Below are positions 1-64,000 of a DNA stretch of 64,000 nt, piece by piece. The position numbers and the translations under genes were made by a program. Under the pieces are notes generated by a model, which was not told the origin of the DNA, ran no database searches, and worked only from the letters and a program-made list of their open reading frames with translations. Within the stretch, counting starts at the first letter, position 1. Each line of letters begins with the position of its first letter. The DNA lies in IMG/VR virus record IMGVR_UViG_3300043571_000313, positions 1-64,000 of that record; one strand, written 5' to 3'. Origin of the DNA: a virus.

Positions 1-1
1 T

Positions 2-193
2 ACGAACTACAGCAACATCGAACTCACACCCGCCACGACATACGACTACCGCGTGTACGCCGTGAATGGCGTAGGTGACTCGACGGTAAGCAACACCGCG
101 ACGGCTACAACCCCTGCGGGCGGTGGAGGTGGCGGGCCGTCCGGCACCGCAACCATTGGGACGCTCAACATTAACACTATGAACATCCAATGA
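2..193 (+). CDS. C-terminal end of a fibronectin type III domain tail protein (partial)
   Basis: The window opens inside this gene; only the last 63 residues are visible. They read as the end of an Fn3 domain (TPATTYDYRVYAVNGVGDS, then a Gly-rich linker and a short tail ending NTMNIQ). Fn3 modules are common in phage tail-tip and fibre proteins, where they act as adhesive or spacer domains. Its stop overlaps the start of the next gene by ATGA, so it is translationally coupled to the lysis cassette. The true length and N-terminal function cannot be seen. Confidence 0.7.
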   Translation, partial: TNYSNIELTPATTYDYRVYAVNGVGDSTVSNTATATTPAGGGGGGPSGTATIGTLNINTMNIQ

Positions 194-495
194 GGCTCCT
201 GCCGGTAAATCTCAAGGCCACTCTCCTGTGGCTCACCGATGCCACGACCGAGTGCTGCAACGGGTTCCTGCGCGGCCTGCTGCCGGGCACGGGCGTCGGC
301 GGCGTAGCGGTCGCTCAGACCGACACCACGGATGTGTCCACGCTATCCTGGGCCGGCTTTGGTGGCGTGTTCGTTACGGCGATGAGCAACGGCATCGTGC
401 ATGTCGTGGTCTGGCACCGCACCAATCCGATCCCGAATCCGTTCCGCCGGTCGGACCAAATGCTTCTGCCGATTCGCAACTCATCTTCCACATGA
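190..495 (+). CDS. Small membrane protein, holin-like
   Basis: This 101-residue protein has two stretches rich in hydrophobic residues (about 5-30 and 34-75) and a polar C-terminus starting at NPIPNPF. The shape and the position before a lipoprotein and an XhlA-like protein suggest a phage holin-type protein that would permeabilise the inner membrane. It starts inside the stop of the Fn3 gene (ATGA) and ends in an ATGA overlap with the lipoprotein gene. I do not recognise a family by sequence; the function is inferred from context. Confidence 0.45.
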   Translation: MRLLPVNLKATLLWLTDATTECCNGFLRGLLPGTGVGGVAVAQTDTTDVSTLSWAGFGGVFVTAMSNGIVHVVVWHRTNPIPNPFRRSDQMLLPIRNSSST

Positions 496-695
496 AACGC
501 CTCATCCTGCTTCTCCCGCTGCTTGGCGCTGGCTGCGTCAGCAAGCACACGCTGCCCACCAACGCCTTCATGCAGGACGTGGAGTCCAAGATCACAACGC
601 CGTGGGGCTCGCACACGCTGGTCATCGGGATGGCCGCGACGGGCGAGGCGGCGAAGAACGTGTCGCTGCCCGAGCCGGTGCCGAAGAAAAAATGA
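492..695 (+). CDS. Small lipoprotein, possible outer spanin
   Basis: 67 residues. The N-terminus MKRLILLLPLLGAGC is a lipoprotein signal peptide with a lipobox-like LGAGC (Cys15). The mature part ends with a lysine run. In Gram-negative phages a small lipoprotein in the lysis cassette is often the Rz1-type outer spanin; here there is no obvious inner spanin partner, so it may just be a lipoprotein. It overlaps both neighbours by ATGA, which supports its reality. Confidence 0.5.
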   Translation: MKRLILLLPLLGAGCVSKHTLPTNAFMQDVESKITTPWGSHTLVIGMAATGEAAKNVSLPEPVPKKK

Positions 696-925
696 ACTAC
701 GACCCGCACAGTCCTGACTCGATGTTCACTCGCATCATGGAAAAGCTCGAAGACATCGACGCGCGTACAACGCGGATCGAGACTCAGGTGAACTTGACCA
801 ACGGGCGCGTCGGTCATCTGGAGCGGTGGCGCGAAATGGCTCGCGCGCACATCAAAGCGATTTCCGCCATCACCTCGATGGTCATTGGTGCGCTTATCTG
901 GGCCGTTGAGAAGGTGTTTTTTTGA
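692..925 (+). CDS. XhlA-like small membrane-anchored lysis protein
   Basis: 77 residues, starting at MNYDPHS (overlapping the previous stop by ATGA) rather than at upstream starts in the same frame. Residues 10-50 form an amphipathic, coiled-coil-like helix (MEKLEDIDARTTRIETQV) followed by a single C-terminal membrane segment (about 56-72, AISAITSMVIGALIW). This layout matches haemolysin XhlA-type phage proteins, which associate with holins at the inner membrane. No endolysin lies next to it in the window. Confidence 0.55.
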   Translation: MNYDPHSPDSMFTRIMEKLEDIDARTTRIETQVNLTNGRVGHLERWREMARAHIKAISAITSMVIGALIWAVEKVFF

Positions 926-943
926 TATGAACCCGGAAGGCGC

Positions 944-971
944 TTGACCGAAGTGTAGCCTCTTTTACTAG
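944..971 (+). promoter_or_regulatory. Candidate sigma70-like promoter
   Basis: TTGACC (944-949) and TACTAG (966-971) are separated by 16 bases in the short gap between the lysis cassette and the next gene. The -35 matches 5 of 6 consensus bases, the -10 matches 4 of 6. Prediction only. Confidence 0.3.
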
Positions 972-982
972 GTAACTCATCC
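972..982 (+). promoter_or_regulatory. GTAACTCATCC motif, copy 1
   Basis: An exact 11-base match to 9890-9900. Both copies lie in short untranslated gaps shortly before a gene start (10 and 15 bases) in the late structural region. It may be a shared late regulatory or leader element. Confidence 0.3.
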
Positions 983-992
983 CCCAAATTCC

Positions 993-1403
993 ATGCCGCT
1001 CCAGTATTCGGAAACTCTTCGCAACGCACAGCTGGACGCCATTGAGACCGTGATCGGGGCCTCCGCCGTCCTGCGCATATACGATCTCACGGGCGCCGCT
1101 CCTGCCAACACTGCGGCTGCGATCGTGGCGACCACTCTGGTCTCGATCTCATTGCCGGCGGATTGGATGGCCGCCGCCAGCGCGGGCTCCAAGGTGAAAA
1201 ATGGGGCGTGGTCCGCTGTTGCGAGCGGATCTGGAACTGCAGACTTTTTTCGGATCTTCTCCTCGGACGGCACGACCTGCCACGGGCAGGGCACCGTGAC
1301 GCTGACGGGCGGCGGTGGAGACATGACGCTGGACGGGGTTGGCATCACTGCCGGACAAACGGTCACGGTCAACACGTTCACGATCAATCGCGGAAACGCC
1401 TAA
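993..1403 (+). CDS. Phage structural protein of the 'ALRNAQLDAI...LRIYDLTG' type
   Basis: 136 residues. The N-terminal pattern (ETLRNAQLDAIETVIGASAVLRIYDLTG) and the C-terminal beta-rich Gly/Thr segment (DGVGITAGQTVTVNTFTI) are characteristic of a small protein family often found next to tail or decoration genes of siphoviruses and podoviruses. Its exact place in the virion is not known to me. It is followed two bases later by the next gene of the same module. Confidence 0.6.
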   Translation: MPLQYSETLRNAQLDAIETVIGASAVLRIYDLTGAAPANTAAAIVATTLVSISLPADWMAAASAGSKVKNGAWSAVASGSGTADFFRIFSSDGTTCHGQGTVTLTGGGGDMTLDGVGITAGQTVTVNTFTINRGNA

Positions 1404-1405
1404 CC

Positions 1406-1834
1406 ATGGCCGACAACGTACAGATCACCGCCGGCTCTGGCACTGCGGTCAGCACCGACGAGATCGACGGCGTACACATCCAGCGAGTGAAGGTCGGCCA
1501 CGGTGCCGACGGCAAATACTCCGACGTCTCGCTCGCCGAACCCCTGCCGATCCAGGCATCGCGGACGGACGACCTGCTGGTAGCCCTCTCGCGCATCGTG
1601 CGCCTGCTCGAGTCGTCCGGCGTTGTCGATCAGCAGCAGCGCCAGCGTGTTTCGGTGGATATTTTTCCGGCGACGATCCCGACCGTCACAACCGTCACAA
1701 CCGTCACAACCGTGGCCACGGTCAGCTCTCTCACGAACGCTGCTGCCATCGCCGGCATGGACCGGGAGCAGTACATCAACATCGCCCGGAACGCCTATGC
1801 GAACGGGATTCGCGCAGCTTTGACCTTCGCCTAA
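1406..1834 (+). CDS. Small structural protein of the 'MADNVQITAGSGT...RVKVGHGADG' type
   Basis: 142 residues starting at ATG 1406, two bases after the preceding stop. The N-terminal half (ITAGSGTAVSTDEIDGVHIQRVKVGHGADG) is a recurring opening of small phage virion-associated proteins that sit next to the preceding family. Residues about 93-106 are a Val-Thr-Thr repeat encoded by a 9-base tandem repeat. The C-terminus has a helical segment (DREQYINIARNAYANGI). Function unknown; probably a decoration or tail-associated component. Confidence 0.6.
   Translation: MADNVQITAGSGTAVSTDEIDGVHIQRVKVGHGADGKYSDVSLAEPLPIQASRTDDLLVALSRIVRLLESSGVVDQQQRQRVSVDIFPATIPTVTTVTTVTTVATVSSLTNAAAIAGMDREQYINIARNAYANGIRAALTFA
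1682..1708 (+). repeat. Tandem 9-base repeat inside a structural gene
   Basis: Three perfect copies of ACCGTCACA encode a Thr-Val-Thr repeat, followed by a diverged fourth unit. It probably expands and contracts by slippage. Confidence 0.8.
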
Positions 1835-1840
1835 ATAATT

Positions 1841-4483
1841 ATGCCCGCTCTAACTGCGAACAACCTCACCAAGCAGGTCGACCTCCCGGTATGGGAATGG
1901 ACGCGGTTTGCGCCAGCCGTGTCGTCCGCACTCTCGTCGTCGTGCAGCGCGGATAACGGCAACTTTCTGCCGTCCGAGCATGGCCGCTACATCTACTACC
2001 TGATTTCCGCCACGCAGTTCGTCCGCTACGATACGTGGACGGACATGTACCAGCAGTTGCAGTCGCCGCCGTTTACGCCCGCGACGATGACTGCGATGAA
2101 GTTCGCCGGGGCGCTTGGACCCGAAGGGGAGGTCATTTCCGCGACCTCGACCACGCTGCAACTCCCGGCAATTACGCAGGGCAGCATGGTGGGCTACGAT
2201 GTGGTGATCGTTAGCGGTACGGGTGCCGGACAGCGGCGCACCATCACTGCGGTTGCTGATCCGGTGGTAGCGGACAGTGGTATTGCCACGGCGGTCGCCA
2301 ACGCGCTCGGTGGCATCACGCTTACGGATACCCTCAAGGCTTTCACCTTTAACCAGTATGAGGGCTACACGTTGCGCGTGGCGAACACGCCAGCCGGTAG
2401 CTCGGGCCAGATTCGCCGCATTTTGAGCAATACCGCGACGGTGTTGACGGTTGGTGACACCACGCAAATGAACCGGCCTTGGAATAACCCGGCCATTTTT
2501 GCGCCCGCCATTTCGGCGACGGCAGGGTCGCAGACGTTTTACAGCATCGAATCGCAAGTGGTGACGGTTGATTCAGCGTGGGCTACGACGCCGGATGCCA
2601 CGTCGGTATTCCGCATCCAAAGCGGCATGATTCTACTTGGCTCTGGTGGCGGAACGACGGCCACGCCGGCCGCGCCGTTCTACTCGATGCAGGCGTATGA
2701 CATCCTGACGGATACGTGGTACATCCTGCCCGCCTACACGAACAACTACGTGGCGACGCTGACGGATTTGTCCATCGAGCGCACGACGGAGAACTCGTCG
2801 ATCTGGGAGCGTGGCATTGCGACGGGCGGCACCAACACGACGCTCGTGGATGCCACACGCGGCGTAGATGTCGCCGCGTGGCACACAAATCAGTGGGCGG
2901 GCTACTGGGTTTTCGTGTATTCAGGCACAGGGGCGGGGAATATCCGCCGGATCGACAGCAACACCGGCACCACGCTGACTTTTACCGCCCACCTTTCGCC
3001 CAACACCGACACGACCAGCCGCTACCTTATCCTCGGCTTCGACGCGGGCACGGCGACGGCGGGTGCGGCCTCGACGCTGACGGACTCGACGAAGGCGTGG
3101 GCGACAAACCGCTGGGCCAACTACGTCGTGCGCATCCTGCACGGCACCGGCATCGGGCAGACGCGCATCATCGCCTCAAACACGGCGACGGTTCTGACGG
3201 TGCAGAATGCGTGGAGCACCACCCCAGACAACACGTCGGTGTTCGCGATTCAGGCCAACCCGGACACGCTGTATCTGGTGAGCGGCGGTAACGCTGCGAT
3301 CCTGATGCACAATATGGATTCGATGGTCGCCACGTTTGGGCGACAGCAGGACTGGGGCATCGCTCGCAATGCGTCGGCAGTCGTCGGAGCCAATCAGCCG
3401 GTGGCAATTGCCTCCGCAACGTGGTCGGGAAATGTCGCCACGGTAACGACCGCGCACGCTCATCAGTTCAAAGTCGGCGACTCGGTAACTGTGTCCGGCA
3501 TCACGACGACCACCGCGCTCAACACCACCGCAACGATCACGACTGTGGCGTCTGCGACCACGTTCGCCTACGCGCTGACGGGCAGCGGATCGCCAACTGT
3601 AACGGCTCAATCCACCACGACGCTAACCGACGCCACGAAAAATTGGACGACGAACGAGCACGCTGGGCGGCTGGTCTACCTCAACACGGCGGCAATCACC
3701 GCCGCCTCGGGATCGGCCGCAGGGCAGGTGGTGCGCATCTCAAGCAACACGGCCACCACGCTGACCTTTGCGGCGACGGTCACCGCCCCGACGAACGGCG
3801 TCAGCCGCTACTCAATCGCTCGTGGAGACGCCATCGGCACATTGGACTTCGGCGTGGCAACGGGCACGCAGTCCACCACCACGATCCAGGACACCACCAA
3901 AACGTGGGCGGTCAACATCTGGGCGGGTCGCCGCGTGCGCGTGCTCACCTCGGGCGGTCCCATTGAGGTCATTATTGCCAGCAACACGGTCAACACGCTG
4001 ACCGTCGCGACCATAACGCTTCCGGTCACGCTCGTGACGCAGTACGCGATTCTTGAGGGCAACGCCAAAGGCGTCGGCACCAACGCCAACTGGATCTTCG
4101 GCGCGAGCAACTCAGCGTATAAAGGGCGGTTTATCTTCATTGCACGCGGCGGCGGCGCTTACGGCTTTGAGCGGCTGGACCTGACAACGGATCGCATTAG
4201 CGTGATTAACACTTCACCACTCAGCGAGACGCTTACCACCGGCTCGATGACGGCCTACGATGGCGGCGACCGCATCTACTTCCACAAGGACGCCACGCAG
4301 CGGGTGTATTCGCTCGATGTCGTTACCGGCAAGATCAATGGCGCAAGCATGTTCCCGTATGCGGCCCCAACCGCAATCATCGGCAACCGCATGGAGGTTT
4401 TCACCACCAAGGACGGGCTCAAGTACCTCTGGCTCAACCGAGCCAGTTTCGCGGAATGCTTCCGGTGCTTGTTGTTCTGGTAA
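1841..4483 (+). CDS. Large repetitive virion protein (880 aa), probable tail or fibre component
   Basis: The protein consists largely of diverged repeats with two recurring cores: a 'TLTDxTKxWxxNxWAGxxVRI' segment followed by 'GxGxGQxRxIxSNTATxLTV'. At least five copies of each core are visible between about residues 130 and 720. The first 100 residues (VDLPVWEWTRFAPAVSSA...YIYYLIS) and the last 150 (Kelch-like FIFIARGGGAYGFERLDLTTD, then YDGGDRIYFHKD) are not repetitive. No catalytic motif is seen. I infer a beta-rich tail/fibre or surface-decoration protein. Confidence 0.6.
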   Translation: MPALTANNLTKQVDLPVWEWTRFAPAVSSALSSSCSADNGNFLPSEHGRYIYYLISATQFVRYDTWTDMYQQLQSPPFTPATMTAMKFAGALGPEGEVISATSTTLQLPAITQGSMVGYDVVIVSGTGAGQRRTITAVADPVVADSGIATAVANALGGITLTDTLKAFTFNQYEGYTLRVANTPAGSSGQIRRILSNTATVLTVGDTTQMNRPWNNPAIFAPAISATAGSQTFYSIESQVVTVDSAWATTPDATSVFRIQSGMILLGSGGGTTATPAAPFYSMQAYDILTDTWYILPAYTNNYVATLTDLSIERTTENSSIWERGIATGGTNTTLVDATRGVDVAAWHTNQWAGYWVFVYSGTGAGNIRRIDSNTGTTLTFTAHLSPNTDTTSRYLILGFDAGTATAGAASTLTDSTKAWATNRWANYVVRILHGTGIGQTRIIASNTATVLTVQNAWSTTPDNTSVFAIQANPDTLYLVSGGNAAILMHNMDSMVATFGRQQDWGIARNASAVVGANQPVAIASATWSGNVATVTTAHAHQFKVGDSVTVSGITTTTALNTTATITTVASATTFAYALTGSGSPTVTAQSTTTLTDATKNWTTNEHAGRLVYLNTAAITAASGSAAGQVVRISSNTATTLTFAATVTAPTNGVSRYSIARGDAIGTLDFGVATGTQSTTTIQDTTKTWAVNIWAGRRVRVLTSGGPIEVIIASNTVNTLTVATITLPVTLVTQYAILEGNAKGVGTNANWIFGASNSAYKGRFIFIARGGGAYGFERLDLTTDRISVINTSPLSETLTTGSMTAYDGGDRIYFHKDATQRVYSLDVVTGKINGASMFPYAAPTAIIGNRMEVFTTKDGLKYLWLNRASFAECFRCLLFW

Positions 4484-4487
4484 AACC

Positions 4488-4667
4488 ATGACCATCGCGA
4501 CCCTGATAGAACTGTTGCAGAATCGCCTCGCTGCGCTCGCCGAGAGGCGCGCGTTGCTAGTTCGCATCGGCGACATTGCTGGGGTCGTGGGGCTAGACGC
4601 CGAGCGCGACGAAACCGAATCCACACTCACGACGCTGAAAGGAACTCAGGCCGACGGGGGAGGTTAA
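4488..4667 (+). CDS. Small coiled-coil protein
   Basis: 59 residues, ATG at 4488, four bases after the preceding stop. It is a predicted helical protein (TLIELLQNRLAALAERRALLVRIGDIAGVV) with a Thr/Gly-rich tail. Unrecognised; its position between two repetitive structural genes suggests a virion or assembly accessory protein. Confidence 0.5.
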   Translation: MTIATLIELLQNRLAALAERRALLVRIGDIAGVVGLDAERDETESTLTTLKGTQADGGG

Positions 4668-4670
4668 TCC

Positions 4671-5468
4671 GTGCTCCTACTTTTCGGCACAGGCGGCACA
4701 GGCGGCCCGGGGGGAATTGCCGCCTCGCTGTCGCTCACCGAGGATGCCGACACGCTGAATGCGGCTGGCTCGGTGGCGGTGGCTGCACAGGCGGCACTCA
4801 CCGAGGTTGCTGACACGCTGACTGCGGCCGGATCGGTGCCAGTGGTCGCGCAGGCGGCGTTCACCGAGGTTGCTGATACGCTGACTGCGAATGGCCTGGT
4901 GCCAGTATCCGGTGCGCTGGTAGCCACGGAGGCCAGCGACACGCTTTCAAGCGCGGTCCTTGTCTCGGTTTCCGCAGCGGCCTCGCTTATTGAGGCATCC
5001 GACACGGTCACCTCGAGTGCCGGCGTTGTTGTTACTGCATCGCTCGTCGCAACAGAGGCGGCAGACACGCTGACAGCGTCCGGTGGCAGCGATTTTGGTG
5101 CTGTGTCCGGCACGCTCGTTGCGACCGAGGCTGCCGACACACTTACGGCGTCCGGGTCCGTATCGGTCAGGGCCAGCCTTTCGGCGGCGGAAGCCCCCGA
5201 TACCCTGGGAGCTGCCGGCTCGGTGCTAATCGTCGCAGTTGCGGTGATCACCGATCAGGCGGATACACTGACCTCGTCGGGCATCGTGCTCGATCCACGG
5301 TTTGCCGCGCTGGTGGCGACCGAGGCTTCGGACACGTCAAGCGCAGTGGCGGTCGCCTTTTTCCGCCCAGGATCGGTGGGAGGCGCCCGGCCTATTTCTG
5401 GATCTCCGAGCGGTTTTCTACCCGCTGGAACTGCAATCAATCGAACCCCTGAATACGCCGTGCCATGA
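4671..5468 (+). CDS. Repeat protein with about ten 'EaaDTLTaaGsV' units
   Basis: 265 residues from a GTG start preceded by GGGGGAGG. After a Gly-rich opening the protein is a string of roughly 21-25-residue units with the core E-x(2)-D-T-L-x(2)-A/S-G, for example TEVADTLTAAGSV and TEAADTLTASGSV. The last 50 residues (FRPGSVGGARPISGSPSG) are different. Regular Ala/Val/Thr repeats of this kind suggest an elongated beta structure such as a fibre shaft. No enzyme motif is seen. Ends in an ATGA overlap with the next gene. Confidence 0.6.
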   Translation: MLLLFGTGGTGGPGGIAASLSLTEDADTLNAAGSVAVAAQAALTEVADTLTAAGSVPVVAQAAFTEVADTLTANGLVPVSGALVATEASDTLSSAVLVSVSAAASLIEASDTVTSSAGVVVTASLVATEAADTLTASGGSDFGAVSGTLVATEAADTLTASGSVSVRASLSAAEAPDTLGAAGSVLIVAVAVITDQADTLTSSGIVLDPRFAALVATEASDTSSAVAVAFFRPGSVGGARPISGSPSGFLPAGTAINRTPEYAVP

Positions 5469-5782
5469 TCTATCTGAAGCAACACGACACAGCTCGGTAT
5501 ATCGAGCAGACCCTCTTACTCGGATCAGCGCCAATCAACCTGACGGGCTGCACTGTGCAACTGGTCTTCCGCAGGCTGCCTGCGGGAGATGTGTTCATCA
5601 GAACTGCAGAGGTCGTGGCGCCTGCTTCGGCGGGCATCGTCCGCTACCTGCCCGTCGCGGAGGATGTTTCAGTCCCAGGCGAATATGACCTCGAATGGGT
5701 GATCGCGTACCCCGACGGCTCCCGAATCAGCATTCCCACTCGACGGCCGGTGCGCATGACCATTCAAGCGGCGCTGGCTTGA
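5465..5782 (+). CDS. BppU-like beta-sandwich protein
   Basis: 105 residues. The pattern (LYLKQHDT...LLGSAPINLTGCTVQLVFRRL...GIVRYLPVAEDVSVPGEYDLEWVIAYPDG.RISIPT) resembles the N-terminal Ig-like domain of phage baseplate upper protein (BppU), which attaches fibres to a baseplate. It starts in an ATGA overlap with the repeat protein gene, so the two are probably co-translated and may work together. Assignment is by fold-level resemblance only. Confidence 0.5.
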   Translation: MIYLKQHDTARYIEQTLLLGSAPINLTGCTVQLVFRRLPAGDVFIRTAEVVAPASAGIVRYLPVAEDVSVPGEYDLEWVIAYPDGSRISIPTRRPVRMTIQAALA

Positions 5783-5813
5783 CGATAAAGTAACCCACGG
5801 ATATGCGTTTTCC

Positions 5814-7688
5814 ATGCCGCGCCGCCAGTCCGTACTAACATTCCGGCCGAAGGACGGAGGCTCTTTCGTCACGAGCGTCTCCATGGAGAACGCCGGTGCC
5901 GATAACTATGTCGCCAAGACGAACTGGAGGCGAGTGTCGGATCGCGAATGCACTCGCGAGGGGGATGTGCTGTTTCGGCCCAACACCGGGCTGGCGCAAG
6001 GAGTGCAGGCGCTCAACAGCACCGGGCCAGTAATCGGTTTGTGGGAGGCGGTTAGGCCGAATGGCGAGCGCGCGGTGGTGGCGGCGACAGCGACTACACT
6101 GTACAAGTACGTCTTTTCCAGCGGCACATGGTCGACCATTGGGACTGGGTACTCGGCCACCGGGAGGCGCTGGCAGGTCGAGTCGCTAGATGGATACCTC
6201 ATCTTCAACAACACGGTTGACCTGCCGTTCACGTACCGCGTGGAGGATGCCGGCGTTTCACCCATCCATGAACTGCGGGAGATCGGCGTAGCCGCAGTCG
6301 GGCACATCATGGTCTTTAATGGGTTCCTCATCTGCGGGGACTTGACGGAAATAATTGCCGCCGAACTGGCGGGCGTGATGAACAGCGGCAGCCCGTACGG
6401 CTTGGTGGCTTCCAACAAGGTGAACCGGATTCGGTATAAGCTCGCGTGGTCGGACTACAACGCTCCGCGCAACTGGGCACCGATCATCACAGGCACGATC
6501 CAGTCGGCTTCGAAGAACGTCGTCACACTCCAGTATCCGGTGACTGCGCTTCCCAACGGCGCCCGGGTTGGCGTGATCGGGGCCGGCGCTGACGGAGGCA
6601 TGCTGGGAGGAGATGAGGCGAACCCGGACGGCATCCTGATCACGAACGTAACCGGCGCGGTGCTCACGCTACAGGTGGCTGCGGACGCGGCGCTCACGTA
6701 TCCACTCACGGTTCAGGTCACAAGGTTCGCGGACGTCAGCACTTTCGCAGGCAGCGCGTCACTTCAGGACGACAGCGCAGGCATCCAGGGATTGAAGCCG
6801 CTGAACCGAGGCTTGTTTGCCGTTTACCGGGACACGGGGATCTTCCACGGACGGTACACGGGCGAGGTCGAGAACCCGTTTGTCTTCCAGCCGGTTTACT
6901 CGGGGCGCAACGTTCCGTTCTATCAGGACGCAATCCAAGAGCTGTTCGGCGATCGGCATGTGTACCCAACCGAGAACGCATTCTATGTTTACGACGGCAC
7001 CGGCGAGCCGACCCTGTTCGGGGCACTTGATGTCGTTTCGAGTGTGTTCTTCGACGGCATCACTGATGCAAACGCCTTTTCGGCGCACAACCCGATCACG
7101 AAGGAGCTGTGGTTTTTTGCGACGAACGGCGTACTCGCGTACGACTACCTTACGAACTCGGCCAGTTGGATTGACCGTGCGTACACTGCTGCGGCTTACG
7201 TCCGAAAGCCTGACGGCACATCATCTACGACCCCATCCGACTGGTGGTTCATCATGGCTAGGGCTGGTCGCGTCCTCTGCTATGGGCTAACCCACAACGG
7301 CGCGGGCACCTTCTTGCGCGTGAAAGACAGCGACGCAACCACCCAGGCGTACACGGCCCTGCTTCGTTCCGGGCTCATGTACGCGGGCGACGAGAACAAC
7401 GAGAAGGATCTCTATGCGTTCACGCCGATTCTCGGATCGCAAACCGGGCACGTCGACGTGCATGTGAGGTTGTACGGCTGCGACAACCCTGCGATCAGCC
7501 CAGAGCTGCTTTGCGACGTTCTTCTCGACGAGCCGACCGTCGTGAACGAGGTGTCCGTTTTCTTCAGGAACATATACTTCCAGGATGAGATCGAGGTGAC
7601 AGTGTCCGGCGTTCGGGTGGATCTTTCAGCGCGTCAATACAAGCTCGCGCGCGTCGGTTCCGATGGCGTGACTCGTTCCGCCTTTTGA
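5814..7688 (+). CDS. Probable tail hub/stabilisation-type protein (624 aa)
   Basis: The protein is rich in short beta strands with repeated WxxxxxG and YDG/YDY turns (for example YKYVFSSGTWSTIGTGYSATG, FNGFLICGD, AYDYLTNSASWIDRAYTAA), a pattern seen in beta-propeller-like podovirus tail and DNA-stabilisation proteins. No signal peptide or catalytic motif is visible. It lies between a BppU-like protein and a J-like fibre. Function inferred from this pattern and from position. Confidence 0.5.
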   Translation: MPRRQSVLTFRPKDGGSFVTSVSMENAGADNYVAKTNWRRVSDRECTREGDVLFRPNTGLAQGVQALNSTGPVIGLWEAVRPNGERAVVAATATTLYKYVFSSGTWSTIGTGYSATGRRWQVESLDGYLIFNNTVDLPFTYRVEDAGVSPIHELREIGVAAVGHIMVFNGFLICGDLTEIIAAELAGVMNSGSPYGLVASNKVNRIRYKLAWSDYNAPRNWAPIITGTIQSASKNVVTLQYPVTALPNGARVGVIGAGADGGMLGGDEANPDGILITNVTGAVLTLQVAADAALTYPLTVQVTRFADVSTFAGSASLQDDSAGIQGLKPLNRGLFAVYRDTGIFHGRYTGEVENPFVFQPVYSGRNVPFYQDAIQELFGDRHVYPTENAFYVYDGTGEPTLFGALDVVSSVFFDGITDANAFSAHNPITKELWFFATNGVLAYDYLTNSASWIDRAYTAAAYVRKPDGTSSTTPSDWWFIMARAGRVLCYGLTHNGAGTFLRVKDSDATTQAYTALLRSGLMYAGDENNEKDLYAFTPILGSQTGHVDVHVRLYGCDNPAISPELLCDVLLDEPTVVNEVSVFFRNIYFQDEIEVTVSGVRVDLSARQYKLARVGSDGVTRSAF

Positions 7689-7691
7689 TTT

Positions 7692-8879
7692 ATGGCACTC
7701 ATCGACAAAACATCGCCTCCGCAGCCGGTTCGCGGATCGTCGCCGCTCCCGAGCGCCTACCCGAAGACGCCGGCCGACGTACTTCGGCGCTTCCCGAGCA
7801 TGGTCGGGTTCGACCGCGAGGTTGCCGAGCACCACCGTCGGCTGCGCAGCTCCTTGTACTCCACCCTCGACGAGCTCGGCGTCAGCGCCAGCAAGACCGA
7901 CACAAAGGTGGGGGCGGTTGAGAGTCTAGTGTCGGTCGAATCGCGCTCCCGCCGGCAATCGGACGGATACCTCGAGGGCTACTATGCGTTGCGCGTGACC
8001 GCCGGCAATGTGGTAACCGGCATGAAGATCACCTCGGCGTCGGGTCCCGGGACGGAGATCAGCGACGTCACGTTTGCGGCTGCGAATTTCAGGATCTTCA
8101 ACGGGCTTACCGGAGTTCAGACCTTCGCGGTCGATGGGCTGGGCAACGTGTCGCTGGCCGGCACGATCACACTTTCGAGTTTGCAGGTCAGCGGACTCGG
8201 CGCTCTCGCGCTGTTGAACAGCGTCGCGTACGGCGACATCTCCGGGTCGAAGCCGCCGGTCAATGCCGACGTGACGCTGGCTGCGATCAACGGCGGACTG
8301 GCCATCACCGGCGGCGGGCTCCAGCTACTGTCCGGCGGCGCCGCTCTTCGTGGCGGTCAGACCGCGTACGATACCGGCCTCGGCTTCTGGCTCGGCGATG
8401 CCGCCGGCACCACCAAGTTTTCCATCGGCAACTCCGGCGGGAACAAGCTGACCTGGAATGGCAGCGCGCTCACGATGGTGGGAACCGTCACCGCGACGTC
8501 GGGTAACATTGCCGGATTCACGCTGGGTGCGAACGGCTTCACGTCTGGCGCCGGAGCCACCTACTTCAACATCAACACCGACGCGACGGCTGGTTTGACA
8601 ATGGGTGACGCGTCCGGCGACCAGGTCCGGTTGTTTACGGGGGTGGGAACTGCGCAAGCCTGCATCTACGACGCCGGCAGTCTGGCCGCGGAGATGAAGA
8701 AGGGGCAATTAAGCCTCTTCTCGTTTGCGGGCGACACCCGCATCTACTCGTCGAGCCTCGGAATAGTGTTCAGTTCCGACACGAACATCTACCGGACGGC
8801 TGCCAACCACCTGAAGACTGACGACGCGTTTACTGCGGTGGGCGTGATCACCGCCGCGTCATTCAACACCGTCCCGTAA
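7692..8879 (+). CDS. Tail fibre protein with J-like repeats
   Basis: 395 residues. After a helical N-terminus (residues 25-75, RFPSMVGFDREVAEHHRRLRSSLY), it has the 'GYYALRVTAGNVVTGMKITSASG...SDVTFAAANFRIFNG' block typical of the central fibre region of lambda J-type proteins (DUF1983-like) and an 'ALLNSVAYGDISGSKPPVNADVT' linker found in many fibres. The C-terminus is Gly/Thr/Ala-rich and presumably trimeric and receptor-facing. Its stop is immediately followed by the next GTG. Confidence 0.65.
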   Translation: MALIDKTSPPQPVRGSSPLPSAYPKTPADVLRRFPSMVGFDREVAEHHRRLRSSLYSTLDELGVSASKTDTKVGAVESLVSVESRSRRQSDGYLEGYYALRVTAGNVVTGMKITSASGPGTEISDVTFAAANFRIFNGLTGVQTFAVDGLGNVSLAGTITLSSLQVSGLGALALLNSVAYGDISGSKPPVNADVTLAAINGGLAITGGGLQLLSGGAALRGGQTAYDTGLGFWLGDAAGTTKFSIGNSGGNKLTWNGSALTMVGTVTATSGNIAGFTLGANGFTSGAGATYFNINTDATAGLTMGDASGDQVRLFTGVGTAQACIYDAGSLAAEMKKGQLSLFSFAGDTRIYSSSLGIVFSSDTNIYRTAANHLKTDDAFTAVGVITAASFNTVP

Positions 8880-9875
8880 GTGCCATCTGGATACAAAGTC
8901 AACGGGGTCGACCTCGACTCGATCTTTGCTGCTCGAGGCGGTTCTACCCCGGCCGCGAACACCGGGTACAGGGTGAACGGCGTGGACATTTCAGACCGCT
9001 ATCGCGCATCAACCGGGATCGCCGATCGCATCGGTTACAACACCGGGTACAAGGTGAACGGGACTGATCTCAAAAGCATTTTCCGCGACATCAACTACGT
9101 TGCCGCTCCCGTGATCACAACGCACCCATCCAACCAGACTGTCACCGTTGGCGGCAGTGTTACCTTCACGGTCGTCGCTTCAGGCGTCGGCCCGCTCATG
9201 TATCAGTGGGTCAAGGATACAGACGGCAACGCCGTCTCTGGTGCCACTTCGGCCTCGCTCACCATCAACCCGGTCGCGCTGGGAGACAGTGGCAGCTACG
9301 CTTGCTTCGTTGAAAACGCGGGCGGGCAGGTCCGAAGCAATTACGCATCGCTGACCGTCAACAGCCCGCCGGTCATCACGGGCAATCCGTCTGGCACCAT
9401 CGGCTGCGCGGGCGTCACCGTCACGCTCACGGTGGCGGCGTCGGGCAGCGGGCTCTCCTACCAGTGGCGGAAGAATGGGTCGAACGTGCTTGGCGCCACC
9501 AGCAGCACACTCACTTATTCACCCGCCGCCTCGTCGGATTCCGGCTCCTACGACTGCGTGGTGACGAATGCCTACGGCAGCGTCACGTCGGCGGCTGCCA
9601 CGGTCACGGTCGATGACGCCCCGTTCATCACCGGCGGCACCATTGTCGGCGGCCCGTACACGCTCAACACCGGCGACGCCGTGAATTTCTTCGTCACCGC
9701 CACCGGCACCAACCTCACCTACGTCTGGAAAAAGAACGGTACGCCCACCGGAAACACTGGATCGTCCATCCCGGTGTTCTTTGCCGTGGTCGCCGACAGC
9801 GGCACATACGAGGTCGAAGTCTCAAACGCCTGCGGCACCGTCAGCAGTTCCGCTTCGCTCACCGTCAACCCCTGA
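8880..9875 (+). CDS. Tail protein with three Ig-like domains
   Basis: 331 residues from GTG, directly after the preceding stop. The N-terminus carries three copies of a short unit, N-T-G-Y-[KR]-V-N-G-[VT]-D-[LI] (about residues 4-15, 29-40 and 56-67). Three Ig-like domains follow (about 76-160, 161-246, 247-331), each with the Y-Q-W/Y-V-W core and D-S-G-[ST]-Y signature. Ig domains on phages are thought to bind surface carbohydrates. The domain subtype resembles those in Verrucomicrobiota cell-surface proteins, which is my main host clue. Confidence 0.75.
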   Translation: MPSGYKVNGVDLDSIFAARGGSTPAANTGYRVNGVDISDRYRASTGIADRIGYNTGYKVNGTDLKSIFRDINYVAAPVITTHPSNQTVTVGGSVTFTVVASGVGPLMYQWVKDTDGNAVSGATSASLTINPVALGDSGSYACFVENAGGQVRSNYASLTVNSPPVITGNPSGTIGCAGVTVTLTVAASGSGLSYQWRKNGSNVLGATSSTLTYSPAASSDSGSYDCVVTNAYGSVTSAAATVTVDDAPFITGGTIVGGPYTLNTGDAVNFFVTATGTNLTYVWKKNGTPTGNTGSSIPVFFAVVADSGTYEVEVSNACGTVSSSASLTVNP

Positions 9876-9889
9876 TTTGCCTCGACAAG

Positions 9890-9900
9890 AGTAACTCATC
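9890..9900 (+). promoter_or_regulatory. GTAACTCATCC motif, copy 2
   Basis: Exact copy of the motif at 972-982, in the 40-base gap before the gene at 9916. No convincing -10/-35 pair accompanies it. Confidence 0.3.
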
Positions 9901-9915
9901 CTTTGGGGTAATACC

Positions 9916-10125
9916 ATGACTGCGGCCGAACTCAAAGTAATGCTGGAAAACGAGCTTAACCAGCTCACCCAACTTCACGATGGGGCCTCAAAAGAGGCGG
10001 CTGTATTGGAAGCCAAGCTCAAGCATGCCGGGCTAAACGCCGCCTTTTTCATGGGGCGCATGAGCCAGCTTCAGCAGACGATCAGCCAAGTGGGAATGAT
10101 CCAGCCACAACCACAGCAAGAATGA
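9916..10125 (+). CDS. Small coiled-coil protein
   Basis: 69 residues, predicted almost wholly helical (ELKVMLENELNQLTQLHDGASKEAAVLEAKLK), with a Gln/Pro-rich end. Unrecognised. Its stop overlaps the next start (ATGA), coupling it to the oxygenase-like gene. Confidence 0.55.
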   Translation: MTAAELKVMLENELNQLTQLHDGASKEAAVLEAKLKHAGLNAAFFMGRMSQLQQTISQVGMIQPQPQQE

Positions 10126-10739
10126 TGCTTTCCGAAAAGTCCTTCATGGTGGTCGACGACTTCTGCCCGGCGATCGACGACGTTCGCAATTCCGCCCTCG
10201 CCGCCGGATTCGGGACATGGCGACCCAGCAAGGGCGAAGTCGGGAGCTCCATCTACGAGGGCATGTGCTTCTGGGGGGATCACAGCTACATGCTGCACTC
10301 GCTTTCGCGCGCCGTCGGCAAGCCAGTCTTCCCGAACACGATGTTCTTCCGCGTCACGAACAAGACGACCGAGAAGGCCTACGTGCACAGCGACCGCGAG
10401 ACGGGTTCGTTTACCTGCGTCGCCTATCTCTCGCAGCACTCCTGCACGAAGAGCGGCACCGGGTTCTTCCGCCACAGGCGCACCGGCCTGGTCGAGATGC
10501 CCGCGTTCAATCAGCTCCGCGACATGGGTGCCAAGGGAGAGAAGCTGAAGCGCGACATGGTTCGCGGATCTAGCCGCGATTGGGAGCAGCTGGACTTCGT
10601 GCGCGGCGTTTACAACCGAGCCCTCATTTTTCGAGCACCGCTATTTCACGCGCGCCGCCCGCGCAATGGCATCGGAACGACCGCCGAAGACGGTCGCATT
10701 GTCTGGGTGAGCCACTTCGAAGTGGAGGAGATCGCTTAA
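10122..10739 (+). CDS. Putative 2-oxoglutarate/Fe(II) dioxygenase-like protein
   Basis: 205 residues. A VHSD segment supplies an H-x-D pair (His89, Asp91) at the start of a beta strand; a later FHARRP supplies a candidate distal histidine (His176) and GRIVWVSHF a candidate 2OG-binding arginine (Arg192). The spacing and the strands around 'TCVAYLS' and 'SGTGFFRHRRTG' fit the double-stranded beta-helix of DUF6445/prolyl-hydroxylase-like proteins. Substrate unknown; such genes in virion modules may hydroxylate structural proteins. Assignment rests on motif layout, not alignment. Confidence 0.55.
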   Translation: MMLSEKSFMVVDDFCPAIDDVRNSALAAGFGTWRPSKGEVGSSIYEGMCFWGDHSYMLHSLSRAVGKPVFPNTMFFRVTNKTTEKAYVHSDRETGSFTCVAYLSQHSCTKSGTGFFRHRRTGLVEMPAFNQLRDMGAKGEKLKRDMVRGSSRDWEQLDFVRGVYNRALIFRAPLFHARRPRNGIGTTAEDGRIVWVSHFEVEEIA

Positions 10740-10740
10740 C

Positions 10741-11073
10741 ATGGCTGAAGTCTGGGGAGCAGCACTCGGAGCAGCGGTAATCGGCGGCGGCATCACGCTA
10801 ATCGGCGCCAACAAGCAGGCGAAAGCCGACGCCGCCGCGCGCGCCGAGAACAGCGCAGCGCAGGCCGAAAGCGAACGCCAGAATTGGGTTCGCTACCTGA
10901 TGACGCGCGGCATCACGCCGTCCGCCGACACTCAAACCGGAGTCGTCCCTGGCGCCACGCCGGGAGCTCCGATCAACACCAAGCTGCCGGTCTGGGCCAA
11001 GGTGGTGACACCTTCCGTCCCGATGGCTGGAGCGCGGCCGTCCGTGCCGTTCCTCATCAAGAAAGGCGGGTAA
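10741..11073 (+). CDS. Short ejection-type protein with N-terminal membrane segment
   Basis: 110 residues. Residues 3-22 (EVWGAALGAAVIGGGITLIG) form a Gly/Ala-rich hydrophobic segment, followed by a short helix (NKQAKADAAARAENSAAQAESERQNW cut here into pieces) and a Pro-rich end. Small proteins of this form are frequent at the head of podovirus DNA-ejection (internal virion) gene sets. It is separated by one base from the preceding gene. Confidence 0.5.
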   Translation: MAEVWGAALGAAVIGGGITLIGANKQAKADAAARAENSAAQAESERQNWVRYLMTRGITPSADTQTGVVPGATPGAPINTKLPVWAKVVTPSVPMAGARPSVPFLIKKGG

Positions 11074-11075
11074 CC

Positions 11076-12737
11076 GTGGACTACGAGACAGTACTTCAGC
11101 AGCACCAGACGCTATTCCCGGGCGCAGACTACTCGCGCCCCGAGACAGTTGAGGCGTTCAATAAGTGGTGGGGTCAGATCGAGGCGCTTCCTCCGGGCGT
11201 GTGGGATGCCGCCTACAAGCTCATGGCCGAGAAGCCGGACCAGCGCGTCGCGTTCGTTCGCGACTACGGCGCCGATCTGAACAAGTGGCTCGATGGCGTC
11301 GTTGGCTGGTGGAGCGAGAACGGCTCCACTGTAGGCGGAAACATCAACGAGTATGGCACGGAGATCGGCTTGCTCGACGCTCTTGGGTATCAGGTCAACC
11401 CTGACGCAGTCCCGGCGCGCACCCTCGACCCGAACAATCCGAAGGCAGTCGCGCTCGAGCAAGACATTCTCAACACGATCATCAAGGACTACATCAACCC
11501 GGACCTTGAAGCCGACAAGAATCGGCGCGGTGAGGCAGACAAGATCGTCACCGACATCACCGGCGCGCTCGACAATGCGCTGAAGATCAACGACGAGATC
11601 CTTTCTGGCACCTTCGACTCCAAGGGTTACCTCACCCGCAACCCGGATGTTTCCGCGTGGGCGGCGCAGGCGGTTGCCGGCGGTCAGTATCCCGACCTCG
11701 CGAGCGCGGCGAAGGGGCACTACGACTTGTTTGGGAAGAAGGAGGGCAGGACTTCAACGAACGTCACTCGGCTCCAGCTTGAGAACGAGATGGCTGACGG
11801 GACCGCCGCCAGCCTCGCAAAGTCCGCAGAGAGCGCGGCCAAGATCCGATTGGATGGGCTCGACAAGCGCAAAGAGGAGATGACCGCAGCCCTTGCGGGA
11901 ATGCAGACAGATCGCAGCGGTGCGCTCGATGCGCAGACCGCGCAGCTCCGTGACGGTCTTGCCCTGCTGGAGACCGAGCGCAAGGCCGCCCTCGAACAGC
12001 TCACCAGTGCTCGCGTTGCCGCCGCCAACGCGGAAGTTACAGGCATCAATCAGGCGCTCCAGTCAGAGCGTGACCGCATCGTTGGGCGCGCTGCCGAAAA
12101 GGGATACATCGGCGCGAGCACAATGGAGGATACAGCCTTGGCTCGCGCATCCATGGGCGCACGCCAAGTTGCCGCGCAGACCATGGGCAACGCGCGTGTC
12201 GCAAACGCGACCGACTCGCGCGGGCTCGGCGACGAAATCGCCGGCACCCGGTTTGCGATCACTGGCAACGACGCAACGTCTCGGCGCGAAATTGCAGATG
12301 AAGGTGCGACCGGCCGGTTCAATTTGGCTGACTCCATCTCGCAGGGCAGGCTTGGGGTCGCCGATACACTGGCGGGCCAGAAGCAAGATGCGACTGACGC
12401 AGGCACGAAGATGCGCCTCGGCTACTTCGACAACGACTTCACCCGCCGGCTGGGTGCAGCGCTCGTGCCGGTCACAATCGGCACGAACAAACTCTCCCTC
12501 CTCGACGCATCAGGTCAGGCGGGTTCGACCGGGATGAATCGCGCGCTGAACTTCCTGAACTTTTTCTCCACCGGCGGAACCCCGCCCACGTCTAATCCGA
12601 CCAACACCGCCGCGTCTCGAGTCGGCACCGACATGGCCGCCTTCGGCGCCGCGCTCACGAAGGCTGGCTTCAATGTGGGTAACACAGTGGGCTGGGGAAA
12701 ACCCAAGGTCGACCCGAGCACCAACAAGGACGCATAA
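11076..12737 (+). CDS. Internal virion/ejection protein, helical (553 aa)
   Basis: I choose GTG at 11076, three bases after the preceding stop; the in-frame upstream ATG (10884) would overlap the previous gene almost completely. Residues 1-60 contain a Trp-rich helix (AFNKWWGQIEALPPGVWDAAYKLM), about 175-220 contain a repeat-like 'GYLTRNPDVSAWAAQAVAGG...ASAAKGHYDLFGKKEGR' (a motif seen in several secreted and phage proteins), and 230-430 is continuous coiled coil. No enzyme motif is visible. Likely ejected with the DNA. Confidence 0.55.
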   Translation: MDYETVLQQHQTLFPGADYSRPETVEAFNKWWGQIEALPPGVWDAAYKLMAEKPDQRVAFVRDYGADLNKWLDGVVGWWSENGSTVGGNINEYGTEIGLLDALGYQVNPDAVPARTLDPNNPKAVALEQDILNTIIKDYINPDLEADKNRRGEADKIVTDITGALDNALKINDEILSGTFDSKGYLTRNPDVSAWAAQAVAGGQYPDLASAAKGHYDLFGKKEGRTSTNVTRLQLENEMADGTAASLAKSAESAAKIRLDGLDKRKEEMTAALAGMQTDRSGALDAQTAQLRDGLALLETERKAALEQLTSARVAAANAEVTGINQALQSERDRIVGRAAEKGYIGASTMEDTALARASMGARQVAAQTMGNARVANATDSRGLGDEIAGTRFAITGNDATSRREIADEGATGRFNLADSISQGRLGVADTLAGQKQDATDAGTKMRLGYFDNDFTRRLGAALVPVTIGTNKLSLLDASGQAGSTGMNRALNFLNFFSTGGTPPTSNPTNTAASRVGTDMAAFGAALTKAGFNVGNTVGWGKPKVDPSTNKDA

Positions 12738-12740
12738 CCC

Positions 12741-14378
12741 ATGGCAACCGGACCACTAGCACTTCTCGGTGATGCAATCGCTTCCGGCACGGGAGACTGG
12801 GCCGCGATGGAGCGTGCGCGGAAGGAGCGCGAGCTCGCGCGGAGCGAGCGCGTTGCTGACGTGGCAGCCGAGCGCCAGTTCCAGACGGGTCGGGATGCCG
12901 CGCAGCAGACATTCATGACGCAGCAGGCGAATGCGGCGCGCGATTTCGAAAGGAAACAGACGAGTGATGCGCAGGCCCGAGAGGAGCGGCTTTACAATGC
13001 GCGCTTCCTTGACTCGGTGAAGATCGACCTTATCCGGCAGGGGCTACTCGATCCTCGCAACGCCGATAAGGCCGAGGCAATCGCGCTGGCGATGAAGAAA
13101 GCTGGGCCTGAGTACGAGCGCGCGGTTCAAGAGTTGGCCGGATACCGCACCGCCATCCTGCGCGGCGAAATTAGCGTGCCTGGCGTCGAAAGCGTGCTAG
13201 AGATGGGGCCTGAACGCATCTTCGAAGCGCGGGAGATCATGGCTTCTGCGGCAGGCACGCTGGCGACCCGCTCCGATGCCGACCGCACGAACATCGAGCG
13301 CGGGCAGGGCAACGTTGCTGGAATGGTGGCACGCGCCAGTGCTGACCTTACAGCCCTCAGCGGAGAGCGCTCGACGCTCAATGCGGAAATGGCGCGCCTC
13401 AATAGCGGGCAGTTCAGCCCGCAAGAGGCCGAAGAGATTCGGCAGCTGACGATTGCCGAAGCTGCAAAGTCCGGCATCACAGCCAAGAACTTTAACGACC
13501 GCAAGAATGCCGAGGCCGTCGCCGCTGCGCGCCAAAAGGCGATTCAGCAGTTTGTCATGACAAAGGGGTTCGGCATTCAGCAGGCCCTCGTTGAGAACAA
13601 TCGCCGGTACAGCGAGGCCAATGAGGCGCTCGGAATCGCCAGCCGTATCAATCCCGCCATCGCCGGCCGCACGCCTGCTGCGCCAGGCGCACTCGGCGCA
13701 GGCGCGGGTCCAGCCGCCGGCACAGCCTCCCGGCCCGCTCGGCCGGCCGCTGCAACCACGCTCGACGCAAAGACCTTCCTTGATCAGCAAGGTCCAGCCG
13801 CCGGTGCTGCAGCTCCGGCCGGCGCAGCTGCGCCGGCCGCGCTCTCGACTGGTGGTGGCACCCCCGCCGCCGCGCCCGCGAAGCCCGCTGTCGTCGGCGC
13901 GAGCGACGACGCCACATTCCTCGATGTTGGGGAGCCGACCGCCGGTGCCACCGACTCCTACGGTGGTGTCATTGGCGCCTTGTCCAGCCTGCTTCCAAGC
14001 AGGCAGGGCATCACGAATGCGATGAACACCCTGGGCAATGCCGTCGCGGGCGCCCCCGTGGCAGCTGCAAGAGTCATGGGGGGAGAGAAGGCCGCCCGCG
14101 AGGTTACCGCTGACATCGATCGGCTTTCGACGGCTATTCGAAAAGGCGGCGTCGTCCCGTCGCGCGATCCGTCGCGCGTGCCACCCGCCCTGCTCCCGAG
14201 TCCGGTCAACACCTACTCCGATGCGCAGGTGCGCGCCGCCGAGGACGAGATCCTATTGCGCCTGCCGTACTCGGTGCAAGCTGCCGGGATCCGCAGGAAG
14301 CGGGCGATGTCCCCGGAGGTCCCGCAGTCCACTGCTCCATACGGCGCGGGCGCGGTGCCGCCCGTATTCGGCCGCTGA
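12741..14378 (+). CDS. Internal virion/ejection protein, helical with Ala/Pro-rich linker (545 aa)
   Basis: The N-terminal 290 residues are strongly helical and charged (MERARKERELARSERVADVAAERQF). Residues about 310-390 form an Ala/Pro/Gly linker with repeated PAAGAAAPA-like segments. The remainder includes a Gly/Ala-rich helix (NAMNTLGNAVAGAPVAAARVMGG) that could contact membranes. It sits between the two other large ejection candidates. No catalytic motif recognised. Confidence 0.5.
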   Translation: MATGPLALLGDAIASGTGDWAAMERARKERELARSERVADVAAERQFQTGRDAAQQTFMTQQANAARDFERKQTSDAQAREERLYNARFLDSVKIDLIRQGLLDPRNADKAEAIALAMKKAGPEYERAVQELAGYRTAILRGEISVPGVESVLEMGPERIFEAREIMASAAGTLATRSDADRTNIERGQGNVAGMVARASADLTALSGERSTLNAEMARLNSGQFSPQEAEEIRQLTIAEAAKSGITAKNFNDRKNAEAVAAARQKAIQQFVMTKGFGIQQALVENNRRYSEANEALGIASRINPAIAGRTPAAPGALGAGAGPAAGTASRPARPAAATTLDAKTFLDQQGPAAGAAAPAGAAAPAALSTGGGTPAAAPAKPAVVGASDDATFLDVGEPTAGATDSYGGVIGALSSLLPSRQGITNAMNTLGNAVAGAPVAAARVMGGEKAAREVTADIDRLSTAIRKGGVVPSRDPSRVPPALLPSPVNTYSDAQVRAAEDEILLRLPYSVQAAGIRRKRAMSPEVPQSTAPYGAGAVPPVFGR

Positions 14379-14387
14379 TATTCCGCC

Positions 14388-14828
14388 ATGCCGTCGCTCA
14401 ACAAAGTCATGCTCATGGGCAATCTCACCCGAGATCCCGAGCTCCGCGTTACCCCCAAGGGCACCGCCATCTGCCAGTTCTCACTGGCCATTAACCGCGA
14501 GTTCAAACTCGAGTCGGGCGAGAAGCGCGACGAGGTTGTCTTCGTTGACGTCGAGGCATGGGGTAAGGCGGGCGAGACCGTCGCGAAGTACCTCACCAAG
14601 GGGAAGCCGCTGTTCGTCGAGGGCCGGCTGAAGCTGGAGCAGTGGGAAGACAAAAAGACCGGCGAGAAGCGCAGCCGCATGAAGGTCGTGCTTGAACAAT
14701 TTCAGTTCATTGGCGTCCGAGAGAACGCAGGCGGTGGCGAGCAGCAGTCCGGCGGCGAACAGCACGCGCCGGCTCCCGCCTCCAAGCCAGCGTCGCAGGA
14801 CAACCTCGATGAGGACATGCCATTCTGA
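14388..14828 (+). CDS. ssb: Single-stranded DNA-binding protein
   Basis: 146 residues with a complete OB fold of the bacterial SSB type: LNKVMLMGNLTRDPELR at the start, then ICQFSLAIN, VEAWGKAGETVAKYLTKGKPLFVEGRL and a Gly/Gln linker ending in the acidic tip DEDMPF, which in bacterial SSBs recruits partner proteins. It binds ssDNA as a tetramer. Its location is odd: it lies inside the virion/ejection gene set and its stop overlaps (TGATG) the start of the 3064-residue protein, far from the replication operon. Confidence 0.93.
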   Translation: MPSLNKVMLMGNLTRDPELRVTPKGTAICQFSLAINREFKLESGEKRDEVVFVDVEAWGKAGETVAKYLTKGKPLFVEGRLKLEQWEDKKTGEKRSRMKVVLEQFQFIGVRENAGGGEQQSGGEQHAPAPASKPASQDNLDEDMPF

Positions 14829-17800
14829 TGTCTGGCTCAACGAACTCTCTTGTCCAAGGGTACAGGGCGTACCTTGAACGCAGCGGCAAGGTTGACCTCC
14901 GCACCGACACCGAGCTCACGGTCGAGCTCGGTGACCTCCTGCGCTCAAAGGGCAACGATGCCTTTGATCTGAAGGCGTCGGAGTATCCCGACTTCCGCGA
15001 GCAGTACCTCACAGCCACGCAGTCGACGGATCGGGGTGTGATCGGTGAGGTCGCGGCCGGCGCGCGGCGCGGTGCGCGCAGCCTGGCAGGGACGGCGATG
15101 GGTGCCGTCGCACTCGGCCTCGATGCCGTGGGTGCGAACGAGACCGCGAAGAGTCTGGCCACGAAGGCCGAGGAGTTCGCTTCCGGCGGCGAAGACAATG
15201 CGGCCACCGTCGGCCGGATGAAGGACGTCATAGACGTCGAGGGCGGCGTGCGGTACGCCGCCGGCAAGATCGGCGAGGCGGTTCCGTCCATCGCTGAAGC
15301 CCTCGTCACTGCCACGATCGGCGCGACGGCTGGCACGGCGGCGGCACCCGGACCCGGCACAGCAGGCGGTGCAGCCGCAGGCTTCATCGGCAAGCAGGCC
15401 GTGAAGCAAATGATTCGCAAAGGCGTCGCGACACGAATCCTCGGAAAAGATGTTACGGAAGCCGCTCTCGAGACAGCGCTCAAGGATGCTGCCAATGCCA
15501 CGCTGCGCACCGCGTTCGTGAACGAGAGCCGCGCGCTCGCCGCGCGCATGGGTGCCGGCGCCGTCGGCGCGATCAACTCCCTCGGCCTTTCGTCGGGCGA
15601 AATCTACAACGAGACCGGCGACGTTGCCACGTCGCTCGGTGCTGGCGCCATCGCCGCGATCCCTGACACGATCCTGCCGACCTACATCGTAGGGAAGTTC
15701 TTCCGGGGTGCCGCCAGTGCTGACGACGTGGCGCGAGCGGGCGGTTTCATGAAGCGGCTCGCCACCGAGGCCGCGAAGACCATGCCGATCGAGGCCGGCA
15801 CCGAAGCATTTCAGGAACTCGTCAACATCGCTGCCGTCAAGTTCAACAAGGGCGAGCCAGCCACCCTCGATGCGGCCGACCTCGAGCGCATCAAGGAAGC
15901 GGCGGTGGGTGGATTGGCTGGCGGTTTGGTGGGAGCGCCCATCGCTGCGGCGCCCGCGCCAAACGCCGCCATCGAAGCCCGGCGTGCGGCGGCAACCGGC
16001 ACGACACCCCCGCCGCCCGGCACACCTGTTACGCCGCCGCCGCCCCCGGCGCCCAAGACTCCGACGCGCGGCGAGGTTGTGGCGAAGTGGGTCGCGGCTG
16101 CGCCAGACCTACAGGATGCCCGGATCAACGCGCTGCTGCGCGTCACCCGCACCAAGGACGAGGATCAGGAACTCGAAGTCCTGAATGCGCTCGTGTCCCA
16201 GCGGCCGCCGGCCGTCGCCGCCACTGCGACGCCGCCGCCACCCGCTCCTTCGCCCGCATCAACTGCAACCCCTGCGCCGGCCGCATCAAATTGGCTGACC
16301 GAACAAATAGATCGCGATGCTGCGACTGCCGACCGCTTGGGCTGGACTCAGAAGATCGGCGACATGGCGGCACAGCGGATGACGGCTCGCCAGATTCGGG
16401 ATGCGCTACCGTACCGCGAGAACGGCATCGACCAGATGGACGCGATGAGCATTGTGCTTTCCGCTAGGAATAAGCTGAAAATTCCATCGCAGGAAGAGCG
16501 AGTAGAATTTGAGGAATGGATTAAGGCTAGGCAGCAAACCGCTTCCGCGCCTGCCGCAAGCATGGGCACACCACCGGCCGCGCCGGCACCTAGTGCAGTG
16601 GGCGCGGCCGGTGCAACGGTGACGCCGCTGGTGTCGGCACCCACCCCGCCGCCCCCGCCGCCGGTTGTCGCCCCCGCCCCGGCGCCAAAGCCGCCGACGG
16701 CCGCCGAGCTCACTGACCGGATCAACTCCGCGAACCGCCGGTTCGGGACCATCATCAGCCGTGTCCCGACGCTGGACTTTGCGGCGGCGAAGACCGCGCT
16801 CGAAGCCATCAGCACGTCGCCGACGGACCTCGCGAACGCGGTCCAAAAGTTTGAGGCGTCCGTCGAAACTCTCGAAACGCTCGCAGTCGCCGAGGCTGCG
16901 AAGATCGCAGCGGGCACCGCGCAGAAGCGGCAGGAGGTTGCCACGTCCCGGGCGAAGAACCTTGCCGAAAAGCTGGATGCGCAGGTTGCCGCCGCCGCCG
17001 ACCGCGCGCGCAAGCGCGCCGAGAAGAACGCGAAGATTCTGGCGAAGGAAGCCGAGGCGCCTGCGCCTCCCGCACCGGCGCCTCCGGGTTTCCGCTTGGC
17101 CACAGATCAGGAGATGAGCCTGCCTCTTCCATTGGAGGGTCAGTTTGTGCAGACGGCGAGCGGCGTCATATTTCGTGAGGGAGAGCAACCCGTGGGCGAG
17201 GCGGTCCAGCCGGTAAGAGTCGCGGTTTATCAGAAAGGCGAAAGGTTCCTCACGCAGAGACAGTATGAGGCTGAAGACGTCGCTCCGGTGGCGGAACCCG
17301 TCGTCACCCCGACCGTTCCTGCCCCCGCCGATTTACGAGCCGAGCAGGACGAGGCTGAGAGCGAAGATGATGCCGCCGCGACCGAGCAAATGCGCGCCAT
17401 GGGTCGCTTCGCCGACGCGCTGCTTGCCAAGCAAGGCAAAAAAGCCGCCGAGGTGGTGCCGCCCCCCACCCCCGCCGACGACCTCAAAACCCGCCTCGAT
17501 GCCGTGCTCAACCCTCCTGTCGAGGTGGCGCCGCTGTCGTTCGGCAAGATCGCGGCGATGGATTCGGAGCTGAATACTCAAGGCGCATCAGACAACTCGG
17601 GCACGCGCACGAAGTCGCGCGTCGCTTACGCAATCCGCGACGATCGCGACACGTCGATCCCGGAGGATCAGCGTCCGGTCTATCTCAAGGGCACCGTCGA
17701 CTACTCGAAGGCTGAGGGGCTGCTGCGCGTTGGTCCCGGAGCAACGAAGGGCGTCGGTAAGGCGGTCTTTGCCATGGGTAAGAATCGCGGCAAGCCAGCC

Positions 17801-20800
17801 GAGCGAACCAAGACCATTGAGCCTGGCGGATCGCAACAGGTACTACTTGAGGATCTGGCGAAGGCGGGATTCGTGCCGTACTTGAGGATCGTTTTCGACG
17901 GCGAGCCGGCCGCCATCAGCCGCCACTTCGCCAACATGGCGGAACTGGATGCGGCTATCGCCAAGACCGAGAAGGTGCCCGCTGCCACGACCGCTGTGAA
18001 TGTGGCTGCTGGGCGCAGCACCCTGCGCTCTGACATCATCACAACGGGAGACGCGGCAATGACTGTCGCCGAATCCGCGCTCGCCCCCGAGGACGCGGCG
18101 AACGAGCAGTCGCCGGCTGCTGCGCTGGCAGAGGCGATGACAAAGGTGATGGACGGCATGACCACCACCATGCTCGACAGCATCGTTCGCCGCGCCGCGA
18201 AGGCGAAGGCCTCGATCGAGGCGACGATCGAGGGCATGCCTGCATTCGGCCGGGAGCTGCTGAAGAAGGTGATGGTCGAGACCGATGCCACCCCGGCGAT
18301 GGTTGTTACCTACGTTCGAAGCTCACTGCCGGCCGACACTGAGATCCCGGCTGGCCCGGGAACCTTTTCGCTCGATGCCAAGAAGGCCACGACATCGAAG
18401 ACGACCGCAGCACCCGCGCTCAAGGGGTTCGACAAGGTGCCGCTGGCGGCGCTCGAAAAGCTGTATGAGGTCATCACCCGCTCGCCCAAGAACCTCGACG
18501 GAAACTTCGACGGCAAGGAGCTTTCGTCCGGCTGGCTTGATCGACTCAATATCCTGTTCGAGCGGACGGGCATGGCGTCATTCGATGAGTTCGTCGCCAC
18601 GCTGGACAAGTTGTCCAAGGCGGCGAAGTCGCCGACCCAGTTCGCGGCTGCGCTCAAGGGCAAGCCGATGTATGAGAGTCAGGAGTTCACCGTCCCGCTC
18701 CCGCCGGTCGGCCACTTCGAGGCGCTGGTGCAGCGTCTCCGCAACAACGGCTTCGATGTCGAGGTGATCCAGCGCGAGCTGGGCATGACGCTCGCCGGCA
18801 TGTATCGCGGCGGGAAAATCTTCGTCGCGCTGGAGGACATGGCCAACGCCAACCTCGCCGGTCTTCGGCGCCTGATTCACGAGGCTGGCCACGCGGTCAT
18901 CGACCAGGAGTCCATGCAGACGCGCGAGGATCTGCAGCGTGCGGTTGAGAGCACGATGAGCGAGGCCGACAACGGCGCGATCTTCAAGGCGGCGCTGAAC
19001 GCCGGCAAGGACTGGGAGGAAATGCTGGTCGACACTACCGCGATCAAGCTGGCCGAGGAAGGCTTCGGCGAGAAGTCAGCCACCATTGCCGAGGCGATCT
19101 GGCGGACGGTGAAGGACGTTTACTACCGGGTGGGCATGGCGATGCTGCGCGCGCTGGGCGTCGATCCGTCGCCGGAAAGTGTCCTTGCGTGGTGGGACAA
19201 TAACATGCGGCGCCACCTGGGCGGCGACTTCGACTTCCGATTCACAGACCTCTTCCGCCCACACGTTGAGCGCAACGCCGAGCGCGTCTCCCGCTTCACC
19301 ATCGCCGACGGGCAAGACATTCCCGACCTCCTCGATCCTATCACCGGCCGCGTGACGCAGGCCGAGGTAGTGCCGGACACCGTCGAGGCAGCGGAGTGGA
19401 ACCTCAAGTTCATGAAGGATGGCGTGGCCGGCGCGGACATGGACTACACCGAAGCCATGGCGCGGGTCACGGCGGCGGCATGGAACGAGGCGATGCCCGT
19501 GATCCAGCGGCTCAAGGCAGAGCTCCTGCCGGCCGGGACGGATGATCAGTTCTGGGCCATCTTTTCCCCATCGAAGGACACTCCGCAGAAAATCGTTGAG
19601 GAGATGGAGAAGCGGGTGCCCGGCGCAGCGACGGCAAAGGTCGGTGGTGAGAAGATGACCGATGCGATGAACTCTCGCGCGCGTGCGAAAGCGTTCCGCA
19701 TCATCACCGGACTTGCTCGAGCAGCCCGCAAGCGCGCGGCCGGCAGCGAAGCAGCCATCACCCGCGAGTCGGACGCGATCGTTGCCAAGGCGGAACAGCT
19801 AAACCGTGCCGACCGCGAGCTCCGCGACGCGACCGCAATGGATGCTGTTTTCAACGACGCGCTGCGCGACCTCATCAAGGAACTCTCGGTCGGCATCGAC
19901 AGCGGACCCGACACTGCTTTTGCGGCCGGCAAGCTGGCGGGCGCCATCCGCGAGATCGAGCGGCTGACAGACAAGGACGCGATCCCCGCCGAGTACCAGA
20001 ACGTTTTCAAGCGGCTACTCGACAGCGGCGGCGTGTCGGTCTTCGACTACCTGAGCGCCATCGCCCGCCTGAAGCTGCCTCTCGGCAGCATGAAGGTGCC
20101 GGACATCATGAAGGCGATCAGCGAGAACGCTGCTTCCGACTCCCGCCTTGCTTCGCTCAACGATCAACGCCCCCTCGCCGTCGCGCTCTCCACCCTGGCG
20201 CGCAACTCGACGCGCGAGATGGACCTCCTTCAACTGCGCTCACTCAAGGACGCTGCCGAATACACTTCGATCCGCGCCGAGCTGGACGAGATCCAAGTAG
20301 CCAACGAAACCCGCCTCGAGGAAATCGCCAAGGGGATCGACGCCAAGGCCGAGAGTCTGAGTCTGCGGGACCGGCTGAAGCAGGCATACGTTGAGGCACG
20401 CCGGGATTTCAACCGCTCGCGCAAAACAATCCAGCGCCAGCAGGAGTTGGTCATCCAACGCAAGCGCTTTGCCGACGTCATGGAGGAGCGCGCCACGGAG
20501 CTATCCCGCGACGTGGGATCGTTCTCGTTTTGGGAGGCGCACGACGGCGCTCAATACCGGGCGATGACCCGGGGTGACGACGGCAAGTGGACGGCAACCG
20601 AGCGCACGCTGCGCATGGTGGGCGATGAGATTACTGAACAGCACGAGCAGGTTTCGCACGACATGGCGATGAACCGGCTTTGGCTGAACATGCACAAGGA
20701 TCAGGCTGGCTCCCGCCTCTATGAAGAGGTGAAGCGCCAGACATGGGAACTCACCAAGCTCGACTTCGCCAAGAACTATGAGGCGGCGACACGCTTCCGC

Positions 20801-23800
20801 ATGGACCGCTGGCTGCAGCCGCTCGGCCAGAAGTTCGCCGGCACGGGTGAGCTGGCCGGCACCAAGATCAAGCAGATGCTCATTGCGTGGCAGTCGGTGA
20901 TGTTTCAGCACTCCGACCAGGTGGATGCCGCCGCGCGCCGCTGGACGAAGGCGCTGAAAGATGCGTCGAAGGACGCAGGTTACACGAACGAGAAGCGATT
21001 CTTCGACGAGGTGGTGAACCCCGCCATCTACGCCATCGAGAGTGACCCGGGGCGCGACGAGGCCGGCGCTCTCCGCACCGCGCGCAAGGTGGCGGCCCGC
21101 ATCATTCCGCCCGCCTACACCGTCGGGCCGAACTTCAACCTGAAGCTGGAGCGGCTGCTGCGCGCGCACAAGGAGGTGAGCGAACTCATCGTTCAGATCG
21201 CCGAGAAAAATGGCGTGTATGTGAACGACAGTCGCATGCGCGATCCGCTCACGGGCAAGGCCGGCATGCTGCGGCACGCCATCAAGTACGGCTGGTTCAC
21301 TTCGACTCGCAGGCTGCGGGGCGAGGCGGTGCGCATCCTGACCAAAGACATGCACCAGGCCGGGTGGCGCGACGACACCTTCACGGATCTGCCCGAGACT
21401 GCCGAACTTGACAAGCTGGTGGGCAAGCACTTCACGCCGACGATCATCAAAGGATTCGTGGAGCCGTTCGTCCGCAAGCCTGGGCGCGAGGTGTTCTTCG
21501 GAGCAAAGGATGCCAACGATAAGCCGACCTATGTTTCGCAGCTCACGGCGCAGGAGTTGTGGGAAGGCGCTGGCGGCGACGTGATGAAGTTCATCGACGC
21601 GATGTATGATCGGACCAACCCGCTCGACAATCGCGACGCGCTGCCCGAGTACCGGCGCTCAATCCTCGCCCGCTTCAATCAGCTCTACACGATGGAGTCG
21701 AAGCTGGCCGCAAAGACGGAGTCGGGCGGCGGACTCGATCACATGACGCAGAAGAGCCATCGCGTGATGGACTCCCGCACCAATGACCTGATCCCGCCTG
21801 AGCATTTTCAGTATGACATTTTCTCTCCCATCGATGCGCGGCGGGCACTGACGGAGGTGGCGTTCCACGCTGCGTTCGGCCGCGACGGCGTCGCGCTGGA
21901 CAAGGCGATGATCGATCTCGACAAGGGGCTCAACCTGTCGGCCGACCGCTACAAGATGATCCCCGAGGGCACGCGCAAAGAGAAGGAGGCCTACGCCAAG
22001 GAGCAGGGCTGGGACTTCAAGAAGCTGGAGCGTGCGGCCGACGATCGCAAAGCAGTCTCGGCCTGGAAGGCGAAACTCGTGAAGCACTTCACCGGCAGCG
22101 AAGCCGTGGTCGGCGACGCGCGCACGATGCTCGAGCTCGCACAGCTGAACGTGGCCCTGCTGCTCAATCAGCCGAAGTCGGCGCTGTGGAATCTCCTCTC
22201 CATCCTCGAGTATCCGCTGGTCTATCGCGGCCTCAACCGCAGCTCAGTCCGCGCCACTGCGACGGCCGCGCGCGTGCTGGCGCGCGAGATCACTGGCTCG
22301 TTTCTCAAGGTGGCCGGCGTGAACCTCACCCAGAAATTCGAGTACGCGAATGAGATCGCTGAGATCGTGGAGCGCAAGGAGACGGAGCGCCTGGACTTCG
22401 GCACACTCATGGCGGACATCGGGCCGGATGGCCGATTCACTCAGGGCGGTGTAGGTAACACCGTGACGGAGGTGAGCCGTGGCATCCAGACTGCGATGCG
22501 AAAGGGGTTCAAGGGTAACAACGCGCTGTGGGCACCCTTCAACTTCATCAGCCACAAGGCCGACACCGCCATCGCGACGGCCAACGTGCAGGCGTTTGAG
22601 ATGATGGTGAAGCGCGCGATCGACTACTTCGAACGCCACCCGGAAGCGCGTGACAACCCCGCGTTCCGGCTCACGTCCGACCACCTCGGGATGTCGGAAG
22701 GCTGGTTCTCTGAGGCTGGCACCTTCGACTACTTCCGCACGCGCGCGATGGAGTACGGGCTTGGATCCCTGGAGGACATCGCCCGCGAAGCGGCCATCGG
22801 ACGTGACAGCGGCGGCAAGCTGCTCACCCGCGATCAGGCGCTCGGCGTGGCGATGATGGCGCTCAATGAAATCTCGCTGCATGCCGGCGTGAACTCCCGC
22901 CTGATCGAGATGATCGACAATCCGATCCTGCGCTTCGGCGGCCTGATGCTGGGCTGGCCCCTGTCGAAGGTGAATCAGATCAACGACGCCTTTAAGGATG
23001 CCGATGGCAAGGCGACGCTGGCCTCGGCGATGCGTGCGGTCGGGATCATGGCGGCGTGGACGCTGCCGGCTGGCCTCGCCTACTCGCTAATGGTCGACGA
23101 GTATGACGACAAGCTCCTGAACAAGAAGTCGAACCTCCGCAGCATCGACCCCATTGCGATCACGCCGGTCGTCGGCCCGCTGCTGGCGGCGGCTTCCGAT
23201 TCGGGCAACATCCTCGGCATGCTTGAGCGGCTGGCGCGCGCCGGAACCTACGGTATCGTGGGCGACATGGTGAACTCCTTCACCAACGTCGTCGATCCGT
23301 CGAGTGGGCAGCGTGACTTCGACCTCAACAGCCGCGTGCTGGTCTTCAATCAGTTCGCGAACATCCGCGACGTCTTCCGTAACCTCATCCACCAAGACGG
23401 CGAGATGACGTACCAGTCCACCGGGCGCCCGCTGATCTCGGCGATGGGTGGCGGCGGCCTACTGCAGGCGATGCAGCTGGTGAACGCCCGTCTTGGCCTG
23501 ACCAACGCCGAGGCGGCAGTCACGAATCGGATCAACGTGAACAACTACCTGCGCGCTGCCGGCCGTGCCGTCGACATCGAGCTTCGTGGTGGCACCGCCC
23601 GCAGCCTGCCAACAGCACGCTCCGTCTGGCTGAATCAGATGCAGGTGATGGCGCTCTCCAACGATCGCGTTGGATTCGCCGAGGCGTACCGCAACGCCGT
23701 CGACGTGGCCCGCCGCCAGGGCGAGCCGGACCCCGAGGCCAAGGTGCTCGAAGACTTCAAGTCCCGCCACCCGCTTTCGTCGGTGTTCCGCACCAAGCCC

Positions 23801-24022
23801 TCCGAGGTGGAGATGGGCAAACTCATGTCGACTCTTGACGACACAGGGAAGCAGGCGGTTCAGCAGGCACTCGCCTTGTTCGAATCCTTCACTGAGTTAA
23901 TCGAGCCGAACCCAATCATCCAGCGAATCAAGCAGCAGCAGGCGGCACAAATGCGAGCGGCGCAGCCACTCACCATTGAGCAGCTGCGCCGCCGTGCGGC
24001 ATCAGGTGTGATGGGTTACTGA
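14828..24022 (+). CDS. Giant virion protein (3064 aa) with embedded zincin motif; probable ejection protein
   Basis: Starts in a TGATG overlap with ssb. The N-terminal region (about 70-180) has Gly/Ala-rich hydrophobic stretches (LAGTAMGAVALGLDAVG; ATIGATAGTAAAPGPG) likely to interact with membranes. Pro-rich linkers occur near residues 395-415, 470-490 and 580-640. A zinc metallopeptidase signature HEAGH lies at 1351-1355, followed by WEEMLVDTTAIKLAEEGFG with candidate third-ligand glutamates. Long helical regions fill about 1600-2000, and a hydrophobic helix occurs near 2732-2756 (MAAWTLPAGLAYSLMV). The C-terminal 650 residues resemble giant phage polyvalent/internal virion proteins (LPD38-type). 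It would be packaged and ejected with the genome; the peptidase may open the cell wall or process partners. Confidence 0.7.
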   Translation: MSGSTNSLVQGYRAYLERSGKVDLRTDTELTVELGDLLRSKGNDAFDLKASEYPDFREQYLTATQSTDRGVIGEVAAGARRGARSLAGTAMGAVALGLDAVGANETAKSLATKAEEFASGGEDNAATVGRMKDVIDVEGGVRYAAGKIGEAVPSIAEALVTATIGATAGTAAAPGPGTAGGAAAGFIGKQAVKQMIRKGVATRILGKDVTEAALETALKDAANATLRTAFVNESRALAARMGAGAVGAINSLGLSSGEIYNETGDVATSLGAGAIAAIPDTILPTYIVGKFFRGAASADDVARAGGFMKRLATEAAKTMPIEAGTEAFQELVNIAAVKFNKGEPATLDAADLERIKEAAVGGLAGGLVGAPIAAAPAPNAAIEARRAAATGTTPPPPGTPVTPPPPPAPKTPTRGEVVAKWVAAAPDLQDARINALLRVTRTKDEDQELEVLNALVSQRPPAVAATATPPPPAPSPASTATPAPAASNWLTEQIDRDAATADRLGWTQKIGDMAAQRMTARQIRDALPYRENGIDQMDAMSIVLSARNKLKIPSQEERVEFEEWIKARQQTASAPAASMGTPPAAPAPSAVGAAGATVTPLVSAPTPPPPPPVVAPAPAPKPPTAAELTDRINSANRRFGTIISRVPTLDFAAAKTALEAISTSPTDLANAVQKFEASVETLETLAVAEAAKIAAGTAQKRQEVATSRAKNLAEKLDAQVAAAADRARKRAEKNAKILAKEAEAPAPPAPAPPGFRLATDQEMSLPLPLEGQFVQTASGVIFREGEQPVGEAVQPVRVAVYQKGERFLTQRQYEAEDVAPVAEPVVTPTVPAPADLRAEQDEAESEDDAAATEQMRAMGRFADALLAKQGKKAAEVVPPPTPADDLKTRLDAVLNPPVEVAPLSFGKIAAMDSELNTQGASDNSGTRTKSRVAYAIRDDRDTSIPEDQRPVYLKGTVDYSKAEGLLRVGPGATKGVGKAVFAMGKNRGKPAERTKTIEPGGSQQVLLEDLAKAGFVPYLRIVFDGEPAAISRHFANMAELDAAIAKTEKVPAATTAVNVAAGRSTLRSDIITTGDAAMTVAESALAPEDAANEQSPAAALAEAMTKVMDGMTTTMLDSIVRRAAKAKASIEATIEGMPAFGRELLKKVMVETDATPAMVVTYVRSSLPADTEIPAGPGTFSLDAKKATTSKTTAAPALKGFDKVPLAALEKLYEVITRSPKNLDGNFDGKELSSGWLDRLNILFERTGMASFDEFVATLDKLSKAAKSPTQFAAALKGKPMYESQEFTVPLPPVGHFEALVQRLRNNGFDVEVIQRELGMTLAGMYRGGKIFVALEDMANANLAGLRRLIHEAGHAVIDQESMQTREDLQRAVESTMSEADNGAIFKAALNAGKDWEEMLVDTTAIKLAEEGFGEKSATIAEAIWRTVKDVYYRVGMAMLRALGVDPSPESVLAWWDNNMRRHLGGDFDFRFTDLFRPHVERNAERVSRFTIADGQDIPDLLDPITGRVTQAEVVPDTVEAAEWNLKFMKDGVAGADMDYTEAMARVTAAAWNEAMPVIQRLKAELLPAGTDDQFWAIFSPSKDTPQKIVEEMEKRVPGAATAKVGGEKMTDAMNSRARAKAFRIITGLARAARKRAAGSEAAITRESDAIVAKAEQLNRADRELRDATAMDAVFNDALRDLIKELSVGIDSGPDTAFAAGKLAGAIREIERLTDKDAIPAEYQNVFKRLLDSGGVSVFDYLSAIARLKLPLGSMKVPDIMKAISENAASDSRLASLNDQRPLAVALSTLARNSTREMDLLQLRSLKDAAEYTSIRAELDEIQVANETRLEEIAKGIDAKAESLSLRDRLKQAYVEARRDFNRSRKTIQRQQELVIQRKRFADVMEERATELSRDVGSFSFWEAHDGAQYRAMTRGDDGKWTATERTLRMVGDEITEQHEQVSHDMAMNRLWLNMHKDQAGSRLYEEVKRQTWELTKLDFAKNYEAATRFRMDRWLQPLGQKFAGTGELAGTKIKQMLIAWQSVMFQHSDQVDAAARRWTKALKDASKDAGYTNEKRFFDEVVNPAIYAIESDPGRDEAGALRTARKVAARIIPPAYTVGPNFNLKLERLLRAHKEVSELIVQIAEKNGVYVNDSRMRDPLTGKAGMLRHAIKYGWFTSTRRLRGEAVRILTKDMHQAGWRDDTFTDLPETAELDKLVGKHFTPTIIKGFVEPFVRKPGREVFFGAKDANDKPTYVSQLTAQELWEGAGGDVMKFIDAMYDRTNPLDNRDALPEYRRSILARFNQLYTMESKLAAKTESGGGLDHMTQKSHRVMDSRTNDLIPPEHFQYDIFSPIDARRALTEVAFHAAFGRDGVALDKAMIDLDKGLNLSADRYKMIPEGTRKEKEAYAKEQGWDFKKLERAADDRKAVSAWKAKLVKHFTGSEAVVGDARTMLELAQLNVALLLNQPKSALWNLLSILEYPLVYRGLNRSSVRATATAARVLAREITGSFLKVAGVNLTQKFEYANEIAEIVERKETERLDFGTLMADIGPDGRFTQGGVGNTVTEVSRGIQTAMRKGFKGNNALWAPFNFISHKADTAIATANVQAFEMMVKRAIDYFERHPEARDNPAFRLTSDHLGMSEGWFSEAGTFDYFRTRAMEYGLGSLEDIAREAAIGRDSGGKLLTRDQALGVAMMALNEISLHAGVNSRLIEMIDNPILRFGGLMLGWPLSKVNQINDAFKDADGKATLASAMRAVGIMAAWTLPAGLAYSLMVDEYDDKLLNKKSNLRSIDPIAITPVVGPLLAAASDSGNILGMLERLARAGTYGIVGDMVNSFTNVVDPSSGQRDFDLNSRVLVFNQFANIRDVFRNLIHQDGEMTYQSTGRPLISAMGGGGLLQAMQLVNARLGLTNAEAAVTNRINVNNYLRAAGRAVDIELRGGTARSLPTARSVWLNQMQVMALSNDRVGFAEAYRNAVDVARRQGEPDPEAKVLEDFKSRHPLSSVFRTKPSEVEMGKLMSTLDDTGKQAVQQALALFESFTELIEPNPIIQRIKQQQAAQMRAAQPLTIEQLRRRAASGVMGY

Positions 24023-24023
24023 G

Positions 24024-25130
24024 TCAGCGGTGCACGTAGCCCTCGGTTACGGCTTCCGAAGTGCGCGAGTGGCCAAGCAGCCGGCCGATCTGCTCGATGG
24101 TCTTACCCGCCTTCTCCATGCGGGTGGCGAACGAATGGCGCAGGCAGTGGAACGACTTCCCCTCGATGCCGAGGTCGGCTAGTATGCGGGCGTAGTAAAC
24201 GCTGTGCCGTGCGCGCCTCGCGGGGTCGAGGGCTATCGCGCGCTCATCAGGGAAGACGTACTTCGGGTCGAGGCATTCAGCCATCATGTCGAAGAAGATT
24301 CCGCGCAGCTCGCCGCCGCCGAGAAGCGGGTCGTCGATCGGCAGCGCCACCCGCGCCCCACTCTTCCGCGTCCAGACGACGATCTCATCGGGCATGATGC
24401 TGCCCCACTCCAGGCACGCGCAGTCCGACAGGCGCAGCCCCGCCCAATAGGACAGCGCCGTCCACCACTTCCACTTGCCGGTCGTGTGCGCCATGATGTG
24501 CTTGAACTCGCGCTCGCTGAACGGCACGCGCCGGACCGGCTCCTTCTGCTCATGCGAAAGATCGTTGAGCCGGACCCTAACCAGCTTTGATGGGTTGCCG
24601 GCGTAGTACGCCTTCGCCGTGACGAAGTCGAAGAACGATCGGATGGATGCGAGGCGCACGTCCCGGTTGCTGGCCGTCGTCGTGTCCTTCTTGGAGTTTA
24701 CGAATCCATCGAGGTGCTCGAAGGTGAGGCGGGTGACCGGCCACTTCGATGCGTCGTTGGCCTTGACCAGGTGGCGCAGCACGAGCTCTTGCGTGCGCAC
24801 CGTGTTGGGCGCGGCGTTCGTCTTGCGCCATACTACCCACTCGGCGATCGCCTGATCGAGCGACACCTTGCGGCCGGCCATGATGGCAGTGAGGGCTTCA
24901 GCAGTGAGCGCACGAGCACGCGCCGCCATCTCCATCTCCAGCACCTTCGACTGCACGACGACCTCGCGCGCCTTCTCGATGGTGGATTGCTTTGTCGATC
25001 GCGTGTGCGACTTGCCCTGCGCGTCGAGGAACTTGACGTGATAGATGCCCGACTCCTGATCGCGGGTCAGGTGGGCATCGAGTTCGGCTTTGGTTGGCAC
25101 GCCGTAACCCATGCCATGTGGTGACTTCAT
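24024..25130 (-). CDS. int: Tyrosine-family integrase
   Basis: I start at ATG 25130 (368 aa, MKSPHGMGYG); upstream in-frame starts overlap the next gene. The SAM-like core-binding domain spans about 90-190 and the catalytic domain about 200-368. The catalytic set is complete: Arg233 (AGLRLSD), Lys256 (TRKSGARVALP), His328-x-x-Arg331 (HCLRHSFATRM), His354 (LLGHSR) and nucleophile Tyr365 (EGYVHR), three residues from the end. It is convergent with the 3064-aa gene with a single base between them. It indicates a temperate phage; the attachment site is not identified. Confidence 0.92.
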   Translation of the reverse strand: MKSPHGMGYGVPTKAELDAHLTRDQESGIYHVKFLDAQGKSHTRSTKQSTIEKAREVVVQSKVLEMEMAARARALTAEALTAIMAGRKVSLDQAIAEWVVWRKTNAAPNTVRTQELVLRHLVKANDASKWPVTRLTFEHLDGFVNSKKDTTTASNRDVRLASIRSFFDFVTAKAYYAGNPSKLVRVRLNDLSHEQKEPVRRVPFSEREFKHIMAHTTGKWKWWTALSYWAGLRLSDCACLEWGSIMPDEIVVWTRKSGARVALPIDDPLLGGGELRGIFFDMMAECLDPKYVFPDERAIALDPARRARHSVYYARILADLGIEGKSFHCLRHSFATRMEKAGKTIEQIGRLLGHSRTSEAVTEGYVHR

Positions 25131-25146
25131 TTTGAAGATTAAAATG
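25128..25146. promoter_or_regulatory. CATTTT-N7-AAAATG dyad at the integrase start
   Basis: A 19-base inverted repeat with 6-bp arms CATTTT/AAAATG and the 7-base centre GAAGATT. The left arm contains the integrase ATG on the minus strand. The same arms and centre length occur at 35660-35678; related sites are at 54917 and 58032. Possible operator or attachment-related site. Confidence 0.4.
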
Positions 25147-25185
25147 TGGGTGCTTGCCCGGCCGAACGAGTCGCCGGAGCGGACG

Positions 25186-25536
25186 CTACGCGCCGCTCGG
25201 CTTGGTGTTCGGCCGATAGTGTTCCGTCCCGGTGGTTGCAAATCCGTATCGTTTCCCGGTCGGGTCCGGGAGCAGTTGGCAGTTGGCGATGACATCACAC
25301 ACCAGCGTCCGCTCCGGGTCGCGCATGTGCTTCTGCATCTGCGATAGCATGTCCACGCGCCTTCGATTCCAGTCTGCGGAGTGCGTGAGCTTGCGGCAGT
25401 GCTCCACCAGTTCGTCCTGCATGAGCTTTCCGGTCGGGTCGCCCACGGCAGCGCGAATGTCCGCCAAAAGGCCCAACAAGGCGGTCGAGCCAACAGCCGC
25501 CTCGCGTTTCCGTTTCGTTGCGTTCCGGTTCTTCAT
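25186..25536 (-). CDS. Hypothetical protein (116 aa)
   Basis: A basic N-terminus (MKNRNATKRKREA) leads into a helical segment 'LLADIRAAVGDPTGKLMQDELVEHCRKL' of a kind frequently seen in small phage accessory proteins (Ea22-like), then an Arg/Met-rich helix and a C-terminus rich in Tyr/Pro. It starts in an ATGA overlap with the LigA-like gene upstream, so it belongs to the same leftward operon. Function unknown. Confidence 0.6.
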   Translation of the reverse strand: MKNRNATKRKREAAVGSTALLGLLADIRAAVGDPTGKLMQDELVEHCRKLTHSADWNRRRVDMLSQMQKHMRDPERTLVCDVIANCQLLPDPTGKRYGFATTGTEHYRPNTKPSGA

Positions 25537-25835
25537 ACACTTTTTCTGTCGGCCACGCCCGCTGTCGGCGGCTGTGGCTCACCTTGGTCGTTCGGCAATC
25601 GCATCGCGTGAGCAATTTCGTGCGCAGAATAATCGCTTGCCCGATCACTGCCACCCCCACCTTCAAGTCCGTGCTTTTTGCAAAAACGATCGTACTCGTA
25701 ATCAGAAATGACCGGACGGCACATCACGTAATATAAATACTGATGCGCTCGCATCGTTAAAAATGGCGAACAAGGCGCCACAGCCAAGCCGGACGGCCGC
25801 CCGTCCTTGGTCGCTTCGGTTTCAGGTGTCTTCAT
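25533..25835 (-). CDS. Stand-alone LigA domain Ia-like protein
   Basis: 100 residues from ATG 25835 (MKTPETEATK), overlapping the previous stop by ATGA. Residues about 28-55, RAHQYLYYVMCRPVISDYEYDRF, match the domain Ia signature of NAD-dependent DNA ligases (Y-Y-x(4)-P-x-I-S-D-x-E-Y-D), which contacts the NMN half of NAD+. The adenylation domain with the K-x-D-G motif, the OB fold, zinc finger and BRCT are all absent, so it cannot be a ligase by itself. It may bind NAD+, modulate the host LigA or be a re-purposed fragment. Confidence 0.6.
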   Translation of the reverse strand: MKTPETEATKDGRPSGLAVAPCSPFLTMRAHQYLYYVMCRPVISDYEYDRFCKKHGLEGGGGSDRASDYSAHEIAHAMRLPNDQGEPQPPTAGVADRKSV

Positions 25836-26077
25836 GATTTTTCTCCGGCTGGCTGATCTTTGGAGTTGCTGCCAAGCGGCGACTGATTCACCCCACTCCA
25901 AAAGGACTGGTCATTCAGCGCGTTCGCGACAGCCTTACATGCCTCCTCGCGGGTCATGCCTTTTGCGATACAAGCCTCGATGGCTGACTGTGCATCGTCA
26001 TAAAGCATCTTGCCCACTTGCGCCGGGGTGAGGCCGCAGATTGTGCTCTGAGTTAGGATGGCTTTTTTCTTTTCCAT
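25832..26077 (-). CDS. Hypothetical small protein (81 aa)
   Basis: Mostly helical (LTPAQVGKMLYDDAQSAIEACIAKGMTREEACKAVANAL) with a Ser/Gln-rich end. The Met-Thr-Arg-Glu-Glu-Ala segment resembles a small alpha-helical bundle. It lies 12 bases after the methyltransferase-helicase gene and overlaps the LigA-like gene by ATGA. Unrecognised. Confidence 0.6.
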   Translation of the reverse strand: MEKKKAILTQSTICGLTPAQVGKMLYDDAQSAIEACIAKGMTREEACKAVANALNDQSFWSGVNQSPLGSNSKDQPAGEKS

Positions 26078-26089
26078 AAGAGGGCAATG

Positions 26090-29000
26090 TTACGCCGCCA
26101 CCTCGATGACTGGCGCGAGGACCGGACGGTTGGCAATGATGAGCTGCTTGCGCAGTTCAATCCACTGCGACTCGCACTCCGACTCAGAGAGGACGTCGCC
26201 GTCCTCGGCCTTGAAGTTGACGATGTGCTCGGCAAGAACCTCGCTCGCGTCGAGGGTCTTGAAGTCCCGAGGCACCCGCTTCCCATGCAGGCACAGCGTC
26301 GCGGCATCCTGCTTCAGCGCGACCCGATCGAACAGCAGTTCCTCGATGGAGTTCTGATGCAGGACGCACCAGATCTTCACCGGCTTCGGCGAGGTCAGAC
26401 GCCACACTCGACCCTGTGCCTGGTTGAGCGTGCCATAGCTCCACTCGAGCGAGCCAACGATGAGGTTCGGGCATTGGTCGAAGCTGTGCCCTTGGGCGCA
26501 CTTGATGCCCATGAGCATGACCCGAGCGTCGCCCTTCTTGAAGCGGTTCGCCTCGGCCGCATGCAGGTCCGGCCGGACGGTGGAGTCGATGCGGGCAATC
26601 GGGATCTTGGCGTTCGCCAGGCGGGATGCCAGCTCCGACGACTGGCCGACGCGCGCCGACACCACCACGACCTGCTCGCCGCGCTTCAGGCAATCGCGCA
26701 CCAGCTGCAGGATGGTGATGGTCTTGTGATTGAAGTTGGATTTGCACATGTCCCTCGTGTAGTCGAGGGACGCTGGCGAGGCGCAGCACCCACGCAGCCG
26801 TGACGACTGGACGCGGGCAATGGTCAGCGCGCTCTTGAACTCGGTCAGGTAGTTGCGCCGCTCCAGCCAGAACTGATACAGCTTCGACTGCTCCTTGCCC
26901 ATGGCGACGCGGACGTCGATGACCTCGCACGGCTGCAGGTTCGGGTTGCAATCCTTCTTGCTGATGTAGGCGAGCGTGGGCTTGAGCAGCTTCAGCAGGC
27001 GGGCTGGCGAACTGATGACCGGCGAGTGCTTGGTCCCGGTGTTGCGCCAGCCGCGCTTGCCCCGGGCCTTCGCCTTCCACTGTGCAGTCAGATCCTCCTC
27101 GACGGAGAGGAATGTCGAGTTGAACCGGCCGATCTCGTCGACGGCGTAGGGCCAGGCCGCATTGCGCATCTTGCCCTTGTGCCAGTCTTTCACGCACAGC
27201 CATCCCATGAGGGAGAAGATATTCGAGATGACATTGGGGATCGGTGTCGCCGTGAGGGCGAAGCGATACTTGGGCTGCAGGCGGAACAGGTTCTTTGTTA
27301 CCTGCGCCTCTGCGTTACAGTAGAGGTGCGCCTCATCGCAGATGACCATGTCCCACGCATCGCCGTGGGTGGAGGCGACGATCGTGGCGAGCGACGGCAG
27401 GCCGATGCAGCGAATGCCGTGCTTGTTGCCCGCGCCGACGTTGCGGCAGAACTGCTCCTCGACCGGGCGCTTCTCGTCATACTTGAGGTTGAAGCGCTCG
27501 CAGAACTTCTTCTCCGCAACCCGATCCCAGCTTTCGGGAAGATGCTCGAAGCCACCGTTGCTGAAGTAGGCCTGCGGGTAGGTGATGTAGATGCCGGGCG
27601 GGAGTTCGCCGGCGTTGGCATGGAGGATGGCGTACCAATCCTCGGCGCTGAAGAGCTGGAAGACCGGCTCGCCGGGAGCGAAGCGCTGGATCTCGGACAC
27701 CCACTGCGATGCTTGATAGTCGATCTCCTCATCCTCCTCGGTGGAGCGCATCGTACCCTGCGGTGCGATCAGCAGCGTGCGCTTCGGAGACTTGAGGGCG
27801 ATGAGCGTCAGGGCGCCGAGCGACTTGCCGGTCCCCGTCTCGGCTGCGACCAGCCCGTAATCCTTGCACGCCATGCGAGCGTAGAAGTCCAGCTGGCCGG
27901 GGAAGTAGGTAAACCCAGCCATCATCTCATTGAACCGCATCGCGTTCTTGTTGCGCTCGAACTGATCGACCTCGACCTCGGCGATCGTCGGGACGAACGG
28001 CTTGTCGAAGAGAGTCCACAGCATGTCCTCGGGGTGCTGCCAGCTCATGCCTTCGGCCGGCCGATCCATGAACCGATGCACGCGGCGGTGATCGTCGGTC
28101 ACCTCGATGTAGCGATCCTCGCCGGACAGCCGGCACTCGTGATCCTCGATCTCCGTGGTGTCCTCGTCCTCGTCGTAGTAGATCTTCTTGCGGGTGAACT
28201 TCTCCGTGAAGGTGTAGGTCCCGGTGCGAATCTCGTACCGCTTCCCGACCGTGAGCTTGATGATGCCGGCCTCGTGCGCGGCCTTGCACTTCAGCGCCTC
28301 CTCCTCGTCGGCGTAGGCAACGAGCTCGAAGTCCGTGACCGGCATGATGGGACACGCCATCGAGGCGACCTCAGCCAGGGCGGCGGCGATAGCCTTGCGC
28401 GCCTCGGGCTGGATCGTGTAGATGCCGTCGTTGACGAACTGATGCAGCAGCTTCCGCGTCTCCTTCTCCGTGGTCAGCGTGAGCGGGTGGCACCCATTGA
28501 TGCGGTGCAGCCGGACGATCTCGTCGTCCTTGATCTTCACCTGTGCACGGGTGCTCAGGTAGGTGCGAAGCGCGCCGTCCTTGCCGAGGTAGATATTAAA
28601 CTTCGGCCGGTCGAGGTGTTCTTCCTTGATGATCTTGGACAGGTTATTCCAGTCGAGGTAAAGCGAGTAGTGCTCAGTGTAGGGTGAGTACCAGTACGGC
28701 TGGCCGGACACCTGATGCAGGTTGCTCTTGATCGTGCGTCCGTACTCGAAGAGCTGTTGCTGATCCGGCATGTGGTCCCACACCTTCTGATTGCGCGGCC
28801 GGCCGACGATGTTGCCGAAGTGCACGATGCCGAGCTCGACATCGCAGTTCTCCCAGATGCCACCGGCGGGGAACCGCTGGTAGAGGTACACCCACGGGTC
28901 ATCCTGAATGCCGAGCTTCTCAATCGTCTTGGCGTTGGAGATGAGGAAGCCGCAGCCGTTGTTCGCGAGCCGCTTCTTGATCATCTGCCACGTCCACTCG

Positions 29001-29461
29001 GTCGAGTCGATCGTCTCACCATTCGCCAGCTTCCAGCGGATAGCGAACGGCGGGTTCGACACGATGCACGGGAAGCGCAGGTTCGGGAAGATCTCATCCA
29101 TCACCTCGAAGGTGTGGACGCAGGACCCGGTGATGCGGTCGACGGGTTTGTCCCAGGTGTTGCGGCCGGTGAGCGAGGTGCGCGCCGCCTCATCCTCATC
29201 GGCGAAGCGCTTGTCGATCTCGGTGCCGTAGTATTGCTGCGCCGAGAGCGCGCGGATCAGGTTGCCGCCGGCGCACTGCGGATCGAAGACGGTGTTGAAG
29301 TTGCCGAACGGGAGCTGGGCCACGAGGCCTTGGGCAAGCCAAGGCGGTGTTTGATACTGCTGCTGGCCGCCCTGAAGCGCGTGCTTCGCGGAGACGGCTG
29401 CGTCGATGACTTCCTGGATGTTTTCGTTTTCGATCCCGGAGCGTGCGTCGGTGATGTTCAT
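26090..29461 (-). CDS. Adenine-N6 methyltransferase fused to SF2/SNF2-like helicase
   Basis: 1123 residues. The N-terminal half carries an adenine methyltransferase: SAM-binding FDPQCAGG (59-66) and catalytic NPPF (136-139). A linker with acidic and basic segments (about 300-500) leads to a helicase: Walker A ETGTGKS (Lys546), DEAH (709-712), TATPIP motif III and a C-terminal motif VI (QAQGRVWRLTSP). No nuclease motif is evident. MTase-helicase fusions in phages include the P1 DarB-type antirestriction proteins and strawberry-notch-like proteins; a protective, self-modifying role is therefore likely but not proven. It is preceded by a hairpin-containing leader. Confidence 0.8.
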   Translation of the reverse strand: MNITDARSGIENENIQEVIDAAVSAKHALQGGQQQYQTPPWLAQGLVAQLPFGNFNTVFDPQCAGGNLIRALSAQQYYGTEIDKRFADEDEAARTSLTGRNTWDKPVDRITGSCVHTFEVMDEIFPNLRFPCIVSNPPFAIRWKLANGETIDSTEWTWQMIKKRLANNGCGFLISNAKTIEKLGIQDDPWVYLYQRFPAGGIWENCDVELGIVHFGNIVGRPRNQKVWDHMPDQQQLFEYGRTIKSNLHQVSGQPYWYSPYTEHYSLYLDWNNLSKIIKEEHLDRPKFNIYLGKDGALRTYLSTRAQVKIKDDEIVRLHRINGCHPLTLTTEKETRKLLHQFVNDGIYTIQPEARKAIAAALAEVASMACPIMPVTDFELVAYADEEEALKCKAAHEAGIIKLTVGKRYEIRTGTYTFTEKFTRKKIYYDEDEDTTEIEDHECRLSGEDRYIEVTDDHRRVHRFMDRPAEGMSWQHPEDMLWTLFDKPFVPTIAEVEVDQFERNKNAMRFNEMMAGFTYFPGQLDFYARMACKDYGLVAAETGTGKSLGALTLIALKSPKRTLLIAPQGTMRSTEEDEEIDYQASQWVSEIQRFAPGEPVFQLFSAEDWYAILHANAGELPPGIYITYPQAYFSNGGFEHLPESWDRVAEKKFCERFNLKYDEKRPVEEQFCRNVGAGNKHGIRCIGLPSLATIVASTHGDAWDMVICDEAHLYCNAEAQVTKNLFRLQPKYRFALTATPIPNVISNIFSLMGWLCVKDWHKGKMRNAAWPYAVDEIGRFNSTFLSVEEDLTAQWKAKARGKRGWRNTGTKHSPVISSPARLLKLLKPTLAYISKKDCNPNLQPCEVIDVRVAMGKEQSKLYQFWLERRNYLTEFKSALTIARVQSSRLRGCCASPASLDYTRDMCKSNFNHKTITILQLVRDCLKRGEQVVVVSARVGQSSELASRLANAKIPIARIDSTVRPDLHAAEANRFKKGDARVMLMGIKCAQGHSFDQCPNLIVGSLEWSYGTLNQAQGRVWRLTSPKPVKIWCVLHQNSIEELLFDRVALKQDAATLCLHGKRVPRDFKTLDASEVLAEHIVNFKAEDGDVLSESECESQWIELRKQLIIANRPVLAPVIEVAA

Positions 29462-29475
29462 GGAGTGAAAGAGGT

Positions 29476-29507
29476 GGCAGCCCCACGCTCACTCTCGTGG
29501 GGCTGCC
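29476..29507 (-). terminator. Perfect 12-bp hairpin in the leader of the MTase-helicase gene
   Basis: GGCAGCCCCACG pairs with CGTGGGGCTGCC around an 8-base loop. On the minus strand it lies just 15 bases upstream of the ATG at 29461 and is followed only by ACCTCTTTC, so it is not a classical intrinsic terminator. It may act as an attenuator, an mRNA-stability element or a translational control stem. Confidence 0.5.
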
Positions 29508-29517
29508 GGTTCTCATG

Positions 29518-29534
29518 TCTGCGCACTGCGCAGA
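29518..29534. promoter_or_regulatory. 17-base palindrome TCTGCGCA-C-TGCGCAGA
   Basis: Perfect 8-bp arms around one base, lying between the hairpin and a candidate minus-strand promoter. This is typical of a dimeric repressor site. Confidence 0.4.
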
Positions 29535-29536
29535 AA

Positions 29537-29566
29537 TTGTTACTGTTTAGTTGAGGTTACATTCAA
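29537..29566 (-). promoter_or_regulatory. Candidate promoter for the MTase-helicase gene
   Basis: On the minus strand TTGAAT (29566-29561) is followed after 18 bases by TAACAA (29542-29537). The palindrome at 29518-29534 would overlap the start of transcription. Weak prediction. Confidence 0.25.
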
Positions 29567-30918
29567 GACATTTCCGCTCGGCAATTACCGGCTGCGAAGG
29601 CGGACCAGCGGGTCACGGAGCAAATGATCTGACTGAAGCTGGATACTTCCACGCCCTGCCCCATCGCCTCGCCTGCGGTTGTCTTCGATTCGCCGAGGTC
29701 GTATCCATCCGGCAATGCCATGATGAGCTTGACCTCCGTGATCGTAAGCCAGCGATACCTGTCGGAATCATTCGGGTGCACGACGACAGGGTTGTCGCCC
29801 TGCCCTGCGAAGTACCTCTTCTTGATCGTGCCGATGGTGCGGTCAGTGTAGTGGATAAGCTGAGACGCGAAGCCGTTGCCCTTTGTCGTCTGCTTTTGCC
29901 AGTGGTCGAAGAGCCAGCGCTTCGTCGGCGTCTTGCGATCAAACCACTCGCATGCGGGATCATCCGGCTTGAGCAGGTAGTCCGACAGGCAGGCGGCGCT
30001 GGTCTGCGGCTCGGGCCAGCGAACCGAATCGAACGACGTCGCCACCATGACAGCGCGCTTGCGCTGGGTGATGGCGCCATAGTCGGTTGCGTTGATGACC
30101 TTCCAGTCGACGACGTACCCCATCCGGCGCAGCGCATGCCGTGCGATCCAGCCTGCGCCAGAGTCGAGCCACGCCGGAACCTCCTCGATGACGACCGTGT
30201 GCGGATTGAAGACATCCACTGCACGCAGCGTCCAGAAGGTCATGTCCCCCAGCTCGTGCGCCTCGGGCACGAGGGTCTTGTCGACCTTCGTGTTCGTGCC
30301 ATCGTTCCGCCGGATCTTCGAGAACGGCTCGCATGGGATGCCGGCATGGAGGAGGCCCACCGGCCCGATCATCCTCGCAGCATCCTCAATGCGGGCATCG
30401 GCGATGTCGGAGTTCATCATGTGCCCGCCGTGGTTGGCGTCATGGATGTTCGCGTAGTCCGTATTCCATTCGACCGCCGCCCTCGTCTCGAAGCCCGCAG
30501 CCTTGGCGGCCTGACTGAGCAGGCCGGCTCCGACAAACAGGCCGACGGCGACAGATGTGGCGACGCGCGCCGCCACATTGGCGAGCGTGCGGGCCGGCGT
30601 TATGGTGATCGTGTGCATCGTCATCCTCACGGCGATGCGCTCGGTGTTGGGGAACACCTTGGCGAGATCCGCCGTGCTGATGTCGATGATCGGGTGCGCG
30701 CCGTCGCCGCGATCCCGGCCGGACACAGTGCGGTCCTGGGCGACGGCATTGCCGAACGCCTCGAGGGTGACCTTGCCCACCTCGAAACGTGCGGAGAACT
30801 TCGTGCCTGGGAGGAAGCCGGCCTCGCCGAGGCGCTTGCCTTCGATCCAAACGCGGGGCTTGCCGCGAGACTGACCGAGCTTCAGCTCGGTGTCATACTG
30901 GAAGGGTTGGTTTGTCAT
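29563..30918 (-). CDS. Cytosine-C5 DNA methyltransferase with N-terminal AbrB/SymE-like domain
   Basis: 451 residues. Residues about 8-55 (ELKLGQSRGKPRVWIEGKRLGEAGF cut here: swapped-hairpin-like) resemble an AbrB/SymE-type beta-hairpin domain. The catalytic part begins near 120: SAM motif I FVGAGLLSQAAKAAGFE (128-144), catalytic Pro-Cys in GIPCEPFS (Cys196), ENV-like motif VI EEV (245-247) and motif VIII ITQRKRAV (283-290). The target recognition region follows (about 305-400) and motif IX/X-like GEAMGQGVEVSSFSQII closes the domain. It would methylate host-like cytosines in phage DNA to avoid restriction. No cognate nuclease is adjacent. Confidence 0.85.
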   Translation of the reverse strand: MTNQPFQYDTELKLGQSRGKPRVWIEGKRLGEAGFLPGTKFSARFEVGKVTLEAFGNAVAQDRTVSGRDRGDGAHPIIDISTADLAKVFPNTERIAVRMTMHTITITPARTLANVAARVATSVAVGLFVGAGLLSQAAKAAGFETRAAVEWNTDYANIHDANHGGHMMNSDIADARIEDAARMIGPVGLLHAGIPCEPFSKIRRNDGTNTKVDKTLVPEAHELGDMTFWTLRAVDVFNPHTVVIEEVPAWLDSGAGWIARHALRRMGYVVDWKVINATDYGAITQRKRAVMVATSFDSVRWPEPQTSAACLSDYLLKPDDPACEWFDRKTPTKRWLFDHWQKQTTKGNGFASQLIHYTDRTIGTIKKRYFAGQGDNPVVVHPNDSDRYRWLTITEVKLIMALPDGYDLGESKTTAGEAMGQGVEVSSFSQIICSVTRWSAFAAGNCRAEMS

Positions 30919-30924
30919 GATGGG

Positions 30925-31572
30925 TCACTTCTTCAGCACGTCGGCGATCGACGTGAGCACGGTGGCGAGTTCCTGACGCACGATGCGGCGGACGTCCGCC
31001 TCGGTAATACCCTTCGCCTTGGGTTGGGCAGCCAGCTTGCGCAGCTGGGCGGTGATGATGGACATGGGATCGCTGGACTCCGACTCGTCTTCGTCATTCG
31101 CCTCGTCGAGGACCGTGGCGCCAGGGTTCGGGCCGCCGGGAATGGCGTGCGTTTCGATGGCGGCGGGAGGGAAGTCCACCAACACTTCCGGCGCTGGCGT
31201 CGGAGCGACAGGCTTGGGTGCGGCGGGCCTTGGGGCGGCGGGCTCGAGGACACGGGGCGCAGCGGGGCGAGGCGCCGGGGTGGCAGCGGCCGGCGTCGTT
31301 GCGGCCTGCCCCTTCGGGATGACCGGCAGCTTCCCCCAGTCGAGCCCCTTCGCGATCTCGGTGAGCTCGTCGACGAGGGCGATGCGATCCTCGAATGGGA
31401 CGGTCGCGTCGTTGATATAGTCGGCCAGCTTCTTGCCGGTCTTGTTCACGACGAACAGCGTGATGCGCTGCATGACATCGGTTTCACGGTGCGGCTGGAG
31501 CTGCCGGAAGAGCGCCGCATTGCGGGCGTTCAGGTCAGACTGCGTGACGGGTGTGGCGGTGGCGGTGGACAT
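30925..31572 (-). CDS. Hypothetical protein with Pro/Ala-rich linker (215 aa)
   Basis: Two helical ends joined by a long Ala/Pro linker (about 90-140). The N-terminal 85 residues (NARNAALFRQLQPHRETDVMQRITLFVV...VPFEDRIALVDELTEIAKGL) look folded; the C-terminus (ITEADVRRIVRQELATVLTSIADVLKK) is an amphipathic helix. It is six bases upstream of the cytosine methyltransferase. Unrecognised; possibly a partner or scaffold for neighbouring DNA enzymes. Confidence 0.6.
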   Translation of the reverse strand: MSTATATPVTQSDLNARNAALFRQLQPHRETDVMQRITLFVVNKTGKKLADYINDATVPFEDRIALVDELTEIAKGLDWGKLPVIPKGQAATTPAAATPAPRPAAPRVLEPAAPRPAAPKPVAPTPAPEVLVDFPPAAIETHAIPGGPNPGATVLDEANDEDESESSDPMSIITAQLRKLAAQPKAKGITEADVRRIVRQELATVLTSIADVLKK

Positions 31573-31615
31573 GATGCTTATGGATATGAGTTACAGTTGC
31601 GGACGGAGAGGAATG

Positions 31616-31969
31616 TCAGAGGCCGAGAGAACGAAGCTGATCGGCCGGGTCTTCGGCGGGAGTGATGCGGTGGTGGTTTAGATTTTTTTTGCGCTTCGCG
31701 TGCATGGGTTTCAGGCAGCTGTTTCCCCAGCTGCCCTTGGTGGTGCCGTCGGGCATGGTGTGTCCGTCCGGGCAGAAGCGGAAGCCGAGGTCCTTGAGGT
31801 GCTGGCGCAGCGGAATGTTGTCGTTGCCCGACAAGGCAGGTCCGCAGTACCAGATCCAGTCCCGGTCCATGAAGCAGTGATCGACCAGGGACGGCGCGCG
31901 CTCGCTGAGTTCTTGCATCACCTCGTCAGCGGAGCGCAGCTGACGGATGGGATTGTTGAGTTTGACCAT
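31616..31969 (-). CDS. Hypothetical protein (117 aa)
   Basis: Contains two conserved-looking segments, CGPALSGNDNIPLRQHLKDLGFRFCPDGHTMPDG and GSWGNSCLKPMHAKRKKN, with Cys and His residues that might bind a metal. It lies nine bases downstream of the small zincin gene in the same orientation. Unrecognised. Confidence 0.55.
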   Translation of the reverse strand: MVKLNNPIRQLRSADEVMQELSERAPSLVDHCFMDRDWIWYCGPALSGNDNIPLRQHLKDLGFRFCPDGHTMPDGTTKGSWGNSCLKPMHAKRKKNLNHHRITPAEDPADQLRSLGL

Positions 31970-31978
31970 GAGAAAATA

Positions 31979-33022
31979 TTATTGACTGCTCTTGCCTCGG
32001 ATCTCGCCGAGAGTCTTCGGCGTCCAGTGGAAATCCAACTCGCCGTTGTTCGCGATGATCTCGGTGATGCTGATGTAACCCAACTCGCCACCGTCGCCGA
32101 AGAGGTCGGCAAGTCCGAATGCCTGGTCCTGCTGCGCCAGCATGTCCTTCTCCGTGATGTACCAGTTGGCCGATCCGCCGGCGAAGTAGTGGAGGTGAGC
32201 GACGGCGGCGTCGCCCTGCCGGTCCGTCTCGCCTGTCTTCGGCATGCCGCTGACCACTGCGGCGAGCTCAATCATCTTGTCGAAGAAGAACTCGCGCTCC
32301 TCGCCGCGCATCGCATCGCGCACAGTCAGGAGTTGGGCGCCTCCGATGAAACCCTTCAAGAGCTTGAGCGCATCGAATGCGTTTGCCGACTTGTCCGGCG
32401 GCGAAGTCGGCGGCGCTGCGCTGAGTCCATCCCTGAGCGCAGCCACCACCAGCTTCGCCTTGTCCATCGGCAGCCGCAGGAACTCGAGATCGGGCAGCAC
32501 GCCGACGAGCAGCGCCGTGGGCACGAGCTCGGGGCGGGTGATGGACTGCGCCACCGTCTCTGCCCACAGCTCAACGAGCTTGGTCTTGTAGTCGCGATCG
32601 GGATGCGGGTGCCATGTGATGATGACCTCCTGATGCTCGCGCAGCAGGCCGGCATGACGGGAGGAGAACTGGCCGTGCGGTGTCGGCGTGATCTTTCCTT
32701 CGACGGACATCACGAAGTCGGCGGCGTGCCCGACCTCATGCCAGATGATGCGCATGACGCCAGGGCTGTTGGCATCCATGTCCAGCGGGACGACGACGCG
32801 CGGCGGTCTGTGGGAGAACAGGCCGGCCACGCCGACCGGGATGTCGCAGCCCTGGGCCTGGATGATTGGGATGCCGTAGGCCTTGAGCCAGTCGAAGGGC
32901 GCGGCGATGGCGCCCGTGGCTTGGATGATGGCGCCGCCGATGCGGCCGCCCGCCTTGCCGATCTGATCGGTCGGGTCGGGCACGTTGGCGAAGAGTTCGC
33001 AGAGGAGTTCGGTTCCGTTCAT
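31979..33022 (-). CDS. Zincin-like protein (347 aa)
   Basis: A metallopeptidase signature HEVGH lies at residues 95-99 (MRIIWHEVGHAADF), with a downstream ELWAETVAQ (151-159) that provides candidate third-ligand glutamates. The remainder is helical and acidic. This resembles minimal zincin domains rather than a secreted protease: there is no signal peptide. Its target is unknown; it might act inside the host on regulatory or defence proteins. Start ATG 33022. Confidence 0.6.
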   Translation of the reverse strand: MNGTELLCELFANVPDPTDQIGKAGGRIGGAIIQATGAIAAPFDWLKAYGIPIIQAQGCDIPVGVAGLFSHRPPRVVVPLDMDANSPGVMRIIWHEVGHAADFVMSVEGKITPTPHGQFSSRHAGLLREHQEVIITWHPHPDRDYKTKLVELWAETVAQSITRPELVPTALLVGVLPDLEFLRLPMDKAKLVVAALRDGLSAAPPTSPPDKSANAFDALKLLKGFIGGAQLLTVRDAMRGEEREFFFDKMIELAAVVSGMPKTGETDRQGDAAVAHLHYFAGGSANWYITEKDMLAQQDQAFGLADLFGDGGELGYISITEIIANNGELDFHWTPKTLGEIRGKSSQ

Positions 33023-33031
33023 GATTTTGGG

Positions 33032-33235
33032 TTAGTCTCGGACGATTCGGGGTAAGTCTTTGTCTCTCGGGAATTCTTCCGGGCCTTCGCTGACCCACCC
33101 GATCCCGACCCACTGCTTGACGATGCCGTCATCGACGATCTTCGTGAAGCGCTTCTCATTGCCGGCGACCATGGCAACACTGGAGCACTCTCTTGCGTGG
33201 ATGGTTTTGGATGTGGATGTGGGTTTTCTTTTCAT
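33032..33235 (-). CDS. Small basic protein (67 aa)
   Basis: Starts at ATG 33235 behind a strong ribosome site AAAGGAGG and overlaps the stop of the PP-loop gene by ATGA. The basic N-terminus (MKRKPTSTSKT) is followed by 'KQWVGIGWVSEG', a short beta-hairpin-like segment. Unrecognised. Confidence 0.6.
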   Translation of the reverse strand: MKRKPTSTSKTIHARECSSVAMVAGNEKRFTKIVDDGIVKQWVGIGWVSEGPEEFPRDKDLPRIVRD

Positions 33236-34206
33236 GCGGCCTCCTTTGATTGGGCGATGATGCGATTGATCCAGTCCTGCCAGTCGGTGATGCCGGCAGC
33301 AGTGAAGTCGTCGCGTTTGATGTAGCTGGTCGGGGTGAGTGCGATGAGTCGGTCGATCTGCTCGGCGGGAAGCAGTCCCTTCTCCCTGATGTAGTCCGTC
33401 ATGGCACCGGGCTTGGGTGTCGCACCGCGCATGCCCTTCACGCGCCGACGCCAGAGTCCTTCGATCAGCGGCACACCCTCGCCTCTCGGCCAGCTGCGTT
33501 CTTCTGCCTTGTCGAGGTGGCGCTGGCGGGTGCGCGCCTCTATGATGACGATGCCGGCGAGCTGACGCTCGGGCAATTCGTCCACCTCCCATGGCTTCAT
33601 CGCCGGGCAGAAGTAACAGGATGACTTCGGCGGGACGATGAGTCCGGCCGCATCGATCTCGGTGATGCAGCGGGCCAGGTTCCAGCCCCACTCCTGCAGC
33701 GGGAAGACCAGCTTGACCAGGCTCGCGTCCTCCTCTTGCACGGCGAACGTGCTGCATCGCTTAGTGCGGCGGTGCTCATGCGGCGAGTCCTCGAAGCCAA
33801 CGGCCTTGGTCACCAGTTCGCCCGCCGCCCATGCGTCAATGGCTGGCTGCCACGACGCAATGAACTTGGCCTGCGGTGCGATCTTCCACTTCTGCGAGCA
33901 GCTGTGCCCACCGTAGGCGAGGGACGGGAGCGTCACGTTGGTCAGGCAGTTCTCCTCGATGGTGTAGTAGTGCGGCCAGTGCTTGTAGTTCTGCGGTTCG
34001 TACCGCACGACGGTGACTTGTGGGAAGCCGACGAACTCCAGCCACTCATTGATGATGGCGAGGTAGGCGTAGGTCTTCTGCCGTTCGGCTCCGACGTCGG
34101 CGAAGATGATGAGGTCAGGCCGGATGCCACGCTGCCAGTATCCGACGAGCATGGCGGTGCTGTCCCGGCCCATGCCGTAACACACAACGAGAGGTGACTT
34201 TGCCAT
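33232..34206 (-). CDS. PAPS-reductase/ATP-pyrophosphatase (PP-loop) family protein
   Basis: 324 residues from ATG 34206; longer in-frame starts overlap the upstream gene. The PP-loop is GMGRDSTAML (11-20), a variant of SGGKDS that binds ATP pyrophosphate. Cysteines occur in GGHSCSQKWK, RRTKRCST and SSCYFCPAM, the last being a C-x2-C that could hold a metal. The family includes sulfate-activating reductases, tRNA thiolation enzymes and DndC-type DNA phosphorothioation proteins. Phages carry many orphan members of unknown substrate. No other Dnd genes are nearby, so a nucleic-acid or sulphur-relay role is only a possibility. Confidence 0.75.
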   Translation of the reverse strand: MAKSPLVVCYGMGRDSTAMLVGYWQRGIRPDLIIFADVGAERQKTYAYLAIINEWLEFVGFPQVTVVRYEPQNYKHWPHYYTIEENCLTNVTLPSLAYGGHSCSQKWKIAPQAKFIASWQPAIDAWAAGELVTKAVGFEDSPHEHRRTKRCSTFAVQEEDASLVKLVFPLQEWGWNLARCITEIDAAGLIVPPKSSCYFCPAMKPWEVDELPERQLAGIVIIEARTRQRHLDKAEERSWPRGEGVPLIEGLWRRRVKGMRGATPKPGAMTDYIREKGLLPAEQIDRLIALTPTSYIKRDDFTAAGITDWQDWINRIIAQSKEAA

Positions 34207-34508
34207 TAGATTATTGTGATCCCGGGTAGATTGCCCTGTTCGCACAGGACGCCATGGATCATACAGCCCATGGGGGGTGCGGTTTGGGCCAGCATAATCA
34301 GGGTTAGTGGCATGCCCATGGCGGCGAAACTTTTTGCCATGTCGTCGTCCAACTCTTCCTTGAGCTGCGCCCACTTCACCGGGCCGAGCAGCACGCGCTG
34401 CGGCTTCATGCCGATCACCTTCGCAAGGTCGATGGCGTAGGCGATGCGGCTGATGATGGTCGTGCCGGGCATTACCGGGCGGACGGTGGCGACGGGCCAG
34501 GAGCTCAT
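34206..34508 (-). CDS. Hypothetical protein (100 aa)
   Basis: Short helical segment around 'IDLAKVIGMKPQRVLLGPVKWAQLKEELDDDMAK' and a hydrophobic C-terminal part (PLTLIMLAQTAPPMGCMIHGVL). It starts in an ATGA overlap with the upstream gene and its stop shares a base with the PP-loop gene start (TAATG). Unrecognised. Confidence 0.55.
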   Translation of the reverse strand: MSSWPVATVRPVMPGTTIISRIAYAIDLAKVIGMKPQRVLLGPVKWAQLKEELDDDMAKSFAAMGMPLTLIMLAQTAPPMGCMIHGVLCEQGNLPGITII

Positions 34509-35035
34509 GGCGCACCGCCTTTCAGTGCCCGCACGACGGACGCCAGCATAACCTTCTGCATCTCGGGGTCTTTGAGGTAGAGGCCCATTTCCAGCTGAAC
34601 CCGGATCTTGCGCAGAGTGTCACGCATCACTGGCGCAGCAGCGACGAGGTGCGCACGTTCCGGCGGGCCGTCGCGCATGACGCAGATGATCTCGCCTTTC
34701 AGTAGCCACCAATTCCCCTTGTCGGTGTCGGACACAAGGATCTCGGCGTCGTTGGTGACGATGTAGCGGTGGTCGTGGAACGTGTGCTTTCCTCCGTGCT
34801 CGGGGCATGGCATCACCTTCCATCTGCCGATCTCCTCTTGAACAGGAAGCGGCTCGATGATGTCCGTCGTCGTGCCGTACTTATACAGCGTGAGCACAGC
34901 CTCGGCGGGGCAGTAGCCATGCGAGTCGGCCGGCTCACCCTCGTCACGGTGCGGGCCTTCGAGGACGACGGCCATGGTGATGCGGTCCTTGTTGGCGATC
35001 TCGGTCGCCTGCTTGATGGCTTCAGTGCGTGTCAT
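34505..35035 (-). CDS. Hypothetical protein (176 aa)
   Basis: The central part is beta-rich with two His/Cys-containing stretches (MPCPEHGGKHTFHDHRY) and the end is helical. Unrecognised. It overlaps the neighbouring genes by ATGA on both sides, so it is part of a tightly coupled operon. Confidence 0.6.
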   Translation of the reverse strand: MTRTEAIKQATEIANKDRITMAVVLEGPHRDEGEPADSHGYCPAEAVLTLYKYGTTTDIIEPLPVQEEIGRWKVMPCPEHGGKHTFHDHRYIVTNDAEILVSDTDKGNWWLLKGEIICVMRDGPPERAHLVAAAPVMRDTLRKIRVQLEMGLYLKDPEMQKVMLASVVRALKGGAP

Positions 35036-35631
35036 GTGGCAACATCTTCCTTTCGTTTGTCGTCGAGCACCTTCGCGCCAGCGGCCTCGGCCTGCTCACG
35101 GGTGAAGGGTCCGTCGAAGATCAGGTACGATTTGCTCTCGAGCAGGAGTGCCCGGTCTCGGGCCAGCGTGACGGCGCGGGTGTGCCAGAGCTCGCCGTGC
35201 GTGCTTGCCCCAGCGGTACGAAACTTATCCTTGTTCGCAGCGTAGAAGGCGTCGCACCGATCTCGGATCGGCTTGGCTTCCGGCTTCGCCAGCCATGCGT
35301 CCACGCCTTTCATGTAGGAGGGTGGGTTCATCGCCTGACGCACGGCGCTGAACAACTCGTCGTCGGAGAACAGATCCGGGAAGGCGATGGCGACCAGCAC
35401 CCAGTCGCAGTCCTCCTCGTACCAGCCCGGCCCCGCCCAGGTGCCGAGCGCATCGAGCGGCTTCGGCATGCGGGCCAGCGCCTCATCGCTGATGTGGAAG
35501 CCGCCATGCGAAGCGGTGGTATAGAACGTGACGCCGGGTCCGTACTCGGTGGCGGATTGCGCCGGACCCCATGGTGTCTCGGGTGCGGGCGGATGGCTGT
35601 GCCCTGAGAAGGGCGTGGTTGTGCGGTTCAT
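35032..35631 (-). CDS. DUF7007-like phage protein (199 aa)
   Basis: Contains 'GVTFYTTASHGGFHISDEALARMP' followed by 'GWYEEDCDWVLVAIAFPDLF', a pair of motifs I associate with the DUF7007 domain found in many phage operons. Function unknown. Upstream is a strong 21-base palindrome (35659-35679), so this gene may head its own regulated transcript. Confidence 0.6.
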   Translation of the reverse strand: MNRTTTPFSGHSHPPAPETPWGPAQSATEYGPGVTFYTTASHGGFHISDEALARMPKPLDALGTWAGPGWYEEDCDWVLVAIAFPDLFSDDELFSAVRQAMNPPSYMKGVDAWLAKPEAKPIRDRCDAFYAANKDKFRTAGASTHGELWHTRAVTLARDRALLLESKSYLIFDGPFTREQAEAAGAKVLDDKRKEDVAT

Positions 35632-35658
35632 GTGAGTTGTTGCTTCATAATGTGGGTA

Positions 35659-35679
35659 ACATTTTAGAATCTAAAATGT
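35659..35679. promoter_or_regulatory. 21-base palindrome ACATTTTAGA-A-TCTAAAATGT
   Basis: Perfect 10-bp arms around one base, in the 78-base gap upstream of the DUF7007-like gene. It has the CATTTT-N7-AAAATG architecture also found at the integrase start, and its 12-base left part CATTTTAGAATC recurs twice at 63874-63915. Strong operator candidate. Confidence 0.6.
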
Positions 35680-35709
35680 CGAGTGGAAATCAGGCGTTTG
35701 GCGGTTATG

Positions 35710-36051
35710 TTACTCGACTTCCTCCACCCAAGCGGCGGCGAACTTGGGGTCGGCGGCGGCGGCGGCTTCGACGGCCCGCTGAGATGCCTCGCCGAGCGCC
35801 TGCTCGCCCTCGCCTAGCCATTCGATAAGCTCGGCCGGGGCGGGGAAGGAACTGGCGGTGCGACGAGTGCGCTCGCCCTCCCACAGGCTGCATCGCTCGA
35901 TGCGGGCGATGTAACGCTCGCTTTGGGTGCGGTAAATCTCGACCGTCGTCCAGCGGGTCGAGTTGTGATCCCTGTTGGAGCCAACGGCGATCCTCTCGCC
36001 TGTGAAAACGATGGGGGGTAGGCCATCGCGCTTGATCGTGATCTTGTTCAT
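35710..36051 (-). CDS. Hypothetical protein (113 aa)
   Basis: Start chosen at MNKITIKRDG (ATG 36051); an upstream in-frame start would overlap a candidate small gene. The first half is beta-rich (IVFTGERIAVGSNRDHNSTRWTTVEIYRTQS), the second helical and Ala/Glu-rich (EAAAAADPKFAAAWVEEVE). Unrecognised. Confidence 0.6.
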   Translation of the reverse strand: MNKITIKRDGLPPIVFTGERIAVGSNRDHNSTRWTTVEIYRTQSERYIARIERCSLWEGERTRRTASSFPAPAELIEWLGEGEQALGEASQRAVEAAAAADPKFAAAWVEEVE

Positions 36052-36124
36052 GTCTGTGTGTGTGCCGCTGTCGTCGGTCGCGTGCGTCACCGGAGCAGAC
36101 GGGTTTCGGTCTGCCAGCGATTGC

Positions 36125-36277
36125 TCATTGGATACGAGAAGGGCCACGCTTGCGGCGCGGCCTGGGTTGAGGGGTGGCTGGCGATTGGAGGACGGCGATG
36201 TAGCGGCAGCTACAATGCGGGCGAAGGGATCGCATCGCTGCGATCTGATCCGCGTTCAGCGGCTTTGGTTTTGTCAT
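36125..36277 (-). CDS. Candidate small protein (50 aa)
   Basis: A short open frame from ATG 36277 reads MTKPKPLNADQIAAMRSL followed by a Cys/Arg/Pro-rich end. The N-terminal helix resembles the start of phage helix-turn-helix proteins. It begins 12 bases after the upstream stop and otherwise fills a 238-base gap. Weak evidence. Confidence 0.3.
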   Translation of the reverse strand: MTKPKPLNADQIAAMRSLRPHCSCRYIAVLQSPATPQPRPRRKRGPSRIQ

Positions 36278-36289
36278 TGGGATTGCGCT

Positions 36290-36511
36290 TCAGTCATCAC
36301 GGTACGGCAGCCGCAGACGCGGCGACTCAACGACGGCGAGCGCCGGATCGTTGAGGGCTGGCGTCGTGCGGCCGTACTTGGCACCGCTGCGCTGACGCAG
36401 CAGGCGTGCCTTGGCCTGGTGCCAGGTGCGGGCCTCGCCGCGCCGGACCATGAGGTCGGCGGCGCGATCGAGGGGCATGTCACGAGGTATGGGGCGGAAG
36501 CCGGTGTTCAT
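36290..36511 (-). CDS. Small basic protein (73 aa)
   Basis: Arg-rich, helical (DMPLDRAADLMVRRGEARTWHQAKARLLRQR), overlapping the upstream stop by ATGA. The spacing of charged residues is compatible with nucleic acid binding. Unrecognised. Confidence 0.5.
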   Translation of the reverse strand: MNTGFRPIPRDMPLDRAADLMVRRGEARTWHQAKARLLRQRSGAKYGRTTPALNDPALAVVESPRLRLPYRDD

Positions 36512-36705
36512 ATGGCACCCCCTTTCTTGCTAAAAACCTGACCGCCTAGCGATTTGGCTAGACGTTGGGCATCGCGCTTTGCGTTGCGTCCGCAGAAGTA
36601 TCCGCAAGGGCGTCCCGTGCGGTGGGTGGCGACCCAGTATTTCCTTTGGTCGTTGTTCAAGAGGCACTTCCTTCGGCGCGGGCCTTGGTCGATGGCGGTG
36701 TTCAT
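36508..36705 (-). CDS. Small basic Cys-containing protein (65 aa)
   Basis: Very basic (QGPRRRKCLLNNDQRKYW; GRNAKRDAQRLAKSLGG) with three cysteines (C14, C34, C38). It overlaps both neighbours by ATGA. Unrecognised; might bind nucleic acid. Confidence 0.5.
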   Translation of the reverse strand: MNTAIDQGPRRRKCLLNNDQRKYWVATHRTGRPCGYFCGRNAKRDAQRLAKSLGGQVFSKKGGAI

Positions 36706-36899
36706 GTGGCGGTGTCGTCCTCACTCGGTTCGACGTAGGCAAAGCACCCGCACTCAGGGCACTCGCCAGCCGGAACAATTCCTCCGACGTCGAGCCGTTC
36801 GGCGAGGCGGTGGATCTCGTGCAGGGTCTTGCCCAGTTCACGATACGGGCCGCTCCAATCGCAGTCATCGCAGCGGCATTCGGTAGTGTCACTTGTCAT
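36702..36899 (-). CDS. Small zinc-ribbon protein (65 aa)
   Basis: Start at ATG 36899. Two Cys pairs, CRCDDCDW near the N-terminus and CPECGCF near the C-terminus, flank a helix (YRELGKTLHEIHRLAERL); four of the cysteines can form a zinc ribbon. Function unknown, presumably a binding or regulatory protein. It starts inside the end of the preceding gene. Confidence 0.55.
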   Translation of the reverse strand: MTSDTTECRCDDCDWSGPYRELGKTLHEIHRLAERLDVGGIVPAGECPECGCFAYVEPSEDDTAT

Positions 36900-37236
36900 G
36901 GTCGAGATCTCCACGCCGAGCGAGCTCGGCCATGAGCAGCAGGCCGAAGGCGCGGGCGTTCTGGGCTTTGTAGTAACAGCGGGGCCTTGGCCTGATGTCG
37001 TAATGAAAGCGAAGAAGGTCCGGCCACCATGCGCCCGATGCACTGGCCTTCGCCGGCTTGAAGTAGCGCAAGAATGCGTCGCGCATCTGAACATTGATGC
37101 CCCAATCTTCAGGGGAGGCTGAGTCGATAGCGGTGCAGGCATAGTAATGCTCCCGCGTGACGATATACCCGGCGGCGAGCGTGAAGACCGCAGCCATCTC
37201 GGCGCGCTGGCGTTTGGTTCTTGGAGTCGGCTTCAT
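36889..37236 (-). CDS. Hypothetical protein (115 aa)
   Basis: Basic N-terminus (MKPTPRTKRQRAEMAAVFTLAAGYIVTREHYY), Trp/Tyr-rich middle and a helical C-terminus (ARAFGLLLMAELARRGDLDHDK). Unrecognised. Stops 10 bases inside the zinc-ribbon gene. Confidence 0.55.
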   Translation of the reverse strand: MKPTPRTKRQRAEMAAVFTLAAGYIVTREHYYACTAIDSASPEDWGINVQMRDAFLRYFKPAKASASGAWWPDLLRFHYDIRPRPRCYYKAQNARAFGLLLMAELARRGDLDHDK

Positions 37237-37237
37237 G

Positions 37238-37426
37238 TCAGGAGTGCTCCTCGTAGGCGCAGATCAGGCAGACCTTGCGGCCACCGGACAGCGTGGTTGC
37301 GGGACGACTGAGGCACTTCGGGCAGAGCGGAGATGCCTGCGGCTTGGGTGCACGGCGGCGGGTCAGGTAGCCGACGAGCAGGATGCCGGCGGCGATCGCG
37401 ACTGCGATGATGATGGCGGTGTTCAC
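37238..37426 (-). CDS. Membrane-anchored small zinc-ribbon protein (62 aa)
   Basis: GTG start at 37426 behind AAGGAGG. A single N-terminal membrane segment (IIIAVAIAAGILLVGYL, 5-21) is followed by a basic stretch and two Cys pairs, CPKC and CLIC, that can hold one zinc. The cytoplasmic ribbon may bind a partner at the inner membrane. GTGA overlap with the upstream gene. Confidence 0.55.
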   Translation of the reverse strand: MNTAIIIAVAIAAGILLVGYLTRRRAPKPQASPLCPKCLSRPATTLSGGRKVCLICAYEEHS

Positions 37427-37695
37427 TTAACGCCCTCCTTCGGTGGTTGAGTTTTCTTCGGGTAAAGAACGGCGTGTGCTTTCGCCAACGCCTCCTTGCT
37501 CAGGCACGCGCCGACCCACATGTCGGTCATGCGGTATGCGTGCCTGGTGAAATTGATGTCGCCCATGACCACGCGCAGCGCAGCGACGGCGTCGTCGCGC
37601 TCCTTCTCGAGCTCCTCGAGGCGGTCGGCGACGATGTCCGCCGTGGCTGGCGACATGAGGGTGCGCAGTAATGCGCGGTTCAGTTTTTGAATCAC
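37423..37695 (-). CDS. Hypothetical helical protein (90 aa)
   Basis: Starts at GTG 37695 behind AAGGAGGT and overlaps the upstream stop by GTGA. Helical N-terminal half (VADRLEELEKERDDAVAALRVVMG), then an aromatic segment and a Lys/Pro end. Unrecognised. Confidence 0.55.
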   Translation of the reverse strand: MIQKLNRALLRTLMSPATADIVADRLEELEKERDDAVAALRVVMGDINFTRHAYRMTDMWVGACLSKEALAKAHAVLYPKKTQPPKEGVK

Positions 37696-38402
37696 GCTGC
37701 CACCTCCTTCACGTCCGCCGCGGCGACTGCCTTCGCCTTGCCACCAAGGAAGCGAACGTGCCGCCACTCGGTCGGTGCGACGTAGTCATAGTATTCGTCG
37801 AGCTGCTTCACCGGGAAGCCGGCTGCCTTCCACGCCTCGAAGTATTCATTGCGGGTGCTGCGGATCAGGTCGCCATTGCGTGCCTCGAGGATGAGCATGG
37901 CGCGCGCCTCGTCTTCATCGCGGGCAACGCAGCCCCAGTAGCAACCAGAGCTGGAATTCATCGTCTCCCAGTCGTCGCGCCACGCCTTCCACTCAGGCCC
38001 CTTGTATGTCGAGAGCGTGACGTACTCCGAGTGCCGGCGACAATACATGACCTGCTCGGCCTTCAACTCATCGAGGGTGATGGCCCACTGCATCGGATCA
38101 CTGATCGGGCGATCCCGCTTCTTGCCGTGCTGGCGCACGAGCTTCGCCATGAGCGCACCCATGCCGATGAACGCATCGGGGGTGCAGTGCTCGCCATCGG
38201 CGCTGCATCCGTAGTAGAGGAGCGCGCCATCCTCTTTGACTTCGGACTTGGTGGCTTGGAAGCGGAGCTTCAGGAACGGCAGGTTGTTGTTGTAGAGCTT
38301 CGCGACCGCGATGTTCAGATGCGTGACGACGTAGTCGCCGCGCACGTCCTGACTGATGTGATAGATCAGCCGGCCGGGCTTGATCGGATGGGTTGGTTTC
38401 AT
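37692..38402 (-). CDS. Hypothetical protein (236 aa)
   Basis: Start at ATG 38402 (MKPTHPIKPG), overlapping the upstream stop by ATGA. Many Trp, Tyr and Cys residues (LLYYGCSADGEHC; MNSSSGCYWGCVARDEDEARAMLI). The fold is not recognised and no catalytic motif is evident. One of the larger members of this accessory gene block. Confidence 0.6.
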   Translation of the reverse strand: MKPTHPIKPGRLIYHISQDVRGDYVVTHLNIAVAKLYNNNLPFLKLRFQATKSEVKEDGALLYYGCSADGEHCTPDAFIGMGALMAKLVRQHGKKRDRPISDPMQWAITLDELKAEQVMYCRRHSEYVTLSTYKGPEWKAWRDDWETMNSSSGCYWGCVARDEDEARAMLILEARNGDLIRSTRNEYFEAWKAAGFPVKQLDEYYDYVAPTEWRHVRFLGGKAKAVAAADVKEVAA

Positions 38403-38653
38403 GAGAGAGTGAGATCGGGTTGGGGATTGGGTGGCGTCACGATCCGCAGCATCCCCATCCGACGGAGCCAGCAGCGGCGGGCGCGCGGCGTGTCGTTGAG
38501 GATGTGCGGTCGGCGGGTGGCGTACCGTTGCTGGCGCACGTAGCCCCGGGCGAAGATCTCGCACCGGGACCACGTCGCCGGCCCGAAGATCAGCTCGGCC
38601 TCACGCCATGGCGTAGTGACCAGCACGATACTCGGGCGGTTGCCTGCGGGCAT
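38399..38653 (-). CDS. Small Arg-rich protein (84 aa)
   Basis: Basic, with several Trp (FGPATWSRCEIFARGYVRQQRYATRRPHIL). Unrecognised. Overlaps its downstream neighbour by ATGA and starts three bases after the upstream stop. Confidence 0.5.
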   Translation of the reverse strand: MPAGNRPSIVLVTTPWREAELIFGPATWSRCEIFARGYVRQQRYATRRPHILNDTPRARRCWLRRMGMLRIVTPPNPQPDLTLS

Positions 38654-38656
38654 GGG

Positions 38657-39103
38657 TTACTTGCGGGACTCAGCCTTGGCGATCAGCTCGGCGTGGATTT
38701 TCTCCACGGCGCGGAGCGTTTCGACGTAGCGCTGGATGTGGGAAAGGGTTCCTAGATCGATTATCGACCAGCCGTCGTCATTGATGGTGACTGCGGCTGC
38801 GATCTGCCCTCCATGGAGCTTGTCCACGCGGATCATGGTCTGCCCCAGCGTGGCGAAAGCACCACCGCTATACTCATAGCCCGATTCGTGCGAGCCGTGG
38901 TACGGAATGCCACGAGGCAGGCCACGGCAGCCGAAGCCATCGTCGCCAGTGCCGACGCCGAGGGCGTAGTTCATTTCCTCGGCGAACAGGTTGGCGACAG
39001 GTGAATCGGATTCGTCATCAAACTCATCCGTGAAGCCGAGATCCTTGAACAGGTGGGCGTACTCACGCGCCACCGTCACTTGCATATAGCAGCGGTCTCC
39101 CAT
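38657..39103 (-). CDS. Hypothetical acidic protein (148 aa)
   Basis: Begins MGDRCYMQVTVAREYAHLFKDLGF and is followed by an Asp/Glu-rich loop, a Gly-rich region and a helical C-terminus (HIQRYVETLRAVEKIHAELIAKAESRK). No recognised family. Transcribed leftward after an 80-base gap without a gene. Confidence 0.55.
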   Translation of the reverse strand: MGDRCYMQVTVAREYAHLFKDLGFTDEFDDESDSPVANLFAEEMNYALGVGTGDDGFGCRGLPRGIPYHGSHESGYEYSGGAFATLGQTMIRVDKLHGGQIAAAVTINDDGWSIIDLGTLSHIQRYVETLRAVEKIHAELIAKAESRK

Positions 39104-39183
39104 TGTAGTGTGTGGTTGAGGGTTGTGTTTTACGTTTCAAAGTGGGCGTGTTGCCCATAGGTGGAGGTAACAAGCACGCTGAA

Positions 39184-39282
39184 TCAGTCGTGCTCGGGGT
39201 CCTTCGCTATCCGGCAGATCGCGACGATGAGGGCCGACGCGATCAGCAGCGCGAGGCCGCCGAGGGTGAGGAGGGTTGTCAT
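39184..39282 (-). CDS. Very small membrane protein (32 aa)
   Basis: One membrane segment (LLTLGGLALLIASALIVAICRI) and a short charged tail. It starts in an ATGA overlap with the gene upstream, which is the main support for its being real. Unrecognised. Confidence 0.45.
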   Translation of the reverse strand: MTTLLTLGGLALLIASALIVAICRIAKDPEHD

Positions 39283-39686
39283 GGGGAGGGAGGGATGCCG
39301 AGCGCACGCTTGATGTCGCGATCGGTGGTGATGAAGACCTTGTCGTCGGAGAGGCGCTTGATGAGGAACGCTTTTCCCAGTGCCCTGGCGCGGTAGCCGT
39401 GCAGCACGTAGCTGTCGCGGCCGAGCGTGAACACCTGGGTCAGGTGCGCTTCGGTGAGGCCGAGGAACCGATACGATTGCTTGAGATAGGCCTGCTCCTT
39501 GGTCACGGCCACGCCCTCCGGGCTGATGACACGGACCTCCAGCTTGTAGGTGGCGTTCATCAGGGTGAAGGAGGCGTTGCACGCCTCGAGTTCGACGCCG
39601 TGCTTAAGGCCGACGGCCTTGAGTGCGGCGTTAATGTCCGGCCGCAGCGCGGCGAGGAGATCCTTTGATATGGTGGATGGGTTCAT
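39279..39686 (-). CDS. Hypothetical protein (135 aa)
   Basis: ATG 39686 overlaps the upstream stop (ATGA); an alternative TTG lies five codons earlier. Mixed alpha/beta (TYKLEVRVISPEGVAVTKEQAYLKQSYRFLGL; DDKVFITTDRDIKRALGI). Unrecognised. Confidence 0.55.
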   Translation of the reverse strand: MNPSTISKDLLAALRPDINAALKAVGLKHGVELEACNASFTLMNATYKLEVRVISPEGVAVTKEQAYLKQSYRFLGLTEAHLTQVFTLGRDSYVLHGYRARALGKAFLIKRLSDDKVFITTDRDIKRALGIPPSP

Positions 39687-39952
39687 GGCGGGGAAATCCA
39701 AGCTGATCCGGGCGTACGGAGGGTCACATGCCCCTCGATGGTGCAGATGACGGCGAAATCCGACACCCTCCGGCCTTTGCGATCCGCTGGCGCGAGGCGG
39801 CGAAAGGCCTCATCCTGTGCATCTGCCTGCGCCTGTGACGCGAATTGCCTGGTCATATAGGCCACGTAGTAGTTGCGGGAGTGGCGACGTGAGCACCGAT
39901 CGAATGGATCGAGCTGCTCGTCAGGGTAGCGCAGGAGGATGGTGTATTTCAT
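39683..39952 (-). CDS. Hypothetical protein (89 aa)
   Basis: Alpha/beta pattern (MKYTILLRYPDEQLDPFDRC; YYVAYMTRQFASQAQADAQDEAFRRL; DFAVICTIEGHV), Arg-rich. Unrecognised; ATGA-coupled to the next gene. Confidence 0.55.
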   Translation of the reverse strand: MKYTILLRYPDEQLDPFDRCSRRHSRNYYVAYMTRQFASQAQADAQDEAFRRLAPADRKGRRVSDFAVICTIEGHVTLRTPGSAWISPP

Positions 39953-39976
39953 GGGAAAGTCAGTCTTCCACCCGGG

Positions 39977-40285
39977 CTACGATGCATCGTCGACTTTGTC
40001 TTCCCATCGTGCTTCAATGCGCGAATGCATTGAGGCATTCCCGGGTGACAACAGGCGAATACTGGCCCCAGCGGGCACCACATAGGAGTCTTCGCCACCG
40101 GCGGATCTCCAATAGAACTCGACGGCCCTCGCTAAGGTTACCGGCTCGTTTGAGAGCCATACGTGCTCCGTTGTGCCATCAGCACGGGAGAAGAAGCGAT
40201 TGAGTTTGGACGAATCAACAATGGACTCGACTGGTAGATGGTGACGGGATGACGGAATAATGACTGTTTTCATGAGATGTGTCAT
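39977..40285 (-). CDS. Hypothetical protein (102 aa)
   Basis: Starts at ATG 40285 in an ATGA overlap with the upstream gene (an ATG 12 bases later is also possible). Beta-rich with 'TEHVWLSNEPVTLARAVEFYWRS'. Unrecognised. Confidence 0.5.
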   Translation of the reverse strand: MTHLMKTVIIPSSRHHLPVESIVDSSKLNRFFSRADGTTEHVWLSNEPVTLARAVEFYWRSAGGEDSYVVPAGASIRLLSPGNASMHSRIEARWEDKVDDAS

Positions 40286-40584
40286 GGCACGGCCTCCCAC
40301 CCGAAGGGTTTGCATACGAAGCGGAGGTAACGGTCGGGGACGCCGGTGATGATGACCTCATCGCCGACGGAGAGCGACGGCATGCGCATGCCAAGCAGTG
40401 ACATCAGCTCACTGCCATCGACGGCATTGAACTGGCGGAAGACCCAGCGCAGCAAGGCGCCGGTGTCGAGGGAGGTCACGCTGGTCATCTGCTCATTGCG
40501 GATGGTCAGCGACGAGTAGCGATAGGGCTGCGCAGCCTGCGGGTTGTGGTCCAGCTGGCGGATCGTGATGGTGATGGTGTCCAT
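40282..40584 (-). CDS. Hypothetical beta-rich protein (100 aa)
   Basis: Begins MDTITITIRQLDHNP; later 'LSVGDEVIITGVPDRYLRFVCKPFGWEAV' looks like a small OB- or SH3-like barrel. ATGA-coupled to the downstream gene. Unrecognised. Confidence 0.5.
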   Translation of the reverse strand: MDTITITIRQLDHNPQAAQPYRYSSLTIRNEQMTSVTSLDTGALLRWVFRQFNAVDGSELMSLLGMRMPSLSVGDEVIITGVPDRYLRFVCKPFGWEAVP

Positions 40585-40593
40585 GGGAAAGTG

Positions 40594-41043
40594 TCAGTCT
40601 TCCACCCGGCGGATGTACCAGGCGCCGCCGGAGCGGAGTGATTCGTAACGCGATGAGCCAAGGATGCTCGAGATGAGGAGCAAGTCCTCGATGAAGTTGC
40701 CGCCGTCGTTGGGCGGGTTGGGATACGGCACCCAGCCAGCGGACGGGGACCGCAGCGGCGGCGGGGCAAGGCGGTGCGGCAGCTTGCACGGCACGACGTG
40801 GATGCCGTGCACCTTGGCCACGATGCGGCCACGGTAGGCGAACTCGTCGCCGTCCTTGATGGCGTCCGAGCATTGGCGCAGATCGTAGAGGCAGCCCAGC
40901 GCGTCGCCGTTCCAGCGGCGCGGGATGATGGGTTCGCCCTCGTCGGAGCGGGTGAAGAGGAGCGTGTCCTCCTCGTCTGCCTCGAGATCGGGGATGTTGA
41001 CGTAAAGGCCGCTATTGTAAGCGGTGATTTTCCAGGTGGTCAT
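40594..41043 (-). CDS. Hypothetical protein (149 aa)
   Basis: Start ATG 41043 (MTTWKITAYNSGLYVNIPDL). A compact beta-rich domain with acidic loops and 'CLYDLRQCSDAIKDGDEFAYRGRIVAKVHG', then a Pro-rich linker and a C-terminal segment. Upstream is a 231-base gap with a 9-bp hairpin but no convincing gene. Confidence 0.55.
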   Translation of the reverse strand: MTTWKITAYNSGLYVNIPDLEADEEDTLLFTRSDEGEPIIPRRWNGDALGCLYDLRQCSDAIKDGDEFAYRGRIVAKVHGIHVVPCKLPHRLAPPPLRSPSAGWVPYPNPPNDGGNFIEDLLLISSILGSSRYESLRSGGAWYIRRVED

Positions 41044-41167
41044 GGGAAATAGTCGCGCCGTGGGCCGCACGGCGCGCATTGGACTGTGGGTTGTGATCAG
41101 GCAGCGGTGAGGCCGCCCATAAACTCGCCGTGATGAGTGTCCGCCCGTGCTCGACGGGCATAGCGGC

Positions 41168-41191
41168 GACTGGCGGCGGCTTCCGCCAGTC
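41168..41191. promoter_or_regulatory. 9-bp hairpin in a 231-base intergenic gap
   Basis: GACTGGCGG pairs with CCGCCAGTC around the 6-base loop CGGCTT. No T-run follows on either strand, so an intrinsic terminator is unlikely. The gap 41044-41274 otherwise shows nothing I can support. Confidence 0.3.
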
Positions 41192-41274
41192 CCCATGGAC
41201 ACTCGCCTTAAAGATTTCGGGTGGCATCGAGGTGGCTTCTGCCCCACCTGCCTCTTGGCCCACCCAGCAAAGTC

Positions 41275-41466
41275 TCAGGTCGAATGCAGACCGCACCGGC
41301 GGCGCGGCTTAAATCCAAGGATGTCCGCCACGCTGGCGGCCGGGCGGGCTACGGGCTTCGGAGGCGGCGTGCGATCCTCGATAGTGACGGAGCGCGGGGC
41401 GTAGCCGTAGCGCTGTTCATGTTTGCGGGCCGAGGCCTGCTCCCAGATCTGATTTAGTTGGCTCAT
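41275..41466 (-). CDS. Small protein (63 aa)
   Basis: ATG 41466, MSQLNQIWEQASARKHEQRYGYAPRS, then Pro-rich and basic (DRTPPPKPVARPAASVADILGFKPRRRCGLHST). No recognised family. The start is followed by an amphipathic helix that could bind a protein partner. Confidence 0.5.
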   Translation of the reverse strand: MSQLNQIWEQASARKHEQRYGYAPRSVTIEDRTPPPKPVARPAASVADILGFKPRRRCGLHST

Positions 41467-41482
41467 GGCAATAGAGTTGAGG

Positions 41483-41767
41483 TTACACTTTCGAAAAGGA
41501 ATGCCGCACCGTCGTGGGCGCATGCACCCAGTTGCCCGGCGTCATCAGCTGCGGCGCTGACATCAGGCGGTGGTCGCCCTTCAGGCGATGCTTGGACATG
41601 ACGCGAAAGGCCTCGCCCTTCCGCATGTGAAAGCGCCCACCGTCCAAGGCCGCAGGCAGGAACGAAACCGGCCGGGGGCGCACGGCCACGGCCACCCGAC
41701 CAAGCTGCCCCAGGGCATCCGCCGGCAGATGCCACTTGCTCAGACCCCGGCGAGCGTCCGCGCTCAT
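41483..41767 (-). CDS. Hypothetical basic protein (94 aa)
   Basis: Starts at ATG 41767 overlapping the upstream stop (ATGA). The sequence is rich in Arg, His and Pro (VAVRPRPVSFLPAALDGGRFHMRKGEAFRVMSKHRL). Unrecognised; an alternative reading frame overlapping the same bases is less convincing. Confidence 0.45.
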   Translation of the reverse strand: MSADARRGLSKWHLPADALGQLGRVAVAVRPRPVSFLPAALDGGRFHMRKGEAFRVMSKHRLKGDHRLMSAPQLMTPGNWVHAPTTVRHSFSKV

Positions 41768-42063
41768 GCCCATAGAGCCGGGCGATCGCGCGGCTCGAGA
41801 TAGCCATTGGCGAAGAGCCATTCGGCCACCGGAGCGGGCAGGGTCAGGTCGTCACCGTAGGCGAACACGATCTCCTGCCCGGCAAATTCAGGGAACACCT
41901 CGACAAAACGCGCACCGTTCGCACGGTCGCGGAAAGCGGCAAACACGCCCTTGCGCTTGACCACCGTGAAGCCGATTTCGCGCTTGCGCACGTCCCGGCG
42001 CCACTCACAGACCCGCTCGCGCAGCTTGTCGCACACGAGCGTCACCGTCAGTTTGGATTTCAT
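41764..42063 (-). CDS. Hypothetical alpha/beta protein (99 aa)
   Basis: Begins MKSKLTVTLVCDKLRERVCEWRRDVRKREIGF, continues with 'FVEVFPEFAGQEIVFAYGDDLTLPAPVAEWLFANGYL'. It may bind DNA or RNA given its charge, but this is a guess. Starts 86 bases downstream of the first gene of the leftward unit. Confidence 0.55.
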   Translation of the reverse strand: MKSKLTVTLVCDKLRERVCEWRRDVRKREIGFTVVKRKGVFAAFRDRANGARFVEVFPEFAGQEIVFAYGDDLTLPAPVAEWLFANGYLEPRDRPALWA

Positions 42064-42149
42064 ACCGATACGCGCCGGCCCCCGTGGACCGCGCGGCGTT
42101 TCGCTGGGATTTCACCAGCTCATCAGTCGGTTCGAGTCATCTCCTACCC

Positions 42150-42749
42150 TCACGCCTTCGAGGCAATCGCCGCATAGGCAGCACGCACCTGCGCGGCATG
42201 CGACGTCGCCTTCGGCTTTTCGCCGTGCGTCTTCTGGAACGTCAGCTTGGTCGTGGTCTTGGCCGCGCCCACACGAACCGTGTAGGCCACCAAGTCACCG
42301 CCGTTGTCCATCGCCTCATCGCAATACATGGCCTTGTTCGCCATCAGATCCGCCTTGCGCGCATCTGCGGTCTTTTTGACCGAAGCGCGCTGGCTGTCCG
42401 TCAGGCGGACATACTTGCCCGGCTGGTAACCCTCGGGAATCGCCGCGCCATGCGCGGTCGCCTTCAGGATCACAACCATGTGCGCCAACGTCGCCACCGG
42501 CAGCAGTGAGACGAACGCCTTGCGGGCTTCCGTCGCGTGGAACTGGGTCAACTGAACCCGCGAGTCCGCGAGATCCAGCTCACTGAGCTCCGAACCGGCG
42601 TCCGCCTCAGCGGCAGCATCTTTCGCCAACTCTTCGGCCAACACCGTGTCATCCTCCAGAATGTCGAGCAGCTTCGCGCTGGCCTCGTCATTCGAGATCA
42701 AACCCTTGTCCAACTGCGCCACGATGTCATTCTTGATCGAGTTATTCAT
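42150..42749 (-). CDS. Hypothetical protein (199 aa), first gene of the leftward early operon
   Basis: Start at ATG 42749 (MNNSIKNDIVAQLDKGLISNDEASAKLLDILEDD); longer frames run into the control region. The N-terminal third is acidic-helical, the rest mixed alpha/beta ending in a basic helix (KLTFQKTHGEKPKATSHAAQVRAAYAAIASKA). No known family. Being first after the control region it is expected to be expressed early. Confidence 0.65.
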   Translation of the reverse strand: MNNSIKNDIVAQLDKGLISNDEASAKLLDILEDDTVLAEELAKDAAAEADAGSELSELDLADSRVQLTQFHATEARKAFVSLLPVATLAHMVVILKATAHGAAIPEGYQPGKYVRLTDSQRASVKKTADARKADLMANKAMYCDEAMDNGGDLVAYTVRVGAAKTTTKLTFQKTHGEKPKATSHAAQVRAAYAAIASKA

Positions 42750-42824
42750 GAGAAACTCGGTTCCGTCCTGCGGGGTCCGATTGGTCGCTGGCCTGAAGAG
42801 GCTTCGCGGGATCGGGTGCCCCAC

Positions 42825-42840
42825 TATCGGGATACCGATA
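42825..42840. promoter_or_regulatory. Palindrome TATCGG-GATA-CCGATA
   Basis: Perfect 6-bp arms around 4 bases, 75 bases upstream of the first leftward gene. Possible operator for that unit. Confidence 0.3.
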
Positions 42841-43252
42841 CGCCATTTTTCACGCGCCCCGCTGTAAACCATTTCGCTTGCGACATTTGAACGGCCGTCC
42901 GCCACTTCGCCCCACTACTTTAAGTGCATTCGTGCGCTGCGGCCGAGTTCGATCCGCGTCATGCGACCCACGTAAAAAAATCCGCCGTCGAGCTAAGATT
43001 CCATCAGGTGTGATCCACGCGCCGTCGGTTGCGGTATCGTGGGATTGTAAGTCCCCTTATTGCAACCCATATGCGCTAGCTTGTTCCGGTAGCCCCCCGG
43101 CAGTCTCTCGCGGCTGACTGCTGCCTCGTGCCGGGCGAGTCGCGAACCGGTCGAGCGTTGCTCTAGACCGTCGGACTGCTAACCCTGACACCAGCAGCAA
43201 CTTGCTGACTATCAGTGACCTAACCTAGGCAGAGGTAACAGCAAAATCCGAT

Positions 43253-43270
43253 ATACCCCCCCGGGGGTAT
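43253..43270. repeat. Palindrome ATACCCCC-CC-GGGGGTAT
   Basis: 8-bp arms around two bases. Possible protein site; too short a loop for a stable RNA hairpin end-to-end and no T-run follows. Confidence 0.35.
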
Positions 43271-43301
43271 TCGGGGTTTCGACCTGGCCGCCTTCCCCGT
43301 A

Positions 43302-43307
43302 TATAAT
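43302..43307 (+). promoter_or_regulatory. TATAAT (-10-like) hexamer
   Basis: Exact -10 consensus downstream of a C-rich stretch; no good -35 at 16-18 bases. Low confidence as a promoter. Confidence 0.2.
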
Positions 43308-43347
43308 CCCCTCCCTCTGAACTTTCGGGCCTGGCTCGCGTGGGTGG

Positions 43348-43389
43348 ATTCAGGCCTATTTTTCTAGGTCCATTCAGGCCTATTTCTCT
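43348..43389 (+). repeat. Two direct repeats ATTCAGGCCTATTT, 24 bases apart
   Basis: Copies at 43348 and 43372 are identical over 14 bases and nearly so for four more. They flank the left edge of the GTCTCATGG array. Confidence 0.7.
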
Positions 43390-43444
43390 TTTTTACAATT
43401 TGTCTCATGGGATAATTTTCCCATGAGACCACTTCCCATGAGAC
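43389..43444. promoter_or_regulatory. Operator/iteron block A: TTTTTTACA element and 28-bp dyad
   Basis: TTTTTTACA (43389-43397), four bases, then GTCTCATGGGA-N6-TCCCATGAGAC (43402-43429, 11-bp arms), followed by another TCCCATGAGAC half-site (43434-43444). Same element as blocks B-E. Confidence 0.75.
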
Positions 43445-43451
43445 TGCTCGG

Positions 43452-43523
43452 TTTTTTACACGTTGTCTCATGGTCTCATGGGATGGGGTATTGTATAATA
43501 CCCCTCCCATGAGACCATGAGAC
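43452..43523. promoter_or_regulatory. Operator/iteron block B: 59-base composite dyad
   Basis: TTTTTTACA (43452-43460), four bases, then a dyad 43465-43523 whose 27-28-bp arms each contain two GTCTCATGG units plus GGGGTATT, around the centre GTAT. The left arm has one extra T. TATAAT (43494-43499) sits at its centre, so a bound protein would block transcription from here. Confidence 0.75.
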
Positions 43524-43671
43524 TGTGGAAAACCGGGTGAGACCGGGTTCAGGACGGCCGTTTCGCGCCAGCTTCCGTGCCTTTAGGATTAAAAAGACCC
43601 CCCTCTTCTGCGCGCAGACCGGCTGTTTCGATCCGACAGGCCTTAAATCGCAAAGGACGGCGTTTAAATCG

Positions 43672-43721
43672 GTCTCATGGGAAACGCATTTTTTATCCCA
43701 TGAGACCATTTCCCATGAGAC
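43672..43721. promoter_or_regulatory. Operator/iteron block C
   Basis: GTCTCATGGGA (43672-43682), 13 bases, TCCCATGAGAC (43696-43706), then a further TCCCATGAGAC (43711-43721). Order and spacing repeat block A except for the longer centre. Confidence 0.7.
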
Positions 43722-43737
43722 CACTTTTTACATTTCG

Positions 43738-43786
43738 TTTTTTACACTTTGTCTCATGGCATTCCCGTGAGACAAATTGTAAAAAA
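43738..43786. promoter_or_regulatory. Operator/iteron block D: 49-base dyad of two complete elements
   Basis: TTTTTTACA-CTTT-GTCTCATGG (43738-43759) faces its inverted partner CCGTGAGAC-AAAT-TGTAAAAAA (43765-43786). The 22-bp units differ at only a few positions, so this is the clearest view of the whole element. Confidence 0.75.
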
Positions 43787-43851
43787 ACACCCTCTTTCGT
43801 TGCCCACGGTTTGAGGTTGCCATCTCGAGGCCGGTTTGCCGGCATCGGGGC

Positions 43852-43983
43852 GTGAGCTTGGCGCTTCTACTCCTCGTTTTGCAGAGCCGGCTGGCGTGGG
43901 CGCAGGTTCCTGAGCGCGCTTCGGCGCCTAGGGCGGTGCTTATCGCGCTGCGGGACATGCAGTTTCGGGGATTCCGCCGATGA
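43852..43983 (+). CDS. Candidate small exported protein (43 aa)
   Basis: GTG 43852; MSLALLLLVLQSRLAWAQ looks like a signal peptide, then a short basic peptide. Its stop overlaps the next start by ATGA, which supports it, but no family is known. Confidence 0.35.
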   Translation: MSLALLLLVLQSRLAWAQVPERASAPRAVLIALRDMQFRGFRR

Positions 43984-44090
43984 ACCGGCGTGGCTTTATC
44001 CGAAACCTGCTGGCGGGTGGCGCGGTGGCGGCCGTTGCGCCGAAAGAGGCGATCGACGAGGCGGTCGGTCCGGATGATTGCCCGTTCTGA
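43980..44090 (+). CDS. Candidate small protein with Tat-like leader (36 aa)
   Basis: MNRRGFIRNLLAGGAVAAVAPKEA has a twin-arginine RRGFIR followed by a hydrophobic stretch, as in Tat signals, but there is almost no mature protein after it. Overlaps the preceding gene by ATGA. Possibly a membrane peptide. Confidence 0.4.
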   Translation: MNRRGFIRNLLAGGAVAAVAPKEAIDEAVGPDDCPF

Positions 44091-44103
44091 ACGTATTTTA
44101 CAC

Positions 44104-44451
44104 ATGAGCAGCGACACGCCACTGACGGATGCGGAGTACGTCACGACCTACGACGGCGGGGACCACCCGCATTGGGCAACAGCGGTGCGACATGGGCCGT
44201 ATGCTGGCTATTGCTACACTCAGGAGGCGGCAGACCACCTGACCAAAATGCTCAACGAACGTATCACTCTCGAACGCCGCGTCAGCCAGCTAGAGGCCCA
44301 ACTTGCCGAGGCGCGCAAGGATTCGGAGCGGTTGGCTAAAGCTGACCGGCTCGCGCTCTACGACGGGAAGGATGGGCACCGCGAGTGGTGGAGCGGAGGG
44401 ACGTGGCTCTATCCAGGTGATGAGATCATACAACTAGACGCGAAACCATGA
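44104..44451 (+). CDS. Hypothetical protein with coiled coil (115 aa)
   Basis: ATG 44104. N-terminal 'DAEYVTTYDGGDHPHWATAVRHGPYAGYCYTQEAADHL', a central coiled coil (RITLERRVSQLEAQLAEARKDSERL) and an aromatic end. Unrecognised; ATGA overlap with the next gene. Confidence 0.6.
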   Translation: MSSDTPLTDAEYVTTYDGGDHPHWATAVRHGPYAGYCYTQEAADHLTKMLNERITLERRVSQLEAQLAEARKDSERLAKADRLALYDGKDGHREWWSGGTWLYPGDEIIQLDAKP

Positions 44452-44729
44452 GCCCACAACGCAAAGCCAAGAAGCCCGCGAGGATTAACGGGGAAATCAA
44501 GCAGTCCATGATGCCGATACGGGACAATCGTGGCATGACGATTCGTTTTGAGGATCGCCCCAAGTATCTACAACTCCCCATCGACAACCCTGACGCGCTG
44601 GTTGAGCAGGTGGCCAACGACATGGCGGCCTATGGCCGTAGTGGACAGTATCTGTTGACATGGGAGGATATTGCCCGCGCCGCCCTGCGCTCCCTCGGTG
44701 TGCCGATTAAGGGAGGGAAAAAACCATGA
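44448..44729 (+). CDS. Hypothetical small basic protein (93 aa)
   Basis: Basic ends (MSPQRKAKKPARINGEIKQ; KGGKKP) and a helical middle (LVEQVANDMAAYGRSGQYLLTWEDIARAALRSL). Could be a DNA-binding accessory protein. ATGA overlaps with both neighbours. Confidence 0.55.
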   Translation: MSPQRKAKKPARINGEIKQSMMPIRDNRGMTIRFEDRPKYLQLPIDNPDALVEQVANDMAAYGRSGQYLLTWEDIARAALRSLGVPIKGGKKP

Positions 44730-45241
44730 GCACGCAACCAAGCGAGCACGCGCAGCGGGCATCGAAAGCATTAGACGGTGGCGACATCGAGGCGCACATC
44801 ATCGACCATCACGCGATCGCTCCCGCCGTGGCCGAGCGGGACCGGCGAATTGCCGAGTTAGAGGCGCGTATCGCCAAGCAAAACGCGATCATTGACCGGC
44901 TGAACCACTGCGGATCCGACACCGAGCGGATCGAGTGGCTGGAGCGTATGTGCTTTGACCTCACCGAATCAAAAGGGCGATGGTGCGTCTCGGACTTTAT
45001 CGTCGAGAGGGCGCACTACGGCAAGACCGTGCGAGAGGCGGTCGACGCGGTGGGCCGGGTCACGGATTGCCCGGGTCAAATAATCACGGCGCACTGGATG
45101 CAGACCGCGCGCTCCACTGCGATGTACAGCGAGGCCTACCTCGCCGCCTTGAACGAAATCATGGCCGGAAAAGCCAATTTTTACACTTTGTCTCATGGGA
45201 AAATATCCCGTGAGACTGCCGGGCTCCGGGGAGCCCCATGA
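44726..45241 (+). CDS. Hypothetical coiled-coil protein (171 aa), Ea22-like
   Basis: The first half is a coiled coil (AVAERDRRIAELEARIAKQNAIIDRL); then 'DTERIEWLERMCFDLTESKGRWCVSDFIVERAHYGKTVREAVDAVGRV' follows a pattern of Ea22-like phage accessory proteins. The end of the gene contains copy E of the GTCTCATGG operator (45190-45216), so its last 20 residues are read through the site. Confidence 0.55.
   Translation: MSTQPSEHAQRASKALDGGDIEAHIIDHHAIAPAVAERDRRIAELEARIAKQNAIIDRLNHCGSDTERIEWLERMCFDLTESKGRWCVSDFIVERAHYGKTVREAVDAVGRVTDCPGQIITAHWMQTARSTAMYSEAYLAALNEIMAGKANFYTLSHGKISRETAGLRGAP
45178..45216. promoter_or_regulatory. Operator/iteron block E inside a coding region
   Basis: TTTTTACA-CTTT-GTCTCATGGGA then 5 bases and TCCCGTGAGAC. 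Same element as blocks A-D about 1.4 kb away; it may allow DNA looping between the two sites. Confidence 0.7.
45221..45236 (+). promoter_or_regulatory. Hairpin GGGCTC-CGGG-GAGCCC before a start codon
   Basis: A 6-bp GC stem ends two bases before ATG 45238, where it could mask the ribosome site of the next gene. It immediately follows operator block E. Confidence 0.35.
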
Positions 45242-45612
45242 GATCGACCCCACGTCATTTACGTGAGTGGCTGGCGGTCCTGCACTATAACGGGGACCAG
45301 GTGACGTGGCGCACATGGTGGAAGATGCTGCGCGGGGCAGTGTCCATGGTCGCCCGGCCGCTGCCCCGGGCCGTCTGGCGTAACCGGGCGCGGACGTGCG
45401 CGCGGTGCCCCCTCTTCGACCGCGAGTTGCGGCGCTGCGCCGGGCCGTGGGTGCAGGGCAAGCCTACCGGGTGCGGGTGCTACCTCGTTTGGATGATCCG
45501 CGTGCCGGCGCCTTACCCTGCGGGGTGCTGGGCGAAGCAGTTCTTGGCGCCTGAGACGGGGCTGGGCTGGCCGGCTTACCCATCGGCAACGCCGAGGAGT
45601 CCAGGATCTTGA
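45238..45612 (+). CDS. Cys-rich protein (124 aa), putative zinc binding
   Basis: Starts in an ATGA overlap with the preceding gene. The middle has CARCPLFDRELRRCAGPWVQGKPTGCGCY: five or six cysteines in a short span suggest a structural zinc site. The N-terminus is helical and basic. The last 50 residues overlap the convergent gene on the opposite strand. Unrecognised. Confidence 0.5.
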   Translation: MRSTPRHLREWLAVLHYNGDQVTWRTWWKMLRGAVSMVARPLPRAVWRNRARTCARCPLFDRELRRCAGPWVQGKPTGCGCYLVWMIRVPAPYPAGCWAKQFLAPETGLGWPAYPSATPRSPGS

Positions 45613-45802
45613 ATGCGATCCACTTCTCCCCCTCGATGGTCTCATAACTGGAGAACCGGGTCTTCACTCGATGCAGGGTGTCCCTCTGCATGATCGTCCA
45701 GTCGTAGTGCAGCGCTGGATCAAGCGGAGGGCTATTCTCGTCCATCAAGTTGGAGTACGGCACGAACAGGTACTCGCCGCGAACGAAGGTATTGGTGCTC
45801 AC
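45464..45802 (-). CDS. Hypothetical protein (112 aa), last gene of the leftward recombination/replication unit
   Basis: MSTNTFVRGEYLFVPYSNLMDENSPPLDPALHYDWTIMQRDTL is followed by a central beta segment and a Pro/Ser/Arg-rich tail. The tail is antisense to the end of the Cys-rich gene over 149 bases, an unusually long convergent overlap. Unrecognised. Confidence 0.45.
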   Translation of the reverse strand: MSTNTFVRGEYLFVPYSNLMDENSPPLDPALHYDWTIMQRDTLHRVKTRFSSYETIEGEKWIAFKILDSSALPMGKPASPAPSQAPRTASPSTPQGKAPARGSSKRGSTRTR

Positions 45803-45833
45803 GGCTTATCCTCCGGGTGCATCTCTTCGATTT

Positions 45834-46025
45834 TCAGGGTTCATGATGGGTTTGGTTGTTCCGAGCCGCCAGCACCGCCAGCAGGTTCAGCCGGATCGTC
45901 TTGAGCGCGGCCCGCTGGATCTTCTCACGGATGGCGTTCGGCACGCCGCGCGCCGCCTTGAGCCGTGCGGCCGCAATGTCAGGGGTGATGGTCGGGAAGA
46001 GCTCCCGGGCTTCGCGTGCGTTCAC
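45834..46025 (-). CDS. Small helical protein (63 aa)
   Basis: Helical, basic (DIAAARLKAARGVPNAIREKIQRAALKTIRLNLLAVLAARNN). Could bind nucleic acid. Overlaps the upstream stop by ATGA. Confidence 0.5.
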   Translation of the reverse strand: MNAREARELFPTITPDIAAARLKAARGVPNAIREKIQRAALKTIRLNLLAVLAARNNQTHHEP

Positions 46026-46222
46026 GTCGCCACCTCCTTCCGCCGAATCTCGAGTCCGGCCAGATGCTCCATGACCTTGAGGTGATGCAGCTCCGGCTCG
46101 AAGCCGACCTTGGCCGCAATCAACCCGTATTTGTAGGTGACTTTCGCCAGCCGTTCGTGGGCCTGCGCGAGACTTTCACGGAGGGTGGCGTTCTCGGCCT
46201 GCAGTTTTTGGAGTGAGTCCAT
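46022..46222 (-). CDS. Small coiled-coil protein (66 aa)
   Basis: ATG 46222 begins MDSLQKLQAENATLRESLAQAHERLAKV, a leucine-zipper-like coiled coil, followed by 'YKYGLIAAKVGFEPELHHLKVMEHLAGLEIRRKEV'. Unrecognised. Confidence 0.5.
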   Translation of the reverse strand: MDSLQKLQAENATLRESLAQAHERLAKVTYKYGLIAAKVGFEPELHHLKVMEHLAGLEIRRKEVAT

Positions 46223-46226
46223 GGCG

Positions 46227-46469
46227 TCAGAGGTGGCGGGTGAAGTAGAGTTCCATGAGGCGCTGCATGACCCGAATCCCGAGCGACTGCGGCAGGGTGG
46301 CGTGCAGCTTTTCAGCGAGCGCGTCACCCTCGTATTTGATGGTGTGGCTCATCGCCGTCAGGTTGACCTGCCCGCTGGGTGCCGCCCGGTTCAACTCCGA
46401 CAGCGGCTCCTCGATGCGGATGACGACCGGCTCGCTGTTGTCAGCGCGGTGGATGGAGAGGGTTGTCAC
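46227..46469 (-). CDS. Hypothetical protein (80 aa)
   Basis: Begins with two beta strands (MTTLSIHRADNSEPVVIRIEE) and ends in a helix (QSLGIRVMQRLMELYFTRHL). ATGA overlap with the MazG-like gene. Unrecognised. Confidence 0.5.
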   Translation of the reverse strand: MTTLSIHRADNSEPVVIRIEEPLSELNRAAPSGQVNLTAMSHTIKYEGDALAEKLHATLPQSLGIRVMQRLMELYFTRHL

Positions 46470-47095
46470 GACGCGCCATCCTTCTTCCCGTCATTGCCCT
46501 CGAGCACCGCGCGCTCCTTCACGAGATCGCGGTTGAGCGCGGCGTCGCTGGTGAATTTCTCCGGGTAGCGCGCCTGGAGCTTTTGGATATTGACCGTGGC
46601 GCACGCCTCCAGCGTCGAGTCGGCGGCATGTGCGAGCTCCGAGAGCACGCACACGATGTCGCGCACCCTCAGCTGATAGTTTTCCTCCATCGAGCCCAGT
46701 CGCATCGTTTCCAGCCCGATCAGGCTGGCCGACTCCTTCATGAGTTCGAACGCGAGCGACTTGAGATCCGCATGCCGGTTGAAGGGCGCCCACGCAGTCG
46801 AGAACTCCTCCATGTCATTCGTGCCGACAAGGCCTGCCAGCCGCCAGCCGAACGCCCGACAGATCAGCGGCACGTACCACAGCGCATCGCCGATCTCCTC
46901 GCGGAAATTCACGAGGTCGACCGGCTTGCCGTAGGCGTGCTGCTTCTTCATCACGTCGACCAGCTCGGCCGCTTCGGTGCAGAGGCCCATGATCGCATGG
47001 ATCATGTCATGCTCACGAGCCTGCAGCGAATGCACGGCGGCGTGGACGGGGGCCGTGCGGAGCGCGGCTTGTTCGTATTCAGAGAACGTATTCAT
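46466..47095 (-). CDS. MazG-like nucleotide pyrophosphohydrolase
   Basis: 209 residues from ATG 47095. The MazG-type metal-binding motifs are clear: GLCTEAAELVD (Glu41, Glu44) and REEIGDALWY (Glu66/67, Asp70). The family hydrolyses non-canonical or (d)NTPs to the monophosphate and pyrophosphate; phage versions may lower alarmone or damaged nucleotide pools. The C-terminal half (90-209) is helical and family-atypical. It lies in the replication operon. Confidence 0.75.
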   Translation of the reverse strand: MNTFSEYEQAALRTAPVHAAVHSLQAREHDMIHAIMGLCTEAAELVDVMKKQHAYGKPVDLVNFREEIGDALWYVPLICRAFGWRLAGLVGTNDMEEFSTAWAPFNRHADLKSLAFELMKESASLIGLETMRLGSMEENYQLRVRDIVCVLSELAHAADSTLEACATVNIQKLQARYPEKFTSDAALNRDLVKERAVLEGNDGKKDGAS

Positions 47096-47097
47096 TG

Positions 47098-47334
47098 TCA
47101 GATTACACTGGCGGATTCCTTGCGGGTGCGCTTCAGGGAAGCGCGGGTTGATGTGGGCTCCTGGAGTTCCAGGAGAATGTGCAACGCGGCCTTGGCGGCT
47201 GCGATCTGGCGAATGGCGGCGACTTCCTTCAGCTTCCCGGCCGCCACCCATTTGGGATACGCGCGCTCACGCATCGCGATCTCCCGCTTGAGGTCCATGA
47301 CCACGTCCTCGAAGGTGACCTCGACTTCGATCAT
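47098..47334 (-). CDS. Small helical protein (78 aa)
   Basis: MIEVEVTFEDVVMDLKREIAMRERAYPKW then an Ala-rich helix and a basic tail (SLKRTRKESASVI). Resembles the many small phage proteins of unknown role; ATGA overlap upstream. Confidence 0.55.
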   Translation of the reverse strand: MIEVEVTFEDVVMDLKREIAMRERAYPKWVAAGKLKEVAAIRQIAAAKAALHILLELQEPTSTRASLKRTRKESASVI

Positions 47335-47549
47335 GGCTCAGTCGGTTGTGGTTGCGGTGCCTTCACCGGCGAGGTCAGGTCGATCGGCTGTGGCGCGAAT
47401 AGTTTCTGCCGGTGCTTCCGGCTTCGGCGGTTGCGCTCCCGACCGAAGAACATCGGCCGGCCGATCACATTCTTTTTGATGGCGACATTCGCGCGGTGAT
47501 CTGCCCTTTCGGCGGCGGACCCGAGTTTGACCTTTTGTTGTTTGCTCAT
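47331..47549 (-). CDS. Small basic protein (72 aa), overlapping the next gene out of frame
   Basis: Lys/Arg-rich N-terminal half (MSKQQKVKLGSAAERADHRANVAIKKNVIGRPM; RERNRRSRKHRQKLF), Pro-rich end. 212 bases overlap, in another frame, with the gene 47338-47727. The amino acid pattern here looks more genuine than the other frame over the shared bases. Unrecognised. Confidence 0.45.
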   Translation of the reverse strand: MSKQQKVKLGSAAERADHRANVAIKKNVIGRPMFFGRERNRRSRKHRQKLFAPQPIDLTSPVKAPQPQPTEP

Positions 47550-47727
47550 GGATGGGTGAATTATTGAGTGTGTCGGTGAGTGCCATCGGCACCCAGGCGA
47601 AGTAGTCCCATCCGGCCGGCGCCGCCATGCGCAGCTTCGAGAGCTCGAGCTCGATGTGGGACCACTCGACCGACGCTATATAGATGCCGTACTCAAATGG
47701 TGTCACTGCGTGGATTCTGAATTTCAT
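47338..47727 (-). CDS. Hypothetical protein (129 aa), probably disrupted or overlapping
   Basis: The first 60 residues (MKFRIHAVTPFEYGIYIASVEWSHIELELSKLRM) look like a folded protein, while the rest (RVRRRKGRSPRECRHQKECDRPADVL) looks like a shadow of the overlapping basic protein. Either the two genes truly overlap or a frameshift (natural or sequence error) has lengthened this one. ATGA overlap with the helicase gene. Confidence 0.4.
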   Translation of the reverse strand: MKFRIHAVTPFEYGIYIASVEWSHIELELSKLRMAAPAGWDYFAWVPMALTDTLNNSPIHEQTTKGQTRVRRRKGRSPRECRHQKECDRPADVLRSGAQPPKPEAPAETIRATADRPDLAGEGTATTTD

Positions 47728-49367
47728 GCCGTCTCCCTTAGTTTGGTTTTGGCAAGCTCGTCACCGAGCGCCGTGCGCCGCCACCGCTTGTCCTCAAGTT
47801 GTTCGACGATCCCGTCATCAATCATGCGCTTCTGCCAGCGGGCCATGGTCGGCTTGCTGACGCCGCAGCCCTCGGCGGCCGCGCGCCAGATCATTGCACA
47901 AGGTTCACCCTCGGTCGCCTGCTCCGGGTAATAGACGATCAGCACGTCCGCAGTGTAGGCCTCGCCGTAACTGCCGGTGTTCTTCTTCGCCTTGTTTCCC
48001 TCCCGCACCGGCTCTTCGGCATCCGGCTTGCGGCCCTCCCAGAAGATGACCGGGAAATTGCTCTTCCGGCCTTCGATGCGAATGACCTCATTCGAGTGCT
48101 GGGCTGGAATCTTCGTGGTGATTTCCCAGCGCACGACGCCATCACCATTGCCCGGGACCTCGATCGCGACGCCGGCCCGCTTGCCGCGCTTCGCCAGCAC
48201 GATATTGAACCGGCCCTCGTCCTCGCTCGGCTTGATTGTGACAACCGCGCGCGCCCAGTTCACCAGCTCGGCGCTCCCAGCCGCGTCGTACATGAACTCG
48301 CTCCACTTCTTGTCGGGGACGTTCTTCCCAGTGACCGGCTTTGGCGTGTGATGCACGACCATGAAAGCGAACTTCTCCTCGCGGTTCACGACGTTCAGCC
48401 CCTTGCGCAGGAACCGCCCAATCTCGGCCGCGTCCGCGATGTCGCAGCCGGCGTAGGAGTGAAGTGGGTTCAGCCACACGAGATCCGGCGCTACCTGCTG
48501 CCCGACCATGCGAAGCCACGCGATGAACTCCTCGCCTGACTTCTCCCGCTGGCGCAGGAATACGACGTTCTTATTGACCTGCTCAATATCGGCTGCGGTC
48601 AGCTTCATCTTGTAGTAGATCGAGTACAGCACCTCCGCAATGTCGCCGTCGGAATCCTCAGCCTGAATGATCAGCGACTTGATCGGCTTGCGGGTATGGA
48701 TGCCGAGGAACGACCGGCCGAGCGCGGCGCATACGGCCCACTGGACACTGAATGAACTCTTGCCCATACCCGACGATGATACGACCAACGCGCTGTCGCC
48801 CCGCCCGATGTAGCGACCGCGTCCGAGCAGCATGGATTCATCGTCGTCTGGCAGCAGCTCGAATTCACCTGCCCCCTTGGGCTTCGTATTGTTCACGCCG
48901 CCGTTCTGCAGCTGCTCCACCCGACTGCGGATCGAGCCAAGGAACTCGTCCATCTGACCGCTGTAGTCGTAGCAGTCCTCCACCGCGCGCGTGAGCGTCT
49001 TGATGGTGTCGCGCAACTTCGCCATCTCGCCGACCTTGTCGATGAAGTAGCGGGCTTGGGCGGTGGTCGGGATGCGGTCGCTGACCTGGGTGAGGTACGC
49101 ATAGCCTCCGACCTGATCCAGCTTCTTCGCCGCCTTCAGCTCTTCTGCCACTACCGACACATCGACCGGCGCTTGCCGGTGGAACAGGTCGAGGATGCAC
49201 CCGAAGATCTCGCCGTTCTTCGGCTCATAGAACGAGTGCGGCGTGATGCGCTGGTCGATACACCGCGAAATTGTCTCAGCGCCGTCGAGCAGGCATGTGG
49301 AGAGAAGGTGCTCCTCGGCCTCGATGCTGTGCGGCAATGACCGCCCGATGTTGGAGGTCGTGGCCAT
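47724..49367 (-). CDS. Replicative helicase: DnaB N-terminal domain joined to RepA/AAA_25-like ATPase
   Basis: 547 residues. Residues 9-110 match the DnaB N-terminal domain (PHSIEAEEHLLSTCLLDG; FYEPKNGEIFGCILDLF). The motor is of the RepA/AAA_25 kind rather than canonical DnaB: Walker A SSSGMGKSS (Lys203), then a RecA-like core with IQAEDSDGDIAEVLYS and LVWLNPLHSYAGCDI, HH (VVHHTPKPV) and SAELVNWARAVV. The C-terminus (about 470-547) is a winged-helix (AAEGCGVSKPTMARWQKRMIDDGIVEQL). It would unwind DNA at the replication fork as a hexamer and might load itself through the winged helix. Confidence 0.8.
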   Translation of the reverse strand: MATTSNIGRSLPHSIEAEEHLLSTCLLDGAETISRCIDQRITPHSFYEPKNGEIFGCILDLFHRQAPVDVSVVAEELKAAKKLDQVGGYAYLTQVSDRIPTTAQARYFIDKVGEMAKLRDTIKTLTRAVEDCYDYSGQMDEFLGSIRSRVEQLQNGGVNNTKPKGAGEFELLPDDDESMLLGRGRYIGRGDSALVVSSSGMGKSSFSVQWAVCAALGRSFLGIHTRKPIKSLIIQAEDSDGDIAEVLYSIYYKMKLTAADIEQVNKNVVFLRQREKSGEEFIAWLRMVGQQVAPDLVWLNPLHSYAGCDIADAAEIGRFLRKGLNVVNREEKFAFMVVHHTPKPVTGKNVPDKKWSEFMYDAAGSAELVNWARAVVTIKPSEDEGRFNIVLAKRGKRAGVAIEVPGNGDGVVRWEITTKIPAQHSNEVIRIEGRKSNFPVIFWEGRKPDAEEPVREGNKAKKNTGSYGEAYTADVLIVYYPEQATEGEPCAMIWRAAAEGCGVSKPTMARWQKRMIDDGIVEQLEDKRWRRTALGDELAKTKLRETA

Positions 49368-51163
49368 TAGTTATTCCCTCCGAAGATGGTGCTCAAGTCC
49401 TCGATCTGCTCGTCAGCCGACGGCAGCGGTGCCGGATCAAAGAGGCTCCGCGCGCGGGTGCCTGCGCCCGCCATCTCGTCCACGTCCATGCTCAACTGAG
49501 AGGCGATCTCCTGCAGCTCGGACTGGACCTGCTCTGCCTCTCGCTTCTTTTCCTTCCGGCGCTGCTCCCATTCGGTGAACTTCTCGCGCTGCCGGCGCGT
49601 CGCCTCTTCCTTGGTGAAGCCTATCGCATCCACGCCGATCTTGCGGAAGAAATTCAACTGCCTGATCGTGCACAGCCCCTTGCGGTGCCGGTCCATGATG
49701 CGATTGATGATCGCGTGGGCGTGGCCCCAGCAGGTAACAGCTTTCACGTTGACGCCGTTTGATTCCAAAATGTGCGCCTGCTTGGGGCTCACCGGCGCGC
49801 TGTCGTGGGCCGTCTCGGGCTCGTAGTCCGCGAGATCGACGTCGCCCAAGCTCGTCGCAATCGCGAGCGGGTCGATCACCTGGGACTTTTTGCGAGCGTT
49901 CTTCCTCACCTCGTCCTCAAGTTTCTTGAGGAGGTCGCGTTCGGCCTGCGCCTCGGCCTCGATGAGGTCGCCCTCCTTGCCGTCCATGAGTTCCTTGATC
50001 CGGTCGTCCTTCGTGACCAGCGAAGCGGGCGTGCACAGGTCGTGCTTCTCGTAGAGCCAGAGAAAATCCAGCACCTTTACGTGCGGTTTCGATGAGGCGC
50101 GGATCAGTTCGACTCGCTCGAGCGCATTGGCCGCAGCATTGAGCTGCTGGACGATTTCTCCGATGGGGCGAGTGCCCCGGCCGATGATTTGGCAGTAGAG
50201 GGAGCGAATTTTTGTCGGCCGCAGGCAGACGACGTTGCGGATCGTGTCGTCATCGTAGCCCTCGGTCAGCACGGCCATGTTGGTGAGCGCCTGAAACTCG
50301 CCGCGCTTGTGCCGCGCGACCCGCTCCGTCCGATCAGGGCAAAGTTTCTTGTCGCCGCAGACCCAGTCCGCCGAAACGCCGCACTTCGTCAGCGCCGCCG
50401 CCATGATTTGAGCCGTCTCGACCGACGGCAGGAAGATCAACACCTTCTCTTTCGCGACTTCGGCGCGAATCGCCTCGGCAATCGCGTCCATGAACGGGAC
50501 CAATCGCTCTCCGACCTGTCCCCGGTCGAGATCGGCTCCGTCGGCGGTCTGTTTTGTCTTCACGCCGCTCAAGTCGATCTTGATTGGCATGGTCTTGACG
50601 ATCGGACGCACGAGCCAGCCGTCGCGAACTGCCTTGAGCAGCCCATAATCGTAGGCGACGCGCTGATAAAACTCGCCGAGAGCGCGTTTGTCGCCGCGAT
50701 CGGCGGTTGCGGTCACCCCGACGACCTTCGCGCCGCCGGCCACGAAGTGCTGCAGCACTTTTTGGTATCCGGCGGCGAGCGATCGGTGCGCTTCGTCCAC
50801 CACGACGACCGAAAAATGATTTTTCGGCCAGGACGATAGGCGGAAATCGCCCTGCAACGTCTGCACCGACCCAACGACTACCTTCTCGAAGCGCGATGCG
50901 TAGCTTCCGGCCTTCTCTTTGCCTGCTCTGAGCCCCGTCGTGCGCTGAAACTTGTCGATCGCCTGATCAATCAGCTCATCTGTGTGCGCCAGAATCAAAA
51001 CTCGCCCGCCCTTTTCCACTTCCTGCGCCGCGAGCAGCGAAAACACGACCGTCTTGCCACAACCCGTGGCCATGCACACGAGCTGATGCTTGATTCCATC
51101 GTCAAGCCACCCCTCGCGGAGGGATTCGATGGACTCAATCTGATATGGGCGGGCGGAAATCAT
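49367..51163 (-). CDS. SF2 DEAH helicase, RadD-like
   Basis: 598 residues. Motifs: Q-like RPYQIESI (5-12), Walker A ATGCGKT (Lys37), AHTDELIDQA (motif Ia), DEAH (123-126), VTATADR (motif III), and C-terminal VLTEGYDDDTIRNVVCLRPTKIRSLYCQIIGRGTRPIG (motifs V-VI). The layout is that of RadD/YejH-type helicases, which assist recombination. The last 200 residues are charged with a WGHAHAIINRIMDRHRKGL segment that may bind a partner. Lies in the recombination operon next to RusA. Confidence 0.8.
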   Translation of the reverse strand: MISARPYQIESIESLREGWLDDGIKHQLVCMATGCGKTVVFSLLAAQEVEKGGRVLILAHTDELIDQAIDKFQRTTGLRAGKEKAGSYASRFEKVVVGSVQTLQGDFRLSSWPKNHFSVVVVDEAHRSLAAGYQKVLQHFVAGGAKVVGVTATADRGDKRALGEFYQRVAYDYGLLKAVRDGWLVRPIVKTMPIKIDLSGVKTKQTADGADLDRGQVGERLVPFMDAIAEAIRAEVAKEKVLIFLPSVETAQIMAAALTKCGVSADWVCGDKKLCPDRTERVARHKRGEFQALTNMAVLTEGYDDDTIRNVVCLRPTKIRSLYCQIIGRGTRPIGEIVQQLNAAANALERVELIRASSKPHVKVLDFLWLYEKHDLCTPASLVTKDDRIKELMDGKEGDLIEAEAQAERDLLKKLEDEVRKNARKKSQVIDPLAIATSLGDVDLADYEPETAHDSAPVSPKQAHILESNGVNVKAVTCWGHAHAIINRIMDRHRKGLCTIRQLNFFRKIGVDAIGFTKEEATRRQREKFTEWEQRRKEKKREAEQVQSELQEIASQLSMDVDEMAGAGTRARSLFDPAPLPSADEQIEDLSTIFGGNN

Positions 51164-51463
51164 TCAGAAAAGGGCAGAGAGGTCTTCAGGCTCGGTGCGG
51201 GTGCGTCCGCAGGAGCGGCAGGTTGGGGTGATAGGGGTTGCGCGGCCGAAGCGATGCCAGCAAATGCCGCAGACGAGGCCGCGATCTGGCTCGGGCCGAA
51301 AATCAGGATATGGCTCGGACGGCGATTGCGATTCGAGGGTCGGTGCCCCTCCGCTTGTGGACGTTGAGATCGTCGATCTGGCTGTCGTCCTCCCAGAGCT
51401 TGAGCTCGGTGAGCGTGTCGAGGATGAGTTTGAGGCTGTTGTCGACGTCGGGGCGCTTGCCAT
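51164..51463 (-). CDS. Zinc-ribbon segment in a frame overlapping rusA
   Basis: The reliable part is 51164-51302: a C-x2-C-x14-C-x2-C zinc ribbon (CGICWHRFGRATPITPTCRSCG) in a frame with no ATG, GTG or TTG of its own after the rusA stop. Its only ATG (51463) lies inside rusA and gives a Ser/Thr-rich segment typical of a shadow frame. It may be joined to RusA by frameshifting, start at a rare codon or be a relic. Confidence 0.3.
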   Translation of the reverse strand: MASAPTSTTASNSSSTRSPSSSSGRTTARSTISTSTSGGAPTLESQSPSEPYPDFRPEPDRGLVCGICWHRFGRATPITPTCRSCGRTRTEPEDLSALF

Positions 51464-51752
51464 GGTGAATCTCGAATCGAGGGTCGCTGAGTTTGTCGGC
51501 GTGCTTCGCGGCCTGCTCCTCCGTGAACGGGAAGACGAACTTGACTGAGACGTGCAGCGGGCCGATGAGCGGGGTGAAAAACTTGCGGTGGGCGACGTAC
51601 TCGGCCCCGGTCCAGAGCTGGATGCAGCGCTTCACGCGCCGCTTTTCCGCCTTAACCGCGACCTTCGTATAGAAGGAGCGCGACTTGAAGTTCACGCCCT
51701 TCTGTTGGGCCGTGATCGTTGCGGGCTCTCCGGGGATGAGCAGCGAGATCAT
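51303..51752 (-). CDS. rusA: RusA-family Holliday junction resolvase
   Basis: 149 residues from ATG 51752. The catalytic motif KRPDVDNSLKLILDTL (Asp102, Asp104) and WEDDSQIDDL (about 120-129) are complete RusA signatures; acidic residues here bind Mg2+. RusA cleaves four-way junctions formed by recombination. ATGA overlap with the nuclease gene. It is unusual in that a zinc-ribbon coding segment follows in another frame. Confidence 0.88.
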   Translation of the reverse strand: MISLLIPGEPATITAQQKGVNFKSRSFYTKVAVKAEKRRVKRCIQLWTGAEYVAHRKFFTPLIGPLHVSVKFVFPFTEEQAAKHADKLSDPRFEIHHGKRPDVDNSLKLILDTLTELKLWEDDSQIDDLNVHKRRGTDPRIAIAVRAIS

Positions 51753-52948
51753 TTGAACAGCAGCTTCTTGACCTTCGGCCGCGTGATAAGGTGACCCATC
51801 GAGCGCTTGATCCAGCTTTGCGCGGTCTCGACCTCCTCCTTCGTGCTCTTCCGCTGCATCTCGCCTTCCTCGACGAGCACGTCCTCGGCGTCGCTCACCG
51901 ACATCGCGAGCGTCTTCCACGCAAGATCGTCCGCGTCGTCCTCGGTGCAGCCGGTGAGCTCCATGATTTTCTTGGAGATGAAGGCGTGCGCGACTTTTGG
52001 GTGGGTGACCTTGCGCCGGCCATCTTCCTCGACGACTCGGGCCAGCGTGCCGTCCGAAAGTACGACGTCGCCCTCGGTGGCGACGCGCGCCTTGAACTGC
52101 TCCAGGATTTTTTCGATCGGGCCGGCGATCGCGCGCCCGCGTTGGGCGAGGTCGCCGAGTTGCCGCAAAACGGGGGTTACATTAAGGGCCTTGAGGTCAA
52201 TTTCAGACAGGATCTTTTTCATTTCGATGAACTCGGCTTCGATTGCTGGGCAGAAAGTGATGCACGGGCACAGGCGGCACTGGCTGTATCCAGATTCCAA
52301 CGTCAGCCACGCATCGAGGGCTTCGTTGACCTTCTTTTCCAGGAAGCCGGCCATTACATCGAGGTCATCGACCTCGGCTTCCGTGGTCTGGTCCTCGGCC
52401 TCGCGCTGACGGATGCGGATTTTTCCGCGCTTGAGCGTCGGGTAGGCAAACTTCAGGAGCGTGGCGTAGCCGGCGAGCTGCCAGTTTTCCTCGGCGTGGT
52501 CGACCTCGCCGGGTCCGCTCTTATTGTCGTCGATGGCGAACTCCACCGCCTGCGCGTCCATGGAATACACGTCTATCTGGCCGGTGAGGATGAATCGCTC
52601 AAACTCGATCGTGAACCGCTTCTCCACAAAGATCGCGTGATCCTGCGGTATGTCGGCAGTCACGCTGGAGATGAACCACTCCACCGAGCGCAAGTCCCAC
52701 TCGGCCGGCTCCCAGCCGCGCCCGAGCGCCGGCTTCTCAAGTCCATCCGGCGCGACGGCGCCGAATTCCATTACGAGCCTGCGGGCGCACTGGTGGTGAA
52801 TCCAGTTGCCGCGCCACGTCATTTCATCGCCGCCAACCTCGAACTCCATGGTGGAGTCGTTGAGTTTGCGTTCGAGGGTGCGTGATCCTGGGCAGGAAAG
52901 GAGTCGGCCGAGACTGCTGCAGCGAATCGTTGGCTTTGGTGCTGTCAT
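51749..52948 (-). CDS. RecB-like PD-(D/E)XK nuclease with four-Cys cluster (DUF2800 type)
   Basis: 399 residues. Nuclease motifs: GQIDVYS (Asp126) and EFAIDDNK (Asp140-Lys143), preceded by VEKRF. Cysteines occur at 19 (LLSCPGS) and in CRLCPCITFC (224-233), the spread expected for the Fe-S cluster of Cas4/AddB/Dna2-type nucleases, where one Cys is N-terminal and three C-terminal. Probable role: resection of DNA ends to provide ssDNA for the RecT-like annealase in the same operon. The C-terminal 160 residues are helical, with no motif. Confidence 0.75.
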   Translation of the reverse strand: MTAPKPTIRCSSLGRLLSCPGSRTLERKLNDSTMEFEVGGDEMTWRGNWIHHQCARRLVMEFGAVAPDGLEKPALGRGWEPAEWDLRSVEWFISSVTADIPQDHAIFVEKRFTIEFERFILTGQIDVYSMDAQAVEFAIDDNKSGPGEVDHAEENWQLAGYATLLKFAYPTLKRGKIRIRQREAEDQTTEAEVDDLDVMAGFLEKKVNEALDAWLTLESGYSQCRLCPCITFCPAIEAEFIEMKKILSEIDLKALNVTPVLRQLGDLAQRGRAIAGPIEKILEQFKARVATEGDVVLSDGTLARVVEEDGRRKVTHPKVAHAFISKKIMELTGCTEDDADDLAWKTLAMSVSDAEDVLVEEGEMQRKSTKEEVETAQSWIKRSMGHLITRPKVKKLLFK

Positions 52949-53169
52949 TCTTCGGGAGGGAGATAGAGGTTGAGGAGCCGGTCGCCTACGTCATCGAGAG
53001 TGGCGTACATCGCCTTGATCTTCTGTGCGGCTTCCGGGTGCATGGCGCTTTCGTGGGAGAGGTAGGCGATTGAATCCTGCAGGCGCTCGGCTCCGTGCTT
53101 GAGCCAAGTGCCCACGAGGATCGCCTCCTCAACTGTCAGCGGGACGGTTTTTCGGCTGGTCGTCGGCAT
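52945..53169 (-). CDS. Small helical protein (74 aa)
   Basis: ATG 53169, MPTTSRKTVPLTVEEAILVGTWLKHGAERLQDSIAYL. Helical with charged repeats; unrecognised. It overlaps the upstream gene by 41 bases and the downstream nuclease gene by ATGA. Confidence 0.5.
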   Translation of the reverse strand: MPTTSRKTVPLTVEEAILVGTWLKHGAERLQDSIAYLSHESAMHPEAAQKIKAMYATLDDVGDRLLNLYLPPEE

Positions 53170-53488
53170 TGTATCGCGGTTCCACGGTCCAGACCCGATC
53201 GTCATCGGCGTTGGCTGCCAGCACCCGCTTCACGAACGGGTGATCGTTCACGACGCTGTCGCGAAGCGTTGCGATGAATAGCTCCGTCCGCTCGATCGCA
53301 TACTGCGCGCGGCGCGCGGCGTAGGTGGTCGGATACTTGTCGCACTCCCGGTCGATCATGAACTTCGTCGGTTCAGCGCCCGGGGTCGGGAGGAGCACGC
53401 CATCCGGCTTGGCGTGCTCGCTCTTCTCCATAACGCACGGCACGCCGCCGCGCAGTACGATATAGTAACTATAGCTGCGGCGTGACAT
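53129..53488 (-). CDS. Hypothetical protein (119 aa)
   Basis: Begins MSRRSYSYYIVLRGGVPCVMEKSEHAK, then 'FMIDRECDKYPTTYAARRAQYAIERTELFIATLRDSVV'. Unrecognised. Between the RecT-like and small helical genes. Confidence 0.5.
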   Translation of the reverse strand: MSRRSYSYYIVLRGGVPCVMEKSEHAKPDGVLLPTPGAEPTKFMIDRECDKYPTTYAARRAQYAIERTELFIATLRDSVVNDHPFVKRVLAANADDDRVWTVEPRYNADDQPKNRPADS

Positions 53489-53499
53489 GGTGCAGCGGG

Positions 53500-54546
53500 T
53501 TAGGAAGCCTGCGTGAACGACACGAGGATTTTGACTTTCGCACCGCTGGGTAGCGCGCGCTCCTCAATCACGGCGTCGATGATCGCGCCGTTCGCCGGCA
53601 CTTGCTCCATTGCTCCGTCAAACAGGGCGTCGCCCATCAGTTCGCCGGTGAGTGTGACGGTGCACACGGGTCCGACCACCCCACCCGCCTTGCGCGCCTG
53701 CTTCTCGGTGACATTGGTGATCTCGCAGCGCAGGGTCTTTGCGGCCGGGATCGCAGTCTCGGTCGGTGGGACTTCGGCGGCTGGAGCCGGCGCCGCAGGA
53801 GCGGGATCGGCGGGCTTCGCCGGCTCCACGGTCTTCGCCGGTTCAGTGGCATCGACGGTCTTCTCGGCTTCCCTGCGCGCGCCGGACACGCCCTTGCTGC
53901 GGCGCTGGACGACCGGCTGCTGTTCCGGCTCGACGGCCGGCGGCGTGGGCGCGCCTTCGGGCGCGGCCTGAATCTCGATCACTTCGTCCGAGGTCTGGAA
54001 GCCCATCAGCAACTCGGGCGCGTACATGCGCGTCCACCACGTCGCCGCACGATACTGGAGCATGAGCTCGGGCATCGTCTTCCACTTCGATCCCTTCTTG
54101 TCGATCCAGCCTTCGAGGCGGGCGATCTCCATGGTGACGGTCGTGCCCTTGCAAAGGAAGCCGTCCACCCGGGCCGTCGCCTGCGCGAAGAAGCCCCATG
54201 TCTCCTTCCCCTTCTCGCCGACCTCGACGAACCGCAGCGGCGTGAACCGGCCGCACGCATTGATCGAGGCGATGTTAAACGTCGAGCGAAACGCGGGGCG
54301 ACCGTAGATGATGTCAAGATTCTGCATCACCATGAGCGGCGAGGCGCCCATGCGGTTCGACATTTCCAGCGCGATGATGACGTTCGCGTCGTGGTTCTTG
54401 AACACGTCCGGCACCAGATTCGAGCTCGCGAACATTTTCGCGACACGCTGAATATGGGCGAACTTCGTGGCATCCTCGTAACCGAGGGAAAGCTGGCTCG
54501 ACTGGGAGCCTGCGGAGGGGACGATCTGGGTAGTTGTATCACTCAT
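53500..54546 (-). CDS. recT: RecT-family single-strand annealing protein
   Basis: 348 residues. The core (FAHIQRVAKMFASSNLVPDVFKNH, IIALEMSNRMGASPLMVMQNLDIIYGRPAFRSTFNIA, LMLQYRAATWWTRMYAPELLMGFQTSDE) follows the RecT annealase pattern. The middle third (200-260) is an Ala/Pro/Glu linker, longer than usual, and the C-terminal 80 residues (VVGPVCTVTLTGELMGDALFDGAMEQVPANG) look like a beta-rich extra domain. It anneals single strands during recombination, working with the PD-(D/E)XK nuclease. Confidence 0.8.
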   Translation of the reverse strand: MSDTTTQIVPSAGSQSSQLSLGYEDATKFAHIQRVAKMFASSNLVPDVFKNHDANVIIALEMSNRMGASPLMVMQNLDIIYGRPAFRSTFNIASINACGRFTPLRFVEVGEKGKETWGFFAQATARVDGFLCKGTTVTMEIARLEGWIDKKGSKWKTMPELMLQYRAATWWTRMYAPELLMGFQTSDEVIEIQAAPEGAPTPPAVEPEQQPVVQRRSKGVSGARREAEKTVDATEPAKTVEPAKPADPAPAAPAPAAEVPPTETAIPAAKTLRCEITNVTEKQARKAGGVVGPVCTVTLTGELMGDALFDGAMEQVPANGAIIDAVIEERALPSGAKVKILVSFTQAS

Positions 54547-54555
54547 GGCGGAAGA

Positions 54556-54831
54556 TCAGGTGCCGGCGACGATGTGACACTCGGTCACGGCGCCCGGCGG
54601 GTTGTTGGCGGGATCCATAAAGGTATCCAGCTTTCGAATACTGTAGTAGGAATCGCCGCGAATGATGCGCGGCTGGAGAAGTTCACGGCCCGGCATCGCT
54701 GCATCGTCACGCCACGAGCGGAACGCCGAGCGCGAGATGCCGAGATAGGACGCAGCGGCTTCGACTCCGTAGAGGTAGCCGCGAAGCGCTTGCTTTCGAA
54801 TACGCCTGGGAGTTTTAATATCAGCGCTCAT
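54556..54831 (-). CDS. Excisionase/MerR-like helix-turn-helix protein (91 aa)
   Basis: Start at ATG 54831. 'YGVEAAASYLGISRSAFRSWRDDAAMPGRELLQPRIIRGDSYYSIRKLDTFM' follows the HTH_17/excisionase pattern (helix, wing, then an RxDSYYS beta hairpin). It may direct excision with the integrase or regulate the operon it heads. The basic N-terminus is MSADIKTPRRIRKQ. Confidence 0.6.
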   Translation of the reverse strand: MSADIKTPRRIRKQALRGYLYGVEAAASYLGISRSAFRSWRDDAAMPGRELLQPRIIRGDSYYSIRKLDTFMDPANNPPGAVTECHIVAGT

Positions 54832-54955
54832 GGTGCGGCGGGAAATGGAGTAATATGGCAGAGGAAGGACCAACCCATGCCACCAGTGCAAGAAGAAAAC
54901 ACCGTAGTTGACTAATCATTTTAATATGTAAAAGCGGTGAGCTATCCCGCCGCGA
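54832..54955. promoter_or_regulatory. Divergent promoter region between RecT operon and packaging operon
   Basis: A 124-base gap between the starts of leftward (54831) and rightward (54956) units. It contains TTGACT (54908-54913) and the AT-rich CATTTT-N7-AAAA site at 54917. No convincing -10 at a standard distance. Both operons must be transcribed from here. Confidence 0.5.
54917..54934. promoter_or_regulatory. CATTTT-AATATGT-AAAAG site
   Basis: Same left arm, same 7-base centre and most of the right arm of the dyads at 25128 and 35660. Lies 22 bases before the packaging operon's first ATG. Confidence 0.4.
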
Positions 54956-55336
54956 ATGAGAAAGACTCCCTGGAAGCTATTGCACGATCATCCCCCTGCC
55001 TTGGTGCGTCTTTGCGCGCGTCGCAGGGTGCGAGGCAAGACCGTCAGGGCGCTCTCCCTTCAGGAAATCGCACTCGCCGCGGGGCTGCCGCTTGCCCGCG
55101 TGCAGGTGATTTCACAGTCCGTCGATTGGGAGGGTATCTCCATCCCTGAAGCCGAGCGGTTCGTCGCCGGCTGCGGCTTCGATCCGCTCAACGGGCAAGA
55201 CCGCAACCGCCAGTCAGCCTATCGCCGCGCATGCCAGAAGACACCGAGCAAGTTCGCGTTCCTGAAACGCAGTCCGTGGTGGACCACGGAGTTCCTTCCG
55301 CTGATCGAACGCCTTCGGTCCCGCAAGGTATCCTGA
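54956..55336 (+). CDS. HTH-like protein (126 aa), first gene of the packaging operon
   Basis: Basic N-terminus (MRKTPWKLLHDHPPALVRLCARRRVRGKT) followed by an HTH-like segment (ALSLQEIALAAGLPLARVQVISQSVDWEGISIPEAERFVAGCGF). Could be a regulator or a DNA-recognition component of packaging. It overlaps the next gene by 106 bases. Family unknown to me. Confidence 0.5.
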   Translation: MRKTPWKLLHDHPPALVRLCARRRVRGKTVRALSLQEIALAAGLPLARVQVISQSVDWEGISIPEAERFVAGCGFDPLNGQDRNRQSAYRRACQKTPSKFAFLKRSPWWTTEFLPLIERLRSRKVS

Positions 55337-55773
55337 AAAAAGCCGCCCCTCGACCCAGCCCATTTGACGTAAACCTACTGTGCAGGAAGGACACGAAGTT
55401 CCGCAAGCTGCAGGCGAGGGAAGCGCAGCTGGCCAACCGAAAGGTGCCGAGCCGCAGCCAAGTGAGCGCGGCGTGGGCGAAGGTGGTGAAAGCTTATTGG
55501 GACTGGGCGAACCTGGAGGTAGCGGAGCTCTACACGAAGCAGGACTTGGAGGAGGTAAGAGCGCAGATGCGGAAGCGGAAATTGTTTCTGCAGAAGACGG
55601 CGACGGCGAACCTGATTCACCGGCTCCGGCAAACCCTGGGCGGAAGGTTTCGGAAACTGGCCATTCCGACCGTCGCGCTCTCACCGATGCCCAAATCGTT
55701 CGGGCCCTCGAGCTCTGCAACTACGACTTCACCCTTGCCGGAAAAGTCCTCGGGACAACCGGCGAGCGGCTGA
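55231..55773 (+). CDS. Hypothetical protein, probable first part of a split small terminase gene
   Basis: Codon use (G/C third positions) strongly supports this frame from about 55380 to 55620, where it encodes a helical, basic segment (FRKLQAREAQLANRKVPSRSQVSAAWAKVVKAYWDWANLEVAELYTKQDL). Beyond about 55640 the supported frame is that of the next gene. The small terminase may therefore be made from both frames (frameshift) or the two may simply overlap. The N-terminal 45 residues are disordered and overlap the preceding gene. Confidence 0.45.
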   Translation: MPEDTEQVRVPETQSVVDHGVPSADRTPSVPQGILKKAAPRPSPFDVNLLCRKDTKFRKLQAREAQLANRKVPSRSQVSAAWAKVVKAYWDWANLEVAELYTKQDLEEVRAQMRKRKLFLQKTATANLIHRLRQTLGGRFRKLAIPTVALSPMPKSFGPSSSATTTSPLPEKSSGQPASG

Positions 55774-56333
55774 GGATCCGCGCCAAGAAAAGCGCCAAGC
55801 TGGCCGCGCTACTCGACCGAACACCCGGCGCGCCGCCCGCCCCGACCGATATGGTTTACCGGAAGCCGCCGGCCGAGCCGCCGGTGATCGCCGAGAACAC
55901 GGCGCTTGGTGAGCAGCTGCTCAAGGTGAACCGCGAGATCCTGCGCAATGGCCTGGAGAAAGCCGGCATCCAGAAGTCGACCATTGAAAAGCTGCGCGCG
56001 TTCGACGGTTTTGCACCCAACGCTGGCGAGTTCCTGATCTCTGCTCTCGATCTGACCCACCGCTCGATGGTGTTCCTGTCCGTTCACCTCCTCGAAGAGG
56101 CCCAGCGCATCAAGACGGACTACCTCGACGACGAAACCCTCGAGCACGAATACAAGATTCAGTGGCAGAGCGCCTACAACGACATCGTTGAGCAGATCGG
56201 CAAGTGCTACGACCGCACTCTCACTGGCACGCAGGCGATGGCGAAGATGATCGGGACCGATCAGCCGGACAAAAAGAAGAAAAAGCCCGGGTTCAAAGAG
56301 CTGAAGCGGGTCGAACCTACCAAGAATGGTTAA
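55380..56333 (+). CDS. Probable terminase small subunit (coding supported from about 55640)
   Basis: The reliable part starts near RALTDAQIVRALELCNYDFTLAGKVLGTTGERLRIRAKKS, a helix-turn-helix-like segment expected for the DNA-recognition domain of small terminases, and continues through a helical central domain to a Lys-rich tail (DKKKKKPGFKELKRVEP). The listed GTG (55380) is only the most upstream start; the frame before 55640 looks non-coding and contains an acidic stretch. ATG overlap with TerL. Assignment is by position (immediately before TerL) and HTH. Confidence 0.6.
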   Translation: MQEGHEVPQAAGEGSAAGQPKGAEPQPSERGVGEGGESLLGLGEPGGSGALHEAGLGGGKSADAEAEIVSAEDGDGEPDSPAPANPGRKVSETGHSDRRALTDAQIVRALELCNYDFTLAGKVLGTTGERLRIRAKKSAKLAALLDRTPGAPPAPTDMVYRKPPAEPPVIAENTALGEQLLKVNREILRNGLEKAGIQKSTIEKLRAFDGFAPNAGEFLISALDLTHRSMVFLSVHLLEEAQRIKTDYLDDETLEHEYKIQWQSAYNDIVEQIGKCYDRTLTGTQAMAKMIGTDQPDKKKKKPGFKELKRVEPTKNG

Positions 56334-58026
56334 GTTACACCCCCAAGTATTCGAAGAGCTGGGCAAAAAGCTTCGCGAGGTTGAGCCACCGCCGCCCTCA
56401 AAGAAGAAACGCGGCCGCGCAAGCGATGATGACGGCTGGTCGCCACTACTGACCCCCAAGCAGCAGGAGGCATTCGATTCGCCGGCCCGGTACATCCTGG
56501 CCGATGGCGAAAAAGGGTCGGGGAAAACGATTGGCCTGCTGCACAAGATGGTGCGCCACTGCTACGAGAACGAGAACGCTCTCGGGCTGATTCTCGTGCG
56601 CGTGAAGTCCATGGCGACCAAGGGTGGCGCGTGGGACAAGTTGATCGGGCACATTCTGCCCAGGTGGAAGGAGGGTAACATCGAGCCTCCGTTCACCGAG
56701 CGCGGCGGAAAGCTGGTCCCGAACCCCAAGGCCGGGCAGCGCATCGATGAAGGACTCGGGCTGGAGTATTCAGACGTCAAGTACGACTCCCAGCACAACG
56801 AATATATCTGGGTGGAGAACCGCCACGGCGGCTGGTCGATGATCGTTTTGGTGTCCGCGCCGCACGCGAACCAGCTGCGTGACCGGATGCGCGGCTATGA
56901 GCCATCGATCGCACTCGTCGACGAGCTCACGTCCTGCGACTCCATCGAGTACCTGCGCGCCGTCGCCATCCAGATCGGCCGCCGCGAAGGCATCGAGGGT
57001 CCTCAGCAGTATATGGCGGCCTGCAATCCTGAAGGTCCGTCCCATTGGGTGCACAAAACATGGTTCGAAGAGGCTTACGACCCGGTCGCCGACCGATGGG
57101 ACCTAGATTACCACCGAATCCACGTCCCCGTCGCAGACAACCGGGTTAATCTGCCGGCCGGCTACATCGAAAACCTTGAGAAGCTCTACAAAAACGACCC
57201 AGTCGAAGCCGCACGCATGCTTCGCGGTGAGTGGATCGACCGCCCAAGCGGAGAAGCCCTGTTTCGTGACGTATTCGTGGCCGGAATTCACATTCGACCG
57301 CCCCTTCCGACCATAGAACGCATCTATCCCGAGCCAAACTTTCCCATCATCATCGGTATGGACCCCGGCTCGGTGAACAACGCCTTCATTTTCATGCAGT
57401 GGGTGCTGCATGAAGGCGCGATGCGTTGGGTGGTTTTCGACGAGATGGTCTATGTTCAGCGGCGCATTCCCTACCCGATCCTCGTGCCTGCATTTCTGCG
57501 CCGGCTCAAGTTTTGGAACGACTTCACCTTCGGTAGGAACGTCGATGGGCCACGGAAACGCTTCCCTGTGGTGTATTGCTCAGACAATTCGGCGTTCAAT
57601 CAATTCCGTGCCACTGGCGGAAGCTACGATGTTCTGGATTTCGAGAAGATCGCGAACGACCGGGCAGAAGGCCGCACCCCACTACATCAGCAGCTCGGCC
57701 TGGCGCGCATGAAGGTGGTTGCGGCACCAAAGTTTCAGGGTTCGGTGCGGGCGCGTACCCGCCTGGTTATGGATCTGCTTGGCTCAGAGAACCTGATCAT
57801 CTCTGCCGGGTGCCTGCATACGATCAACATGTTCAATAAGCTCGAGTCGGAGCCCCAAAAGCAGAACAGCCCATTCGATCCCGATCTTGCGATGACGCCA
57901 CGGCGCTCGATCCATGTCCACCCCTACGATGCGATGTGCAACCCAATCCTTACGTCGACGATCTCGCCGCAGCTGCTCACCCCACCCCCCGAGGGATCGC
58001 AAGAACTCTTTACCATCGGCTCTTGA
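56326..58026 (+). CDS. terL: Terminase large subunit
   Basis: 566 residues. ATPase: Walker A GEKGSGKT (61-68), Walker B SIALVDE (194-200, Asp199-Glu200). Nuclease: GMDPG (Asp346), with later SDNSAFN and FQGSVRARTRL segments of the RNase H-like fold. It cleaves concatemers and pumps DNA into proheads through the portal. The N-terminal 40 residues are a basic, Pro-rich extension. The length is typical of podovirus terminases. Starts in an 8-base overlap with the small-subunit gene. Confidence 0.92.
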   Translation: MVKLHPQVFEELGKKLREVEPPPPSKKKRGRASDDDGWSPLLTPKQQEAFDSPARYILADGEKGSGKTIGLLHKMVRHCYENENALGLILVRVKSMATKGGAWDKLIGHILPRWKEGNIEPPFTERGGKLVPNPKAGQRIDEGLGLEYSDVKYDSQHNEYIWVENRHGGWSMIVLVSAPHANQLRDRMRGYEPSIALVDELTSCDSIEYLRAVAIQIGRREGIEGPQQYMAACNPEGPSHWVHKTWFEEAYDPVADRWDLDYHRIHVPVADNRVNLPAGYIENLEKLYKNDPVEAARMLRGEWIDRPSGEALFRDVFVAGIHIRPPLPTIERIYPEPNFPIIIGMDPGSVNNAFIFMQWVLHEGAMRWVVFDEMVYVQRRIPYPILVPAFLRRLKFWNDFTFGRNVDGPRKRFPVVYCSDNSAFNQFRATGGSYDVLDFEKIANDRAEGRTPLHQQLGLARMKVVAAPKFQGSVRARTRLVMDLLGSENLIISAGCLHTINMFNKLESEPQKQNSPFDPDLAMTPRRSIHVHPYDAMCNPILTSTISPQLLTPPPEGSQELFTIGS

Positions 58027-58031
58027 CTCTA

Positions 58032-58050
58032 CATTTTGTTACACAAAAAG
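58032..58050. promoter_or_regulatory. CATTTT-GTTACAC-AAAAAG site
   Basis: In the 44-base gap between TerL and the next gene. Left arm and 7-base centre as in the other CATTTT-N7-AAAA sites. May mark an internal promoter. Confidence 0.35.
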
Positions 58051-58070
58051 GCGGGCAACACCTCATCACC

Positions 58071-58358
58071 ATGGATTATCCGAAACCGCAGCGCCTCTCG
58101 ATCGACCTTGAGCGAAACGAAGACCTAGCCCGGATCGTCGCCGACGTGGAGCCGGGCGAAACCCTGCGCGCCACCCTCCTCGTTGTTCACACCTCTGACA
58201 AGACCCTCGAAGTCGAGGTGCAAGAGGTCGATGCGCCCGAAGGCGTCGAGGTTGAGGACGTCGAGGAAGTCGATGATGAGGGTGAGGATGAGGTTGAGAG
58301 TGCAGGCGGCGCCTACGATTCCCCGGCGATGAAAGTGATGCGTGGAAACAAAGGCTAA
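58071..58358 (+). CDS. Small acidic protein (95 aa)
   Basis: ATG 58071. A beta-rich N-terminal half (LSIDLERNEDLARIVADVEPGETLRATLLVVHTSDKTLEVEVQEVD) and a strongly acidic run (VEVEDVEEVDDEGEDEVESAG). Small acidic proteins between TerL and portal may assist packaging or mimic DNA. Unrecognised. Confidence 0.6.
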   Translation: MDYPKPQRLSIDLERNEDLARIVADVEPGETLRATLLVVHTSDKTLEVEVQEVDAPEGVEVEDVEEVDDEGEDEVESAGGAYDSPAMKVMRGNKG

Positions 58359-58845
58359 TTTTGGGCCAATCCTGCCCAACCGAAAATCGCGGTTCACCAC
58401 GCCGGCCAGCCTGCGGATCGACCTCCACTATGCCCGCATCGGAGTCATTGCACGCTGGGACTGGGAACGATTCACGCGCCTTGCTCTCTTCCTCAATTAC
58501 ACGCCCGAGGAAATGGCTTCGCTCATCTGCCTCCAGCACTCGCACCTCCATGGCATCCGCGAGCGAAACATTTTCCCAGGTCCAGCGGCGCTGCTGCTGA
58601 CCCTCGTCGAAGCGCAGGTGCTCAAGGGCATCTCCTACGACATCATCTCCAACCCGCTACCAAATGATTCACCGCAAAGTCCTCGAAAAGACGGGGTGCA
58701 CGACGGCCCGCCTGAAGCAGATCTTCACGGCAACGGAGGGGGCCGACCTGAAAATCAGGAAGCGGTTCGAGGACCGGATCATGTCCCGAATCACGGACGG
58801 GGTGCAGGCGGGATTGAAAGGGGCGCCGATCTGGCAGGCGGTTGA
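58342..58845 (+). CDS. HTH-like protein between TerL and portal (coding supported to about 58665)
   Basis: GTG 58342. The plausible part is RIDLHYARIGVIARWDWERFTRLALFLNYTPEEMASLICLQHSHLHGIRERNIFPGPAALLLTLVEAQVLKGISYDI, a compact helical domain with a helix-turn-helix-like arrangement. The last 60 residues overlap the start of the portal gene in another frame and look non-coding, so the real stop may lie near 58660 in a frameshifted reading or the overlap is genuine. Function unknown. Confidence 0.45.
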   Translation: METKANFGPILPNRKSRFTTPASLRIDLHYARIGVIARWDWERFTRLALFLNYTPEEMASLICLQHSHLHGIRERNIFPGPAALLLTLVEAQVLKGISYDIISNPLPNDSPQSPRKDGVHDGPPEADLHGNGGGRPENQEAVRGPDHVPNHGRGAGGIERGADLAGG

Positions 58846-60952
58846 CATCGCATGGGACTCGACGCCCATCCAGAAGCAGACGATTCCGCTCCTGCTTTGG
58901 GCTCAAGGCAAGATCACCGATGGCGGTTTGGTTGAGCAGCTGAAAAAGTTGCAATGCGCAACGGAGTTTGTGCGCAACATCGAGGTGAAGGACTCGGAAG
59001 GGAAAGTCACAGGCAGCGAAATGAAGATCGACGTTCCGCGCCTCTACGAAATGTCGATCAACCTGATCCGATCGTACATCACCCGCCGGCTCGCGTCGCA
59101 GACTGCGCGTTTCTCAAATCTTTGGCCGTACTTCCGCTATGAGCCACGCGGCGTGGACCTAGTTTCCAAGCTGCGTGCCGATTCGCTGTCGGAGCGCATG
59201 GATGTGATGGCCAATCATTACAACTACCGGCATTTTTTCCCGCAGACGTTCCGGCATCAATTCCTCTATTCGCGGTCGGTCGTTTTCCCGCGTTGCGCAT
59301 GGGACCAGGTGAAGTCCTGGCGTGCGAAAGACATCACGCAGCCAGTGGACAAGCTCGAGCTCGAGTCTTACGTCGAGCGCGAGGGGATCGACTTTACCGC
59401 GCCCCATGTGTCTCGCGTTTTCTGGGACCGATCGGCGCCGTTGGCGAACATCAACACCGACACCGGCCCGAGCTACATCGGTTATTGGGACGTGGTCCCG
59501 TACCGCTCGATCAAGTCCGGCGAGTATTGGAACTGCGACGCCATCTCCGTTGGCTCTGAACTGACCGAATTGGTCGACCGATACAGCGGGTTCTTCACGC
59601 AGTATTTCGACCCCAAAATCCTGAAGTGGCCGGATCTAACGGCCGATCCAACGTCCACGAATGACCGTCGCCGCAATGTTGGGAAGTATGCTGCGGTCGA
59701 CGATGACAAGGGGTGCCTGCAGACTCAGTATTTCGAAAAGATTAACCCCAAGCACGAAAGCATCGCCGACCTCAATGTCGACGTGTGGGTGCGACTCGGC
59801 GTCGCTGGAGACAACACAGTAGTCGCAGGCGAGTTCCTGACTTCTCTCCCGGCGTGCTACGGCGGCCTTAACGAAAACGATGACCGTGAGATCAATGCGT
59901 CGATGGCGACGGAACTGATGTCGTTCCAAGACCAGCTGACCAACATTTTCAGCCAGATGCTCATGAACATCCGGGCTGGCATGCTGCAAATCTGGGCGAT
60001 CGACAAGGACGCGCTGGAGCCGGAAATGATCGAGTACGTGAAAAACACGCTGAAGTCGAAAGACTACTACGTGGAACCGAAGGCGTTCTTCTACTCGGGA
60101 GAGAAGCTGCGGAATCTCGGCGTTACGAACCCGACCGACAACGGCCGCGCGTTCCTGAGCATCATCCAGGCAAACATACAGACCACAATCGCCGAGTCGA
60201 TGAAGGCGGCGATGGCAGTCCTGCAGATGGCGGACAAGCTGCTAATGTTCTCGCCAAACGAATCGGCCCAGCCAAATCCCCGCGAGGTCGCAGCCCGCGA
60301 GATCACGGAAATCTCCACCTCGACCGACGCAATCAAGACGTTCGTGTCTGACGGCATCGACGAGCAGCGTGCCGCGATCAAAAGAATGTGCTACGAGTCG
60401 CTGGTCTGCGAGTCGAACGATACCATGAAGCTGCAGGTGATGGATCGCTACACCGCCGCAACGGTGCGCGAAGCTGGCTTCGAGGTGAAGGGTACGTGGC
60501 GGGATGGAGAGATCCTCCCGCTCAAGACGCCTATCTATGGACAGGTCCATAACCTTGTTTACGACTACTACTACGACTCGCGCGACGGCGGCGACCGGCC
60601 AGTGAACTCGCAGGGCGCGAACGTCATGGCGACACTGCTCGGCCAGTTCATGCAGGTCGAGTCGATCGCCAAGGCGTTCGGAAAAAAGCGCCTGTTTGAG
60701 TGGGCAAACGAGATCGCCCGCATGTCGGGGGCGCCGACCGATCTCAAGCTGGAGCTCGACGAAAACGAGCCCGAAAGCATTTCCACCGACAGCGAGCTCG
60801 CCGACCGAATCGCCAAGATAGAGGCGTTCCTTGGCGAGATTCAGAAGATGCTCTCTCCGCAGCCTGCGCAGCCCGCGCAGCCTGCGCAGCCCGCCGGCCC
60901 CCCGCCGGCCGATGGCACCGCCGCGCCCCCCGCCGCGCTCGCTGCTGCCTGA
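58664..60952 (+). CDS. Portal protein
   Basis: 762 residues, the size range of podovirus portals (P22, N4). Contains the beta-barrel and clip pattern PSYIGYWDVVPYRSIKSGEYWNCDAISVG and the tunnel-loop-containing helical stretch DQLTNIFSQMLMNIRAGMLQIWAID. The C-terminus is helical followed by a Pro/Ala/Gln tail. It would form the dodecameric ring at the DNA-entry vertex, receiving DNA from TerL. Assignment by position after TerL, size and pattern. Confidence 0.75.
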   Translation: MIHRKVLEKTGCTTARLKQIFTATEGADLKIRKRFEDRIMSRITDGVQAGLKGAPIWQAVDIAWDSTPIQKQTIPLLLWAQGKITDGGLVEQLKKLQCATEFVRNIEVKDSEGKVTGSEMKIDVPRLYEMSINLIRSYITRRLASQTARFSNLWPYFRYEPRGVDLVSKLRADSLSERMDVMANHYNYRHFFPQTFRHQFLYSRSVVFPRCAWDQVKSWRAKDITQPVDKLELESYVEREGIDFTAPHVSRVFWDRSAPLANINTDTGPSYIGYWDVVPYRSIKSGEYWNCDAISVGSELTELVDRYSGFFTQYFDPKILKWPDLTADPTSTNDRRRNVGKYAAVDDDKGCLQTQYFEKINPKHESIADLNVDVWVRLGVAGDNTVVAGEFLTSLPACYGGLNENDDREINASMATELMSFQDQLTNIFSQMLMNIRAGMLQIWAIDKDALEPEMIEYVKNTLKSKDYYVEPKAFFYSGEKLRNLGVTNPTDNGRAFLSIIQANIQTTIAESMKAAMAVLQMADKLLMFSPNESAQPNPREVAAREITEISTSTDAIKTFVSDGIDEQRAAIKRMCYESLVCESNDTMKLQVMDRYTAATVREAGFEVKGTWRDGEILPLKTPIYGQVHNLVYDYYYDSRDGGDRPVNSQGANVMATLLGQFMQVESIAKAFGKKRLFEWANEIARMSGAPTDLKLELDENEPESISTDSELADRIAKIEAFLGEIQKMLSPQPAQPAQPAQPAGPPPADGTAAPPAALAAA

Positions 60953-60958
60953 TAGTTT

Positions 60959-62368
60959 ATGTCCACCCCCGCCGACACCACCACGCCGCCGGCTTCCGCG
61001 CCGGCAGCTCCCGCAGGTAACGCAAGTCCTGCTGCCGAAGAAACCGATCCGACGCTACGGCTGCTGTTCGACGCCGCCGAGAGCGAGAAGCCAGATCCCA
61101 GCGCCAGCACCGACGTTCTCGTAGGCAAGTCGCTGATTCAGACTATTGACGAGCCGGCGGGAGAACCACCTCCTGCGCCGCCAAAGCCGGAAGACAAAAA
61201 GCCCGCAGCCGACGCGCCGCCGAAGCCGGAAGACAAGCCCATCAAGATTCGCCGCACGGCGAAGCAGGAGCCGCCTGCGCCGCCGCCCCCGCCGCCCGCA
61301 CCCAAGGATGAACCGAGGCCAAAGGAGAAGTCGGAGTACGAGAAATTCGAGGAGACGTTGATCGACGAAGAGCGCGACCAGCTTGATGTCGCCCGCTTTG
61401 CCGAGTCAAAAGATCCGGGCAAGTACAAGGGATTAGCCTCAAGGACACTGACGTTTCTCAAGGCGCATCAGGAATACCTTGAAAAGAATCCCCAAGCAAC
61501 GGAGCCGGACAGCGAAGCCGCCGAAAAGTATCAGGAGTGGCTCGGGAAGAACACCATCACATTGCCGCCGCGCGAAATGCGCATGCTCGAGCGCGAGATG
61601 ATCGCCGAGGTGACCCGCGAGAAGGTCGCGAAAGAGACTGACTCAAAGCTCAGTGAAATCCATGATGAGAATTTCAGGCGCGACAAGGAGCCTGAGATTC
61701 GGCGCGAGGTCGATGATTTCTTCAACAAGACCGCGCAAGCCGCGATCCCACCGGAGTTCGCTGCCATGGCACGCGAGAAGGGAATTGAGGAAGCGAAGAA
61801 AGCATTTCCCACCGAGTTCCGCGTCGCCTCCGAGGTGCTGACCGAGACGGCTGGCGAAGTCGAAGAATTCCGCCGGCTCACGACCATTAACCCGCGCACC
61901 GGCCGGCCGCTCGCCGCCTACGACCCGAACAGCCCGAAGCACGCCAAGATTGTTGCCTTCATCCGTGAGCAATGCGACTGGTTCAAAAATGGCGTACCTG
62001 GCGAGAATGAAGACCAGCGCACTGCGCGCGTCCGCGCTCAGAATCAGGGAGGCAAGCAATTCCTCACGCGCGACGAGTATTACTCGATGTCGATCGACCA
62101 GCGCGGCCCGTACTGGACGTTCACGCCCGAGCAGGTAGTCGCGATGCAAACCGAAGTCGCCAAGAGGCGGATCTCAGATCGGGTGAAGCAAGAATACTCG
62201 ATGCGCGAATCCGAGGGCTGGGTCCGTCGACCGGCTCAGTCGGCAGCTCCCGAGCAACGGCCGGCCGGCGCCCCGCCTGCCCCTCGTCCCTCACCCATGC
62301 CGGGCGGATCTCCTGCGCCCGAGCTACCTGATCGCACCTTCGAACTGCTCGTCGGCGGCGCGTTGTGA
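60959..62368 (+). CDS. Scaffold-like protein (469 aa)
   Basis: The first 130 residues are Ala/Pro-rich and disordered; about 130-420 is continuous charged helix with several short amphipathic repeats (LEREMIAEVTREKVAKETDSKLSEIHDENFRRDKEPEIRREVDDFF); the tail is Pro-rich. This is typical of capsid scaffolding proteins encoded right after the portal. GTGA overlap with the next gene. If correct, a capsid gene should follow, but two unusual genes intervene in this window. Confidence 0.6.
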   Translation: MSTPADTTTPPASAPAAPAGNASPAAEETDPTLRLLFDAAESEKPDPSASTDVLVGKSLIQTIDEPAGEPPPAPPKPEDKKPAADAPPKPEDKPIKIRRTAKQEPPAPPPPPPAPKDEPRPKEKSEYEKFEETLIDEERDQLDVARFAESKDPGKYKGLASRTLTFLKAHQEYLEKNPQATEPDSEAAEKYQEWLGKNTITLPPREMRMLEREMIAEVTREKVAKETDSKLSEIHDENFRRDKEPEIRREVDDFFNKTAQAAIPPEFAAMAREKGIEEAKKAFPTEFRVASEVLTETAGEVEEFRRLTTINPRTGRPLAAYDPNSPKHAKIVAFIREQCDWFKNGVPGENEDQRTARVRAQNQGGKQFLTRDEYYSMSIDQRGPYWTFTPEQVVAMQTEVAKRRISDRVKQEYSMRESEGWVRRPAQSAAPEQRPAGAPPAPRPSPMPGGSPAPELPDRTFELLVGGAL

Positions 62369-63264
62369 TCCAGCGCATCCCATCGGTGATGGAGCAGGGC
62401 ATCAACGCCCGCTTCATCACCCATGCCGATTGTACGACCCGAAACTACAATTCAGGGATGGCAGTGGTTGGAGGCAAGACGTACCTCGCCACACGGTACT
62501 TCAACCGTGCGGCATGGCGCTGCGACATCGTCATCAATGAGCTTAACGGAATGGAGGCGAAGCCGGTTACTCAGCTCAAGCTGCCGCGCGCGCACGGGCG
62601 CGAGTGGCACGAGGATGCCCGCCTGTTTTGGCACGCAGGGAAACTTTACTGCGCCTACACCGAGGGCCAATACTGGATGCGGCCATGGGTGGCGGTGCAG
62701 AAGCTCGCCGTGCTGCGTGAAGACTGGAGCGTAGAGCGCGTCGTCACGATCGGCTTTGGTGAGAACAGCGTCGGCCAGGAGAAAAACTGGCAGTTCTTTT
62801 CGCACAATGGGCACCTCCACTTCGTCTATTCGATCGCACCGACTCATTGCGTTGTCGCGCTCGACGACGATTACATGGTCATTGGGGCGCACCAGACTGA
62901 AAGCGGGCTCAAGCTCCCGCTGCGCGGCGGAACCCCGCCGCGCAGGTTCGGTGATTGTTACTTCACCTTCCCTCACTTCCACGTTGAGCACGAGGGCCAC
63001 GCCCGCCGCTACGCATTCTCCGCGCTCACCTTCGAAGCGAAGCCACCGTTCCGAGTTGAGGGGGTGACGGAGCCGCTGATCTGGGGGAGCGAGCACGATG
63101 GCGTGATCCTTAACGCCGCGTACCCACACTGGAATCCGCTCGTCGTCTTTCCCTGCGGCGCCCTCCTCGACGGTGACACATGGATGGTCAGCGCTGGGGT
63201 GAACGACTCGTTCGATGCCCTCTTCTTCATCGACAATGACGACCTCAAATTCCTCTCCGCGTAA
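62365..63264 (+). CDS. Glycosidase-like five-bladed propeller protein (GH130/GH43-like)
   Basis: 299 residues from GTG, overlapping the scaffold stop. It has the spacing of blades found in five-bladed glycosidases: WHEDARLFWHAGKLYCAYTEG (Glu83, Asp84, Arg86; compare E-D-P-R), GQEKNWQFFSHNGHLHFVYSIAPTHCVV (EKNW 139-142), a Gly-Pro-Pro-rich loop before GDCYFTFPHFHVEHEG, and DTWMVSAGVNDSFDALFFI. GH130 enzymes act on beta-mannosides by phosphorolysis. Whether this copy is active or only binds sugar cannot be told. It may trim or decorate a capsid or tail glycan or the host surface polysaccharide. Confidence 0.6.
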   Translation: MIQRIPSVMEQGINARFITHADCTTRNYNSGMAVVGGKTYLATRYFNRAAWRCDIVINELNGMEAKPVTQLKLPRAHGREWHEDARLFWHAGKLYCAYTEGQYWMRPWVAVQKLAVLREDWSVERVVTIGFGENSVGQEKNWQFFSHNGHLHFVYSIAPTHCVVALDDDYMVIGAHQTESGLKLPLRGGTPPRRFGDCYFTFPHFHVEHEGHARRYAFSALTFEAKPPFRVEGVTEPLIWGSEHDGVILNAAYPHWNPLVVFPCGALLDGDTWMVSAGVNDSFDALFFIDNDDLKFLSA

Positions 63265-63934
63265 CGACTATGGAACGGTGCATCAGCTGCGCTTCCAGCT
63301 CAGTCTGGATTGGCTCGCGCCGCACCTCGGGCCAAAGGTGCGCTTGCTTGAGCTTGGCGGCACGTCGCCATTCTCAAGCATGATAATTCCGCGCGTCGGA
63401 GGCTATCACGGAGCGCCAGAAGACCTGCGCGGCAAGATCCAGCGGGAGGGCGAGCTTTATGACCTCGTGCTTTGCATGGAGGTGATCGAGCACATCGCCG
63501 ACACGGACGGCCTGCACACCGAATGGCAGGGCGACGGCGCGCGGAACATGCTGCGTGAGACATTCCGCGTGTTGAAGCCTGGTGGGCTGCTGTTCCTCAC
63601 GACGCCAAACGCCGCCAGCATTACAGCGATTCATCATGCACTGCAGCTGGGGCCACCAATGATCTACCGCCCTCACGTCCGCGAGTATGCACCGTATGAG
63701 CTCGATGTGCTGGTACGCGCCGCCGGCTTCGTGATTGAGCGCCGCGAGACGATCGACACCTGGCGAAATGCTATAACTCCACGTCGCCACACTGACATAA
63801 AAAACTTCATATACCAGGCAGGATTCCCGTCAGAATTGCGCGGCGAGGACATATTCCTGCTCGCCCGCAGGCCCATTTTAGAATCAGAGAAACCCCACGA
63901 TCCCATTTTAGAATCGGCGAAAGTAGGCCCATAA
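63236..63934 (+). CDS. Class I SAM-dependent methyltransferase
   Basis: I start at ATG 63236; another in-frame ATG lies at 63215. The core is clear: motif I LLELGGTSPF (37-46), VLCMEVIEHIADTDGLH, and LKPGGLLFLTTPN for the carboxyl strand. This type commonly methylates small molecules or sugars (capsular sugar O-methylation) rather than DNA. It overlaps the glycosidase-like gene, so the two may act on the same glycan. The C-terminal tail is AT-rich and contains two copies of a regulatory-type repeat. Confidence 0.75.
   Translation: MTTSNSSPRNDYGTVHQLRFQLSLDWLAPHLGPKVRLLELGGTSPFSSMIIPRVGGYHGAPEDLRGKIQREGELYDLVLCMEVIEHIADTDGLHTEWQGDGARNMLRETFRVLKPGGLLFLTTPNAASITAIHHALQLGPPMIYRPHVREYAPYELDVLVRAAGFVIERRETIDTWRNAITPRRHTDIKNFIYQAGFPSELRGEDIFLLARRPILESEKPHDPILESAKVGP
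63872..63885 (+). repeat. CCCATTTTAGAATC, copy 1
   Basis: First of two identical 14-base repeats 30 bases apart (second at 63902-63915). It shares CATTTTAGAATC with the palindrome at 35659. Lies at the end of the methyltransferase gene, just before the expected capsid gene. Confidence 0.6.
63902..63915 (+). repeat. CCCATTTTAGAATC, copy 2
   Basis: Identical to copy 1, 30 bases downstream. The stretch 63935-64000 after the methyltransferase stop shows no gene I can support; an ATG at 63985 may begin the next gene, outside the window. Confidence 0.6.
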
Positions 63935-64000
63935 ACGGCACTTCGCCACAAAATAGCCTAAATTCGCAGGATTCAGGCAGCGGCATGGCCCGGCGTGTTA

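Follow-up and report, generated by a model that had tools for sequence, protein, structure and literature searches.

An array of inverted words between divergent phage operons that may work like an iteron-like origin

The largest non-coding gap in the early/replication half of a phage genome is occupied, in its middle part, by an array of a short word laid out in inverted pairs and palindromes, and the array is confined to a single place in the genome. Arrays of different words were found in four related phages, in one of which (G005) both the syntenic place and a promoter-like block ahead of the array are kept. A tentative reading of this arrangement, held with a confidence that stays under even, is that it would be an iteron-like array bound by an initiator, i.e. 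a replication origin or an origin-linked early control region. Since comparable arrays with different words occur in relatives, the data suggest a fast-changing docking site for a protein with a probable role in initiating DNA copying or in the control of early genes; the origin and gene-control roles are mutually compatible.

The window, i.e. the whole stretch of DNA analysed, consists of bases 1-64,000 of a 73,809-bp virus record. As the ends of the record repeat 127 bp exactly, it is very likely complete, with a circular map of ca. 73,682 bp. The phage (G000; codes of the form G0xx designate its relatives) encodes a terminase, a tail protein, RecT, an exonuclease, a RadD-like helicase, a DnaB-like helicase, MazG and a Xer-like tyrosine recombinase.

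The word and its inverted pairs

GTCTCAYGG is present in 14 copies in the window, six on the plus and eight on the minus strand, which agrees with the half-site count of the first-pass annotation; all lie in 43402-45216, 12 of them in 43402-43773, while shuffled versions of the window averaged 1.69 copies and never exceeded 6. The other 9.8 kb of the contig contain no copy. In nine copies the word extends to GTCTCATGGGA. The five T6ACA-N4-GTCTCAYGG elements described at first, four of them close together (43389-43786) and one in a coding region, were all recovered: the composite TTTTTTACA-N4-GTCTCAYGG is exact at 43389, 43452 and 43738 on the plus strand and at 43765-43786 on the minus strand, and the fifth copy, at 45177 inside ORF 44726-45241, has one mismatch (T5 instead of T6). 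Five such copies compare with 0.02 expected from shuffles, up to three mismatches being allowed. Concerning the four-base spacing, it is indeed fixed in these five copies, and at this distance the remaining nine words lack a T-run. Since the T-run accompanies only five of the 14 words, it is the 9-11-mer GTCTCAYGG(GA) that repeats and not, as had been proposed, the 22-mer.

The words form five inverted pairs, an arrangement absent from the earlier annotation, with gaps between the 9-mers of 10, 25, 17, 5 and 9 bp for P1 to P5, respectively. Extra single words stand 15 bp beyond P1 and P3, and the steps between words are 8 and 15 bp. Given these variable spacers and steps, the words look independently bound, like iterons, and not like fixed dimer sites. 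The elements of the array are:

43389-43429, plus strand: P1, T6ACA-N4-GTCTCATGGGA-N6-TCCCATGAGAC, an 11-6-11 layout
43436-43444, minus strand: single word, 15 bp from the minus word of P1
43452-43523, plus strand: P2, T6ACA-N4 followed by doubled words (8-bp step) on both palindrome arms
43672-43721, no strand: P3, inverted pair 43672/43698 with 17 bp between the 9-mers and a second minus word at 43713; left side without T-run
43738-43786, no strand: P4, 49-nt palindrome with T6ACA at both outer ends, 22-bp arms 91% complementary and a 5-nt centre
45177-45216, plus strand: P5, outlying T5ACA-N4 dyad in the 3' end of ORF 44726-45241, the next start codon lying 22 bp on

The P2 palindrome itself (43465-43523, 59 nt) is near-perfect, with the centre GGGGTATT-GTAT-AATACCCC, and the DNA fold z-scores are -11.5 for P2 and -7.4 for P4. 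The blocks 43402-43523 and 43672-43786 resemble two versions of one arrangement.

The control region and its neighbouring genes

The gap whose middle is filled by the array separates a leftward operon, directed towards the recombinase gene, from a rightward operon of small genes, the last of which encodes a Cys-rich protein. Its G+C content falls to 38-41% at the array, vs. about 62% overall, and this dip consists of the words, T-runs and palindrome centres themselves. The features considered are:

42750-43979, no strand: non-coding control region, 1.23 kb between divergent operons, from gene calls and composition
43253-43270, no strand: C7/G5 palindrome ATACCCCCCCGGGGGTAT, upstream of the promoter-like block
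43295-43326, plus strand: promoter-like block CCCCGTATATAATCCCCTCCCTCTGAACTTT, with TCGACC-17-TATAAT at 43279-43307; aligns with a block of G005
43524-43532, minus strand: TTTTCCACA, perfect match to the DnaA-box consensus TTWTNCACA, abutting the right arm of P2
42150-42749, minus strand: opening gene of the leftward operon, for a 199-aa protein without family match
43980-45241, plus strand: four small genes in the rightward operon, coding for 36, 115, 93 and 171 aa, none with a significant family match
45238-45612, plus strand: small, Zn-knuckle-like protein rich in Cys, CxxCP..C..GCGCY..CW, present in 16 clade members and frequently encoded in the operon beside the gap
47724-49367, minus strand: DnaB-like replicative helicase, syntenic with G005
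54556-54831, minus strand: small HTH protein, first gene of the recT operon, with weak HTH_17, excisionase and Cro-like matches and an ortholog in G005

TCGACC-17-TATAAT points right, into the array, and is the sole promoter-like site returned by a consensus scan, for which about one is expected by chance. The first word lies at least 94 bp downstream of the promoter-like block, no word overlaps this block, and every other promoter of the genome is devoid of words. As for the DnaA-box match, 0.02 were expected in the gap, the consensus being that of E. coli, which may not be the host's; T6ACA is one position off the same consensus. A 23-nt direct repeat (GGTGGATTCAGGCCTATTTTTCT / GGTCCATTCAGGCCTATTTCTCT) occupies 43343-43389, directly before the first word, and a terminator-like hairpin is found within this stretch, at 43365-43382.

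The strand read from the promoter-like block is also the one on which T-runs precede hairpins in four of the five elements, as would suit an RNA leader whose hairpins serve as terminator or attenuator, or as nut/put-like antitermination elements. P3 and the next word can likewise form a 14-bp RNA stem with a U-rich tract after it, and the hairpin at 43365-43382 would fit as well. Such a leader is nonetheless improbable: the identity of the word across 14 copies exceeds the needs of a stem, its sole changes are T-to-C (one-sided G-U pairs), none of them compensated, copies in inverted orientation, e.g. the T-run on the minus strand of P4, would be senseless as strand-specific RNA signals, five of the six words of G005 are direct copies and one is inverted, and an Rfam search gave no match.

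No family match singles out any binding protein in the phage. Six-frame searches of the whole record for Rep_3, RepA_N, HTH_3, S24 and ParB_N returned nothing at E<=10, which bears out the earlier remark that no repressor or initiator of known family adjoins the element; the reader protein, if found, would likely be of an unnamed family. The 199-aa product of 42150-42749 is a candidate reader by position only. Its fold model is poor (pLDDT 42) and a protein search with it found no relatives. The first genes of the leftward operons show no convincing homology across the clade, so that positional co-evolution is not evidence here. The Cys-rich protein, whose start codon (45238) overlaps the stop of ORF 44726-45241 as ATGA, had no PHROG or NCBIfam match, none in Pfam at a loose cut-off, and a middling model (pLDDT 65). 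The HTH protein is the only HTH-like protein recognised, and its own promoter region carries no word.

Arrays in related phages

A BLAST search with the 441-bp array region found nothing in phages or plasmids. A pattern scan of viral contigs yielded eight matches, of which only the contig L010 was real, the others being single chance matches in other sequence; apart from L010, the exact array was absent from all phages, plasmids and genomes searched. L010 is a 16-kb contig, 99.9% identical over the 11.9 kb compared, in which every word is kept: none of the 11 differences falls in a word, and with only four in the gap this is not informative. Five of the 11 are grouped within 133 bp (window 54277-54409), at the N-terminal end of the RecT gene. 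A protein search with DnaB only found the near-identical contig alone, and RecT relatives had no such array. Searches with the terminase led to a large clade whose terminases and portals have no close counterpart in the phage database used.

Bacterial genome contigs scanned with the T-run word gave no match either, and a dyad scan of genomes returned 14 unrelated hairpins of another build, mostly rumen Lachnospiraceae repeats. That the array derives from a host or mobile palindromic repeat (REP- or MITE-like) which landed in the phage is very improbable. Similarly spelled 9-11-bp dyads do constitute repeat families in rumen Lachnospiraceae, and part of the G013 array is missing from the aligned G016 region; against this, the T-run version occurs in no genome contig, the genome dyads are built otherwise and the phage genome has the array at a single place. 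A REP-like origin was rejected, no dispersed copies having been found. In rumen Eubacterium and Lachnospiraceae (L096-L109), a repeat family TTTTGTCTCATGGGAAATTC...GAATTTCCCATGAGACAAAA shares the 11-bp word of the phage, apparently by coincidence.

When clustered 8-mers were sought blindly, in both orientations and with 20 shuffles per sequence, the array of the window was recovered (11 copies vs. a shuffle maximum of 5) and others came to light: six TTGGCAGT in G005 (maximum 5), ten CCCCATAA in G003 (maximum 3), five AGGTGTCC in G013 (maximum 4) and seven TCCCAAAA in G025 (maximum 3). For G005 and G013 the excess is small genome-wide; inside their own gaps the shuffle maximum is 3 for both. 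The private words of these arrays are TTTTGGCAGT (G005), ACTTATGGGG (G003), GTTTTGGGAC (G025) and AGGTGTCC (G013). The spelling of the element first described is not conserved in relatives, L010 excepted; shared are the kind of array and, in the case of G005, its place. The refuting condition set by the first-pass annotation, lack of conservation in close relatives, therefore applies to the spelling and not to the array. These arrays of similar build speak for the sequence-specific reader proposed by the first-pass annotation; that a single protein does the reading, we infer only. Eight of the 17 relatives and fragments (G008, G009, G010, G015, G016, G018, G019 and G020) had no significant array, which is therefore not universal.

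G005 is syntenic in mirror image, with the array followed by the Cys-rich gene, MazG, DnaB, the RadD-like helicase, the exonuclease and RecT. Upstream of the array, G000 and G005 share an aligned block, CCCCGTA..TATA.AT.CCCTCCCTCTGAACTTT, which occurs once in each and stands ca. 92-107 bp ahead of the first word (alignment score of 35 vs. a best of 30 in 1000 dinucleotide shuffles), and in both phages the array stands between divergent operons. The G013 array sits between a TATA-like block and the first gene. The G003 array is intergenic, between convergent genes, and ends ca. 50 bp from the stop codon of a helicase gene with a PrimPol-like match; that of G025 begins 9 bp after the DnaB stop codon. 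These helicase-side positions suit an origin and are a poor fit for an ordinary promoter operator.

The position between divergent operons in G000 and G005, 92-107 bp past the shared block, and the placement in G013 would also suit an array of operators, at which an unrecognised repressor or regulator silences the rightward operon and maybe also the leftward one; the private word of each phage would then be its immunity specificity. P5, 22 bp ahead of a start codon, is in line with this explanation, as are the divergent words at fixed places known from the repressor sites of cluster A mycobacteriophages (PMC6550527, PMC9283540), and a block of elongation would be possible, since the first word is reached only 94 bp past the promoter-like block. 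However, the other promoters of the genome lack the word, no HTH_3 or S24 repressor appeared in the six-frame search, the spacing of inverted words is not fixed, no word overlaps the promoter-like block and no gene reads away from the G003 array. We regard operators as possible, with some doubt.

In G012, G022, L144 and L151, arrays were found near recombinase and terminase genes; they may be a different thing. Short-word arrays beside such genes in G022, L144 and L151, together with P1, whose 11-6-11 layout resembles Xer core sites in a clade that has a Xer-like recombinase, would be compatible with a partition (centromere), packaging (pac) or recombination (attP) site. We consider this unlikely, as no ParB_N domain was detected in six frames, the recombinase and terminase genes are 18 kb and 12.5 kb away from the array, respectively, and the other pairs do not have the 11-6-11 spacing. 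A Xer core site at P1 was rejected on the differing central regions and spacers of the five pairs.

Opposing words flank a palindrome with a GTA or TAC centre in four phages: GGGGTATT-GTAT-AATACCCC in G000, GGCCTAT-GTAT-ATAGGCC in G003, ATAAAAATAC-GTA-GTATTTTTAT in G005 and GGGGGGTAT-TAC-ATACCCCCC in G025, the likeness of the centres being a post hoc observation. A TGGGA core that the words of G000, G003 and G025 seem to share was likewise noticed. GC-skew extremes showed no consistent coincidence with the array in relatives, and DnaA boxes were not enriched in the relatives' arrays.

C-run/G-run palindromes are also present in the gaps of G008, G013, G016 and G020, their alignment with that of G000 not being significant. 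In the first three of these gaps, TGTAACACTA...TAGTGTTACA-type dyads surround the C-run/G-run palindrome and are accompanied by a TATATATACC block, one dyad abutting a start codon:

L205 9400-9560, L214 405-705 and L233 10427-10635: dyad gaps of G008, G013 and G016

These dyads are likely operators of another regulator. A perfect, non-coding 13-6-13 palindrome, TAGTAGTCACCTA-CATATA-TAGGTGACTACTA, with a Xer-core-like layout, was seen in G010 (L230 8609-8640).

The iteron-like reading and known systems

Several observations favour an origin: the array is far beyond chance, occupies a single place and lies in the largest gap, with an A+T-rich dip; a perfect DnaA-box match stands beside P2; and the word-flanked, GTA/TAC-centred palindromes of four phages were counted on the same side, their likeness being post hoc. 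Against an origin stand the lack of a Rep_3 or RepA_N initiator in the contig, the 8- and 15-bp steps, which are not whole helical turns, the GC-skew extremes of relatives, which do not coincide with the array, the DnaA boxes not enriched in relatives, and the eight of 17 relatives and fragments without a significant array. The promoter-like block and P5 fit gene control as well as or better than an origin.

If the array is an initiator-binding one, a phage-encoded DNA-binding protein of no recognised family would occupy the private 9-11-bp words one by one, build a nucleoprotein complex, help to melt or extrude the AT-centred, hairpin-forming palindrome and bring in the DnaB-like helicase of the phage. 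Transcripts begun at the promoter-like block (43295) would run through the array; transcription through the origin is a known arrangement in lambda.

Plasmid iterons measure 17-22 bp, are bound by Rep monomers and lie beside DnaA boxes and an AT-rich element, and the cooperativity of plasmid Rep is lost at half-turn separation (PMC4980987). The phage array resembles the iteron origins of the R6K, RK2, P1 and F plasmids and lambda ori by its multiple short words in non-coding DNA near replication genes, and may do so by its A+T-rich DNA, although this dip is that of the words, T-runs and palindrome centres, and by the adjoining perfect DnaA-box match; its 22-bp composite has the same length as the iterons of R6K and pPS10 (PMC4980987). 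It differs from them in that no Rep_3 or RepA_N initiator was detected, the words are about equal in both orientations and mostly in inverted pairs with variable spacers, and the core unit is 9-11 bp with 8- and 15-bp steps that are not helically phased. By this analogy, the array may work like an iteron array. RepA_N iterons have inverted repeats that converge on a poly-A tract (PMC7145576), as do P1 and P5 in likeness, and the origins of PLE, a Vibrio cholerae phage satellite, share with the array non-coding repeats, inverted repeats onto an A/T tract and a location by replication functions (PMC7145576), whereas the contig has no RepA_N domain.

By the features compared, the array does not fit lambdoid operators, cluster A stoperators, ParABS centromeres, Xer/attP sites or REP/MITE elements. 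Cluster A mycobacteriophages have asymmetric, repressor-specific operator and stoperator words that differ among related phages, as here, but their 13-mers occupy more than 20 dispersed sites in a preferred orientation, while the phage words are all within 1.8 kb and in both orientations (PMC9283540, PMC6550527). Lambdoid OL/OR are alike in their repeated inverted sites, divergent early control region and two similar blocks (here 43402-43523 and 43672-43786), and unlike in that the pair spacers of the phage vary from 5 to 25 bp, its sites lie off the promoter-like block and no CI/Cro-type (HTH_3) or S24 protein was detected. Unlike ParABS centromeres, the array has no ParB_N protein encoded in cis, according to the six-frame search.

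A broader claim, to which we give rather little weight, is that this clade of uncultured phages possesses an undescribed class of DNA-reading protein, either an initiator or an immunity regulator. Its word would differ completely in each phage, as a private replication or immunity password, with only the type of array (and its place, among close relatives) being retained. Arrays of reader-specific words are the means by which replicons and prophages distinguish self from non-self, and so quickly changing a word would offer a natural series for studying the joint change of a DNA-binding protein and its site; the control region concerned measures about 0.5 kb.

Three observations were made elsewhere in the window. 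A 3064-aa protein (14828-24022) is kept in much of the clade and has no PHROG or PDB sequence match; a giant virion RNA polymerase with hairpin promoters, an idea prompted by this protein, found no backing in these searches. The Xer-like tyrosine recombinase gene (24024-25112 or 24024-25493) is present in at least ten members of the clade, adjoining a SNF2-type helicase gene, and for this reason its product is perhaps no ordinary phage integrase. Finally, a 93-bp direct repeat at 4734-4889, with overlapping copies that are 86% identical and offset by 63 bp, lies inside ORF 4671-5468, in the virion gene half.
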